Assembly (NCBI RefSeq): GCF_037975245.1
Contig: NC_092571.1
Coordinates: 8,218,501 to 8,282,500, forward strand
Length of the DNA stretch: 64,000 bases
Source of the DNA: Apostichopus japonicus
Lineage: Eukaryota; Echinodermata; Holothuroidea; Aspidochirotida; Stichopodidae
Direction: 5' to 3'
The position numbers and the translations under genes were made by a program. Under the pieces are notes generated by a model. The model was not told the origin of the DNA, did no database searches, and saw only the letters and a program-made list of their open reading frames with translations. This document shows, one piece after another, positions 1 to 64,000 of this stretch. Position 1 is the stretch's first letter. Every line of letters starts with the position of its first letter.

Positions 1-599
1 AGTTGCAGACCTATAGAGCCCACATTCACAAAACTAAACTGAATCTGACCAAACTTTGAAATTTAAAATACAAAGTCCACTTGTTGAAGGAGAATTTCTT
101 AACGACACCGCATCATCGCAGCATTTTGTACAACAAAGATATATATATATGTGCAGTTTTCAAGCTTGGTGATAATTTGGGAATTTAGGCATCTGGCAAC
201 AGAACATCTACTACACCATGATGTCATCCAAGGCAACCTATCATCCAGTATTGTGATCAACTTACTTGAGTAAGGGAAGCAATAAGTCAGTCAAAAATTT
301 GTAAATCATTCAATCACCCCGTACCCCGTACCTGCATCTTGATTTAGGAATAAGATATTGAGATGGGAGTTTCAGCTGATAGTACATACAGAATACATAT
401 TATATTTTTTATTCAGAGTAAAAATTTTACGTAACCTGATGCTGGAATAACCCTTCACACAAGTTTGATTTGATTTCCATCACATGGTGGATGATATAAT
501 ATGTAGGGAAGTTTGGGGAGCAAGGAGGGGTAGCTGTAGAAAGTTGGTAAAATCTAACATCCTATCCCAAATTCTCTGATTTTACACATCGTTTAATAC
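1..599. other. Probable GOLIM4 intron 2, no gene seen
   Basis: AT-rich non-coding sequence downstream of GOLIM4 exon 2. I found no acceptor-flanked continuation of the coiled coil here, so exon 3 is probably off the left edge. Only a short (AT)n run near 140-151 stands out. Confidence 0.5.
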
Positions 600-674
600 C
601 TTCTTTCGCCCGTTTGGTTTCACTTTTAGAATCTTTTAAGTTCTTCTCCAGACGAGTTCTATGTTCATAAACAA
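600..674 (-). CDS. GOLIM4: GOLIM4-like exon 2: start of lumenal coiled coil
   Basis: A 75-base internal exon too short to stand out as an open frame. The acceptor is TTTTCTTTTCAG (AG at 676-675) and the donor is AAG|GTATTA (GT at 599-598). Joined in phase 1 to exon 1 it reads VVYEHRTRLEKNLKDSKSET then KRAKE, against remembered vertebrate VVYEHRSRLEKSLQKERLEH then KKAKED. It ends again in phase 1, so the next residue is Glu, Asp, Gly, Ala or Val. The match fixes both gene identity and orientation. Confidence 0.87.
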
Positions 675-3600
675 CTGAAAAGAAAAGGGGAGAAGAAAGA
701 AAACAACATTTCAGAATTCTCTTTCAAAGAATCAGGAATGAGCTTAAATCAAACTTTCAGATATATATATATTTCTGATAAGAAACTTGATTAAAAGTCA
801 AAAAGTACATTTCTGAGGTATCGTCTCTAACCCTAAAATGGCGCACTTGCACTATCAGTTTTATGTCATATATCACCATATAGAAACACTCTCCTCTAGC
901 CACTGGGTGGGGGTATCGGGTAAGAATGGGCAGGTTATTGTCCTTAATTATGAATCCATTCAAGGTATATATTTGACAATGTTCATATATTCTACATGTT
1001 TCAATTTAAGGATCTCAGCTGTGCAACTTTCTTCTTTTTTTTAAACCTTGCACAAGTCTGTCAATGTTCAGAATTGCTTTTCTCTTCATTATGACTGAAA
1101 GCAAAGGTTTTCAGACTTTGGCCTACAGTATCATTGGTACCTCGACCAGTTTTCAACAGGGTTCCTGTGCTCACTAAGGTGGAGGGGGAGGGGGGAGGAA
1201 CCTACTGTATGTACCAAGTATACAACCATGACAGTAGTTTCCGATGCATCATGTAAATACGAGGAAGTGTCACAACCACACTTACATCCTACTTTTGCCC
1301 AGAATGCAACTGAAAATTTAACTTGTGTTGCATCATGTTTACAACGTGTCTCAACACACACTAAACAAACATACGTGCACCATCACCATGGCGATGATTT
1401 ATTCAAAATTCAAAATTTCATGATTTAAAGAGTCCAACACATTGGGCATCTATCTTTGGTACTGTTTAAAAGTTGACTATATATGCATACAAATTATACA
1501 ATGTCTCTTTTTCTTTTGGTGCTTAAAAAAAACACAAACTTGCTCTATTCTACACATCATCAATGCATTTTGTACTAGGTATTATTCTAAACCACTCTTT
1601 GGGAAAGGAAAAAAAAAAACGTTACAGTATACACTGTTCCTTGTCATGGGTGACCTTCAATCTGATATTTGGTTAAATTGCCATATTTTGTGATTGTATA
1701 CTACACTTTTGTCCAGACAAATATGAAATCAGTTGATTTATAATAAAATAAAGGTACTGTTCGGTGGGCAACAAGACTGAAACGAGAACCCCTTCAAAGA
1801 TAAGTGTGTTGACGACGGCAAATTGCGTGTCACTGTGCAAAACGTAAACAAACGTCGATGTGGAATGTGTATTGACCATAATCGTGAAGCTGTATAGCCC
1901 TTTTGCATACATTTCCACTCTGAGTAAGAGCGACCAAGAAGAGATGCTTATTTTCGGACAAAAGTAAAATACAGTTTCCAAAGAAAAACCAATTTAGCCT
2001 TTACAAACATTCTAATAAAGTGAAAAAGTGAAATTGATGTGCACCATCCATGACTGTTACTCACAATGCATATATATAAATTATTTGTACATTATAAAGA
2101 AAAACAAAGATATTTTCAGCACAATTGCTAAGATAATGTCACTTGCTCCACTGTTGGCAGACCTGCAAAGTTCTGCTTAATTATCCATATATTTGTATTA
2201 GTTCCCCACATGTCATCAAAATCATATGATGACTGCAGGGCCACTTCAGAAACCTTTCCTAGCATTCCGATGTGCAGATACGCTTTTAAAATTGCCGTTC
2301 TTTCTCCTGCAGCCAGATGCCATCGTTTCAGTTTTTCAACCGACCCAAGTTCTAATCTAATGCAAGGCTATCTTAATCCAAGGCTAATATTCTGAAGTAG
2401 ATGTGAAATAGCAGTTCTAAGTACAATACTTTAATCTGAGAACATGGATGCTGGGATGCGAGGATGCCCGGTGGACTCCGTCTCTCACACCCCATCCAGA
2501 TGCTAGGATGCATCAGTCATGTGGCCTTGTATTCTATATATCTATTATCTATAGTTGTACCTAATGATACAACCAGGTTTGGCTGGGAAATACGGCTGCA
2601 GGAAATACTGCCAGGTATTTCCTGTCCGGGAAATATTTTCCACAGGTGGGAAATGTTGGGAAATATTAAGCAACTGAAGTTGTTTTCATTTTGTAACTTG
2701 TTTAATTCATGTTGCAAGTGTAATAACACCATCTTAAAACCAAAGCCATCCAAATATGACAAGACAGAAAGGTAATGAAAACTGGTAGGACCTATACATG
2801 TACAAGCCCCTGTAATAACAATACCAAGCATGACATGTTTCGATTAAAATTTGACAACTTTTCAACGTTTCCTCTTTTTTGAACTTTTTTGAACGAAAAC
2901 AATTTACCGTAGTCAATGCTGTAGATTATGCAACGTGGATGAAAATCTGAATGTTTCAAGTTTGGAAAGATATGCTGCAGTACTCAAGATAATCACTAGG
3001 GCGACACAAAGCTAGAACTGTGAGCAAAATCGCCCCCAGTCTAATGTCACTATGATATGTCATTACGGATTTCAGTTACAGTATCAAACACATCGGTTAT
3101 TACTTTCCGATCATTCTGTTTGAATACGAAATCTTGAGTCCCGAAGATTTTCATGCTTTTGATACACCTGTTTGGCAAAATTTCCATCGGTGCCGTAATT
3201 CAGTCATTGCCAAAATTTTATAATAACATGCGTTATTAGCATACCTCCCGTTGTAATTTCTACTGATCAATGCACACGGCGTGTTCGTCTAGCCCACGAC
3301 CACTTTAAGAAATAATAATGCACATGTGCGATAAGTTTCAGCAATTCCTGCCAATAATTATTGCTTTTAAAACTTTTTCGTGATGGTCTACAGCAGGGGT
3401 GGGCAACCTTTTTGAATGAATGGGCCAGATATAAGGAGTAAACAATTGACTGGGCCGCACCTAACCAACGACCTGCTGTTGATTTCAAACTTTTGATTCC
3501 GAGGACTTTCCAGCAATAGGTGTGTGTACTTAATCTGTATTCACAAAAACATAGTGTCAATACAGTACAGTTAATAATTAATGGGGATAATAGGCCTACC

Positions 3601-4784
3601 TGACAGCATCATTGGTGCCGATAAATTCTAAGCAGCTAGCTCGTTTTTTGTGATGATGTAAAATACATTGAATTTTTTTCTTTTTCTTGAGACATCTCAC
3701 AGGTTGCCAAAAATTCACTGGCGGGTGGCAAGTGGCCAGCTGGTCATAGGTTGCCCACCCCAGGTCTACAGTATGATATGTTTGGGCTATATGTACGATC
3801 GATCAAACATAGCCTCGGGGGCAAAATAAAGAGATTTCTAATTCGCCACTGGGACCACCCCAGCACAGATTTAGCAACTAAGAAAGAGCTGCCCGAATGT
3901 GGAAGGAATATTTAAAACACGGTTGTTTTAAAAGTTGCCACTGTAAAACAATGGACGAAGGATTGGCTAGTTTGTTAGAAAGGACAACAAACTGTTTATT
4001 TCCTGTCAAGCATGTAAAGATTCCCCGCATGTTCAAGGTGCAAAATTTAAACATGGTGCTGTGAGAGCCAATCCATTTCTCCAGCTAACATTCAATGTTA
4101 AGAAGTTTGCAGCTGATCGGCACATGGAACGTTCAGGTTTGAAGAACACATTTCATACATTTTTTAGGATTCATTTTCTGTACAGCCCGCTGCCCCCCCC
4201 CCCCCCAAAAAAAAATAGCCCCCGAAAAAATTGTCACTAGGGCATTTTTGAGGGAACTAGCCCCATATTTATATTTTGGTTTTTACCCTGGTCAGGAGGA
4301 GCACATGCTTTATAGAGGATGACTCAATTGGTCAGGATGGTGATGCTACTTACTGCATATTCTATAGCCCTTCAAAGAAAGTCAACGAACTGGGACTATG
4401 ATGTGTGAGGGCATTCAGTTTGCAATGGGGCAGGGCTATCATTGTGAACTGACATTATTATCATTCAGTGTGTTGCTGATTATGTAGGCCTATCTTAACT
4501 TTCTAGTGCCTCTCTAGAGGCTAGCAATACCTGAGATTGTCTTGAGTCCACTGTGTAGAGTTCCAATTCAGTGTTAGCTTATTATTATTAAGCAAAGTTA
4601 TAGGCTAGGGGCTAACCTACACTACACTCTACAGTAACTTAGGCCTAAAGCGATGCAAGGAGTTGAACTTCGAATAAGTACTATAGAAGGCTAGGCTCAG
4701 GCTATACTAGGCCTAGTATAGCTACGTCTTAGCGTGAGCCTGCAAGCAATAAAAGCTTCAACTGAAAGAAATGCGCCATATTAC
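675..4784. other. GOLIM4 intron 1
   Basis: 4.1 kb between two well-supported splice borders. Apart from the hAT-like element at 3394-3763 and poly-C/poly-A runs near 4193-4214 it holds no recognisable gene. Open frames here (for example 2464-2775 and 2517-2831 on opposite strands) have no recognisable protein features. Confidence 0.7.
3394..3763. mobile_element. hAT-like non-autonomous element with 8-bp target duplication
   Basis: The left end CAGGGGTGGGCAACCT and right end AGGTTGCCCACCCCAG are near-perfect terminal inverted repeats. Both sides carry the same 8-bp duplication GTCTACAG (3386-3393 and 3764-3771). Eight-base duplications and CAGGGGT-type ends are typical of the hAT superfamily. 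At 370 bp without a transposase frame it is a MITE-like derivative. Confidence 0.88.
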
Positions 4785-5073
4785 CTTGTAGCTGCCCTGT
4801 TAGGGATTCCTGTTGTTGTTGGTATCGTACTGCGCGATCGCGTGTCTCTTCGAGACTCTTTTTTAAATCGAAGTATAGGTAACATCCATACACTAAAGTC
4901 ACTAACACTAAGGCTACAAATACTGACTGTCCACAACCTCGGTTGCGCCGTGATGTCAACATTCTGGTTGTCTTCTCTTTAATTCCTTCTTTTTCCTGTA
5001 ATTTTGCAACTTCATCAAAGCGGTCTTCCCATTTCAACGTAATACTGGTAACTTTATGATGTCGGTCGGTCAT
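4785..5073 (-). CDS. GOLIM4: GOLIM4-like exon 1: cytosolic tail and signal anchor
   Basis: First coding exon, 289 bases, ending in phase 1 at the donor AAG|GTAATA (GT at 4784-4783). The open frame starts at ATG 5073; a second in-frame ATG at 4962 (residue 38) has A at -3. The second start would give a short tail (MLTSRRNRGCG) directly before the anchor VFVALVLVTLVYGCYLYF, closer to the vertebrate layout. The first start adds a 37-residue charged extension. After the anchor the DLKKSLEETRDRAVRYQQQQ stretch begins the lumenal coiled coil. The exon end within QLQ|V matches the homologue. The frame and splice site are clear; which ATG is used is not. Confidence 0.85.
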
Positions 5074-5449
5074 GACCAGGTTAATGAGCTAACTGGATTT
5101 TCATGCTGTGTTCAGCAATAAGCTCAGCTGTTGTTACTTGAATGTGAAATGTATACGTACAACGTTGCAACAGAGTAAATACATTGTGTGTAGGCCTACA
5201 TACTATGTACTACAGAAATTTGTGGTTTACTATGATTGCAATAGCATAGAACTTCACAGTGAAAAATGTAAACAGGTGAAAGAGTTAGGTCTTACATTCA
5301 GTGTGTACCACAGAAATGTGAACACGTACCCGATTTACTATAGAACGCCGAAAGGAGAAAAAAAAAACTTTGATCAATACGCGAACAAATTGAACAATGA
5401 TGATATTTTTTCAATTACTATTGCAAAGCGACTATTTAGGTAGTCTATA
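5074..5449. other. Upstream region of GOLIM4
   Basis: Sequence 5' of the GOLIM4 start on the minus strand. It should contain the 5' UTR and promoter, but I see no clear TATA box or CpG-rich core. The plus-strand frame at 5108-5443 has no recognisable domain. Confidence 0.35.
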
Positions 5450-5457
5450 CTACGCAT

Positions 5458-5570
5458 CATAGGCGTACGAGGCGGGGGGGGGGGGGGGCAGACTGCCCCT
5501 CAAATTTCCAAAGGACAAGAAATTCGGGCAAAAGTCCTGAAAAATTCGGGCAGCATAAGAGGAGAAAAAA

Positions 5571-5669
<99 letters not shown>

Positions 5670-6407
5670 GTAGCTTGCCCGAATCTTTTTCAAATTTTTG
5701 CCCGACAATTCCATGATTTTCTTTATTTAGCATCATGATGCCCGAATATTTCCGTGTAACACCACCGTAAGCGCAGCTCATCTGGGCTACCACGCTCTTT
5801 GCACGATCAATTTTTTTTCTAACTAGTCAACTGTATACCTGGACATCCCCGACATGAGTGTTTATAAGAAACATTTTCTTTTTCATGGATGGTGGGGGGG
5901 GGGGGAGTGCCTACAAGCCTAGAAGTACAGGTTTATCATATTTTTTGTTATATTTTATACTTTTTTGTGAGACAAATTGCAGTCTCACCCGACACAGCGA
6001 CATTATCCCGCCTACGTGTCGTTGAACAATGTATGTTTTTCTGGAGGTAGCTGAGTACTGTGTTAAAATAATAAATACGGTAACTAAATAGGAGCTTAAA
6101 AAATATACTGTCCTATTTTTCCCCTTCAAAGTGATGTTACCATATTTTCTTCTTCTAATTTACCAAATTTTTGGGGAAGTGTAAATTTCTAAAACGTGAG
6201 ATTATAAAATAAAGAATGTTTTGATGCAACTTGCAAGGCCTCAGAAGTGCCGTTTCCGGCAATCTGAGAGGCATCTTATGCCAAAAATTTTCTTGTACGC
6301 TACGCGCCAACCGATGGTGACGCTCCGCTTAGATAGTGTCACGGGAACTTTCGGGCACAAAAATTTCTGCCCCCCCCCCCAAACTGAAATGGTCCCGTAC
6401 GCCTATG
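5458..6407. mobile_element. hAT-like non-autonomous element carrying an (AT)n block
   Basis: Ends are CATAGGCGTACG at the left and CGTACGCCTATG at the right, exact inverted repeats for 12 bp, flanked by the exact 8-bp duplication CTACGCAT (5450-5457 and 6408-6415). Just inside the ends are poly-G (about 5474-5489) and poly-C (about 6370-6380) runs. No transposase frame is present in 950 bp. The internal (AT)n stretch accounts for the YIYIYI frames on the minus strand. Confidence 0.9.
5571..5666. repeat. (AT)n microsatellite
   Basis: An almost uninterrupted AT dinucleotide run of about 96 bases with one G, lying inside the hAT-like element. Confidence 0.97.
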
Positions 6408-6692
6408 CTACGCATACAACTCAAATGACTACTTCAACGTTCAAGATGTACGAAAGAACGAAGAAACAGGTTCAATCGATCGTTGCTATTGTAATTGCAT
6501 GCAAACTAGGCTACAAATACCGCTCAGCATATGGAATTTGGTCATTAAATTTAACATATATCTTCCATTCGCGTACTAAATTATCAGCAATGATTGAAAA
6601 TCCTAGAGGTGTTCGGTACTGGCCCAAATTTTGGCTAAGTAGAAATATATAAATTCAAAGTAGACTATCTCACAGGAGGTCACAACTCTCGA

Positions 6693-7085
6693 CAAGGGCG
6701 GCGGAAGCACTTTTAATCGGGGGGGGGGGGGGCACCGACGTCGAAGGGCACTTTGCAGAAATTCGATTGGACTGATGCAGCCTGATATTTAGTACCCTTT
6801 ATAACTCTTATTGTATCATCTTATTTGCATATACACAATAGCACTACACTGAGGTGTTTCACACTCTGGTTCTGGTTCCTATTCTTTAGTACTTTATTGA
6901 AAAAGTGTGTGAGCTTTGGAATTTTTGTTGCTGTTTCTTTTAACAGTTTCTCTCTTATTCGTTTTTGCCTCTGTGCCCGCGATAAAGAGTACAATTTTTA
7001 TATAGAAAAAGGGCACATTTTTAACCTGAAGAAAAGTGGGGGCACGTGCCCCCTGTGCCCCCCCCCCCCGGTTCCGCCGCCCTTG
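6693..7085. mobile_element. hAT-like element, CAAGGGCGGCGGAA family, copy 1
   Basis: The left end CAAGGGCGGCGGAA and right end TTCCGCCGCCCTTG are inverted repeats, flanked by ACTCTCGA (6685-6692) and GCTCTCGA (7086-7093), an 8-bp duplication with one mismatch. Poly-G and poly-C tracts sit directly inside the ends. It shares ends and internal segments with the larger inverted copy at 40907-41466 and appears to be an internally deleted form. Confidence 0.85.
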
Positions 7086-7093
7086 GCTCTCGA

Positions 7094-7902
7094 TCCAAGC
7101 TAGTGCCTGGAATTGAGAAGGAGAGCAGACGGAAGTTTTGATAAAGATAGTATGCTAATGAGCCTCTCTGCATGTTTTGATGATTGGTGCAATATAGTTA
7201 TAATCAAGTCACATTTCTTAACAGAAGATATTCAAAAATGAAAGTTTCTCTAAAGTTGACGCATTATCACTAATGCATGCTTATTGTTCTAACGGTACTC
7301 AAAACTTACTATACAGGGTGCGTTGGTAGGTGTCGTATGAAATTCAGTGTAGTAGAAGCACTATCACCTTGGTTCCACATACAGTACAAATTGCACTGCG
7401 TTTTGTTACGGAGGTTTCGGAATCCCGAAACCTGAACAACACGACTTTCGGCAACGAGGACGCCATTATTTCCTCTCATAAACGCATTGCATGTGCGTGA
7501 ACGTATACGCACACCAAAATGCATAAACCTCTTTGACTAACACCAACTTGAACATGTGCTAGCGAGGTATGCGTTTGCAGGTTGGCCTCAATCAGGATTT
7601 CATTCTTCGACCTCTTTCTTTTCAATCATTTTATTTCTCATAGCCTTTCGACTTCCTACAATATAATTCCGACTAGATGCCGGCAAAAGTTGCGTTTCTG
7701 TTCTTAGCCTATTTATGGTAAAAACTTCACGCCAGGCCTCAGCGACAGAGATTTTCAAAGGATGTCGTCAAGTCAAACATGTTCAAGTCATGTCACAAGT
7801 CATTTTTCTTCAAGTCAACTCATGTCGCAAGTAAAAAAAAGAACGTGACTCGAGTCTAAGTCAGCGACTCGAGTCAACAACATTGGTGAAATGCCTGTAC
7901 CT
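7094..7902. other. Spacer without recognisable gene
   Basis: Mixed sequence between two hAT-like elements. The minus-strand frame at 7309-7524 shows no domain, and no repeat was recognised apart from a diffuse run of CAAGTCA-like words near 7765-7875. Confidence 0.4.
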
Positions 7903-7910
7903 TGGAATAC

Positions 7911-8280
7911 CAAGGGCGTAGGAACCGGGGGGGCTGGGGGGCGCCAGCCCCCCCCCCCAGTGAAAAATGTGGAGGGGCGGAAGCATCATTCCGCCCCCCC
8001 GGTTCGCAAGTCAGAAAACCCCTTTTTCATTTCTAAATGAGAAAAAAAATCTCATTTGGAGCACCAAATTGCATCTTAGGCCAGGTAAAAATACAAAATT
8101 AAGTTAACAAAATGGAGTGGATGTTGAAGTGTGCTATATTGCACCAAATTGCATCTGAGGCCACCTGGAAATGCAAAAAAATCCAAAGGGGAGGGGGACA
8201 CCCCCTCCCCTTAAACCCCTCCCCCAAGCCGGCCATCAGTCTTCAGCCCCCCCACTCAAAAGTACCTTCCTACGCCACTG
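7911..8280 (+). mobile_element. hAT-like element, CARKGGCGTAGGAA family, copy 1
   Basis: The element begins CAAGGGCGTAGGAACC and ends CCTTCCTACGCCACTG, imperfect inverted repeats, with the exact 8-bp duplication TGGAATAC at 7903-7910 and 8281-8288. Near-identical copies occur at 39928-40293 (opposite strand) and 52468-52832 (same strand). The subterminal zones are very G- or C-rich. The frame at 8112-8384 is an accident of the repeat: the same frame reappears in the third copy. Confidence 0.92.
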
Positions 8281-8288
8281 TGGAATAC

Positions 8289-8681
8289 ATATATGTAAAG
8301 CATATCTTTGGCATAATTATTCAGACCTTTGAAACACTTACGAACTGTGATAACAAACATTTTGTTCCGCTATCAAACAACTAATGTGACATGTATTGTT
8401 GACTACAGTGGGAAAAAAGTCGGGAATTGTTATGCTGTACATTTGTGTTCGTCAAATGCTGACATTTATTCTTGAGTATATTCTGTCTGCATAAAGTTGA
8501 TTTAACGAACCTATAAACAAGTTCACAGTATTACAGACAAAAAATATCGACGGAATGCTAGCATATACCCTACATTGAACGAATTCAAGCATATATTCCG
8601 AATTCTGTCCACTGCGGCCAACCGTACTAGCCTATCGTACGAAGATACGGTACGTCTTCCTTACCGTAAAACTTTGCGTGA
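8289..8681. other. Spacer between hAT element and SINE
   Basis: AT-rich sequence of about 390 bp. I see no gene, repeat or structured element in it. Confidence 0.4.
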
Positions 8682-9076
8682 GGGCGTTGTGGTCAAGTGG
8701 TTAAGGCAGTGGACTTGTAATCTAAGGATTACAAGTTCGAGCCCTGGCCCTGGCCAGATCCTTACGTTGTGTCATTGGGCAAGGCGCTTTTTCTCCATTG
8801 CCTCTCCTCACCCAGGTGTATAAATGGGGACTTGCGAGGTAACTTGTAAATATAGTTGTGTGCACCGGTTTGTGGCTGCACCCTATGGGAAGTCCCCCGG
8901 GGGACACGTGGTTGTGGTGCACTGTAGTGCCCCAGGAGAGATTGATTGAATTGTGCACACTTTGGTGTGTAGGTGTGACAAGTTACCAATGACCATGGTT
9001 AAGTTGTAAAGTCGTGTGAGAAGGCCTTGGCCCCTGAACAAGACTGTAAACCTAAAAATTAAAAATTAATTAAAAT
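8682..9076 (+). mobile_element. tRNA-derived SINE, family 1
   Basis: The head resembles a tRNA gene. It has an A-box-like GGTCAAGTGGTTAAGGC near 8691 and a B-box-like GTTCGAGCCC at about 8735-8744, in the spacing of an RNA polymerase III promoter. A long body follows, containing GGCAAGGCGCTTTTTC and CACCCAGGTGTA, and then a short-motif A/T tail (AAAAATTAAAAATTAATT). It cannot fold as an intact tRNA, so I call it a SINE rather than a tRNA gene. Confidence 0.8.
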
Positions 9077-9179
9077 CTCCTTTCTGTCATTGTAGGTACC
9101 ATAATCTGTTATGTACGGAAGTTTAAAGTGCCACAAACATAAGAAAACTTTGCCCCAATAAGTCAACATTTTTCAGTAA

Positions 9180-9600
9180 ATTGTTTAGATAACGATATAA
9201 TATCTTATCAAAATCAGAGAAATGTTGTATTGCTCATTTGCTGTAACTGAGCAATTGAACATTTTTCTGCAAAATATTAAACTGTTCACTTCATTCAAAA
9301 TGAGCAATTTTCTGCTAAATGTTTAATTGATAACTAATCATAACTCATCAATTCAACATTTCTGTGCAAAATGTGTATCTGTTCACTTCATTCCAACTGA
9401 GCAATTGAACAATTTTCTGCAAAATGTTTAATTGACAACTTATCACATGTCGTCAATTCAACATTTTCTGCAAAATGTAAATTTTTTCATTTCGTTCTAA
9501 CTGAGCACTTGAACAATTTTCTGCAAAATGTTTAACTGACAACTTATCAGATCTCGTTAATTCAACATTTTTCTGCAAAATGTTAAATTGATCGCTTCCC
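9180..9600. repeat. Degenerate tandem repeat, TTTCTGCAAAATGTTTAA motif
   Basis: The phrase CATTTTTCTGCAAAATGTTAAATTG and its variants recur about six times, alternating with GAGCAATTGAAC. The larger period is roughly 100-115 bp. Diverged copies suggest an old array. Confidence 0.75.
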
Positions 9601-10787
9601 GTTATCGTTTTGCAGTTGGTCGCATGGGTGGGGGTGGGGGGTAAATTGCGCAGTCTTGTCTGAGGGCTCTCTGAACACGTGAGCTCACTATGCCGTCGGC
9701 TTAGTCAAGAGCTCATAGTCGTATGGCTACATGGCGTCATCATTGTTGTAGTAAAATATCAGGATGTGAATTAATCGACATTTCCGACCTTCAGAGGAGA
9801 TTGCATATAGGTTGTTAAACAAGTGCACTGCGTTGCAGATGATGGCTCGTCTAGGCTGAACACATGTTTACATGAAATTGCTAATTAAACAGCAAGAGTT
9901 CCAGCTGCTGGCTTGCAGTCACAAGTGGGATGTGCTCAGGTCGAGCCAGCTTAGTTTTCTTTACAAGTCTGCGTCCCATCTGAAAGACACCGGGATGTCC
10001 AAATTAATTACCCAATCCTCTTAATAAAGATTGGTGGCCGCGAGAGTCCTGCCTGTGCCAACCTAACCCGTACGGCGCGTGGAGCGTCCTTTTCTACGGT
10101 GGCCCATAAAGGACATTAGAAAATATAATGAAATAATTACACGGTTGTTAACGTATTTGCTTTTATCTCGAGTTTTCTACATTTGTACTTTATTTGTACA
10201 AGTATGACATCACACCTGTTTGCTTCAAATTCCCTTTTGGTACAAACTATGAAAATTACTCAATATTGTGAAAAACAAAATGAAGGAATTTCATGCAAAT
10301 TCACCAGGATGCTTATCATGTTCTTTTATCATTAGTCGAAAAAACTTCTTTAACTGGCATCACAGTCAAGAGGGTACTTCCATTATACTCTCCACCCCCC
10401 CCCCAACCCCTCCTCTTGCCATAAACAGCCTATCCAAAGATTGTCCTTAGATCTGCTGGAAATAATGAGAGGGAGAAGGGCCTTTGTTACTCAAAATTTG
10501 TTGCACATCTTATGCTGATGTTGCTTGGATGAAAGAGATTTTTTTTCTTTCCGAAAAATGAAAATGAAACTACAGAATTGCTCTCTATTTGAAAGCCTGA
10601 CAAAAGTTGTTCAAGTTACTACTTCAAAATTTAAGCACCCAGATTCATGACTTGTTATGCAGGACTGTAGCAACGTGTAGTAAGAGCTTGCAAAACTAAT
10701 CCAGCCCACTACCTAGAGATCTGTGTGTGGCTGGTAAAACAGCAAGTAAAACAGACACAAGAAGGGTTAAGAATGTACATTTTGTTT
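9601..10787. other. Intergenic spacer, no gene seen
   Basis: Unique-looking sequence between the 9.2-kb tandem repeat and the proposed end of the PRDM2 3' UTR. No open frame shows a recognisable protein and I find no repeat borders. Confidence 0.4.
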
Positions 10788-11074
10788 TTATTCAATATGA
10801 TTACAAGTACATGAAGAAAATTTCTACAAATTTACCCGATCACTTTGAAAGAGGAGATGTAAGGGTTCAACAGTAGTAGTTCTTAACAAAGCAATGAATG
10901 CACTATTAAAAGATCTTTGCCAAAGCATCTTTAACAAAGATCTTTAACAAAGCAATGAATGCACTATTAAAAGACAGGGGAACAAAATATAAAAAAAATT
11001 TAAAAAAAAACACTTGAATGCCATCCTGAAAGGTATGGAAGTTGCAGTAATATGTGTAATGAAGTTCTACAACA

Positions 11075-11430
11075 TTACCAATTACAGCTAGCTTTTACAT
11101 TAATGGAGGGCTGCATACCATTTACAGCTAGCTGGTACATCAATGTAGGACTACATACCATTATAGCTAGCTGGTAAATTAATGTAGGCCTACATACCAT
11201 TTATAGCTAGCTTTTACCTCAATGTAGGCCTACATACCATTTACAGCTAGCTGGTAAATGGTATGTAGGCCTACATACCATTACAGCTAGCTGGCAAATG
11301 GTATGTAGGCCTACATACCATTTACAGCTAACTGGTACATCAATGAAGGCCTACATACCATTTACAGCTAGCTGGGTACATCAATGAAGGCCTACATACC
11401 ATTTACAGCTAGCTGGGTACATCAACATAT
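11075..11430. repeat. 40-bp minisatellite
   Basis: About nine copies of a unit near 40 bp built from ACAGCTAGCTGGTACATCAA and TGTAGGCCTACATACCATTT. The unit contains two short palindromes (AGCTAGCT and GTAGGCCTAC). Confidence 0.9.
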
Positions 11431-14400
11431 CTTAGTAAACAATACTGCTTTGAAATTATATTATGATTCGTTTGGCGATTTTCCTTTCTATTCCCGCTCA
11501 TGTCTATTTTCTTAAAGTAAAATGCAATAAATTAAGCATCCTCACCAAAAATGGGTCATTTGGGTAATTTCCAAGTAAGGTGTGTAAAGGCAAGAATCAA
11601 ATCAGGCCGGTAGGTATAGGGATCCACAAAGTTGGGTGTGAAGGGTAGGAGGGGGCCACGAGGGGTCCACAATAAGTAGCCATAAAATTAGGGACTTCTA
11701 TGAGGTACTACAAGATATCCGGGGAGAGAGAGGGGGGGGGAAAAATACACCCATCTTTCTCTCCCATTGGCTTAGATAGAGGCCTGAGATATACATAGCT
11801 ATACCAAACTAGAGAGGTAAAATTATAAAAAAAAAAGTTGATATTGAAACACCAGAATAAGAAATTCAACGTTTAATAAAAGTCTGGAGAGGCCACCGAT
11901 ATCATATCATAGAGAACTGAGCTGCATAGCCACAATATGACATGAAAATATAAACCATTACCTTGAAACAAAATTCTGAACTGAAATAAGTAACTTCTAT
12001 CTTCAACTTTGCAAATTCACTTCACACTTTTCTCTCTTCTAAATGTGGTTGAACACCTCTCTTGATGTGGTTTTAAATTTTTGCAATGCCCAATTCAACA
12101 TTACCATGCGACGCTGTGCGATTCAGCTTTTTGATTTAAATCTGCCTTGAATTGGTATCATGGTCGACTGTTGAAGACATGAAATTGGTGTCCACCGAAA
12201 GAACCTGTTAAACGTATGTCCAACAGAAATCACATCATGAACGGTACAACAAAATAAAACTTTGGGCGGCTTAAAACTCGGTAAATTAAGCAACACTGTA
12301 ACACTTGGTGGGATACGAGATTATCTGTAAAAGATTAAATTGTTTCAGTAATTTACTGTTTAAGAATCGTCAAACTGTTTCTTGTAAAGAACGTGTCAAC
12401 TGAGGCCTGTACAATCTTTATCTGAATATTGCTGGGGTTGGTGAGACAGTGAGTTTGAAAATGTTTTACCAAACACAGGGATAGACACAGCCACACACAC
12501 ACAAGAAAAACCCTGAATACAACAGTAGTCTGAACAAAACAGAATGTTGTTTCCTGATTCCAAATGTAAAATTTCACTAGGCCAGGTGACATGATGCCAA
12601 CACAAGCATGCATGTACTTTCTAAAATACAGTGCTGATTACTTTGGGCAATTACAAAGAGAAATTGCTCTTAAATTGGAGTGATTTTGCTCTCTTAGATG
12701 TTACAAGGATATATAATGTTGTTTCAGATTAAAATACAATTTTATTTCACAAATTCGTGGATTCTAATCACAAGCTTTCTTAGAGGAGATTCAGTGTGCC
12801 ATGCTACACTGAATGCAAATATACCAACCCAGCTTTCTGTTTACCCAACTTAATAGTTTACACGATGTTACAGTGAAGCTTATATCACAAAATAACTCAT
12901 TCTGACATTAGAAATGTATGGTGGCCCAGAAGGGACACTATGCTAATATTAAATTGATTGAATTTTCAACTTATCTAAAAAAAAATGTGAACTCTGAGAT
13001 ACAGTTTTTCCAAACTTTTAGACATTTCTGAAGTTGAGGTTGAAATATTGATCTAATTTTTATTTTGTATGTCACTTCTGGGCCACTGTAGAAAATCAGT
13101 GTATTATGCAATGGGCTACTTCTCCCTTTTCTAATTTATTCTAGCAAAAGGAAACTTTTTTATGGATGTGATTTCTGAAACCAAACCATTCCAATCTTCG
13201 TCTTAAACGTTCATGTTTCAAGTGTTACAAAATGTGGAAAGGCAAATAACCATAACTCAATACACCAATATGCCAGCTCTAAATTCCCTCTTTTTTCTTC
13301 AGATTGAAACAGATGTAGGGATTGAAAAAGACATTGACATATTGTATCTTAAATGATGAAAGATCCTTGGCAATTACATGTAGACAACAAAAAAGCAGCA
13401 TTTCTATTAAAACTCGGGCGGCAATTTTACCATATTTATCAAGTTTTCAACTCAAAGCAGGATTGGAATTAATCAAAGTAAGACACGTGCATATTAATGA
13501 GCGAATAATAAACAGATACAACACAACCTTCAACGTTACCTCGCCCGGACACTTTGACATGTCCGTTTCAATCACAAAAATTCAAATATCTTTACTGTAA
13601 CTTTGACATTATTTGAAAGTAATAATCTTGTTCATGCACTTTTCATCGTTGTATGATTATTTCAATATTGGAGGGTTTGAAATAAAAGGAGAAAATTTTT
13701 GATCAGTTACAAAATTAAAGGATGACTTTTGGCAATATTATAGTCTTGATATGTAATAGTCCAAATTTTAGAGTATTAGTAATGTTTCTAGAGCTATTCT
13801 GGTTCTTGAGATATTCACCTCTAAATTAACTTTAAGCTCTGGAAATGCTCCTTTAAGCCTAACCAGACGATACAGTTGGCTCCTCAGTGCAGGCCTAAAC
13901 CTTAAACCATTGTTTTTATAAATTCCATTATTAAACAATTGTTTTATGAATTCCAATGACACGTTCTCTTAACTTCGTACAAAAACAAAATAGCATTCTG
14001 GGATGAGACTTCTTCAACACTATTTGTCCTCGACAATATATAACACATCGTAAACATTTCGTTCGAAGTTTGTGTGCCATCTGAGGAGCAGACTTTTGTG
14101 GTCAGTGTATTAGACTAAGTAATCCAGCCGTTTTAATTGATGGGTCTTGGGATTCTTAGGGTCATATCTTAAAATTGTATGTAGCATGCAAATATAACCT
14201 GGACAGATAGCAGTGTTACTTTAATAGTCTACAACATATCAAAAATTAATTTTCTTTGTCCAAAGTCATCCTTCAAAAGCTGCATAAAGGTCTCATGCAA
14301 GACACATTACATTGCACAAAACATAACAAAAAAATTTGCACTTTCTTCTAGTCACCCAGCTGCAAAACAAACAAAATACCGACACTCTAAAGATAATCCA

Positions 14401-15306
14401 AACCAATGAGGTCACGATAGGGTAGGGGAAGGGGTAGGGAGGGGAGGGAAAGGCAAGTCTCAAGATGACACAAATAACAAACCTTCAGAGAACGAGGAAA
14501 TGAAACTTCATGGTCTATGGCACAAATTTTCCCAAATAAATAAATTTCAGTCACATTTGTATCTCAACAACAGGGATATGCTACAGAGCTTGCAGTTGGA
14601 CCAATCAACAACTTTCAGCCATCTCATATTACAGGTTTTTGGTTTAAACCAGATTATGTTCCAAATTTAGTAAAAAAAAAAGAAAAAATGAGAAGATACT
14701 AGACTTTATCATTTTATTCCATGACTATTATTTCAAAAAGTAAACTAAGCTGAATTAGATTCTCCAACCAAATTAAGGTATGGAACATGCTCTAGTTGTT
14801 TATTCATCAGTTTCAACAGTTTAATCTATTCTTAGAGATGACAATATTATATTTTGCAATAAAGGTTAACAAACACAACAAAAAATATTATAGGAAAAAA
14901 CCCAACATTTTAGGTTTGTAATATCATTTGTGACACAAATCTATGGCACAGAAATATGTTTTTTTCCCCCTCCATATTTATACGTTTTAAAACAAGATTT
15001 TGTAATGGCTTTGACATAAATAACTGGGTAGGAGAAAAAAAGAAAACTTCTCTACCAGTTTATTCTCTGCCAACTGCATGAGGTTGTAACCTGACAGGTG
15101 GAACATGTTAGACAATGGAAAAAGAGCAAAAAAAAGTTACGGTTAGAATGGGATTTTAACTAGTGACCTCAACCAAGAGGACACTGGTCCAAATCCTGCT
15201 CTAGTTATAAACTTCCTTTGCACTTTACTTTTGTCTAAAATTTATCCCAAAATCAAATAAAACTGTTAGCAAACTGCTTATCCACTAGAGGGCCTGTGCA
15301 GGAAAG

Positions 15307-15471
15307 TGTGTAAAAATAAGTTGGCCTGACGTTTCGATCCTAGCAGGATCTTCTTCAGAGGCTAAATGACAAGTGATTTGAATGACAAGTGATTTGATGA
15401 CACTTGTCATTCAGCCTTTGAAGAAGATCCTGCTAGGATCGAAACGTCAGACCAACTTACTTTTACACATT
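15307..15471. repeat. Foldback repeat with hammerhead-like cores
   Basis: An imperfect inverted repeat with arms of about 70 bp and a loop of about 25 bp. The left arm read on the minus strand contains GCCT, CTGAAGA, a GATCC/GGATC stem, GAAA, then CGTCAGGC. The right arm carries the same on the plus strand with TTGAAGA instead of CTGAAGA. The arm sequence, preceded by AGCAAACTGCTTATCCA, recurs at 45307-45404 and, inverted, at 62812-62875, so this is a dispersed element. Confidence 0.8.
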
Positions 15472-15722
15472 TAAAATTTACCCGTCAGTTTTCCAAAATT
15501 TACTTTGGCTGATGAGGAATCTGTCAGTCACTCACAAGCTAAAATTATCATTCACATTAATACCAGTCTGTTTACATTATTGTTCGGTCAAGTGTGTGTG
15601 TCAGTACATTTCAGAAAGTCAGTTACAAAGATGGAAATATTGTCGGTCAGTGTTTTATGGACTTATCTCCAAACTGTTTGACAAGTTGATTTTGATCGGT
15701 GACGAAAGATGTTCTTGAATTC

Positions 15723-16267
15723 CTGTCTACAGTGCACACTGCAGTCGAGTACCTTCATCTCATCGCAAATCTCATAACTTGGAACTGCTCAACAATATTC
15801 AACTTGCCTTTAGATTCACTAAGGTATTACTAGTGCAACATTGAAATTATCATTCTTCACACAAACCAATAGGTAAATTAGCAGGTAATTGATTAACTGA
15901 TTAATAAATGAGCCCCTTAGCAACAACCCCTGAAGATAACACCTACCTTCAATTGTGTATGCAAGTAAGGCTAGCCTTACTTGCCTGTCTAGAGTGCACA
16001 CTGCAGTCCAACCATATTCAACAGTGCACACTGCAGTCGAGTACCTTCATATCATTGCAAATCTCATTACTTGGAACTGCTCAACCATATTCAACTTGCC
16101 TTTAGATTCACTAAGGTATTACTAGGGCAAAATTGAAATTATCAGTCTTCACACAAAACAATAGGTTAATTAGCAGGTAATTAATTAATTGATTACTAAA
16201 TGAGCCCTTACAAACAGCTCCTGAAAGTAACACCCACCATCAACTGTGTATGCAAGTAAGGCTAGCC
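15723..16267. repeat. Diverged direct duplication of about 250 bp
   Basis: The segment at 15723-15976, beginning CTGTCTACAGTGCACACTGC and ending near GTATGCAAGTAAGGCTAGCC, is repeated at about 16020-16267 with scattered substitutions. Both copies contain TTCACTAAGGTATTACTAG and GGTAATTGATTAA-type segments. Confidence 0.85.
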
Positions 16268-17152
16268 CCAGGACCATATGCTACAAAAGTCCTATAAAGA
16301 CTAATTCTGCCAAGTTATCATGTGTGAACTGAGATGTTGCAAACATTTAGAGTTTGAAGTACCTGTTACAGCAACACATTATTTTAAAATTTACAATAAT
16401 AATGTGTTCAAGTTTACTTATTTGAATGTTGGGAAGACATTAATGTTGTGTATAGAACTCCCCTAAGCACAAAAGTCTCTTATCTGTATGAAGTCCAATG
16501 TGAACAAAGGACCTTTTACAAAAAGGTCCTCAAGTTTGCAAGGTCTTTAAATACCATTCCTGCAACGCATTAACCTCAAATTAATAATATATATCTCGTT
16601 TTCATGTCTACTTATTAAGCATGTTGGGGAGAAATTAATGTTGTGAATACAACCACCAAAACTAGTCTGTTACTGTAACAAAATACAAATGGGAACAAAG
16701 ATAAATATATGAGACTTTGATGAATGTGCAACTGTCTAGAGGAGTAAGCCATGGGGTTATACCTGATCTAGTTTCATAAATATTTGCATGTTTGCCGATC
16801 GATCCATTTATACAGCGTTCCATTCTTGTGTAACCAAAAACTTTGCCTTTCTATACTTTGCCTTTTTCTATAGGACCAAATTTCAATATTTCCTGACAAA
16901 CACCAAAGAGCTCTTTTTGAGAACAAAACTTTCAAAGCTACTGAAGTCAGTTTAGCGTCCATCTTTCCAAAGAACGACGTATTCTATTCCCTCGTGTGTC
17001 TGCATCTCAACCTAACTGGGTTTTCTGTTGCTGTCGACTCTAGTCCCATATTTCAACCGGTGAGCAGACATATCGCAACTTTACACGAACGATGTTAAAA
17101 AGAAAAATTGAGAAAATAAATAAAACAAAAAGAGAAAGAATATATTGTAAGC

Positions 17153-20100
17153 CTACAACGAGTTTTCGGCGAGCCTCCAATACGGGGCCACACGTTTTCG
17201 CTGCTGCCTCGCTGTGGAGCTCTGCCCGGAGTCCGCTTGGGTCACCACATCGACCAGAGACAGAGGCTTGGGAAGACTTTCGTGATTGGTTGCATAGTCT
17301 GCGTTACCGGATGACGACAACGTATCGGTCGGCGGTGAAGCCGTCAACGGTACGGCGTTGTAGCTGGTACACATTAAGAGATGTTTCTCTAAGCTACCGA
17401 GGTATGTAAAATGTTTGTCACAGTTCGTACATTTGTGTTGCATGGTATTCAGACGCGGGCGCTTCCGGAGAGCGAGGGCCACGTTGGTCTTGTTGGCGTT
17501 GACGATCTTCTCCCGGTTCGGGCACATTTTCATGTGCCTCTCGAGTTTGTTGATGAAATAAAACTTCTTGCCGCAGCCTGCACAGGCGTGTATGTCGTCA
17601 AAGGCGCTGGTGGATTTGACCCGGGCGTATTTCTGCGGGTCATAGATGATCGATCCGGGCCGCGCCCGCTTCCGCCCCTTCCTCTTCAACATTGTGGCAT
17701 TCTTAAGGTTCAGTATCACAGTTTTTGGAATCCTTCTATGTTCCTTACTGATTTTCTTTTGCACTAGACTACTCTCCCGTTCGTCGTTTCCGTTAGCGGA
17801 ATTTGACGCATCTTCCTTGATGTTCGCACATTCCATGATGTGAACGTGGAATGCCGACGTGTCCTTGAATTCCAAAAGGCACTTGGTGCAGACGTTATTG
17901 ACCTTTGACCCCAACTGCTTCTGGTTGCGCGGGTCGGAGAGCATGCTCAGGAAGCCAATCTTCCTCCGCTGCTCGAAAGGATGATTCCTTTGGGGGTTGA
18001 AGAGCATTCCCTTCTCCGGGGTCGCTTTCTTTGGCAGAATCACCAATTTGTCCTTGGCCTGAGCGGAATTTCGAAGCTTCAGCGGAGACAGTTTGCTGAT
18101 CTCCTCCCTGAGGAAGGACACCCTCGGGGTCACCTGCAGAGGGCAGGCCCGCAGATTGAAGGCTTTGGTCGGATCCGTAAAGTTCTGAGGGCGGACGTCG
18201 TTGCAGAGGTTTTCGTTGAAGGTGCACTCCACTCCCGTGTGCGACTCCCTCTGATGTTTCTCGAGATTAGAAAAGTAGGCAAACTCTTGCTTGCAGAGGG
18301 AGCAAACGTACATTTTCTTGACGCTGTGTTTGGACTCCTTATGGTCCCAAAGTTCGTCGCTCGACGTGAAGACGTGCATACAGAATTCACACTTGTACGG
18401 GAAATCCTCTGCGTGGGCTACCACGTGCTGACTCAGTTCCCGGATGCTCACAAAGTTTAAGTTGCAAATGTTACAGGTGAAATGCCATTGCACTGGGTTT
18501 ATGAAAGGCGTGTTCTTTAGAGATTTCTTGGAAGACATCTTGGAGGTTATCTTCACCCTCGGACGAACCGCCTTGGTCCGTTTCCACTGGGTCGCTGACT
18601 GCATGGGCAAATTTTCCAGGGGGTCCTTGCTATCACTTAGGAGATTGTGAATGTACGGATTGGCATCGCAGCCCTCGTCCTGGGGCACCTCCGCAGGTGG
18701 TGGGTGAGTGAGATCCAGTGGTTGGAAGTACTGTACACTGGACTTGGAGAGCTTGGTACCTTTAACACGCAGGTCCATTGCATCCGTATCGACATTGTAT
18801 GCATGGTGAACGGCTGCCAGCTTATTCTCTTCCAACTGCAAGAGGTGTAACCTGATAGGTGGGACATCTTTCTGCTTGGGGACGAAGGGAGCTGGCTCGC
18901 TGGCTTTATTCCAGGGACAAGAAATGTCCGGAGTTCTCGGAAACTCTTGATATTCCATGGGGTCGAAAGGAAACAGCGACTTCCTCTTGGATCGGTTCCT
19001 CTGATGCGCGATGACTTTATTCTCTTTGACCTTTGTCTTGGGGACCTTATTCCAAAAGCCATAATCTGCAGGACAGAAGCCTTTCAGAGGTGAAGCTTTC
19101 TTCGAGGAAGGAGACTCTTTGAGCGGATGGGATGCGGAACTTTTCGCATTTGCAGACGAGGAGGAATGTTTCCTCTTTACGACAGAGGGGATGGGTCGTT
19201 GTTCACTGATGTCGCTGATCTCCACAGGTCGTTTTCCCTCACCTTTTTTATTCAATGCATCGTCTTCCAACATCACGATGTCCTGCCTCTTCTCCTTCAT
19301 CCTGCTCTCGACTGCTCTCTTCCTCGCCGACAGGCCGTGCTGGACTCTCATATGCCGGGACCTGTTGGAGGGATTAGAGAAAGCAGACCCACACAGCCGA
19401 CAGAGGTACCCCTTCGTCAAGCAGGTCCTTCCTCGTTTCTTTTTTTTCTGGAGAGCTCTGATGCCATCTTTGTCGCTCTGTTCCTTGTTCTGAATCTTCT
19501 GTAAGCTTTGCACCAGCTTCTCCAGTTTCATGCTCCCTTTCCCTTTGTCTCCGACAGTCCGGAGGAGGCTGGTCGGACCGAGACTGTTGTCAAACTTATC
19601 TTTACCCTTCTCCTTCTTGCCACCAACTTTCTTGGGCAACTTCTCCTTCTTTGCTGACGATGATTTGTGGTTGATCCCATGCTCGCTTTTGAGATGAATG
19701 ATGAGATCTTTTTTACTGAAAAACTTCAGACTGCAGACATCGCAGCCATGGCCGCTGCTGCTTTCCGAGTGCATGCGTAGATGCCTGTCCCTCCAGACCT
19801 TGTATGCAAAGGCTTGATGACAGAGATCACATAGGAATTTCTTGGGGAATATGCCGCCCGGCGATTTTTGCTGCTTCACCTGCAGAGCGTTCTTCTTCTG
19901 CGGCGTCGTGTTAGCCACTTTCTCTGTTCTAGAGTCGTCCAGAGTTGTACTCAATAACAATTCAACCTTTTTGTCGTCACAGACGTTTGTCCCCACGTGC
20001 CCGAAGTGTTCGATAGGTGTATTAATTTCAGATTCTGTTTTTAACCCAAGAGTTGCATTCTCATCTTTCAATCGCACAGACACTGTCTCTCTTTCTGTGC

Positions 20101-21162
20101 CACATTCTGTAGCATCCGCTGCTACGACAGAACTGTCAGTCTGAACTGTCTCTGGCATCTCGTTCAATCTCCCGTCGCAACTCTGCAGACCCTCCACTTT
20201 GCTTCGGTCGCATCGAAAGCTCTCGCCGAAGACGGAAAGACTTTCTTCGGGCATCCTACTACCGCCGAGAGACTCCTCCGAGATGACTCGTTCTAAAACA
20301 GCCTTCTCCGCGTCGTCGTGAATGTCCTTCAGTTTCTCCAGGGCCGACTGAACCAAGGAGCAATCCACGCTCTTCCACGATCCATCTTTGGTGTCGTTGA
20401 GCGGATTTTCCTCCTGTCGTCTGTCTTTCTCTCTCTTTAGGGCGATACCCCTCGCCCAGGGTTTCTTGGCGATGCCCCTGATGAGAACGTTTATATAATG
20501 GTGGTAGGTTCTCAGGTGTATCTTGAGCCCTACGGGGTATTTGCACAACTTGTCGCATTTCTGACATTTATATCGGTCTTCGCCGTTCGCTAGCTTCATG
20601 ACAGATTCCGGTCCGATGAGATACAGGTCTGTGATCATCTCGGTATCGTCTCTTACCTTCTTCCCCTTGATTGCACCTTTCGGCGGTAACGAATGCTTCG
20701 TGCGGCCTTTCTTGTTTCCGGAATGTTTTTTCTTTCTCACTTTCTTGTAGTCGTTAGCTTTCAGGACCTCCTCCGTCTTCTGGGTTTGACTTGAAGTGAC
20801 GGACTCCGTCTCATTTTTCTGGCTGCTCTTGTCTAAACTCTCCTCCAAGACGACATCTCCACCGGTAGAGGTGACATCGGGTTCTTGTATCTCCGCCACG
20901 CTGTCTGAAGGTTGACTGTCTGTCTCCGTCAGCAGAGGCTCGGCCGGTTTGGATATTCTGGTGGTGAAGTCTCTGTCGCCTGTGAGAGCATCCCCTTCGT
21001 GACATACGGGATACGCCGGCGATATGAGAGGGGGCTCTAACCCCTCTGGGAGGTTGTCGGGGTGCACCTCCAGTGGCGGGGGCACTCTCTTCGGAGCCTT
21101 GTAAGCAGCGTTCTCCGAGAAATCCATCTTCTCTAAAATCGGCATTGGGAGCAAATCAGATT
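17153..21162 (-). CDS. PRDM2: PRDM2 terminal coding exon: ten zinc fingers and CtBP motif
   Basis: One intronless 4-kb exon, acceptor GATTTTCTTACAG (AG at 21164-21163), stop at 17155-17153. In full-protein numbering fingers are near residues 336-359, 581-603, 611-633, 724-747, 1033-1055, 1061-1084, 1090-1113, 1229-1250, 1331-1352 and 1381-1403. The last three end in Cys (C2HC). The triplet at 1033-1113 plus RPQNFTDPTKAF matches PRDM2 almost residue for residue, and HKCTNCDKHFTYLGSLEKH matches its last finger. QPLDLTH at 952-958 fits the PxDLS/T CtBP-binding type. Basic Lys-rich stretches (for example KKVRKKKHSGNKKGR) look like nuclear localisation signals. Several antisense frames overlap it and are shadows. 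Confidence 0.95.
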
Positions 21163-21864
21163 CTGTAAGAAAATCAAAGAGAGACCAAAACTAAGATACG
21201 AGCTGTCAGCCTTCAAAATTGATTTACATCACTGCAAACTGTTCAAAATTTCTACAGAAGTGCAGAGATGGCATATAGCAGTTTTGTACACAGGAACGAA
21301 CAGCTGTTTTACAATTTCTCCTGTTTCTCCTGGGTAGATCGAAGGATGGAGAAGTCCAATCTCTCCATTGGTCCATGCTTGGCATCCTTTAGACAATTTT
21401 ATATGAACGTGAACAACCCTAACCCACACATTCGCATTTATATCATTTATATCATCAGCTTCCGTACCAATAGATAGCTGACAATCAAAACATCTCAATT
21501 ACGCCCCACGCCTCGGTTACAAACAAACACCCCGAGACTTACTGGCTTGGGTATTTTACTTCACATCTCTCTTACCTGTCTCTCCACTCTATAGATGCAA
21601 TCGAATCAACCTAGCTTACACATTTTAGCACTGCGGCCCCTCACTGACCCACCTCGGAGTCAACATCCACTTCCTCTTACTTCCAAATCTACTATACTCG
21701 AAGCTTAAAGGTGCTATAATCCCGGGGTGATTTGCAATGAATGGGATCTCGTTGGTTTGACAGTTTTGGGTAAGAGAGGAGTGAAGTAAATACGGTCCAA
21801 ACTTTTGCCATTGGTAGAATCCAAGTACGACACAGACGACATTCAGAAAGAAACTCAACCGTAC
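21163..21864. other. PRDM2 intron between exons d and e
   Basis: About 700 bp between confirmed borders. No repeat or gene recognised. Confidence 0.6.
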
Positions 21865-21940
21865 CTTCAGAAATGTTCTCATCACTGGGCTCTGTTGCTC
21901 CTTCATACCAGCACAACAGTTCTGTTCCAATGGCAATAGT
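21865..21940 (-). CDS. PRDM2: PRDM2 exon d: end of PR/SET domain
   Basis: 76 bases between TTTTGGTTACAG (AG at 21942-21941) and donor GAAG|GTACGG (GT at 21864-21863). It reads TIAIGTELLCWYEGATEPSD then ENISE, matching human PIAPGEELLVWYNGEDNPE. ELLCWY is the invariant end of PR domains. It ends in phase 1 and joins in frame to the zinc-finger exon. Confidence 0.92.
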
Positions 21941-23075
21941 CTGTAACCAAAATATAATGGAAAAACAAATGTGTTAATATATCAACAACAGAGCCCGAGG
22001 GTCTCCAACTTTGAGGCAGCATTGACCGCGAAGAGAGGCGCAGAGCGAGCATAAACGTATGAAGCTCACAAAAATAGGAAGCAAATAAGGAAATTTATCA
22101 AAATAAATATGACAACAATGCACCGGTATCACTGCTAAATTACCTCCTCAATAACAAATCCAAATGTGGTATGGAAACATCCTTTTGTTTCTTGTTTCAC
22201 TTATGCACAAGTTACATCACAACCTTGTTTGAAAGAACAACAGTAAATCTCGATACCAAGTGAGAAACTGAGAAGAAAAATAACACACCCTCGGCTTGAG
22301 TTTGTAGCACTGGCAAAAAGTGAGGCTGGTAAATTTGTTCTCAATATCACCTAGGGTCAAATTGTGGGTTCATTATGACATTGCAGCCTTGCAAGATGGG
22401 AAATCGGTGACCATTTCGGTCAGTGGTAATGGTGAGGTTTGTAACCGGACTGTGAATGACAACTCCAGACGATTCATGATCATCCAGCACACATGATTTT
22501 AGTTGCCTCGCAACACCTTTGGGTTACCTTTCATATTCAATTCAAGTTCTGATAAATATCAGAGGCCCAGGTGGTTGTGTAACCAGCAGACTGTCTCTGG
22601 GTTCAATTCAAGGCAGATGTTTCAAGATTTTTTCACTGATTTATTTTCAAACAGAAGTGCCTATAGAAACACTCAGAAGTTTCTGCATACAACAACAGAC
22701 TTTCCTACACACTTTGGGTGTTAGGACGAGGACCCAGTAATTAGACCACCGGCAGATGGGCCAGTGGCAGGGTCGGTGCTTATGGTTACCAGTTGGGTCT
22801 ACACCCCGTAAAAGTTAGAGGGCAGTAGTTTGAAATCTGACAGGGTAGGCAGTTTTTAGCTTCTAGCCCAGCTCCAGTAACAGGGCTTTTGCCATCTGCT
22901 TTATATGTGATCAAACCAACTTGAAATGAGACTAGACGACATTAACTTTGACTGGCACACTGTACGAGCCATAAAACCACTGTCCCTCCGAACTTGCATT
23001 TAATACGAGGCTGTTTAAAAGTGGCAAAACAATCGCCCTCCCGGCAGAATACCTTCTACTGGGTATCGCACTTAC
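21941..23075. other. PRDM2 intron between exons c and d
   Basis: About 1.1 kb. Contains a weak tRNA-like stretch near 22560-22615 (GGTTGTGTAACCAGC, then GGGTTCAATTC), too degenerate to call. Nothing else recognised. Confidence 0.5.
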
Positions 23076-23231
23076 TTTGATTACTTTGTAGTAAATTTTT
23101 TTCTTATGCTGGACCGGGTGTAAGTTGTGGAGATCCTTCCCTGGTGCAGTTTTCACAAATCGCATCCAATTCCCTTTCGATGCGTCGCTAGCGTCTACGC
23201 AAAATAATCTGCGACCTTTTGGACCAATAAT
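23076..23231 (-). CDS. PRDM2: PRDM2 exon c: PR/SET core
   Basis: The acceptor is TTTCCTTACAG (AG at 23233-23232) and the donor AAA|GTAAGT (GT at 23075-23074). The exon is 156 bases, phase 0 at both ends. It contains FCVDASDASKGNWMRFV, clearly the PR-domain CIDATDPEKGNWLRYV block, then IYYKVIK matching IYYKTLK. Between them vertebrate NWACSGEE is replaced by KTAPGKDL without a gap, so the Cys implicated in RIZ1 methyltransferase activity is Pro here. Confidence 0.9.
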
Positions 23232-23464
23232 CTGTAAGGAAATGTAATATAAACTCGAGGTAACTCGAACGCCCTGAAAACAGTTCTACAAAAAAAATCC
23301 TTGTTACTTTTGAGGGATATCGTCGTTTGCATGAAACTTTATACAAGACTGCTGTCGGAAGTATTCACAAAATATCCTTACAAAATTTGAAGAATTCATC
23401 TCTGCCATACAAAATGCTAAATATATATAGATGATAATAAAATCATTGTTTTGTAAGTTTTTAC

Positions 23465-23568
23465 CTGCCAGGAGTAAGTGTCGTTTATAACTTCACTGCA
23501 CCTTTTTCGTTCCCCCTTGAAAGGTCCATACAACCTGCCTCTGTTGACTTGTTTCCTACTAAATACAC
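23465..23568 (-). CDS. PRDM2: PRDM2 exon b: first part of PR/SET domain
   Basis: The acceptor is TTTGTCCTGCAG (AG at 23570-23569) and the donor CAG|GTAAAA (GT at 23464-23463). The exon is 104 bases: two bases complete a Gly codon, then 34 codons. It reads VFSRKQVNRGRLYGPFKGER followed by KRCSEVINDTYSWQ, against remembered human VWATKPILKGKKFGPFVGDK and KKRSQVKNNVYMWE. The GPF turn and the aromatic-Trp end of the strand are kept. Confidence 0.9.
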
Positions 23569-24540
23569 CTGCAGGACAAAGAAAGAAAGAATTTAGTTAC
23601 GGTCAGTTTGTGGACATCAGCAAGCAGTCAAGCAAACTTTTAGGATCTTTTCATCAGGAATGACCCTAATCCTTCAGTGTCCATGCCCAGAATGCATAAA
23701 CTTCTTATAACTAATGAAGTCCAAAGCACAGTAAGGAAATGTCCAAACAAACGTAGTTCAAAGGACAGCAAGATTATCACCAGACCAGAATAGGTCTATA
23801 CTTTGCAAATGGTATATTCGGAAGGAGGAGGTGATGGGGAATGACACTGGAGGAGGGTTCGAGGGGGAGCATTGCTAAATATTGATAGGTAGATGGGGAG
23901 GTGCAAATAGAAGAGTTGAGACAGGTAAGAGAGGAGTGCAGTAAATACACTATAGTCTGGACTAAGGGCTTGTTGTTATAAAAATAACCTCTATTGTCAA
24001 ACAGAAAGAAAAAAATCTGACGTGGGAAAAATCCAACGACACATTTTTGGCGACTCACTTTTGGGTCACTCCCCCATGGTTGGCGGACCCGCCAGTGCAC
24101 GACTAGTCGACTACAATAAAATGTAAACTTATACCATAAAATTACCCACTAGATACATTATAATACAGTAGTCTACAGGAGTCCAAACGCTTTAAGCCAA
24201 GCACACTTCCCTAACATGGAGCTTGCTTTAAAGTTGACGGTGAGATTAATCACGAAAAGTGCCTTGGAATACATAAATGATGTTTTTACAGTATTTCTCT
24301 CATTACTTAAAATTTTGGCGAAGTCGCTCTTTCAGTATCTAATCGGTGCGGCCTTAGTAGACAATTGTTTTTAAATTTAGGGCAATTACATACATGTATG
24401 TAATATAATGCACAGAAATATGAAATTTTTATAATCCACTCCTGCCTGTAGTACTTGAAGCGTAAAACTTCGAGAAATGTTATTAAATATATGTAAATCT
24501 TCATCACATTCTAAGTAATTTCGAAGGTACGTCACAGTAG

Positions 24541-24753
24541 GCAATGCAGCATTCTTAATTCGTATCGATGATATTTGAAAGGAGAAATAATTAATATTTT
24601 CTTCTAAGAAATTTCGGACTGGTTCCACTTTGCTGACGCCAATTTTAATGCAGCATTCTTAATTTGTATCGATGATATTTGAAAAAAGAAATAATTAATT
24701 TTTTCATTCTAAGAAATGTCGGACTGGTTCCACTTTGCCGGCGCCAATTATCA
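24541..24753. repeat. Tandem duplication, about 106 bp, two copies
   Basis: The segment from ATGCAGCATTCTTAATTCGT to TTTGCTGACGCCAATT is followed directly by a second copy with a few substitutions (for example TTCGT to TTTGT, TTTGCTG to TTTGCCG). Confidence 0.85.
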
Positions 24754-27700
24754 TGGACGCCAATTTGAAGATTATGATCGTCACACATATGTACGGTTAT
24801 GTACAGTAATTGAACCATCAAAACTACCTGCATTGTACATCATGAAACAAAGAGATCTAAACACAACTCTCCATATGGTGCTTTTCACTCGGACTTAATA
24901 ATGCAAAATCAGCTGGTTTTACATGTAACTGTACAGCACAGTCAACATCTGCTGTACATATACCACACAACAACACAGTATACTGCTACAGTATGTTCAC
25001 TTATCAAATCTGCAATACTGTTTGTACACAGTACAATCACTCCACAGACTCTGGACACATTATAATAAACAACCAGCATTTCATATTAATTGATACATGC
25101 CAGACATCTTACCAGCCACTATCACACACACACACATATCAACAACAAAAAAATACATATCTGAGCTTCCTAGCCTTTTGTTATGTACCCACAAGTTTAA
25201 AAAAAAAACTTTAACACAGCCATGAGGCTGTGTGTTGAGAGTCCAATGGTTTTTTCTTAATCCAGTACACACAGAGGCAACTTTGAACTTGTACAGAAGG
25301 GAAGGTAAACAATACACTGGTGATAATGTCTCGTACAAATAATATACCTCTGTGGCTGCATTACCACGTAGCAGTTTGTATACCAATGCATATCTCCAAC
25401 AGTTAATCAGTGGCCTGGATCTGCAGTAACTACACACGTGCATTGATTCGTAGTATTCTGATACCACATGGTTTGTACAGGTAGGCACAGCTCACGTTCT
25501 GCGATGCAAGTCTGTACCCGAGATCAGGCCCGGAAAAACTTGCAGAAATATCCGTGGACGATGTTTTGCTAGAGCGGCCAATCTCTCGCTGTATAGTTGG
25601 CAAAGTGAACAACCCAGCAGTTCTGATAATTCTTGATTTTTAAATACCTCTGGGCTTTTTTCTGAATTCTGTATTAACATTTTCTTTCTATGTTATTTTT
25701 ACCTATTGATTTTCTTGCCCAGTGGTGAATCCTGTGAGAGCTATGTATTTCCTGTTAACCTGGCTCGCGAGGTTTCACAACCCTGCCCTTGATCTATTCA
25801 CTTCCTGTTTCGGATACATATAAAATAAACAATAACTTACATTGTATTATAACTTGAAGAGGCTCCCAAAAGCATAAAACATCACTTTATGTTACTTTCT
25901 CTGGTAAATGTTAACAAAGAATTTCTCCGGTAAAGTACAGGACTGCAAACACACGGATTAAGACACAGTAAGCGAGAATTTTTTCCATTATGAGTGGCTT
26001 GAATAATTCTAGGTGGTTTGGTTCTATCAAATTTTCGGTATTTGAATAAAATTTTGTTTTGGCACACAGTTTACACTGTCCTACACCTACAGTAGGACAC
26101 TTTCCTTGTCAGGCCTCAAAATTCAGGACACTTAAATTTACAAGATTCAATTTCTCCATTTGCCATTAGCAAGAGAAAACAAGGGGGGGGAGGCACTTGC
26201 ACTTTTCTGCCAGTGTGAAATGAGTGTTTAGTATTACAAGTTACAACAAGGAAAATGCAAGAAGGAATTTGATTTTAATCAGTACATTACCATTTTTGGG
26301 GCTAAAATTATGAAATTTGTTGGTGCTGTAACAATATGTGTCACAACAGAATCTATTATCGAAAGGCAGCAAGGTAATCTGGGCACAACAGTAACTTAAT
26401 CACTCAGTGAGAAAAAATACTGGTTCGAGCAGGGCGCCAGATGGAATGGAAGTCTCCCTGGGCAGTCAATTTCCCATTTATCCAGCTGTCAGCAATTCAT
26501 GTGCAATGCCAGATTGGTAGTGTGTTTAACCTTACCGCATCAAGGGTCCCGATACCCCGATGAGTGCAAAGAGTGTGGACCTGTTTTGCTTTCGCAGGCT
26601 GGTTTTAAATGTTTTGTGGGCCAGATATTGCCCGCAGACCATCTGTTGATATTAACTCCTGACATAGTTTGTCCAAAGTAAGAAGACAGCTATCTAGGTT
26701 TTTCAATTATAAATGGCTAACTTAACTGGTTATCCTGGTCCTGTGTGTAAGAGACTAACATGACAGGGACACCGAGAATATCCTACTGTAAGGCTTCAAG
26801 AAATTGATCAACGTCGATGGTGCTTGTTATAGGGAGTTGGGATCCTTAATTTTTTTTATGAAAAAGCTGTTATTTCCCTTAATAAAAGTGTCTCGACCAA
26901 TGACACAAAATGCCACACTGCCTTTCTGTTGGTACCTACAATATTGAACTGTATACTATTTACTCCAAGTGTTAAAAAGTAAAGAAACTTGTTATCCAAA
27001 ATTCCAAAATCCAGGAGCAGGTAAAAGTATCAAAATGTTTGCAAACCCTATGCAATGAGCAACCTTGGGGCACCCAAATTTTTTGTTCTTGGTTTTGGTA
27101 CATATTGCACTTTCTATTAAGGTTTTACAGAATTAAATTGTTAAAAGTAGACGTTTTCATTCATTTTTGGGGGGACGTTGAACAGGAAAATTTATAAATA
27201 ACTTCTTTTCAGAATGCCTTTTGTGGGCTCATAATTGTTCAAGGTCTCTATGGTTTATTACACCAGTCAAGGCATACTAAAGCTATTCATTAAGTTTGGA
27301 GGGCTTGAAAACTTCAATAGAACAATTTGCAATAAATATCTAATAATTTTGACCACCCCACAACTACAAAAAATTAAGTTCTGGCTGTCACCCAAAGCTG
27401 TTTCTCTACTACACATGTAGCTACTGTACGGGATAAGCGTCCACAATTGTCACACACAAATTACAAGCTACAAAAGAATCCAAAATTATTGCGGACCTAG
27501 AAGTGGTAATAACAATAACATTGCCAAAAAGTCTATGAGAGTATGAAAACTCATGGGCAAATCTACAATCACATTATAATAGCACCTCAAAGTTCCTTTC
27601 TGCATGACACTGCAAACATGCACAAAAACACCTATTTTGACAGCTCTGTATCTTCTCTTGGGGGAGGGGGAGGGGAAGGGGGAGGGTGAAGGGGGAGGCG

Positions 27701-30641
27701 GGAGGTCCAATATGTATCACAAATATGTCTGAATTATTTGCCACATTTTACACAGAGTGAGGAGGGAGAATGTACCGTCAAGCTACTGTAGCTAAAGTTC
27801 TGTGATAACAAATAAAGCTTTATCAGTCTTTAAATAGTACTTAGGAAATATAATTTCCAAAGTGAAAGGGGTTGGACTATTTGGGGTCAAATGTGTTTAC
27901 ACTATTTATCAGTTACTTTTTATTTGCTCAATTCATAGAGTAAAGAGCACCTCATTGTTTGCTATCAGAATTCGAAAGGAAGAAAGAAAGAAAGAAGGTC
28001 GATCCAGTCAGGATATATGCAGTACTTGTAACGGATTGCAGAAGGTGAGTAAGACAAATATACTAGACCAGTTAGAATGGAATTCGAACCAGTATGACCC
28101 AGGGACTACAAAGTCTAGGGACTTTTATGTTGTAAGTCCTGTACAGTAGGTTGTAGAAATTGCCAAGGCAAGGCTACCCTACCTTCCAACATATTAAAAC
28201 AGAAACATAGAAAACAGAAAGCATTAATTTCTACAAATAGCTCGTGAGGAGTAACAAGGGACCTGACAGCTTTTGTCTGTAATAAGGAGGGAGGAGGGGA
28301 GAAGTACCTGCACATTGGAATTCCTGAAACCGCTACACATACCCGGGCTGCTAGTTGACGGGTCACCTGGGAATCTAAATACACCCCTGAAAATACAGCT
28401 TATTAATGAGAATACTCATGGAGCCAGAGTAACTTACCAGATGTTTTAGAAATTGATGGAACAACGTGGTGAAAACCAAGCGATTACAGGATGGGTGCAG
28501 ATTTAGCATGTATTCCACCAGATAAACAAAACTGCACCAAAACACACTCCTAGAAACTTATAGTTGCTTTGGGTGGTAGAATGAGATGCGAGGGGTTATT
28601 GACCACCTGGGGGGGGGGGGGTCACTGAGGGTGTACTGTGCTGATACTCTAGACACAGGAGAGAGAGAGCGATGAGGCTGTGGGGCAACGGGTAGGCTAA
28701 GAAGCAAGGCAATTCCTTCTTCCCCTCATGAAACTCAACAGGTCGGACAGCACTGGAAGTGTCTTAAACCTACATGCACACATACATATGTGCATATTAT
28801 CATCCCGGTGTGACCTGGTTGTGCCCCCCTCCCCACCCCCATCTCCTTGCCATTATCTCACCATAGGGCGTACAGATCTCCAACTGCATCCTCGTTGCAT
28901 CCTCCCTCATATTTCCTTGCACTTTATCACTGGCTTTTTGTTTTGTATTCCAAACAGACTATTGTTGTACAATAAAATAACTTGCAAACTTTCTGGCTTA
29001 CAAGTCTCAAACACTGCTGCCTTGAAGCTTGCTGAAGACCCCCTGCAAATTCTCAGTTTTCTATTTGACCTGCCATACCACCACCCCACCCCCCAACCCT
29101 TTCTACCCCATCAAAATATCCCCATTCTGAAGCACCCTCTGCTCCAGCTACAAAAAACTGACTTGAACTAGCACACACTGTACACTATAGCAGGTCTACT
29201 ATGCTCCTGAAAAAAAATCAATCGCCCGACTATAGGAAATGTTAAGTTTAAAAACAAATATATTGATCGAGTCTCTCCTTGGCTATAGTCTCCTTAACAA
29301 TGGTACAATCACTCCTGGCAAAAATACACAATAATGTCATGCCCTCTTTGGTCATGAACCCTAACAAACATTTGCCAAATAACTTCACACCAATCAGGGT
29401 TGTGAGAGACAGAATTCTCTCCTTCTGTAAACAGTTGACTGGGGCAAACTTTTATTGGTCGTCCTTGGAGACAACCATATTTCTGTTCAGACAAGTCAGG
29501 TCAGCTGTGGAGGTTCGTTCAAAGTGTGCTACAGTGCCAGATCTTATGTCAAAATTCAGGTTGAATTGTAAGAAGAAGAAGAAAACCACCAGATAGGTAA
29601 AATGATAAATTGGTATTAGCCTCCATCTTTTTTTGGAGATACTGTGGACAACCCACATTCGCCTTTTTGGACAACCAAAGGTTAAAGGGCCCCTGGTTGT
29701 CCAAGAGACAACCAGAAAAGATCCTTTTGAAATTTTCCCTGCAGCATTATCACAAAGAAATTAACCAGAGAAACATTCTGTATTACTTTCTATGGTTGTA
29801 GGATGTGACCATATCTGTAAATGTCTTCAAGGGATGGTTGGGAAATGTTGGTAGAATCAAGCATCTAGCCATTAATTTCTGCTTTAAAGGAGCAGTAAAC
29901 CCGACTTCATCTACCTGATATGAAATTTAAGCATCATGAACAACCCCCTCCCAACAACCTTCCCCCTACCCCTACCTATCCCATTCCAGCCAATCTCACT
30001 TTCAGGAGAATCACATTTACAATTATCATAAACCTTTAATATGACAGACATGAAAAAAATCTCCATTTTGGGTGTTTTAAAGTTTTGCCCGGGGAGGGTG
30101 GGGGGAGGGGGGGGTCTGACATTTTGTAAATTTACGTACAGTACTGCCGCAGAATTTCTCCACTGATATTTTAATTGATCAAACTAGGATGCCATCCAAA
30201 TATTGTTCAATTCCAAAACGTTTATTGCCTAGACTCAGACACATTTTTTTCCCTCTCTATTCAAAGAATTTAGGTTGAAATTTACTTCTTTGTTTTCAAT
30301 TCTTGAAATCTTATCTCTAGCTATTCTAGGTGTCGACTGCATTGTCAGTTGGAGTTTTCATACATCACATACGGTGTGTGAAAAGACCAACAAACTCAAA
30401 GATGCAAAATCCGATTCAGAAAAACAGAAGAAAGATTGTCTTTTGCAACCTTGAGTGTGATTTTATTGGTTCTTGCCCCAGTGTAGACCTGTGCAAACAA
30501 ACACCATGTTTGGAAAGAATGACTTTTCTCCAACTGTACCATTCAAATGGGTAGTAGTGTAAATGAATCACTGGCATTTCTTTCTGATTTGGATTTTTTT
30601 TTTTTTATCATAAACAAAATTCTGAAAAAGCAAATGAAATT

Positions 30642-30713
30642 TTCGGCTAGCACCAGGATTTGAACCAGTGACTTCAGTACATGTTAGCTACAAACTGAGC
30701 CATCCAGCCCTTG
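30642..30713 (-). mobile_element. tRNA-like element (SINE head or tRNA pseudogene)
   Basis: The minus strand reads GGGCTGGATGGCTCAG, then TTTGTAGC, and ends with a B-box-like CTGGTTCAAATCC and GGTGCTAGCC. The order and spacing fit A and B boxes of a tRNA-derived sequence, but the acceptor stem pairs only partly, so it is probably the head of a SINE or a decayed tRNA. Confidence 0.5.
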
Positions 30714-30999
30714 GTTGGTACGTAGCAATCCCAAAATAGTAATTCCGTGCTGCTACTGGTTGCATACTTGTAAAGTTTTTGACTTTTTAACTTATTTTTA
30801 AAGGAATTTGAATATGCAAGCTGATAACCTACATTGCGATGGGATTTCAAGTATCAAAGAACATCAAAATCTTTACCGAAAACAACTCTGAAATAGCTGT
30901 CTAGAAAAAGAATATCAGCTGCATCATAAAAAATTAATAAAATATAAAGACTATTAATAAAAAAATAGGTAAAAAAGAAAAAAGGTTTTCTGTACTTAC

Positions 31000-31100
31000 C
31001 AATTTTATCTGGTTCCTGTAGTGAATCTCCAAATTCTAGCTCATTGGGTAAGTTCATTCCATCTGGGACAACTTCCATGCTCCCATGACATAGATGAGGC
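31000..31100 (-). CDS. PRDM2: PRDM2 exon a: N-terminus before PR domain
   Basis: Acceptor TTATGTTCAG (AG at 31102-31101), donor ATTG|GTAAGT (GT at 30999-30998), ending in phase 1. It reads HGSMEVVPDGMNLPNELEF then GDSLQEPDKIG, which aligns with the human LPEEVRLFPSAVDKTRIG that leads into the PR domain. The first ATG in the exon is at 31078-31076. Seven codons precede it in frame without a stop, so translation may begin in an unseen upstream exon; a second in-frame ATG follows six codons later. Confidence 0.8.
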
Positions 31101-33517
31101 CTGAACATAAATAACAAAACAGAGAAAAATTCTTCCACTAAAATCTTGATTTCAAACATTCTCCTTTTAATTTTGCCTGTTTTATATAATAATGATATCA
31201 TCTTTAAAAAAAAAAACGTTTTTCAGGAAAAACATTTGAAATTACCATCACTTAACCAAAGAGGATCAGCTCGATATGCAAGGTTATTGACTGAGAGAGT
31301 TTATAAAGAATAATTCACGGCCTGCTGGGCGCTGGCGATGTGATGACATTTTTTAAGTGTGACTTGATCACATCTTCAGAGTACAGTAGCTAAAGAAGAA
31401 ATCCTCAAAAAATTAGAATCATTAAGACCCAAAGAGCTTTAAATAATATATACATCAATATCTATATTATACATCAATATCTCTGTGAGTTATTTATCAT
31501 TCGCATCTCCATTACATCCATGGATTAGTTACGAATGGTTACATAGTGTGATTATATTACTGTAACTGATAGCATCGTACAGGGTAAATATTTAAATGGG
31601 TTTTTCCCCCTCTGGTTGGTCCGTCAGACATCCAGGTCTTGGTTCGTCTGAACTGCAAATTTGGTTGCCCGAAAAAAGACAAAAAAAATGTAGCAAACTT
31701 ACAAAGAGCCGATTCTTTGTACACTGTTGAAGGGATGCTATGTCAGTTCTGGTGATTAGAATCAGCTTTAGGCAAATTATAGTATGCTATAATTGCTAGA
31801 AGTTTTCAAAAAGTACTTTCCTGGAGGTCTTTTTCTCTCCAAATTATTCTCAGACATTTTTAGAAGGAACACACAAGATGACTGAATGTCCCTGTGAGGA
31901 AAATTTCCTTGAAGGTTGTAATAAAAACAGTTTAAGAATTTTGACCATAGGTGACCATATTTGAATATCTAGCATATTTGGGGCCAAATACAGCATACCT
32001 TTAAACTCAACTTTCAGGTGGATCATAAAGGTAAAGCACTATTTTTTTTTTCAGGAAATCTCTAAAAGTGATTGAGGAAATATACAAATGATCAGTTTAA
32101 CTATTTTTTTTTGGGGGGGGGGGGCCAGTGTAATCTGAAATTTGATGGAAACAACTAGCCATCTGTCAGAAATTCTGATTTTACTGATTTTGGTTGTCTA
32201 TACAGTGTACATGTATATATTGTTAGTCTTGATAGACCATTTAAAAGTTGCCCCAGTCTTGATATGTTTAACACCAACACCAAACCTGTTTGGTAACATT
32301 ACTGTGCTAATGAACTTAGAGTTTGCTTTCAAAAAGCAATTAACTGAATTGGCAACATATGTACAGTATATCTGACACCAACATCAATACATTTTGGTAA
32401 CATAACTTAAAAATCGCAATTATGACACAAACAATGTCAACAAATGAAAATCACAGGGACCCATTTTACACTGTTATTAGATAAGCATATTAAAAAAAAA
32501 AAATTACAAAATATAAATTATAAAAATATAAATTATAAAATATAATTTAAAAAAATTATCAAAATGGTTTACTTAAGTACTGTATATAACCAATATCTGT
32601 AGTTAGTGTACAATATGTGTCGTTACAAAGCATGGTACAATAGTGATGTTTTCAACATGTGAAAAGGTCACCACACAACTATCAAAGAAAAGTTACTGGC
32701 ATGGGATGTGCTTACTCAACCAAAGCGAGAGATCCCAACAGTATATATGCATTTATGCACAGAGTGCAACTTAGTTACGTTTGTTCCTAATACAATGGTA
32801 CTATACAGTTTGTTTGTCAGACTGGTTCAAGATGTCCTGTTTGTCCTTAACCAGTTACAATTGAAGGTAACTGAACCCACTACTGTACATGGACTCTTTC
32901 CTTAATTAGAACCACCAAAACAATTCGAAAGCAGGGAATTAACATCTGTCCCCTCTGTTCGGATTAATACCCTAAGAAGTGGAGGGGAAGGCGGGGGGGG
33001 GGAGGGGTTGGTTGCAGAATCTTTTGATCTTCAACTTAACATCTCATCTAATGACATATATATTTGCAAATTTAAGGTACAAGACATTCAGATTTCCTTG
33101 AATGTATTCATCTATGTACGCACAACTGGAGTGATAAAAAAAAGTAAGAGAAGGGTCGCAGACTATTTATAACGAAAGGTTGGTTTCCGACCAAGGCAAC
33201 TCAGAGCTTAAATCATCTCCCATATCACTACATGGACACAGCAGAGTAGGCGAAGCATGGTTGTAAGTAGACCTACATGCAACTTAGTACAGTACCTGCT
33301 GACAGGTTATAAATTAAATAATTAGTGTCCAACAGTCTGTGTCAAAGTTAGCCATTGCGAAAGCTCTGAAACATGTCTATTATACTATACTGTACTAACT
33401 ATGGTTTCTGTGTACTAAAACTGCTATGTTTACATACAGTCTTTATCCCTCGTTTTTAGCAATTTGCTAATTTCGTGGACCATTCTTGCCATGCGATTAA
33501 TCTAATAGTACTCTATG

Positions 33518-33789
33518 CTGTGCTCAAAGACGCATAAATTATGATGAAAAGCAAATGCTATCTCTATAATTTTATTACAAACTGTAGCAGTACCAGATGG
33601 ACCGTGGAAGTGCACTGTATGTAGTGTACAGTACGTATACCAGTTCACATGTGCTGTGCTCAAAGACGCATAAATTATGATGAAAAGCAAATGCTATCTC
33701 TATAATTTTATTACAAACTGTAGCAGTACCAGATGGACCGTGGAAGTGCACTGTATGTAGTGTACAGTACGTATACCAGTTCACATGTG
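33518..33789. repeat. Exact 136-bp tandem duplication
   Basis: The unit beginning CTGTGCTCAAAGACGCATAA and ending CCAGTTCACATGTG occurs twice in direct succession with no difference that I can see, so the event is recent or the copies are being homogenised. Confidence 0.92.
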
Positions 33790-35941
33790 CACAGTTTATG
33801 TACCAGTATATACATATATCATAACACTTATAATACGATTGATTGATAATTTAACGAATTTCCTCTCCTCGCCTGATAACTTTACAGAAGTACTAGGTTC
33901 CTCTTTAAACAGTAAACCAAACTGCTACTTGAAAACTTTGCACCTATTTTGAGCTCACCCCCATGCAGGTGGGTACTTTGCATAATTTAAGCTTTTATGT
34001 GAGGAGTCTGAAGCACTCATTTCCTCAACCAACAACTTTCTACAGTAACTATTGTACTGTAGAGTGAAATGTCTCACCAGTGCAAGAATGCTAGCTGAGA
34101 TTTAACTCGAGAGTAACTGAACATCTGGTGTACACATCATTAAGAAGTAACCCTGACAAAACAAGTACGTAAATAAAAAAAAATACCAACAAATCCTTCT
34201 AACACCAACACTGCTATCATAAAACCTAGAGACTATTTGGACACACTGGGGTTGTTCTAAGCATCGAGGATAAATTTTGAGTGGACATAATAAAGCTCTA
34301 ACAACATTGGTCTCGATATGTTTCACCTTCCAGGGTGACTTTTTCACGGAAAACCACATCAACCGTTGCCCTATAGACTCCCACCAGATATCATTACTAT
34401 CTTTATGTTACTTCTGAAACAATTATTCATACTTTTTTAAAAGATCTGATTACACGGTCATGTTATTTCGACATATTTTTGAAAATTTGTACTCCAATGG
34501 CTGCATGATCTTAGAACCATGTGTAGTTAGGCTACAAACTCTAAATTCACTGTGCCACAATTCTCTGCAGTATGTGTGATCAGCAGTTTCGTGTTAAGTG
34601 CTACTGATGGTATGTACCTGGTATATAAAGGTACCGTATATATTGCTAAATTACAGTAAATAATTATAGAGTGATGTCAACAGGAGTACTGCTGCAGCTA
34701 CTAATACTGTCAATATAATAATAAAGTAGCTTACTACAGTACAAGTGGCCAACCCTCCACCCCCCCCCTCATAAAAAAATATATATTAAAATAATAATGC
34801 AAATAATTAAAAATTGTAAATATTGGGAAAAGCTGGAAGCCGGCTTTGCATACATTCAGGAGGATTAAAATGGCTGGTTGACTGAATCTTTCAATTGTCT
34901 TGCAACAAACATTAATAATGCCTGTGATATTTTGTAAGGGATTAGCAGGCATGAAAGATGTTAATCCTGCAATTTGCTATAAAGGCGGTTGTCAGTCAAA
35001 TGAGATTAAGTTGTGAAGACTACTGTGAATGCATTCATGCATAATCAATGAATTTTACAGACTCACAGTGAATTCCCAATAAAGCTAACATGGGTGGAAA
35101 ACACGCTGCATGCACAAACAGCAGCCTATAGGGATTTCTGTACACTGTGTAGAATGATATAAATCATATGTGAGCTCTGTTTATTCCCCAAGTTAAACTT
35201 TCAACCATGCTACAAAATGGGCAGGCCTATAAAATCACCTCTTTTAATTTGCTTCATGAACTAAAATGATCACGCGGAACATTTAAAAGACGTATGAAAA
35301 TATTCGGCAATGCTGTGTCCAAAGTGCGATCAATATTTGTTAAGGTTAGGCCTTAAATGGTTTTCATTGCACTGTGAGATGTTGCCAGCTAGCACAGGCC
35401 CTATCATGTGCAATTGTCTCCAAATTCCACTTCACTTTCACCAAGAACCCTTCATTTTAGTTGATTTGTTTTTGTTTTTTTATCAAAACTGATGTATTGT
35501 GTTACATAGTGCACCGTTATTGTCATGGCCGCTGGGGATCCAATTTAACTTTCAGGAACTAAGCAATGCAAACTAGACATAAATTGTGTCCTCTGACTCT
35601 TTGCAACTAGCCTACATGTAACTGTAAGCCTATATGTGTCTCAATGGTCTATCATGGCAGTAACTTAAACTTCCTTGGATGCAAACTTAGCTTTATTTTG
35701 GCTTTGTTTCTGGAAATCCATTGAATTCCTGACTGGCTGATGCAACAGACGGATCAACTTGTGTTCCTCACACTTGAGATACAGTTAACGATAAGCCTAA
35801 CTGATGGAAAATCTGGATAGGCTAATACTAAATCTAAGTCAAGCACACGTAGAAATATTAAACGCCTATTGTAGCCTATAATGTTACCGGACAATCACAA
35901 CATCGCTCTGGGTGAAATACAAGCATAGTTACCAGCCTAGA

Positions 35942-36208
35942 ATTTTACAACAATAATTTTGCATCCCTACGTCTAAAATGCACCTTAGATACTAAATTCT
36001 TAATGTCTACCAACACTGATAAATGTTTCAAATACCATGATTGCAGTTCTCGCAAACGTTCGATACACAGTGAAACCTTATCAAAACGAGGAAGTTCGTA
36101 AATTTCCGTGATCCTGTTATGAGCGCTGCACGATTGCAATTTACTGCACACTGCAGTTTTGGGAATCTCTTTGGGAGACTCCAAAACTCCAACGTTCCCT
36201 GAATTTCG
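35942..36208 (-). other. Unrecognised open frame without ATG start
   Basis: The minus-strand frame is open from a stop near 36211 to TAA just below 35945. It reads in part ESPKEIPKTAVCSKLQSC and ERLRELQSWYLKHLSVLVDI. Composition looks protein-like (amphipathic, Leu/Arg/Lys-rich), but there is no ATG, only a weak acceptor-like ATTCAG near 36200, and I recognise no family. It could be a terminal exon of an unknown gene or chance. Confidence 0.15.
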
Positions 36209-39200
36209 TCACGTAGTCAAAAAGTTTATGTCTATGAACTTCTCTTTATGGGAGATTAACTGAGCAGTTGAGCACAGGGAATGTCTCCCCAAGTAGATGG
36301 GGCAATAGATTTTACCGTTGATTACTATAACGCAAAACCACGTTTGGTCTTTGTTTCCTTGTGAACACACCCTTGCCTGTTCAAGCAATGTTATTATGGA
36401 GCACTGTTACAGTCTCGATATTGATAATAACATCGTTGAGACCAAAAGCGAAAATCAAACATTTTTATAAACCCAAAATATATTTTATGGACAAGAGATA
36501 CAAAACGAAACTTACTCTATCTGATAAAAGAAGGTTTCACCTTTCGGATTCTTGTGTAAATACCCTCGAAAGCGCTGTAGTTAATGACAATCAAAGATAA
36601 ACTGCACAATAAGTTTCGGGGCCCATTGACGAAGTAGAGTTCAATATGGCGTTTGCAAACCTATACGTGTAAAGATCTCGTGGTGATCACGTAGTACGTG
36701 TCGTTGCAGCCGCGAGTTACTTTGTGGCTACAATTTTTTTGCGAGTTTAGTGGTTTGCGCGTATATAGTGCTGTGACTCTGGGTTAGTCAGTGAACAATA
36801 GCTAATGGTACAACTCTGGAGTAAATACATGATGCGATAAAAAAAGCTCTGGTAATTTGTAAGGGTGATAGCCACAGATGAATGGTCACGATGATGTTTG
36901 GTCATTAGTTCATGATCGCGATTCAAATACATTTGCGAAGCTGCTAGTATTATAAACACAACGGGATGGATGGGTTTCCAGGTTAGGAATCCCGATCGAA
37001 TATTTGCCACTGTAATCGGAGGCTAATAATGCGGGTTATGAGTTAAACGAGTGGAGCTTATACTCAGTATGCAGATAATATATTTAGAGGTTCCGGGCTG
37101 CTTCCGCCAAATAAAAATGTTTAATAAACATTGAAGGTCAAAGTTACTGATCGAGAAGGCCGATTGGTCCTAGGTTTATTCCTTACTTCCGGACACAATT
37201 TTGATAGGAAGGAATCAAATAAGATCGGTAGCGAGTAAACATGTAGGCCTACAAAGACATTTTGCATGTTGATTACCATTGAGTAAGCTGAATTTATTCC
37301 GTATCCCACTAGTAGCCTATAATGTTGGCCTATATAATCATTGGCTTACTTGAACTTGTATATATATAAACTATAGTCTATGTTTAATTATCGAAGGGAG
37401 ATATCCGAGGGGCGATCTGAAAGAAAGGTGGCTGGCCTAAAATTAAAAAAAGGGTTTAACAACGAAGTAATAAAATAGCAGCAAATGAAAAGGTTGGACT
37501 TACGAATACAGCTCTTTAGGGTCTATATATATAGGCCATAGGCCCCGACGTGAAGCATATTTCACGGCACAGAGGACCGGTCCCGCTGAGCCTGGACTCG
37601 GGGAAGGTATGATGACGTGGCCCTACCAATTATTAATGAGCTTAGGCCTAAATTGATGTCCAATTTTAGAGAAACTATGAAGGAGTCCCTTTGTCCAATC
37701 CCACCCCCCCCCCCCCCGGTCTCAAAACAGTCAGATTTTAGAAAAATAAGTGGTTGAACTTATAACAGATTGAAAATTAATAAACTTATCAAACATGTTC
37801 AAGTTTACATCATCGTAAAGCTTATGTTTTTTGTTTTTGTTTCTTGCGTAATTAAATCCAACCATCATCTTTGGCATATGTAGGCTAACAGCGAACTTTG
37901 TTTAAAACAAGCCCACAAACTTGCTAAGAAAAATCTTGCTTCCTTTGGCAGATAAACCAGTTTAGTTGTGTCAGGTAGCTGTCATGGTGTAAATCTGTGA
38001 TATGTCATAGAGCCACTATAGATCTGAAATCTTTATTTTCTCTTTATTTTTCACTTTTCAAGGTAGAATGTTAACAGTGTTAACATTTTGAAACCAATGT
38101 CATCATTAGGTCATGAACGTGTAGATGTTCTATATTTTAGATTCAACAACTGTGAAATCCAGCTCAAATTACAGAAAATATACATTCTAATGCACTTAAA
38201 ACATAAGCATTGAAGTGAGTAACCGCATAACATATTTAGACTTGCTCAAGTCTTCTGCCTTGTACTTTGTAAAATACCCCCATTAAATGTGGGATGTGTC
38301 CCAAATGTAATAAGACTTTTCTCGGATGTTTGGGAAATTGATTTATGACGATTATCGCTATCACATATACTGAATTTATCTGTAACACCGGTATCTCTTG
38401 AAATATGGAAATAGCATCGACGAGATAATGTTGGATTTCTTAGATAATGCATATATTTCATGCAATTTCATTCGTTCATTTTAGAGGGTATACTTCAACC
38501 AGTTATCCCGTAACTGGGACAGCCCAGACAGAATCGTTAACTAGATGCGCTGTTTTTCGGCCTCCCTCCCACCCTTTCTTCCTCAAGAAGTGGGTCAGCG
38601 GGAACAAGCACTGCAGACATCCATGATATGTGATGTTTTAAGGGCTAGCTCACCCTGAAGGGGGGGGGGGGGTATAGGAGATTCATTCTTGCCAGGTCAC
38701 GGGGGAAAATCCCTATAGGTTCTTAGCTTCGTTTTACGTAGGTCCATATTATCTTTTCGGATGCTGCCTATTGGTGAATTAAGAATCACTGGTAAGAAGT
38801 TTAGGCATCTTAGTCCGGACGAATATGACTTTTCTTGATGCTACGATGGCTCAGTGAGGATGATGGAAAATTTCCAAATAATATCTAAAAATTTCGCTTA
38901 CTTTTCCTGACGGTGTCGACTTTTTCCTCGAAAATGTGACTATTTTTAGTCTTTATTTTCAACGTATTATACCGAAATGTATTATCTCAGTTTCAATATT
39001 ATTAAATGTGTATTACTCCAAATTAAGGCATTCTTATTCCGTCTGTATTCTCTTTGTTCTGGAAATTTCGAACATTACTGGTAATTTCTCGTGATTACGG
39101 GTATTTTTACCGAACGTTTGACTTTTCATGTCAAGCTTTTGGTTTACCTCCAAATCCAACTGTGTTTTCTCAAAACATCTACTCTTTCTTCCAATATTAT

Positions 39201-39927
39201 GGTATGGATATTTCCATTTATTTATTGAAATTGTAATATTTAATCTCAGAAATTTGATTTTAACATAAAAAGAATTATTGCAACTTTCCTTTGCTTCCCG
39301 AGCTACCGTAGTTATCCCTTCACCCAAAAACATCATAACCTAATGTTAGTTATGTTACAATATAGGCTATGATATAACCAGTGGCGTACTAAGCGAGGAG
39401 TGTGGGTGGGGGGGGGGGTGAGGTCCGCCCGGGTACCAGTTAGGGCATGCCCTGCACGGGGTGACAAAGGAAGGATCCTTTCTCAACCCGTCCACTTAAA
39501 TCGAGACTGTGACCGCATAATCATGACGATTTATAAACTACGCATTATCAGATTTTCCACGAGAACTTTTCAAATATGGTTCGAATGCCCCTCCATAATT
39601 GATATCTTAGCGCTTTGTACTGTGCCCCTGTATTTTGATTTGGAAGCACATTTTTGAAATATCGCCCTCAGTTTCATCTTTTTCGCGCGCTGGCTTTTCG
39701 TGAAGTTTTGAAATCACGGACTATGTTCGCTCTTTGATTTAGTATTTTTTTCTTACTCACTATTGTTATTATGTTTGTTTACATTATGTTTACAATAAAC
39801 TTTTCATTTCTGTAGCGTATTTTTTATTGTATTTAAAAAAAATTATTTTGCTGGGTTAAATCAAAAAGTTATCTTTGTAGTGTTGAGAATTTTTTTTTTC
39901 ATGTGCTTTAAGTCTATGAATTATTTT

Positions 39928-40293
39928 CAGTGGTGTAGGAAGGTACTTTTGAGTGGGGGGGGGGGTGAAGACTGATGGCCGGCCTGGGGGAGGGGTCTAA
40001 GGGGAGGGGGTGTACCCCTCCCTCTTTGGAATTTTTTTGCATTTCCAGGTGGCCTCAGATGCAATTTGGTGCAATATAGCACACTTCAACCCACCCACTC
40101 CATTTTGTATATAATTTTGCATTTTCACCTGGCCTTAGATGCAATTTGGTGCTCCAAATGAGATTTTTTTCTCATTTGGAAATGAATAAGGGGTTTTCTG
40201 ACTTGCGAAGCGGGGGGCGGAATGATACTTCCGCCCCTCCATATTTTTCACTTGGGGGCTGGCGCCCCCAGCCCCCCGGTTCCTACGCCCTTG
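39928..40293 (-). mobile_element. hAT-like element, CARKGGCGTAGGAA family, copy 2
   Basis: Inverted copy of the element at 7911-8280: begins CAGTGGTGTAGGAAGG, ends TTCCTACGCCCTTG. It is flanked by ATTATTTT (39920-39927) and ATTACTTT (40294-40301), an 8-bp duplication with one mismatch. The poly-G block and the segment TGCAATTTGGTGCAATATAG are shared with the other two copies. Confidence 0.9.
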
Positions 40294-40906
40294 ATTACTT
40301 TCTTCATTACATTTCTTTGCATCAATTAAAAGTAACTTTTCTCCTCAAAACAGTTGCTTGTCGCCGTATTTTTGCCTCGATGGCCGCCCATAAGTGTTGA
40401 CACCAAAACGGATGTATGAGGTCTTAACAACGGCAGTATTTTAAATTCAGCAATTGCAAGAAACCGCAAAAAACATCTCTAGAAAAAATAAACATTGTAA
40501 TAAAATAATATTAAAATTGACTCATATGTGCTTCCATGAGGTTAGATTGGTCTTTATCAAATATACAGTCTCTGTGAGCGGAAGGAACATTACGATTGCG
40601 AATCAGGATGGGTTTGTTTTTGCGTAGCTGTTTTGGAACTAATTCATCAGAAGTCTCAACGATGATGGTTGGTTGTAAACACCTGTTAATATTAGTGAAA
40701 ACAATGAAGTCATATATTTGTGTCTACTTGTGGCGGGAGATCTTGTTACCTTGGAAACACATAGATCCGCTTTCATTCAGAGATGTTACATATTCCATAT
40801 TGATGCTCCCTTTTCCCATTTTTTTGCCAATAGGTCAACATATACACAAGGAAACCTAAACAAAATGGCTGCTTGGTGTAAAGTTGCCTATTTTGATAAT
40901 AAGGAT
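40294..40906. other. Spacer between two hAT-like elements
   Basis: About 600 bp. Two overlapping plus-strand frames (40596-40859 and 40718-41029) show no recognisable domain and the second runs into the next element. Confidence 0.4.
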
Positions 40907-41466
40907 AAAGGGCGGCGGAACCGGGGGGGGGGGCACGTGCCCCCCACTTTTCCTCAGGTTAAAAATGTGCCCTCTTTTTACATAAAAATTGAGGTGTCTC
41001 AAGTTAGCAAGAGGCTCCGCGCCAACTGATGGTGGCGCTCCGCTCAGATAGTCGTGCATTCAACTTTGCTACGCCCCCTGACTTTTAATGAATTTCTGTG
41101 GGTCAAACTCAAAATTATTTCGAATGGAAAAAATTTGTTAAGATATTAAGAAGAAATAAACTCTAATTCGGAAGATTCCTATATTAGCAACTAGCATGAT
41201 TTCACCTCATTTTGTCTCAAAAGAAAACTTGTTCCTTGTTTCCCAATTTACACATTGGATATTGCAGTGCTAGTATGCATATTTTCCTTCAGGGGGGGAG
41301 GGGCGTTGATGGAGTGATGTGTATACGCAAATAAGATAATACAATAAGAGTTATAAAGGGTACTAAATATAAGGCTGCTAAATATAAGGTCCAATCGAAT
41401 TTCTGCAAAGTGCCCTTTAATGTCGGTGCCCCCCCCCCCAGATTAAAAGTGCTTCCGCCGCCCTTG
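40907..41466 (-). mobile_element. hAT-like element, CAAGGGCGGCGGAA family, copy 2
   Basis: Begins AAAGGGCGGCGGAACC and ends CTTCCGCCGCCCTTG, with the exact 8-bp duplication ATAAGGAT at 40899-40906 and 41467-41474. Opposite in orientation to the 6693-7085 copy. It is longer (560 bp) and retains internal sequence missing there. The segment GCACGTGCCCCCCACTTTTC and the poly-C block are shared. Confidence 0.9.
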
Positions 41467-41474
41467 ATAAGGAT

Positions 41475-42639
41475 AACCGTCTCATTTACAAGATCTTCTG
41501 GTTCTAGGTTCGGACTTTTTCATGGTCATGAACAAATTCCTTTTAATAGAAAGAAGTGATCGTGTCCCACTCGACGCCGGTCGGAATATTCCACTATTAT
41601 ATATGGGTGTTTTGTATTTATGTACAACACTTCAAATTCCCTATTTTAATTTAGTTACTTAATAATATTACATTATTATTAATCCTTAGCCTATGCCAAT
41701 CTTAAACCTTTGTTAAACTCAACGACCACCTATTTTCGAATGGTAAAGTCCAAACTAAAACAAGTGTTCACGGGTGGAACATGATCCAGATGAAGCCTAG
41801 CTATGTATTGTCTGCAAAGTTCTGTAATTCATAATACAACTTTAAAGGCATACAAGGTCAACTGCTTTGAAGAGCTATAGTTCTATCTTTCCCCCATCGG
41901 ATTCTTCCATTCTGTTTTACAGATTTACTGTACCTAAGAAATGTAAAGTGATATTCTCAATAATAATATGAAAACAAAAATAAAGAAACAAAATGCCAGA
42001 CTACTGTACATATCTATATCTCTTACCAACATTTCATTAACTAAATGACCGTTTTACGTAAAGATTCGCTCTCAAAATAAACTGCTTATGACAACAAAAA
42101 ACTTTGTTGCCATAAAATGGAATAATCCAAATGGTGAAAGATTCAACTCGATTCAAGAGTGTACCCTGAAAATGTGTCCACTGTCTCCAAGATGGAGTAA
42201 GTTTCCCCCAAATATTAGAGCCTTGTCTGCCAGAGACTTTAAAATGGGGGAGGGAAGGAGAGAGGGGGGGGGAGGGGACACAGTGCTGCCTACCAAGACT
42301 TCCTACAACAATGGTCAGAACTTTCGTTCAGCTTGTTGAAGCTTGAGTAATATTCGGCGAAACTCTCATATTTGAATAATAACGTTTGGTTTGAAAAACA
42401 AAGACAAATTCTTCGTACTATTGTAATTCATGATTCTTAATTTGAAAAATTGGTTTATTACTCATTGCTTACTCATTATCAAAACATTTATACCCCCCCC
42501 CCACCCCCTTTCTCTCTCACTGCCATTAAACAAATATGGAACAAAAGCAGTATGGAATTATTGATGACAGTGGTAATATTTGGATTATCAAACATACAAA
42601 ATGAAAATATAAACATATAAAATTGAAATGTCTAAAAAA
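41475..42639. other. Intergenic spacer, no gene seen
   Basis: AT-rich sequence of 1.2 kb with a G-rich patch near 42245-42280 and a poly-C run near 42494-42507. No coding-like frame. Confidence 0.4.
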
Positions 42640-44040
42640 AAAAAAAAAAATGGATTTTCATTATTACAGCATCAATATCAAATGTTAATTTAAAAAGTAA
42701 AAAAATGGATTTTCATTATTACAGCATCAATATCAAATGTTAATTTAAAAAGTAAAAAAAATGGATTTTCATTATTACAGCATCAATATCAAATGTTAAT
42801 TTAAATAGTAAAAAAAATGGATTTTCATTATTACAGCATCAGTATCAATTGTTAATTTAAAAAGTAAAAAAAATGGATTTTCATTATTACAGCATCAATA
42901 TCAAATGTTAATTTAAAAAGTAAAAAAAAAGGATTTGCATTATTTCAGCATCAGTATCAATTGTTAATTTAAAAAGTGAAAAAAATGATTTTCATTATTA
43001 CAGCATCAATATCAATTGTTAATTTAATAAGTAAAAAAAATGATTTTAATTATTTCAGCATCAATATCAATTGTTAATTTAAAAAGTGAAAAAAATGATT
43101 TTCATTATTACAGCATCAATATCAATTGTTAATTTAATAAGTAAAAAAAATGATTTTCATTATTTCAGCATCAATATCAATTCTTAATTTAAAAAGTAAA
43201 AAAAATGGATTTTCATTACTTCAGCATCAATATCAAATGTTAATTTAAAAAGTAAAAAAAATGGATTTTCATTATTTCAGCATCAATATCAAATGTTAAT
43301 TTAAAAAGTAAAAAATATGGATTTTCATTATTTCAGCATCAATATCAAATGTTAATTTAAAAAGTAAAAAAAATGGATTTTCATTATTACAGCATCAATA
43401 TCAAATGTTAATTGAAATAGTAAAAAAATTGGATTTTCATTATTACAGCATCAGTATCAATTATTAATTTAAAAAGTAAAAAAAATGGATTTTCATTATT
43501 ACAGCATCAATATCAAATGTTAATTTAAAAAGTAAAAAAAATGGATTTTCATTATTACAGCATCAATATCAAATGTTAATTTAAAAAGTAAAAAAAAATG
43601 GATTTTCATTATTTCAGCATCAGTATCAATTGTTAATTTAAAAAGTAAAAAAAATGGATTTTCATTATTACAGCATCAATATCAATTGTTAATTTAAAAA
43701 GTAAAAAAAAATGATTTTCATTATTTCAGCATCAATATCAAATGTTAATTTAAAAAGTGAAAAAAAAATGATTTTCATTATTACAGCATCAATATCAATT
43801 GTTAATTTAATAAGTAAAAAATGATTTTCATTATTTCAGCATCAGTATCAATTGTTAATTTAAAAAGTGAAAAAAAATGATTTTCATTATTACAGCATCA
43901 ATATCAATTGTTAATTTAAAAAGTAAAAAAAATGGATTTTCATTATTACAGCATCAATATCAAATGTTAATTTAAAAAGTAAAAAAAAATGGATTTTCAT
44001 TATTTCAGCATCAGTATCAATTGTTACTTTAAAAAGTTAA
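42640..44040. repeat. 55-56-bp AT-rich minisatellite, about 25 copies
   Basis: Each unit reads TGGATTTTCATTATTACAGC, ATCAATATCAAATGTTAATT, TAAAAAGTAAAAAAA with small variants (TTTCAG for TTACAG; TCAATTG for TCAAATG). Copies alternate between variants, which suggests higher-order duplication of blocks. On the plus strand every unit contains a pyrimidine-rich stretch ending in CAG, like a 3' splice site. Confidence 0.97.
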
Positions 44041-45713
44041 AAAAAAAATCCCCAAAAGTCATAAAAAGACAAGGAACAGAATGAGAAGAAATATAAAAAC
44101 CATGATCAGACTACTGTTACATGCATAATTTGTTACTGTTATGATATCATGACTGAAAACTTCAAACAAAAAGAAAATTGATTATGATCATCAACTATCG
44201 CCAAATACCTCAAAGTTATAAAACAAATCAATTCCCTCCCCACCAAATAAAATTCCAAACAGTGCTTTAGTAACCAGTGGGATTAAACACCCCCCCCTCC
44301 TACACCCCACTATCTGGTTCATTCACAAACACTGAGGTTGATGAATTTGGGCGGAAGATTAATTAATCGTTTCTGACAAAGTCCAGGATATTTCGGGGCA
44401 AGTATCGACAGATAAAACTGTTACCGAAACAGCAGTGCGCAGGAAAACATTCGTAATGAGTAAAGATTGCCTTCTTCAGTGACATTTTGGGATTTTGAAA
44501 TACACAGAAGACTTTGTCCTTAATAAAAATAGCATTCCTCAAAATTACTCTCCTGTACAAAGGACACCCTCTAACATCCATAAAAGACTCAAGGACCTTC
44601 CAAGTCCTTTTGTGTTAGTTCCAGAAAACATATCCAAAGATTGCAAAGTTTTTTCTTTTTGGGTTCCATTGTCATCGTTTGATTAGCGGAATAAACTCAT
44701 ATGTCTGGTCACATGTGGTTCTATATGCAAACCATCCACAACATTTGCTTGAAATTTAATATTAAGCAATAAGAAAGTTAAACCGGTTCTGTTGACAGTG
44801 ACGTAGGTACCAATATCATAATTTGTCAGGGATACATTTTAAGAAAAGTCACCCCAAGAAAGAACCTGGGCACGAAACCCCAAACAACGGAACGACCGAT
44901 CCGCCGCCCTCAACCCCAGTCCCCTTGCATAGAGACTGTGACTGTGTGATCATTGTTGGGTGTGTAGTACGATTCCCGTAGAATGTGAACATAATGCTAC
45001 ACATGACAAGTTATCCCAGAGCAGACACACCTTGGAATGTTAAGACTTCACCGAGAAGGAATTTTTCAGCTTAGATCTTTCTAGAGGGCTTAAAATTTTA
45101 CTCTTTAGCCTTATTTTATTTTTTGGCGATATTTTGTGCGTGCATATTGTGCATGTAGTTTATAGCTTTTTTTTGTGGTAAAATGTAAGGCATGAGGTAA
45201 GAAGTAAAACAATAACCTCAAGCAAACTTAGATACCTCCAAACATCACTAAATAGTTGTTTGAAGTTGTTGAATGAACAGTGAAAATCAAATCAAACTGT
45301 TTATAGCAAACTGCTCATCCACACTAAAGAGCCTGTGTAAGAGCCTGTGTAAAAGTAAGTGGGCCTGACGTTTCGATGGTAGCAGGATCTTTTTCAGAGG
45401 CTAAAGTGAGTGAAAGTGGAAAACTTCTGATACTTGCTGTATCGTAAACGAATAAAAAAAGCTGACTTGAAATTTAAAAAAAATAAAAAAAAAAATAATC
45501 ATAATAATAAAAAAATTGAAATGATTTGAAACTGTTGGTTTTGTCCAAATTTGGTTCTTTGTTTTTTGGCAAAGAATACTGGAGTCTTGACGGACGGATC
45601 AAACATGAAGATATCCAAAGATGTAACATAGGAAAGCTTACGCTCAGTATAATGAAAGAATTGTTCGCACCACCTTCCTCTCGCCATTCATCGTAGCAGA
45701 TAATCACCTTTAA
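44041..45713. other. 3' flank of the ATP13A gene
   Basis: Probably the ATP13A 3' UTR and intergenic DNA. A minus-strand AATAAA lies near 45113-45118, about 600 bases past the stop, and could be its poly(A) signal. A dispersed repeat fragment sits at 45307-45404. The frames at 44363-44581 and 45474-45707 show no domains. Confidence 0.4.
45307..45404 (-). repeat. Dispersed repeat fragment with decayed hammerhead-like core
   Basis: AGCAAACTGCTCATCCA, then GTAAAAGTAAGTGGGCCTG and ACGTTTCGATGGTAGCAGG match the arms of the 15.3-kb foldback element. On the minus strand the core reads CTGAAAA with a broken stem (GATCC against CCATC) and GAAACGTC, so the copy is diverged. Confidence 0.7.
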
Positions 45714-45866
45714 TCACAAGCTCGTTAACATCTGATCCATTTCCGTCTCGTGGGTCTGGCTATCTTTGCTCGCTTTTGTTTCCGTTGTCACTGATCCAGG
45801 TTTCCGTCCCCAGCAGGTGAACCGACTGGCAAACTTTCTCAAAATTCGGTTTGGGATCACGAAAGC
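45714..45866 (-). CDS. ATP13A3: ATP13A terminal exon: cytosolic C-terminus
   Basis: Acceptor TTCCTCCTGTAG (AG at 45868-45867), stop TGA at 45716-45714. Joined in phase 0 it adds 50 residues: AFVIPNRILRKFASRFTCWG, then a Ser/Thr/Lys/Glu-rich tail ending MDQMLTSL. The tail is not conserved enough to prove by homology; support comes from the splice site, the phase and the in-frame stop. Confidence 0.75.
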   Translation of the reverse strand, partial: AFVIPNRILRKFASRFTCWGRKPGSVTTETKASKDSQTHETEMDQMLTSL

Positions 45867-46801
45867 CTACAGGAGGAACGTTAGAGACCGTCAGAAAACC
45901 GTTAAAACTCGGACATTTATCGAATAACGATGACCGTCTCATCCTTCGATCTTACAAACGATCATTATTGTCACTTTCCCCAGGCATTCGACACTCTGCC
46001 ATACAGAACTTAACCAAATGGATTTTACTGATGTCAGCAACTCATAAAGCAGACAGTCTCCACTGGGAAGAGAATTAACACTACAGAAAAGTGATACAAA
46101 CTAAAGCAACGTTTTTTTTCCCTACTCGATCTCATCAAATTTTAAACACCGGAATGAAACTACGCGCTGGAGCCCGATACAACACTGAGTAATTCGTCGA
46201 GGGCTACGTGACGTATTAATGGAGTGTTAGATATAATAATCGAAGAGCGCCTACGTACAGAAAGACAAACTACGTTCACCATTTCCTTTTTGCATAAAGG
46301 CAGAGGGCCTGATGTTTCAATCTTCTTCAATGATGAACTGGAACGAAAACGGTTTCAGGACTCGTTCAAATTAGACGAACGGAGAGACAACTAAATTGGA
46401 CCAGTGAATAGAGTAGAAATAGTCAAGGATAGAGATAAAATAACTTGGGTGACGGAAGAGCCACAGAGATAAACTGTGCAGAAGGGTGTCAAAATGTGGG
46501 TTAATTAGCGAGTAGGTGAATGGGGGGGGGGTAAAATGGGGGGATTAGGAAAGAAATAACAAGTGAGTGTTGTGGAAGGGCAGAAAGTGTGATGAAGAGA
46601 AGAGGGTGAATGGAGGAAGGCATAGAGGAGGGGGGGGGGTGGATTTCTTTATTGGATGTTTGAGACCATCAATGTCAGGCCCTGAAATCATTTACATTTA
46701 TCTACACAGGCTTTTGGCAGTAGAAGAGCAGTCTTTGTTAACAGTTCTTACTCTCTGTCATAAGTCAACTGAAATGATATCATATTTTGGAGCTAACTTA
46801 C
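45867..46801. other. ATP13A last intron
   Basis: About 0.9 kb with poly-G runs near 46522 and 46630. GGGCCTGATGTTTCAATCTT near 46307 is a remnant of the ACGTTTCGATCC repeat family. The plus-strand frame at 45851-46078 is antisense to the terminal exon. Confidence 0.5.
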
Positions 46802-46885
46802 CTCTATCAAGTAGGAAAGTAAGGCATTCATTCCAGCCAGCAGCAGAAGGGAAGCTCTGAATCTCCAATCTGGAATGGCAACGAG
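46802..46885 (-). CDS. ATP13A3: ATP13A exon: M10
   Basis: Acceptor GTCTTTTTGCAG, donor ATAGAG|GTAAGT. 84 bases, phase 0. Reads LVAIPDWRFRASLLLLAGMN then ALLSYLIE, matching human IVCVPYQWRVTMLIIVLVN and AFVSITVE. Confidence 0.92.
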
Positions 46886-47036
46886 CTGCAAAAAGACAAC
46901 AATAACAACATAAAGTGTCAACATAACACAACATAAGTAAAATCCTAAACTAGTAATGATGAATATGTAAGACTGTCAGGCTATGCCTCAGTTTATGTAA
47001 CTATCCTATTTACATGACTTAGATAGCAGTATTACA

Positions 47037-47477
47037 ATGTGTTGGAGGGGGAGGAGTAGGGAGAGAGTGGAGGTGTAGGGATGGAGGGGGAGGAGTAGGG
47101 ATGGATGGGAGAAGTAGGAGCAGGGAGGAAGGGGGAGGTATGGAGGGGGAGGAGTAGGGATGGTGGGGAGGAATAGGGATGGAGGGGGAGGAGTAGGGAT
47201 GGTGGGAAAGAGGAGGGATGGTGGGGAGGAGTAGGGATGGAGGGGGAGGAGTAGGGATGGAGGGGGGAACAGGGATGGAGGGGAGGAGTAGGGAGGGAGG
47301 GGGAGGAGTAGGGAGGGAGGGGGAGGAGTAGGGAGGGAGGGGGAGGAGTAAGGATGGAGGGGGAGGAGTAAGGATGGAGGGGGAGGAGTAGGGATGGAGG
47401 GGGAGTATGGAGGGAGGGAGAGGAGTAGGGATGGAGGGGGAGGAGTAGGGTGGAGGGGGGACAGGGATGGAGGGGGG
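47037..47477. repeat. 20-bp purine-rich minisatellite, about 22 copies
   Basis: Plus-strand unit GGAGGGGGAGGAGTAGGGAT with variants. The plus strand is almost pure purine. The long Pro/Ser frames on the minus strand are translations of this repeat and I do not call them genes. Confidence 0.97.
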
Positions 47478-48168
47478 TGGAGTTCTCATCCATGTGATTC
47501 CTAATATGACCTTCCACTGAAAAAGAAATAGTTACACAAAAATAATCATAGAAAAAAAAAGATAAAAAAATTAGTACGTACACAAAAATATCAAAATGCT
47601 AACGATACAAACAAATGAGAGAGAGAAAGAAAGAAAAAATAAAAAAGAACGTATGATGGGTACTAGATGAACGAAGGTAATTTGTGACAATACATGGTAA
47701 GATATGTATCACACTTATACCAATAGTTCCAGGGGTGGGGGGGGGTATTTACGAAGAACAAGTATCCTTCAAGTTGAGAGAATATTCACATGATCTTTGA
47801 AATGGTTGCGGAAAACAAAATTAACCTATTGAGGCGATCATCCAGTGTATGCACGGTGGTTCTGAAGGGACAGACAATTTGTAGCCTTAGCATGTTAGTA
47901 TAACACTACAACTCAACAAATTTGTATACTAGTTTAGTCCAGTTGATGAATTACGCCCGTCTTAAATCTTGACGAAAATGTGACCTCGACGACTTGTCCA
48001 AAAAAATGACAAAGAATAATCAAAATTATCTTAATTGCACTAAACTTGACAAAATACATTAACAAAAATATCCTACAAGATGTCTGTCACTTCAGGACCA
48101 CCCTATTTGTGGATGGGTCTGCCAACAATATTTCTAATAACAATAAGACAGTAGTAGTGTCTGGATAC

Positions 48169-48257
48169 CTCAAATACAGTGAGTAGCCACTCAAACGGCC
48201 AACAGATCATAACAAAGGACACAGCAACGAGACAGATGACCGCTACCATGTACAGGC
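48169..48257 (-). CDS. ATP13A3: ATP13A exon: M9
   Basis: Acceptor CTCCTTTTACAG, donor TTTGAG|GTATCC. 89 bases. Encodes LYMVAVICLVAVSFVMICWP then FEWLLTVFE, a hydrophobic helix that aligns without gaps to human [20 protein letters not shown]. Confidence 0.85.
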
Positions 48258-48296
48258 CTGTAAAAGGAGAAAGTATATGAAAGTTAGGGTATGTTG

Positions 48297-48553
48297 CGTG
48301 TATGTATGTGTGTATGTATGTATGTATTTTAGATCCTCCGGCAAGCAGGAACTCGTGAAGAAGCCTCATTGGCTTATCAAGGTGGCAAGCTGACCAAAGT
48401 CAGTCTCTTACATTCATATTTAAAGTCCATGATTATGAATTGTCCATTGTTAACAACTCTGTAACTGGACGACATACATTAATCTTGGAGTGACTCGAAC
48501 TGGAGACCTTATGATTGAAGGCATTGGCGTTAACCACTGAGCTAACACTCCTA
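48297..48553 (-). mobile_element. tRNA-derived SINE, family 2, copy 1
   Basis: The minus strand starts AGTGTTAGCTCAGTGGTTAA (A-box-like), then GGTCTCCAGTTCGAGTCACT (B-box-like). A body follows with GTCGTCCAGTTACAGAG and GAGGATCTAAAATACATA, and it ends in a (CATA)n tail. A second copy is at 51657-51898. The head has been amplified into a tandem array next door. Confidence 0.88.
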
Positions 48554-48845
48554 GAGCTGACACTCCTAGAGCTAACACTCCTAGCTAACACTCCTAGATA
48601 ACACTAGCTAACTCTTAGCTAACACTCCTAGAGCTAACACTCCTAGCTAACACTAGCTAACACTCTTAGCTAACACTCCTAGAGCCAACACTAGCTAACA
48701 CTCTTAGCTAACACTAGCTAACACTCTTAGCTAACACTCCTAGAGCTAACACTAGCTAACACTCTTAGCTAACACTCCTAGCTAACACTCCTAGAGCTAA
48801 CACTCCTAGCTAACACTAGCTAACACTCTTAGCTAACACTCCTTG
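48540..48845. repeat. Tandem array grown from a SINE head
   Basis: Short units TAGCTAACACTC and CTAGAGCTAACACTC are repeated about 24 times. The unit is the first bases of the adjacent SINE (AGTGTTAGCTCAG on the minus strand), so the array appears to have expanded from the insertion's 5' edge. Confidence 0.93.
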
Positions 48846-49989
48846 ATAACCATATGTAATCTGTAACCATATGTAATCTAAAGAAAGGTAGATGAGTTGT
48901 CATGATCCTTTGGGAAGGGTTCTAGTGGGGTAGGGGGTTCCCCTACCCTTTAAGGGGAAACAATGTTTGCATACAGCTGCAAGAAAATGGTACCAGATTT
49001 GAAGTGAACAAGAAAACAGAAGTTAAAAAGCAACCAGAATTGTTGACTGACTGTTGCTATTGACAACTTGTATTTCTGTGCTCAAATAATCATTGAGAGA
49101 GTTTTCCACTTATAAGGCGCAAAAGACACACACAAAAGAAATCTATGAATCAGGAAAAGCTTGGCGGGAGAGCTTCAAATTGCTATTAAAATGAGAAAAC
49201 GTAGGAGTGTTACAAAGGCTATTTGAAAGTGAATTCCAAAAAGCCGGGGTAGCAAATTTAAAAGAAAGTTCACCGGCAGACTTAAGGTTAGCCCGGTGAA
49301 TTTTGAGCAGGTTTTCGGAAGAGGATCTAAGAACACAAAACAGACGACGATATAATGGAAGAGTACCCTCAAAATAACGGTAAACCAAGACAGCCAGTTT
49401 ATAGTGGATACGGAATTTGATAGGCAGCCAGTGAAGCTCAAAGAATTTTTACAACTGTGTCTGAACTCTCCAATAAATCTGGACATATTTTTAAACTTGT
49501 CTAGGTCCATCTAAGCGCTCATGTAACATAGATTTAAGAAGACGTGCTAGGGAAAATCCAGGCAAACGGTTTCGATGGTGAAATGGAGATGGGTTAATTC
49601 CCTGAGGTAATATTAAACAACCTGGATTATTCAGTGCATTTTATGTATTTCCAGATAGCCATGAGAAATATCATGAAACTGTAGATACGAAGGCATCATA
49701 GTTATCTAGCAGCAAAAATGCTGTGGAGCTCTCTAGAAAATGGTCACCTTCACAGACTTGTAGCGTAAAAAACTGTAATGATAGAATATATAACTAGTCA
49801 ACTTAAAAAAAATAAATAAAAGAAAAACAGATTTAATGTCATATCTCTCTGAATTTTAAAAATTTATAAATTTACAGTTTCCTCTTTTGATTAAAACTGA
49901 GCACTAAACAATACTTTACTCTCTTCCTATAACATGCACATGTTTCCATGGAAACGAGTAGTAAGAAAAAAAGAAGAAGCACATCTTAC
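48846..49989. other. ATP13A intron, no further feature
   Basis: Contains overlapping minus-strand frames at 49143-49510 with words such as FRHSCKNSLSFTGCLSNSVS. These resemble the tail of a decayed retroelement reverse-transcriptase frame, but I cannot support a specific family. Confidence 0.25.
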
Positions 49990-50144
49990 TATTTGTGTAA
50001 ATAGGATTTCTGTAAGGAGCACCATTTGAAAAGAGAACAGAATAAATCAGGTACTGGAAACAGGATACGGTGAACACCGATGTATTTTCGTAGGAATGTA
50101 CGGTGTGACCAGATGGCTCATGAAGTTCCTCTGCACCCTGATAC
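49990..50144 (-). CDS. ATP13A3: ATP13A exon: lumenal loop and M8
   Basis: Acceptor CTTTTTGTAAATAG, donor AAATA|GTAAGA. 155 bases. Reads [20 protein letters not shown] then [14 protein letters not shown], matching human [20 protein letters not shown] and FSKGKPFRQPCYKN. The lumenal loop is shorter than in human. Confidence 0.93.
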
Positions 50145-50784
50145 CTATTTACAAAAAGAGCAAAATTGATTTTACCGATTATCTGTAAGATACACAAAAT
50201 TTACTAATATTACAATAATAAAGAGACTTTTAAAAATATACTTTCTTTAGAAACAAATTTCAGAACAAACTGTTTTGAAATTCTCAAAATTCTGTTCCTC
50301 AAACACTTTCAAGTACTTATGGCAAATGCAAAAGACCTATCGGCAAAACTTCCAAAAATGTTCAAATTGTGCTTTTTTATTGTCATGAAATTTGATTGGT
50401 CGAGCTACTGACCTACATTTCTCTGAGCTTTTAAGTAAATCTATCTTCTAGTGAATCTGTACTTGTATTTAGTTCACATAGTTTACTGTACTCCACCCTG
50501 GGTTTTGTACTCCACCCTGGATTTTGTACTTGCACTAATATTTGGGTGTTTGAAAACATAGTGTTGATACTAGCACAGGATTATGCACTCCTACTCCGGT
50601 GTAGGGCTTTGTAAGCCTACCCATACTCATATTGAGGGAAGTTCTAATTTTAATTGTACTCATGCTGTTGTACTCTCGTAATAGAAGTGTACTATGAAAC
50701 AATGCCTACAATACCGCACTACAGACTATGGCCTTTAACATACAGTACCAAGAACTGTTGTACTCTCCTAATACCGGGGCTATG

Positions 50785-51057
50785 TCAATGTTCCCAGGGT
50801 CCAATGTTCCCAGGGCTCGATGTTCCCAGGGTCCAATGTTCCCAGGCCCCAGGGTTCGATGTTTCCAGGGTTCGATGTTCCCAGGGTTCGATGTTCCCAG
50901 GGTCCAATGTTCCCAGGGTTCCATGTTCCCAGGGTTCGATGTTCCCAGGGTCCGATGTTCCCAAGGTTCTTTGTTCCCAGGGTCCAATGTTCCCAGGGTC
51001 CGATGTTCCCAGGGTTCGATGTTCCCAGGGTTCGATGTTCCTAGGGTTTGATGTCCC
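50785..51057. repeat. 16-bp minisatellite, forward arm
   Basis: About 17 copies of GTTCCCAGGGTTCGAT with substitutions. It is the inverted counterpart of the array at 51199-51528. The MFPGSNVPRV-type frames on both strands are translations of this repeat, not genes. Confidence 0.95.
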
Positions 51058-51198
51058 TTTTTTTTCAAAAATCACCCGAAGGGACGTTGTTCAGTAAGAG
51101 CCGCACAGAAGTGTTGACCTGAGAGTCCAGAGTTCCACGAGGCCGAGAATTAAGAGGGTCCGCTTTGGTGCTGCCCGACCGTGCTCGGGGACAGGCTC

Positions 51199-51528
51199 AG
51201 ACCCTGGGAACATCGAACCATGGGAATATCGAGCCCTGGGAACATCGGACCCTGGGAACATTGGACCCTGGGAACATAGAACCCTGGGAACATTGAACCC
51301 TGGGAACATTGAACCCTGGGAACATAGAACCCTGGGAACATCGAACCTTGAGAACATCGAACCCTGGGAACATCGATATTTCTGGGAACATCGAACCCTG
51401 GGAACAACGAACCTTGGGAACATCGAACCCTGGGAACAACGAACCTCGTTTTCATCGTCAGCCATTGAAATAACACGAAAACGGGGAATATCGAACCCTG
51501 GGAACATTGAACCCCGGGAACATCGGGT
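51199..51528. repeat. 16-bp minisatellite, inverted arm
   Basis: About 19 copies of ATCGAACCCTGGGAAC, the reverse complement of the 50785-51057 unit, with one interruption near 51447-51483. Spacer between the arms is about 140 bp of unrelated sequence. Confidence 0.95.
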
Positions 51529-51545
51529 AGACCCCGTCTACCAGT

Positions 51546-51635
51546 TTACCATGCTATACATATGCTACTACGAAAATAGAGTTAGTCTTTAACGAACCAT
51601 GAACACTCCTGCACCAATAAGAAAGCTGTGACCTG
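51546..51635 (-). pseudogene. Decayed partial duplicate of the M7 exon
   Basis: The plus strand CACCAATAAGAAAGCTGTGA and its flanks match 51946-52035, the last bases of the M7 exon and the start of its intron, about 400 bp away. The reading frame (AFLLVQECSW) survives but the donor is altered. A SINE now separates parent and copy. Confidence 0.75.
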
Positions 51636-51656
51636 TATATTCATACCCAGGGGAAT

Positions 51657-51898
51657 TGTATGTATGTGTGTGTATATATGTATATATGTATTTTAGATCC
51701 TCCTACAAGCAGGAACTCGCTAACAAGCCATCATTGGCTTATCAAAGCTGCAAGCTGACCGAAGTCAGTCTCTTTGATTCATATTTTAACGTCCAAGATT
51801 ATGAATTGTCAACAACTCTGGAACTGGACGACATACATTAATCTTGGGAGTGACTCGAACTCGGGACCTTATGACTAACCACTGAGCTAACACTCCCT
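51657..51898 (-). mobile_element. tRNA-derived SINE, family 2, copy 2
   Basis: Shares with 48297-48553 the head (GTGTTAGCTCAGTGGTTAG), the body and the TACATA-type tail. The region between A and B boxes is shorter. It separates the M7 exon from its decayed partial copy. Confidence 0.88.
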
Positions 51899-51995
51899 AA
51901 ATTGACATTTACTTGTACTCATTCTGTTGTACTCCTAGTACATGTTTACCATGGAAGTATCACTACTAAGAATATAGAGTTACTGTTTAACATAC

Positions 51996-52146
51996 CAAGA
52001 ACACTTCTGGACCAATAAGAAAGCTGCGATCTGAATGGCTGCTTGGATGGCAACGTGTGATGCAAAGGAAACGATGACAGGAGATGACATTAACTTGGTC
52101 GGAGGTCGAACCGGAGTTAATCCCGAATTAGCTGGACTCCTTGCGA
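51996..52146 (-). CDS. ATP13A3: ATP13A exon: M6-M7 loop and M7
   Basis: Acceptor TTTCTTTATCTCCAG, donor TCTTG|GTATGT. 151 bases. Reads LTPVRPPTKLMSSPVIVSFA, then a hydrophobic helix ending FLLVQKCSW, corresponding to human [20 protein letters not shown] and FFWVKQQPW. A decayed copy of its 3' part lies at 51546-51635. Confidence 0.9.
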
Positions 52147-52467
52147 CTGGAGATAAAGAAAAGAAATTTATGCACAACATGTCGTAAAAATAAATGACCA
52201 CAATAACCTGTATGTATATGTAGCAAAACTGTACTTTCAGAGTTACAAGTATTATTTTTTTCCCCAGAAAATTTGACAAATGTTTGCAACCCCCCCCCCC
52301 CACTTTCCTGAGCCTGCGACCTGAAAACTTGAAGATGAACGATGGAAAACTGACAGGATGATTATAAACAATTTTGAAACAGAGCAAGGAAAGTTTGCCT
52401 GTAATGGAATTCAAAAACCAATGACCTCAGGACCTATATCTTTCATTTTATATATATATATATATAT

Positions 52468-52832
52468 CAAGGGTGTAGGAACCGGGGGGGGCTGGGGGGG
52501 TGCAAGCCCCCAGTGAAAAATGTGGAGGGGCAGAAGTATCATTCCGCCCCCCGCTTCGCAAGTCAGAAAACCCCTTTTTCATTTCCAAATGAGAAAAAAA
52601 ATCTCATTTGGAGCACCAAATTGCATCTAAGGCCTGGTGAAAATACAAAATTAAGTTTACAAAATGGAGTGGGTGTTGAAGTGTGCTATATTGCACCAAA
52701 TTGCATCTGAGGCTACCTGGAAATGCAAAAATTTCCAAAGGGGAGGGGGACACCCCCTCCCCCTAGACCCCTCCCCCAGGCTGGCCATCAGTCTTCAGCC
52801 CCCCCACTCAAAAGTACCTTCCTACGCCACTG
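52468..52832 (+). mobile_element. hAT-like element, CARKGGCGTAGGAA family, copy 3
   Basis: Begins CAAGGGTGTAGGAACCGG and ends CCTTCCTACGCCACTG, with ATATATAT on both sides (52460-52467 and 52833-52840) as the 8-bp duplication; because the site is AT-repeat, this duplication is weaker evidence than in copy 1. Sequence is very close to 7911-8280. Confidence 0.88.
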
Positions 52833-52840
52833 ATATATAT

Positions 52841-54480
52841 TATATATACAATAAAAGGCCAAACTTCTCTTGAATTGAAATTTGGGCGTATCCCCTCAGA
52901 CATGAGCTTTTCCCGCGAATTCGCAGAATATCCGTGATTTATTTTCTACCTCCGAGATTAACACCTCTCAATTTCTGTGAATTTCTCACAACAGCGTTGT
53001 ATCATTTGATCCATCGTTCGCATGTTTTTCATTATCTATGGATATCCAACCTGCAGGGGGACAAAGTTCCGTGATTCTTTTTTCCCTGAACCCCTGGTTA
53101 CAAACATATGCAATACCCTGTGGCTTCTGTCTGACAATGCCAGTGAGGAAACAGCTATATAGGGATCTCCAAATAAAGGCTGGAGGGCCCACTTTGTAGG
53201 ATTGTTGGGGTCACTGGTTCATCTATTCTAGCCAAATATTCCTTTGCTCTTTTCCACCTTGAAGATTGGATGGAGAACATTTTATTTTGCCTTTCAATGT
53301 AAAAACAGACAGCTCAATGAATCATATTATAGTTCAATGTTTTGCCCTTTTAACCAATAAACTGTTATATGCAATGATTAAAAGCAGGTAGTTGATTTCA
53401 TTCCTTAAAAGGATAATAGAGGCTAAGATTTAAAAAAAAATAAATACAATTGAGAGCAAGTAAAACAGAAACAGGTTGGTCCAACTCTTCATCGTGATGA
53501 TTTCTTTCAATGTCGAGATATTAAATGCCAAGACTTATTCATTTTATTTCGATAAGTACATTGTGCAATAACTTTTACTGCCATACATAGACAGCACAAA
53601 CCTTTTGTTTAGTTCTTCCTTGATACAATTTTTGACCCCTCCATCATTCAAAACCACTGTTTAATTTTTAATAAAGTCACTTCACCATACCTTACTCAAC
53701 TAAGAATAAAAATTCTATTACACATTTCGTCCCTTGTTTCGCGTACTGACGAATGTTAGAAAGTTATTTATCACGATCCAAATCAATTCACTGCTTTGCA
53801 ACTGAATGTTTGATCACAAATAATACCTTTCAAGCAGTATCTATAGATTTATGTCACAAAAAAACAAATTATAGTTTATAGACGTTTCAAATTTAAAGGA
53901 TGTAGAACAATTTTAAGGGCATAGAAATGTTTTAAAAACATTCGTCACTACGTAAAACAAAATAAAATAATTTGCATATTCGTCAGTGCGTGAAACAAGG
54001 GACGATTTATTATACTGTTTTGAGGGGGGGAGGGGAGAAGAGTAATTGTTTGTTTCAATTGTTGCCAGATGCAATCATTCTAATTCAGCAAGAGAACTGC
54101 AATATTTTTATATCTCGACAACAGAATGAGTTATGAAGCCAGGGATTTTATCGATATGTTTTGTTCCACAAGCCTTATATGTTTGCGTATTTGTTAAATC
54201 TCAGACGTTGCTACTTTTCAAAGGTTACGATATAATTTCAAGTTTTAAAGGTGAGAGGGAAGGGGGAGGGGGTATGTTTGCATACTCTATGTATGGCATC
54301 AGAGCTTTTTCTTACCAGGAAATGACAACAAACAACATAACATTATAAACACAATCAAAGCTGTTTGTTCTCACAAAATATTAACATTCAGTGTGAATAT
54401 GTATTAAGCTGTGTTATCACATATTTTTAAAAGCATTTAACACATCAAAATCAAGAAACTCAAAGAAAAAATCTACTCAC
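52841..54480. other. ATP13A intron remainder
   Basis: About 1.6 kb, AT-rich, with a G-rich patch near 54025-54035. No gene or repeat border recognised; the small frames at 52986-53192 and 54133-54348 show no domain. Confidence 0.45.
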
Positions 54481-54553
54481 AGCACATAACCAGGACGATG
54501 CTAAGGAAAATATCAATGTACAGAAACTGGAAATCACCCAGGTACAGTAGGAC
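54481..54553 (-). CDS. ATP13A3: ATP13A exon: M6 region
   Basis: Acceptor TTACCTCTGATAG, donor TGCT|GTGAGT. 73 bases. Reads VLLYLGDFQFLYIDIFLSIV, matching human [20 protein letters not shown]. The short exon lies just beyond the minisatellite. Confidence 0.92.
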
Positions 54554-54669
54554 CTATCAGAGGTAACACATGGAACCATTGGAAAAATAAATTATTAAGG
54601 AAAAACAACTTTATTATTAAACGCAGGCATGTTAGCATCAATCTGGAGAACTGCTTCATTTGCTGTGGT

Positions 54670-57299
54670 CTTACTATGTAAAGTAACAGGCTGTGACCTA
54701 CTGTGTTAAGTACTATTACAGGCTGTGACTAACTGTGTTAAGTATTATTACAGGCTGTGACTTGCTGTGTTAAGTATTAATACAGGCTGTGCCTTACTGT
54801 GTAAAGTATTATGACAGGCTGTGACCTACTTTGTTAAGTATTATGACAGGCTGTGACTTACTGTGTTAAGTATTATCACAAGCTGTGACTTACTGTGTTA
54901 AGTATTATGACATGCTGTGACTTGCTGTGTTAAGTATTATGACAGGCTGTAACTTGCTGTGTTAAGTAATATGACAGGCTGTAACTTACTGTGTTAAGTA
55001 ATATGACAGGCTGTGACTTACTGTGTTAAGTATTATGACAGGCTGTGACTTACTGTGTTAAGTAATATGACATGCTGTGACTTACTGTGTTAAGTAATAT
55101 GACAGGCTGTAACTTGCTGTGTTAAGTATTATGACAGGCTGTGACTTACTGTGTTAAGTATTAATACAGGCTGTGACTTACTGTGTTAAGTATTAATACA
55201 GGCTGCGCCTTACTGTGTTAAGTATTATGACAGGCTGTGACTTACTGTGTTAAGTATTAATACAGGCTGTGCTTTACTGTGTTAAGTATTAATACAGGCT
55301 GTGCCTTACTGTGTTAAGTATTAAGACAGGCTGTGACCTACTGTGTTATGTATTAAGACAGGCTGTGACTTACTGTGTTAAGTATTATGACAGACTGAGC
55401 CTTACTGTGTTAAGTATTATGACAGGCTGAGCCTTACTGTATTAAGTAATACGACAGGCTGTAACTTGCTGTGTTAAGTATTATGACAGGCTGTGACTTA
55501 CTGTGTTAAGTATTATGACAGGCTGACTTACTGTGTTAAGTATTATGAAGGGCTGTGATTTACTGTGTTAAGACAGGCTGTGACTTACTGTGTTAAGTAT
55601 TATGACAGGCTGTGACCTACTTTGTTAAGTATTATCACAAGCTGTGACTTGCTGTGTTAAGTATTATGACAGGCTGTGACTTACTGTGTTAAGTAATATG
55701 ACAGGCTGTAAATTGCTGTGTTAAGTATTATGACAGGCTGTAACTTGCTGTGTTAAGTACTATTACAGGCTGTGACTTACTGTGTTAAGTAATATGACAG
55801 GCTGTGACCTACTTTGTTAAGTATTATCACAAGCTGTGACTTGCTGTGTTAAGTATTATGACAGGCTGTGACCTACTGTGTTAAGTATTATGACGGGCTG
55901 TGACTTACTGTGTTAAGTATTATGACAGGCTGTGACTTACTGTGTTAAGTATTAAGACAGGCTGTGACTTACTGTATTAAGTATTATGACAGGCTGTGAT
56001 CTAGTGTTAAGTATTATGACAGGCTGTCACTTACAATGTTAAGTATTATGATGGGCTGTGACTAACTGTGTTGAGTAGTAAGACAGGCTGTGACTTACTG
56101 TGTTAAAGTATAATGACAGGCTGTGACTTACTGTGTTAAGTATTATGACAGGCTGTGACTTACTGTGTTAAGTATTATGACAGGCTGTGACTAACTGTGT
56201 TAAGTATTATGATGGGCTGTCACTTACAATGTTAAGTATTATGATGGGCTGTGACTAACTGTGTTGAGTAGTAACACAGGCTGTGACTTACTGTGTTAAG
56301 TATTATGACAGGCTGTGACTTACTGTGTTAAGTATTATTACAGGCTGTGACTAACTGTGTTAAGTATTATGACAGGCTGTAACTTATCATGTTAAGTAAT
56401 ATGACAGGCTGTGACCTACTGTGTTAAGTATTATGACAGGCTGTGACCTACTGTGTTAAGTATTAAGACAGGCTGTGACTTACTGTGTTAAGTATTATGA
56501 CAGGCTGAGCCTTACTGTGTTAAGTATTATGACAGGCTGAGCCTTACTGTGTTAAGTATTATGACAGGCTGAGCCTTACTGTGTTAAGTATTATGACAGG
56601 CTGTGACTAACTGTGTTAAGTATTATGACAGGCTGTAACTTATCATGTTAAGTAATATGACAGGCTGTGACCTACTTTGTTAAGTATTATCACAAGCTGT
56701 GACTTGCTGTGTTAAGTATTATGACAGGCTGTGACTTACTGTGTTAAGTATTATGACAGGCTGAGCCTTACTGTGTTAAGTATTATGACAGGCTGAGCCT
56801 TACTGTGTAAAGTATTATGACAGGCTGAGCCTTACTGTGTTAAGTATTATGACAGGCTGTGACTAACTGTGTTAAGTATTATGACAGGCTGTAACTTATC
56901 ATGTTAAGTTATATGACAGGCTGTGACCTACTGTGTTAAGTATTATGACAGGCTGTGACCTACTGTGTTAAGTATTAAGACAGGCTGTGACTTACTGTGT
57001 TAAGTATTATAACAGGCTGAGCCTTACTGTGTTAAGTATTATGACAGGCTGTCACTTACAATGTTAAGTATTATGATGGGCTGTGACTAACTGTGTTGAG
57101 TAGTAAGACAGGCTGTGACTTACTGTGTTAAAGTATTATGACAGGCTGTGACTTACTGTGTTAAGTATTATGACGGGCTGTGTCTTACTATGTTAAGTAT
57201 TATGACAGGCTCAGACTTACTGTGTTCAGTATTAAGACAGGCTGTCACTTACTGTGTTAAGTATTATGACATGCTGTCACTTACTGTGTTCAGTATTAT
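54670..57299. repeat. 32-bp minisatellite of about 80 copies carrying a 5' splice site
   Basis: Plus-strand unit AGGCTGTGACTTACTGTGTT AAGTATTATGAC, 32 bp, with variants (GAGCCTT, AACTTGC, GACCTAC). On the minus (sense) strand each unit reads ATACTTAACACAGTAAGT. This is the last bases of the adjoining exon (ATACTGAACACA) plus its GTAAGT donor. The array fills nearly the whole intron between the M5 and M6 exons. Confidence 0.97.
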
Positions 57300-57381
57300 G
57301 ACCGATGTAAACTGAATCATACTGTACAGAGCCATGAACTTGAAAGCTGCGAATGAAGTAGTCAGAGCTGCACGGCCCTCC
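57285..57381 (-). CDS. ATP13A3: ATP13A exon: M5 region, donor inside a minisatellite
   Basis: Acceptor TTTTGTTTTGAAG, donor ATACTGAACACA|GTAAGT (GT at 57284-57283). 97 bases: one base, 32 codons. Reads [30 protein letters not shown], matching human [30 protein letters not shown] without gaps. The last 12 exon bases and the donor form the first unit of the 32-bp minisatellite that fills the following intron. Confidence 0.92.
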
Positions 57382-57586
57382 CTTCAAAACAAAAAGAAAA
57401 GACAATATCAAAAAAGATGAGAAATGTATCGTGATTTGTTTCCTCTGGTTGATTTATTAAGGCATCTCACCCCCAACTCACCCCACCCCTCAACAGCATG
57501 ACAACATTTACTAGGGTTCAGAACTTAAGTGGGGCTGAATGGTGCAGTCATTAGAGCACCGGACCTGTGAGACATATTACCCTCAC

Positions 57587-57819
57587 CTAATCAAGGTTGG
57601 TATGCAAGAGATGTTCTGGACTTTGGACGTGAAAGGGGCTGCGACCGATGCCTCTTCCTCCGAGAGGGCGACGCCGACATGAGCCGTCTTGAGGGCGCCA
57701 CAATCGTTGGCGCCATCTCCGCACATCCCGACGACCATCCCCTTCTGCTGCAGGAGGACGACGAACTGCATCTTCTGAGTCGGAGTCATGCGGGCGAAGA
57801 CGACCCCACGCTCCAGCAG
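57587..57819 (-). CDS. ATP13A3: ATP13A exon: GDGAND hinge motif
   Basis: Acceptor GTACCAACAAG (weak pyrimidine tract but exact join), donor TTAG|GTGAGG. 233 bases. Contains [35 protein letters not shown] and [20 protein letters not shown], nearly identical to human [30 protein letters not shown] and [20 protein letters not shown]. It is more GC-rich than the flanking introns. Confidence 0.97.
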
Positions 57820-58077
57820 CTTGTTGGTACAAAAAAACGAGAAAAATAGAATACATTGATTTTATCATCGCTAAACCAAAATCTGACTGTTAGATTGTCT
57901 TAGGTTCATAAAGCTATTACATTTAGCAACAAAATCTTAAGTTGTTGAGTCGAGTAGAGCAAGTCCCATTTCTTGGTCCGATCTGTCGAGATTTCCATTT
58001 GGATATTACAGAGTCGATTATCACTTGACTATCACCCTCTACTTGTTAATGATGTACTTCTCATTTCGATTTTTCGT
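57820..58077. other. ATP13A intron, unique part
   Basis: Short unique sequence between the GDGAND exon and the 412-bp array; no feature recognised. Confidence 0.5.
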
Positions 58078-59845
58078 ATTATTTCATCTAGTTTCATTCA
58101 ATGCTTTACTTTTGCTCTTTGGACAATGTAATTAGGCAAGTTCAGGTTAGCTCCAGGAGCAGAAAGTAAACTATCTTAAAAATCAGCCTGGGTAAAAATG
58201 ATAAAAGCTGGAGTTTGAATTTTTAAGGTGAAATAATTTTGTCATCTCAATTTTAGAACTATCCTAGACGTTGTCTGAGACAAGTCCATTGGCCCCAACA
58301 GAAGCTACCATTTTAGGTTACAAATCTTTGAAGGACAATTTCCAATATTCCAGGAGCAAAATTAATGCTCAGCATCTGTTTACATAGAACATATTCATTA
58401 TAATCTCCCTTGCACACATTAATCGTCGCAAATAGCTTTCATAAAGTATGTAAGCATATATATATATATATATTTAGGAATCATTTCAAATTATTTCATC
58501 TAGTTTCATTCAATGCTTTACTTTTGCTCTTTGGACAATGTAATTAGGCAAGTTCAGGTTAGCTCCAGGAGCAGAAAGTAAACTATCTTAAAAATCAGCC
58601 TGGGTAAAAATGATAAAAGCTGGAGTTTGAATTTTTAAGGTGAAATAATTTTGTCATCTCAATTTTAGAACTATCCTAGACGTTGTCTGAGACAAGTCCA
58701 TTGGCCCCAACAGAAGCTACCATTTTAGGTTACAAATCTTTGAAGGACAATTTCCAATATTCCAGGAGCAAAATTAATGCTCAGCATCTGTTTACATAGA
58801 ACATATTCATTATAATCTCCCTTGCACACATTAATCGTCGCAAATAGCTTTCATAAAGTATGTAAGCATATATATATATATATATTTAGGATTCATTTCA
58901 AATTATTTCATCTAGTTTCATTCAATGCTTTACTTTTGCTCTTTGGACAATGTAATTAGGCAAGTTCAGGTTAGCTCCAGGAGCAGAAAGTAACCTATCT
59001 TAAAAATCAGCCTGGGTAAAAATGATAAAAGCTGGAGTTTGAATTTTTAAGGTGAAATAATTTTGTCATCTCAATTTTAGAACTATCCTAGACGTTGTCT
59101 GAGACAAGTCCATTGGCCCCAACAGAAGCTACCATTTTAGGTTACAAATCTTTGAAGGACAATTTCCAATATTCCAGGAGCAAAATTAATGCTCAGCATC
59201 TGTTTACATAGAACATATTCATTATAATCTCCCTTGCACACATAATCGTCGCAAATAGCTTTCATAAAGTATGTAAGCATATATATATATATATATTTAG
59301 GAATCATTTCAAATTATTTCATCTAGTTTCATTCAATGCTTTACTTTTGCTCTTTGGACAATGTAATTAGGCAAGTTCAGGTTAGCTCCAGGAGCAGAAA
59401 GTAAACTATCTTAAAAATCAGCCTGGGTAAAAATGATAAAAGCTGGAGTTTGAATTTTTAAGGTGAAATAATTTTGTCATCTCAATTTTAGAACTATCCT
59501 AGACGTTGTCTGAGACAAGTCCATTGGCCCCAACAGAAGCTACCATTTTAGGTTACAAATCTTTGAAGGACAATTTCCAATATTCCAGGAGCAAAATTAA
59601 TGCTCAGCATCTGTTTACATAGAACATATTCATTATAATCTCCCTTGCACACATAATCGTCGCAAATAGCTTTCATAAAGTATGTAAGCATATATATATA
59701 TATATATTTAGGAATCATTTCAAATTATTTCATCTAGTTTCATTCAATGCTTTACTTTTGCTCTTTGGACAATGTAATTAGGCAAGTTCAGGTTAGCTCC
59801 AGGAGCAGAAAGTATGTTAGCATATATATATATATTTAGGAATCA
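58078..59845. repeat. 411-412-bp tandem array, four full copies and a truncated fifth
   Basis: The word CATCTAGTTTCATTCAATGC recurs at 58085, 58497, 58909, 59320 and 59731, giving periods of 412, 412, 411 and 411. Copies differ at only a handful of positions. The unit is non-coding and ends in an (AT)n block. The fifth copy has lost about 300 bp: it jumps from GCAGAAAGTA straight to TGTTAGCATATATA. Confidence 0.97.
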
Positions 59846-59997
59846 CAAATGACTTCGAGTTGGTTAGAATCATGTTTGATCGCTACAGTAAGGCAAATAT
59901 ATCACCAAAACAGAACCAGTATTGTTTGATATAGGTGACAAACGCCAACAGTGTGATTATGACCTTCCTTGCTGGTTTCAAACCTCTGGACATACAA

Positions 59998-60147
59998 TCA
60001 GCATCCATAGCCTTAGTGGTTAGGGTGTCAGCCTTAAAGCGGGAGGCCCGGGTTCGAATCCCGGTGGAGACTGGAAGTTTTTTCACTGTTCTTGATTTTC
60101 CTACTCATTATGATTTCAATTATATGTGTATATATATATATATATAT
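59998..60147 (+). mobile_element. tRNA-derived SINE, family 3, copy 1
   Basis: Head ATCAGCATCCATAGCC, A-box-like CTTAGTGGTTAGGGTG, B-box GGGTTCGAATCC, then TTTTTTCACTGTTCTTGATT and an (AT)n tail. The tRNA half is well kept but lacks a matching acceptor stem. Confidence 0.88.
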
Positions 60148-60188
60148 GTCAATGCAATGCAATGGAGGTAAACGACAAAGGCAAATGA

Positions 60189-60324
60189 ATATATATAAAT
60201 GAAAATCGTAATGAGTTGGAAAATCAAGAACAGTGAAAAAACTTTCAGCCTCCACCGGGATTCGAACCACAGGCCTTCCGCTCTGTACGCGAACACCCTA
60301 ACCACTAGGCTATGGACGCTGATT
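60189..60324 (-). mobile_element. tRNA-derived SINE, family 3, copy 2
   Basis: Inverted copy: minus strand reads AATCAGCGTCCATAGCC, CTAGTGGTTAGGGTGTTCG, GGTTCGAATCCCGGTGGAG, then TTTTTTCACTGTTCTTGATT and a TATATA tail. Directly after its head, 60325-60385 is a plus-strand 3' fragment of the same family. Confidence 0.88.
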
Positions 60325-60385
60325 AGTTTTTTCACTGTTTTTGATTTTCCAACTCATTACGATTTTCATTTATATATATACATAT
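60325..60385 (+). mobile_element. SINE family 3, 3' fragment
   Basis: AGTTTTTTCACTGTTTTTGA, TTTTCCAACTCATTACG and a TATATA tail match the 3' half of the neighbouring SINEs. It is fused head-to-inner-end with copy 2. Confidence 0.8.
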
Positions 60386-60489
60386 ATATATGATATGATA
60401 GATGGCATTAATTCCAGGTGAAGAGTGCTCAATATACCTGGGTATAGAGCTGGATAGGTATAAATAATGTACACTCGTACAAAGTTTGC

Positions 60490-60532
60490 GCTATTACTCG
60501 AGTTTCATGCTTCTTCGCAATCGTCAGATAGC
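60490..60532 (-). ncRNA. Candidate hammerhead ribozyme (minus strand)
   Basis: Mirror image of the plus-strand motif, generated by the palindrome. On the minus strand it lies in sense orientation within an intron of the ATP13A transcript. Confidence 0.45.
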
Positions 60533-60540
60533 TATCTTTA

Positions 60541-60583
60541 GCTATCTGACGATTGCGAAGAAGCATGAAACTCGAGTAATAGC
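60541..60583 (+). ncRNA. Candidate hammerhead ribozyme (plus strand)
   Basis: Order of parts: stem I GCTAT, core CTGACGA, stem II TTGC with loop GAAGAA and GCAT, core GAAA, stem III CT-CG-AG closing to the GTA triplet, stem I return strand ATAGC. The CUGANGA and GAAA boxes are the invariant hammerhead core, and both strands of stem I pair perfectly (GCTAT with ATAGC). Predicted cleavage would follow A60578. The first stem II pair is U-U and stem III is minimal, as in dimer-type hammerheads of retroelements. Folding and activity are untested. Confidence 0.5.
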
Positions 60584-60614
60584 GCAAACTTTGTACGAGT
60601 GTACATTATTTATA

Positions 60615-60644
<30 letters not shown>

Positions 60645-60648
<4 letters not shown>

Positions 60649-60750
60649 ATTGAAATTGTAGTGAGTTGGAAAATCCACAACAGTGAAAAAACTTCCAGCC
60701 TCCATCGGGATTCAAACCTGGGCCTCCCGCTTTAATGTGGACACCCTAAA
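60645..60750 (-). mobile_element. tRNA-derived SINE, family 3, truncated copy
   Basis: GTGAGTTGGAAAATCCACAA, CAGCCTCCATCGGGATTCAA and ACACCCTAA match the family in inverted orientation, but the A-box half is missing beyond the AT repeat at 60750. Confidence 0.8.
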
Positions 60751-61216
60751 TATATATCTATATATACACATATATAGGCAGAAATGCTCAGTGCCTTAGC
60801 TTCGCTGTTTTTCAGGGGCGACCGGGCCCGCCCCTCCTTACGATCACCCTGCCGTTTCAACCCATTTTTACCCCCAGTCCCCCCTCCTTCATCCGTCCTT
60901 CTACTTCCCTACTCGCCAACTCCATAGTAGCTCCATGTTTTGACCATGCAGCGATTGCAACGACCAACTCTTCAAAAAACCCAGTACCTACAGTGTGCAT
61001 ATCTCTCGCTAAATTTGTTCACTGTATACTACTGCATGTACATGCCTGTTCGAGCTTCATTTTCAACTACACATGCGCAAATTTTTAAAATTTACTTCAC
61101 TCCTCGCTTACCTGTCTCACCACAACCTTAGCACACTCATATAAATATACAGGTAGGAGAATCATAGGTAGGATAATCACAAAAAAACTGTCGACTTGAG
61201 AAAAAAAAATGAGCAC
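60751..61216. other. ATP13A intron, unique part
   Basis: Mixed sequence with a C-rich patch near 60826-60890; no gene or repeat recognised. The plus-strand frame at 60940-61131 shows no domain. Confidence 0.45.
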
Positions 61217-61321
61217 CTCTTCTAGAATGTGTGGGTGATGCTCCTTTATGATGTCAAAACTGGGGCCATCAGTCACAAAACCTTTAAAGGATGGTGGCAT
61301 CAGTAAGGGATCTCCCAGAGC
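61217..61321 (-). CDS. ATP13A3: ATP13A exon: P-domain segment
   Basis: Acceptor CATGTCCCTTGCAG, donor GAAGAG|GTGCTC. 105 bases, phase 0 at both ends. Reads FVTDGPSFDIIKEHHPHILE, which corresponds to the [20 protein letters not shown] region of human ATP13A3. Confidence 0.85.
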
Positions 61322-61851
61322 CTGCAAGGGACATGGACAGGATAGAACACGCAAAGTAAGATGCTTCAAAAAGTAATCAAAGATAAGCATACATATATTG
61401 AGGGGAAAATACAATTCATGAAAAGCTAATAAAATATCAGCTTTAGTTTAATCACACGTCTTCTTTGTGGGATCAATCAAAAGTAATTGTTTCCTAGGCT
61501 CCCAGTTCATGATGTCAAAACAACGTACATCGATACAATATAAATACAACAAACATAAATAAAACAACACACATCATTGACAAATAAATATTTAAAAAAA
61601 ATAAAAATACCTGCAAATTGCTAAAATCTGCTATGACATATAAACAACATTCTATTTAGCAAAATTTTGATAAAAAACGTAAGTTCAGAGATTATAATTA
61701 TGTGGAAATTATGATCGAAAAAGGTTTTTTTTTTCATTTATTTTTTAATAAAATTCACACTTGGTGATGATTGTCACTCAGTATCAACTAGTCTGGTTCA
61801 GCAAAAATAAAATCTCTAAAATAATTGTCATAAAGAATAGAAAAAAAGTAC
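61322..61851. other. ATP13A intron, no feature
   Basis: AT-rich, about 530 bp, with poly-A and poly-T runs; nothing recognised. Confidence 0.5.
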
Positions 61852-62018
61852 CGATTTTTCTTTTTTGGATTTTGATTGGTCCAGGAGGTCATATCTAACT
61901 TCTTTATGCACGGTGGTGCCGTTATTTTGATTTTCTGTGAGTATCCTGTACACATTGGCACACTGTTGAAACATGCCGCTCTCTTGGGCTATGTGTATGG
62001 CAGTTAAGATGTTGTCAC
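61852..62018 (-). CDS. ATP13A3: ATP13A exon: DN of TGDN and P-domain linker
   Basis: Acceptor CAATTTTACAG, donor AATCG|GTACTT. 167 bases: two bases completing the Gly of TGDN, then 55 codons. Reads DNILTAIHIAQESGMF, matching human DSMLTAVSVARDCGMI, followed by a variable loop ending in KSKKEKS. Confidence 0.88.
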
Positions 62019-62368
62019 CTGTAAAATTGTAATTATTTAAGCTAAAATGATGATAAAAAAAATATATTTTCTCAATACGTGCAACTGCACAGAATGTATT
62101 TTTTTCATAGCTCTAGGTATTAATAGTTAAACATGATAAAACAGAGTGAAGCAAATTGTAAGCGTTCCTCTTTTTAATTTTTATTTCAACATCCGTTTTC
62201 CATAACCAACGGGTCAGTTTTAAATTAAAGCAAAACATGATACACCTACTCACTGTGCCCAGCCCTAAATTGAGTCCTACTTAATGCCATTAACAGCCAC
62301 AGATACCACAAAGAGTTCACAGGACATGATTTCTAATGGAATCCTCCAAGAAGTTACTGTAAGATGGC

Positions 62369-62430
62369 TTACCTGTTAATATGATTGTCCTCTTCTCAGC
62401 AGCGTGAAGAAGATGGGAGACTGTCACAGT
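62369..62430 (-). pseudogene. Partial duplicate of the TGDN-side ATP13A exon
   Basis: 62 bases nearly identical to 62504-62565, including the donor (ACAG|GTAAGC). It keeps an open frame reading HLLHAAEKRTIILTG, but no acceptor or upstream exon half is present: the match stops abruptly at a poly-G run on the minus strand. Likely a pseudo-exon from a local duplication. Confidence 0.85.
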
Positions 62431-62507
62431 CCCCCCTCCCCCCAACCCCACTCTTCAACTGAACAAACCTGTTAACCTGTTCACATATTAACTTATGCTA
62501 ACCTTAC

Positions 62508-62632
62508 CTGTTAACATGATTGTCCTCTTCTCAGCAGCGTGAAGCTGATGGAAGACTGTCACAGTTTCCGGTTTGAGTTGATTCTGCATCACAAGCAGCC
62601 CGACAAAACTCAGCCCCGACTCTAATTTGGTT
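62508..62632 (-). CDS. ATP13A3: ATP13A exon: leads into TGDN motif
   Basis: Acceptor TTTTATAACAG, donor ACAG|GTAAGG (GT at 62507-62506). 125 bases. Reads FVGLLVMQNQLKPETV then FHQLHAAEKRTIMLTG, against human FMGLIIMQNKLKQETP and LHKANIRTVMVTG. The TG of TGDN is at the exon end. A partial copy of this exon's 3' half lies 135 bp further on at 62369-62430. Confidence 0.92.
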
Positions 62633-62811
62633 CTGTTATAAAAAAAAATGTTAAAAAAAAGAAGATTAAAATCCAACTTAATGCACACTAAGGTGCAATG
62701 GGGGTTAAAACATTTATGTGCACCCAGCCATAACAATACCCTTTAATATAGAGATACCGATGTTATCGACGAACGTCCCCAAAACTGCTAAGCAAACTTG
62801 TCTGCCTCTGA

Positions 62812-62875
62812 AGAAGATCCCGTGTAGGGTCGAACCATCAAATGTCTTACTTTACCAAGCAGTTTGTTAACACTT
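62812..62875 (+). repeat. Dispersed repeat fragment with decayed hammerhead-like core
   Basis: GCCTCTGAAGAAGATCCC and GTGTAGGGTCGAACC keep CTGAAGA and a GATCCC/GGGTC stem, but the second box is GAAC rather than GAAA. The following ACCAAGCAGTTTGTTAACA is the inverted AGCAAACTGCTT flank of the 15.3-kb element. Confidence 0.7.
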
Positions 62876-63296
62876 TTATCTTCCCTCTTTCAAGCAAACT
62901 TTACATTATTCTGGTATATATCAGAGAAATGATATAGCCTATATATCATAACACACTACTTCAAATTGCCTTTATGTGTGTTATGTTTCCATTATAGGAA
63001 AAAATCATGTCAATTTTATCAAGAAAAGCAAAATCATTTTTTCTTCTCAAATTGCAATTCTGACATTTCATTCACTTTGCTGTTGCCTACGGATAATTTC
63101 CAGCAAATTGGTAGAGCAATTAAATTCAGTATTAGGCGTAACATCCCTTCAAGAAAAAAATCTGTTTTCTTAGCTTCCTAGGTACACAACATGTTACATA
63201 CAACATGCTTGTTTTTTTGGGGTCCATAGTCCTGAATTATCACACACAAATGGCTTTTTAATGGTGGACATAATTTCAAGATGATTAGTCTTTTAC

Positions 63297-63417
63297 CTGT
63301 TTGTCTGGTCTGCCTCTGTAAATGTAACATCTGTAGCTAACACTTTGGTGGCGAGTCCAATCACCCGAAAACCTTTCCTGGTATGGCTTTCCAAAATTCC
63401 CTTAAAATTGTGTGGAA
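63297..63417 (-). CDS. ATP13A3: ATP13A exon: nucleotide-binding domain end
   Basis: Acceptor TTTAATACAG (AG at 63419-63418), donor AACAG|GTAAAA. 121 bases: two bases, 39 codons, two bases. Reads PHNFKGILESHTRKGFRVIG then LATKVL, matching human [20 protein letters not shown] and LAHRKL. Confidence 0.9.
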
Positions 63418-63429
63418 CTGTATTAAAGC

Positions 63430-63600
63430 AAGAAAGAATAAATAAATATAAATAAATAAATAAAAATCATAAATATAAATAAATAAATAAATAAAAATAA
63501 CTACAAATAAATATAAATAAATAATAAACAAATTAATATAAATAATAATAAATAATAAACAAATAAATACATAACTAAATATATACATAAATAAATGAAC
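63430..63600. repeat. AAAT-type microsatellite
   Basis: AAATAAAT and ATAAATAAA repeats over about 170 bp in the intron upstream of the first visible ATP13A exon. Confidence 0.95.
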
Positions 63601-63794
63601 AAACAAACAAACACAGTGTTATGGTGACAACTGTCAGTGTGTTGCAATGTTTACTAATTTCCAAGAACTTAGCACTGCTCACTCCAAACTGTGTTTTTTT
63701 TGGGGGGGAAAATCCCTTAAATCTGATTAATAGAAGAACAATATGGTCACAACAATATGCTATATGTTTTGCAAACTGATGCATTATGTCATCA

Positions 63795-63882
63795 GTGTTA
63801 TGGTCGAGTGGATAACAGTGGTGACATTAGAAGCAATGAGACCTAGCATCATAGGGACGCTGTGGATTCGATCACTAGGTGC
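63795..63882 (+). mobile_element. Possible tRNA-derived SINE head
   Basis: TTATGGTCGAGTGGATAAC resembles an A box and GTGGATTCGATCAC a B box 50-60 bases further on, the arrangement of a tRNA-derived promoter. No pairing acceptor stem and the element's end is not seen. Confidence 0.45.
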
Positions 63883-64000
63883 AAGTTTTCATTCAGGAGA
63901 AATCAACGGTTTTCCATCTGAAATGGTCTTCCACACAGCGGGAAAAGAACAAATTCCAAAATGCACTAAAACTGTGCATAGGATGGACCATCCACATGAA

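Follow-up and report, generated by a model that had tools for sequence, protein, structure and literature searches.

A border-derived 32-bp minisatellite with DNA-level features of lancelet mirages in an ATP13A-type gene of the sea cucumber Apostichopus japonicus

Tandem duplications that span exon-intron borders are described in lancelets, where those of the globin genes were named mirages after the Adh3 case (PMC3087553). According to the available part of that report, many mirage repeats, though not all, carry splice signals, their length is unstable, the boundaries of the clusters escape homogenisation, and regular splicing is reported to be undisturbed; a second report, as far as its available text goes, adds PGBD5 and troponin C to the lancelet list (PMC3902484). 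Variable minisatellites, with units of 30 bp on average and about four units on average, are described in the accessible portion of a study of human genes in segmental duplications, some of them at exon-intron boundaries, where they affect splicing and possibly cause novel introns (PMC2812944), so that border repeats as such, on this partial text, are not confined to lancelets. Two further sources, in the parts at hand, trace intron gain to AGGT-containing exon sequence that was duplicated in tandem in the genome (PMC4974935; PMC3443670), and CeRep25B and other intronic minisatellites have been linked, in the excerpt available, to alternative splicing in Caenorhabditis elegans (PMC4039745). 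Searches of the open-licence literature yielded mirage-type arrays from lancelets only and no echinoderm array of this kind, and an echinoderm case would widen the range of mirages beyond lancelets. We discuss below a candidate for such a case.

The window, a stretch of 64,000 nucleotides from the sea cucumber Apostichopus japonicus, carries an ATP13A-type (P5B) ATPase gene on its minus strand; it is the 3' half that is included, and eleven exons were placed. The family profile of ATP13A/P5B, the GDGAND region and a frame maintained across introns all identify it: joined together, exons c, d, M5, M6 and M7 encode 219 aa without interruption, and this frame hits TIGR01657 (ATP13A2 family) at 2.1e-74, with a score of 250.7 bits that lies below the whole-protein cut-off of 618.25, the gene being partial. 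A 136-aa exon join aligns with solved structures that bear the name Polyamine-transporting ATPase 13A2, with E of about 7e-45, and the M5/M6 junction is free of gaps in the ATP13A2 alignment, where 18 residues of the window face SVLILYT/INTNLGDLQFL (slashes mark splice borders). Exons y, a, b and g gave weaker profile matches, as the exon alone or as its open frame; exons i and j, whose placement by eye relied on splice signals and resemblance, gave none in family-profile searches of each exon alone at E up to 1. The parts of the gene that matter here are the following.

62508..62632, minus strand: exon a, whose 3' border (62565-62503) is duplicated
57285..57381, minus strand: M5 exon, 97 nt, ending GTC ATA ATA CTG AAC ACA (VIILNT)
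57279..57284, minus strand: authentic M5 donor GTAAGT (ACA/GTAAGT, GT at 57284), giving an in-frame splice to M6
57271..57302, minus strand: border unit, the last 18 exon nt plus the first 14 intron nt, end unit of the array
54662..57270, minus strand: 82 downstream units, the last partial, from TRF and alignment
54554..57284, minus strand: M5 intron, 2731 nt
54554..54661, minus strand: unique 3' remainder of the M5 intron, 108 nt, with the acceptor ..CTCTGATAG
54481..54553, minus strand: M6 exon, from profile and structure alignment and the splice join
51996..52146, minus strand: M7 exon, part of the c-M7 open frame

A preliminary description of this DNA had placed the end of M5 at a GTAAGT donor, had described the following intron as almost wholly a 32-bp repeat whose unit includes the word CTTAAC, and had proposed that the array started from the exon border itself, and all of this was borne out. 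The donor at 57284 closes homologous coding sequence and joins M5 to M6 in frame. TRF reports a 32-bp tandem array of 82.1 copies with 88% matches (54686-57302), and wrap-around alignment resolves 83 units, of which 82 lie beyond the border unit and the last, ending at 54662, is partial. The array occupies 96% of the intron, and CTTAAC occurs 70 times in the intron. On the sense strand the unit reads CATAATACTTAACACA/GTAAGTCACAGCCTGT, with 18 exon-derived and 14 intron-derived nt. VIILNT is still spelled by the exon-derived part of the consensus, and the border unit has CTG where 78 of the 82 downstream units have CTT.

An origin of the array at the exon-intron border is supported by sequence comparison. 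The final 18 nt of the exon equal the unit at 17 of 18 positions, as against 15 of 18 for the best of 20,000 dinucleotide-shuffled units, and the 18 exon nt upstream of them match at 6 of 18. Two other ATP13A genes of this genome, at 6.66 and 10.05 Mb, have an M5 that ends VIIMNT/GTAAGAAC with the donor GTAAGA, and no border copies were found in the 1469 nt of their downstream sequence that were searched; the exon end therefore does not need the array. Being about 94% identical over their two longest pieces, these genes make one witness rather than two, and they are paralogues from the same genome, not another species. It is the combination of an exon end that is homologous coding sequence with a paralogous exon end lacking border copies that supports the border origin, and within this genome no unit was seen beside a different exon end. 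What is left of the intron suggests that the ancestral M5 intron would have measured about 120 nt, made up of the 108 unique nt at the 3' end and about 12 nt at the 5' end.

At 12.01-12.03 Mb of contig C11, at a distance of 3.75 Mb, a search of the genome (671.6 Mb in 35 contigs) found the locus a second time. All eleven exons have the same length in this 12.02-Mb copy and keep their GT donors, M5 is identical at 97 of 97 nt, and exons c to M7, one open frame in each copy, show 15 synonymous and 5 non-synonymous codon differences of 219, a mostly synonymous pattern by which both copies look functional. Its M5 intron measures 953 nt, with 26.9 repeat copies according to TRF and 27 units by alignment, so that array length stands at 83 against 27 units, border unit counted in both copies. 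Both arrays have CTG in the border unit and the same partial unit at the distal end, but of the interior unit types just one recurs exactly, which indicates that the interior has turned over. The copies stay colinear past the gene, with 97.8% identity along 5 kb that cross the window's zinc-finger gene, and elsewhere identity is mosaic, with long pieces at about 84 to 97%; a 12.9-kb match between the copies stands at 94.9% and contains many identical open frames. The gene pair at 6.66 and 10.05 Mb on C11 repeats the order of the pair at 8.27 and 12.02 Mb. We explain each locus pair by tandem duplication on the megabase scale or by a second haplotype that was retained, and lean to the haplotype; under either origin, array length differs and the exon does not.

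Set beside the lancelet mirages of Adh3, BflGb6, BflGb9, PGBD5 and troponin C, which in the available text likewise consist of tandem, border-spanning intronic units (PMC3087553; PMC3902484), the M5 array has units that hold both sides of the border (18 exon and 14 intron nt), a splice signal in many units, though not all (GTAAGT in 33 and GT in 68 of the 82 downstream units), a length that is unstable between two locus copies, be they alleles or paralogues, and boundary units that have escaped homogenisation, with their CTG and partial distal unit shared around a turned-over interior. By these DNA-level features the array belongs with lancelet-type mirages. It differs in dimensions from the BflGb6 mirages, given in the same partial source as 3 and 6 units of 150-160 bp, against 83 units of 32 bp here, and its unit falls within the 10-72 bp given there for Adh3 (PMC3087553). 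The hosts differ as well, an echinoderm in place of lancelets. Like the human minisatellites, as the available part of that study portrays them, it differs between gene copies; unlike them, it lengthens an existing intron, by an estimated 20-fold or so, and leaves the exon unchanged (PMC2812944). Splice signals are copied within a gene here as in the tandem-duplication route to intron gain, to judge from the portions of those papers at hand, yet an existing intron has been lengthened and no new intron or exon is seen (PMC4974935; PMC3443670). CeRep25B is also an intronic minisatellite with splicing-relevant words; its regulatory heptamers lie near alternative exons, and the excerpt available describes no derivation from an exon border (PMC4039745).

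We consider it probable, with good confidence, that the array is a neutral border minisatellite of the mirage kind, with exon definition selecting the first donor. In the ancestral intron of some 120 nt, a 32-bp segment made up of 18 nt of exon and 14 nt of intron on either side of the border would have been tandemly duplicated; with the exon still defined by its first donor, additional copies would all have landed in the intron, where they would be free to grow or shrink in number by slippage or unequal exchange. Turnover would be confined to internal units, and both end units would remain as they are, the border unit under coding selection. The fixed ends and turned-over interior of the two arrays, as expected for array turnover, favour this reading. 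The spliceosome is predicted to settle on the first donor because exon definition couples it to the M5 acceptor and the body of the exon and because, transcribed first, it has co-transcriptional priority; the other copies would be ignored, or would yield transcripts with a stop 19 nt past the border, which would be degraded. Use of the first donor is also the parsimonious prediction, since array length varies (83 against 27 units) while M5 is identical in both copies.

How demanding that choice would be depends on the downstream copies of the donor, the decoys, and here the preliminary description went too far in stating that every unit keeps a strong GTAAGT. Only 33 of the 82 downstream units retain it and 49 have lost it; the donor position reads GT in 68, GC in 10 and neither in 4. 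Thirty of the 33 carry the 9-mer of the authentic donor, ACAGTAAGT, and three carry ATTGTAAGT, and the two nearest decoys, 32 and 64 nt downstream of the authentic donor, are intact. In the 12.02-Mb copy GTAAGT occurs 10 times, authentic donor included. Scored on a 5' splice-site matrix, three decoys come out slightly ahead of the authentic donor and 30 equal it, so that a strict choice would have no donor-local explanation. Hiding of decoys in hairpins was considered and dropped, the order of predicted accessibility flipping with the folding span: units have ACTTA..TAAGT complementarity, which the border unit, with its CTG, is without, and same-word decoys were predicted to be more accessible than the authentic donor in 27 of 30 cases with a window of 80 and a span of 40, in 5 of 30 with 150/100 and in 2 of 30 with 200/150.

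The expectation, voiced in the same description, that use of a downstream donor would usually shift the frame understates the effect: every extension meets an in-frame TAA at intron nt 19-21 (VSDSMS, then stop), shared by all downstream-donor extensions, and the 12.02-Mb copy has its stop likewise at intron nt 19. Every downstream donor would thus truncate the protein after M5, which makes it irrelevant that 32 is no multiple of 3. For the same reason the idea that the gene tolerates variation dependent on array length is not supported at the protein level. The locus offers a natural experiment on 5' splice-site choice, in which the authentic donor of a gene with functional-looking exons faces 30 copies of its own 9-mer, beginning at a distance of 32 nt, and its 83- and 27-unit versions in one assembly would make the rules of first-donor choice, the decay of mis-spliced RNA and effects of length measurable.

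A regulated array of poison donors, in which length-dependent use of downstream donors leads to the early stop and to decay and so tunes ATP13A output, is very improbable. The 30 downstream 9-mers equal to the authentic one, the early stop that awaits every downstream use and the difference of 83 against 27 units would all suit it; it sits poorly with the 49 of 82 units without GTAAGT, with an event rate at the donor columns that is neither below that of the rest of the unit, as preservation of donor words would require, nor significantly different from it, and with interior unit types hardly common to both copies. We think it very unlikely, too, that the array evolved or was co-opted as a length-dependent control acting through the tens of U1-binding donor words in the intron, which would either send transcripts into stop and decay in proportion to array length or retain U1 on the intron and thereby suppress the poly(A) word AATAAA at 54615; if it did, ATP13A output would be a heritable function of repeat number, and the donor borders of this gene would be recurrent sites of such arrays.

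Selection that removes decoys, with donors in the array decaying faster than neutral sequence, strikes us as equally doubtful. At the donor columns 51 copies deviate, which places them at rank 4 of 32 six-column blocks (permutation p 0.065 against random six-column sets) and leaves weak room for selection against decoys. Counted as parsimony events, on a weak tree built on 32 columns, the donor block falls to rank 11 of 32, its 2.5 events per column comparing with 2.06 for exon-derived columns and 1.88 for the remaining intron-derived ones (permutation p 0.31), and event counts thus give no support to selection on donor words; the excess at the level of copies is put down to amplification of variant blocks. 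Nor is the region next to the border cleared of intact donors: going away from the border, successive blocks of 20 units hold 7, 8, 9 and 9 of them, the nearest two decoys included. Donor words are neither preserved nor clearly purged, with no significant excess or deficit of mutation events.

That the array is an assembly artefact, or sits in a non-functional gene copy, is highly unlikely. The locus does stand twice on one contig with mosaic identity, and the 6.66/10.05-Mb pair, repeating the order, may likewise consist of retained haplotypes; the units, however, differ among themselves (88% matches), unlike a simple assembly duplication, and in both copies c-M7 forms one open frame and the eleven exons keep their lengths and GT donors. 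That the array, or a mobile minisatellite, came first and converted or invaded the exon end, as the near identity of exon end and unit might invite one to think, is extremely unlikely, given that the window outside the array nowhere matches the unit even when 5 substitutions are allowed, that a genome search with 1 kb of array listed matches at this locus and its second copy and none elsewhere (at least these two, such counts being lower bounds), that homologous exon ends occur without border copies, and that VIILNT aligns with VLILYT of ATP13A2.

Other borders of ATP13A genes have been duplicated as well.

62368..62430, minus strand: copy of the exon a tail with donor GTAAGC, 63 nt at 93.7%, 135 bp downstream
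51565..51638, minus strand: copy of the M7 tail and intron head (52036-51963), 74 nt at 84%, 398 bp downstream
C11, about 919.5-920.0 kb: duplication of the M5 border of the ATP13A gene at 0.919 Mb

The 0.919-Mb gene, with 72% identity across the 86 aa matched, has an M5 that ends GTCATCTTGTACTGG/GTAAGT; in the intron after it the exon tail and its donor recur in three more copies, all degraded (76 nt at 80%, 33 nt at 88% and 59 nt at 75%), about 100 to 230 bp apart. Their spacing and unit are unlike those of the 32-bp array, and we therefore read them, from the sequence, as an independent event at the same M5 splice site; another ATP13A gene duplicated at this border with a different unit points to border hot spots. 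The M7 copy in the window has GTTCGT where M7 has GTATGT, and a SINE-like repeat (51657-51896) sits between M7 and that copy. At the M7 border of the 12.02-Mb copy there is a 152-bp repeat of 2.4 copies (C11:12016026-12016394) with two further GTATGT donors. Side observations at these borders are that the SINE-like repeat recurs at 48299-48551, 81% identical and with a tRNA-like start judged by eye, and that only a shorter ATGTTAACAG-GTAAGC copy is present in the 220 nt after exon a of the 12.02-Mb copy.

In the window gene, a nearby border-spanning copy accompanies 3 of the 11 donor borders and none of the 11 acceptor borders, two of the eleven exons tested (i and j) having been placed by eye. 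As a control, three chaperonin (CCT) genes showed 0 of 18 duplicated donors and 0 of 18 duplicated acceptors over 19 exons, with one donor and one acceptor skipped for insufficient flank; CCT donors were picked with the 5' splice-site matrix, one of them scoring poorly, and for acceptors the border was set where the profile match starts. These controls also held a 20-nt and a 14-nt match, neither of which spans the border. In the other ATP13A genes, examined at donors only, border copies occur at 1 of 15 donors, a count of 16 rows less one with exons d and M5 fused, of which 12 come from the near-identical pair. Fisher's test gives p 0.045 for the donors of the window gene (3/11) against those of the CCT genes (0/18), and p 0.15 for all donors (4/44) against acceptors (0/29). 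A general excess of border duplications was rejected as a claim, since rotation tests in this repeat-rich region were not significant (P 0.90 for at least 3 of 11 donors with arrays counted, P 0.13 for at least 2 of 10 other donors outside arrays).

Several minor features complete the picture of the window and its genome. The sole AATAAA of the M5 intron, at 54615 on the minus strand, lies just past the array with a T-rich stretch after it, and the word is also present in the 12.02-Mb copy. A 412-bp tandem repeat (58078-59814, 4.2 copies at 99%), single in the 12.02-Mb copy, is a recent expansion within the ATP13A-type gene. Two 16-bp arrays (50788-51054 and 51201-51445) have units that resemble mutual reverse complements, and at the cut-off applied nothing in the 12.02-Mb copy corresponds to 50776-51538. 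Rfam and tRNA scans of the window returned two tRNA-like Rfam matches, at 60001-60072 and 60247-60319, and nothing beyond them; a perfect 136-bp duplication (2.0 copies) lies at 33516-33790, and a 1345-aa open frame with C2H2 zinc fingers at 17156-21190 on the minus strand. Elsewhere in the genome, contig C29 holds COX1 fragments in separate pieces (14745-31219), possibly nuclear mitochondrial DNA or a misassembly. Contig C35 (16,099 bp) is the mitochondrial genome, with cox1 found by profile, tRNAs by ARAGORN and the remaining protein genes named by eye from translations; its order of protein and tRNA genes, cox1-R-nad4L-cox2-K-atp8-atp6-cox3-S(-)-nad3-nad4-H-S-nad5-nad6(-)-cob-F...E-T...nad1-I-nad2, is the echinoderm order common to sea urchins and sea cucumbers, which sets this animal apart from lancelets.
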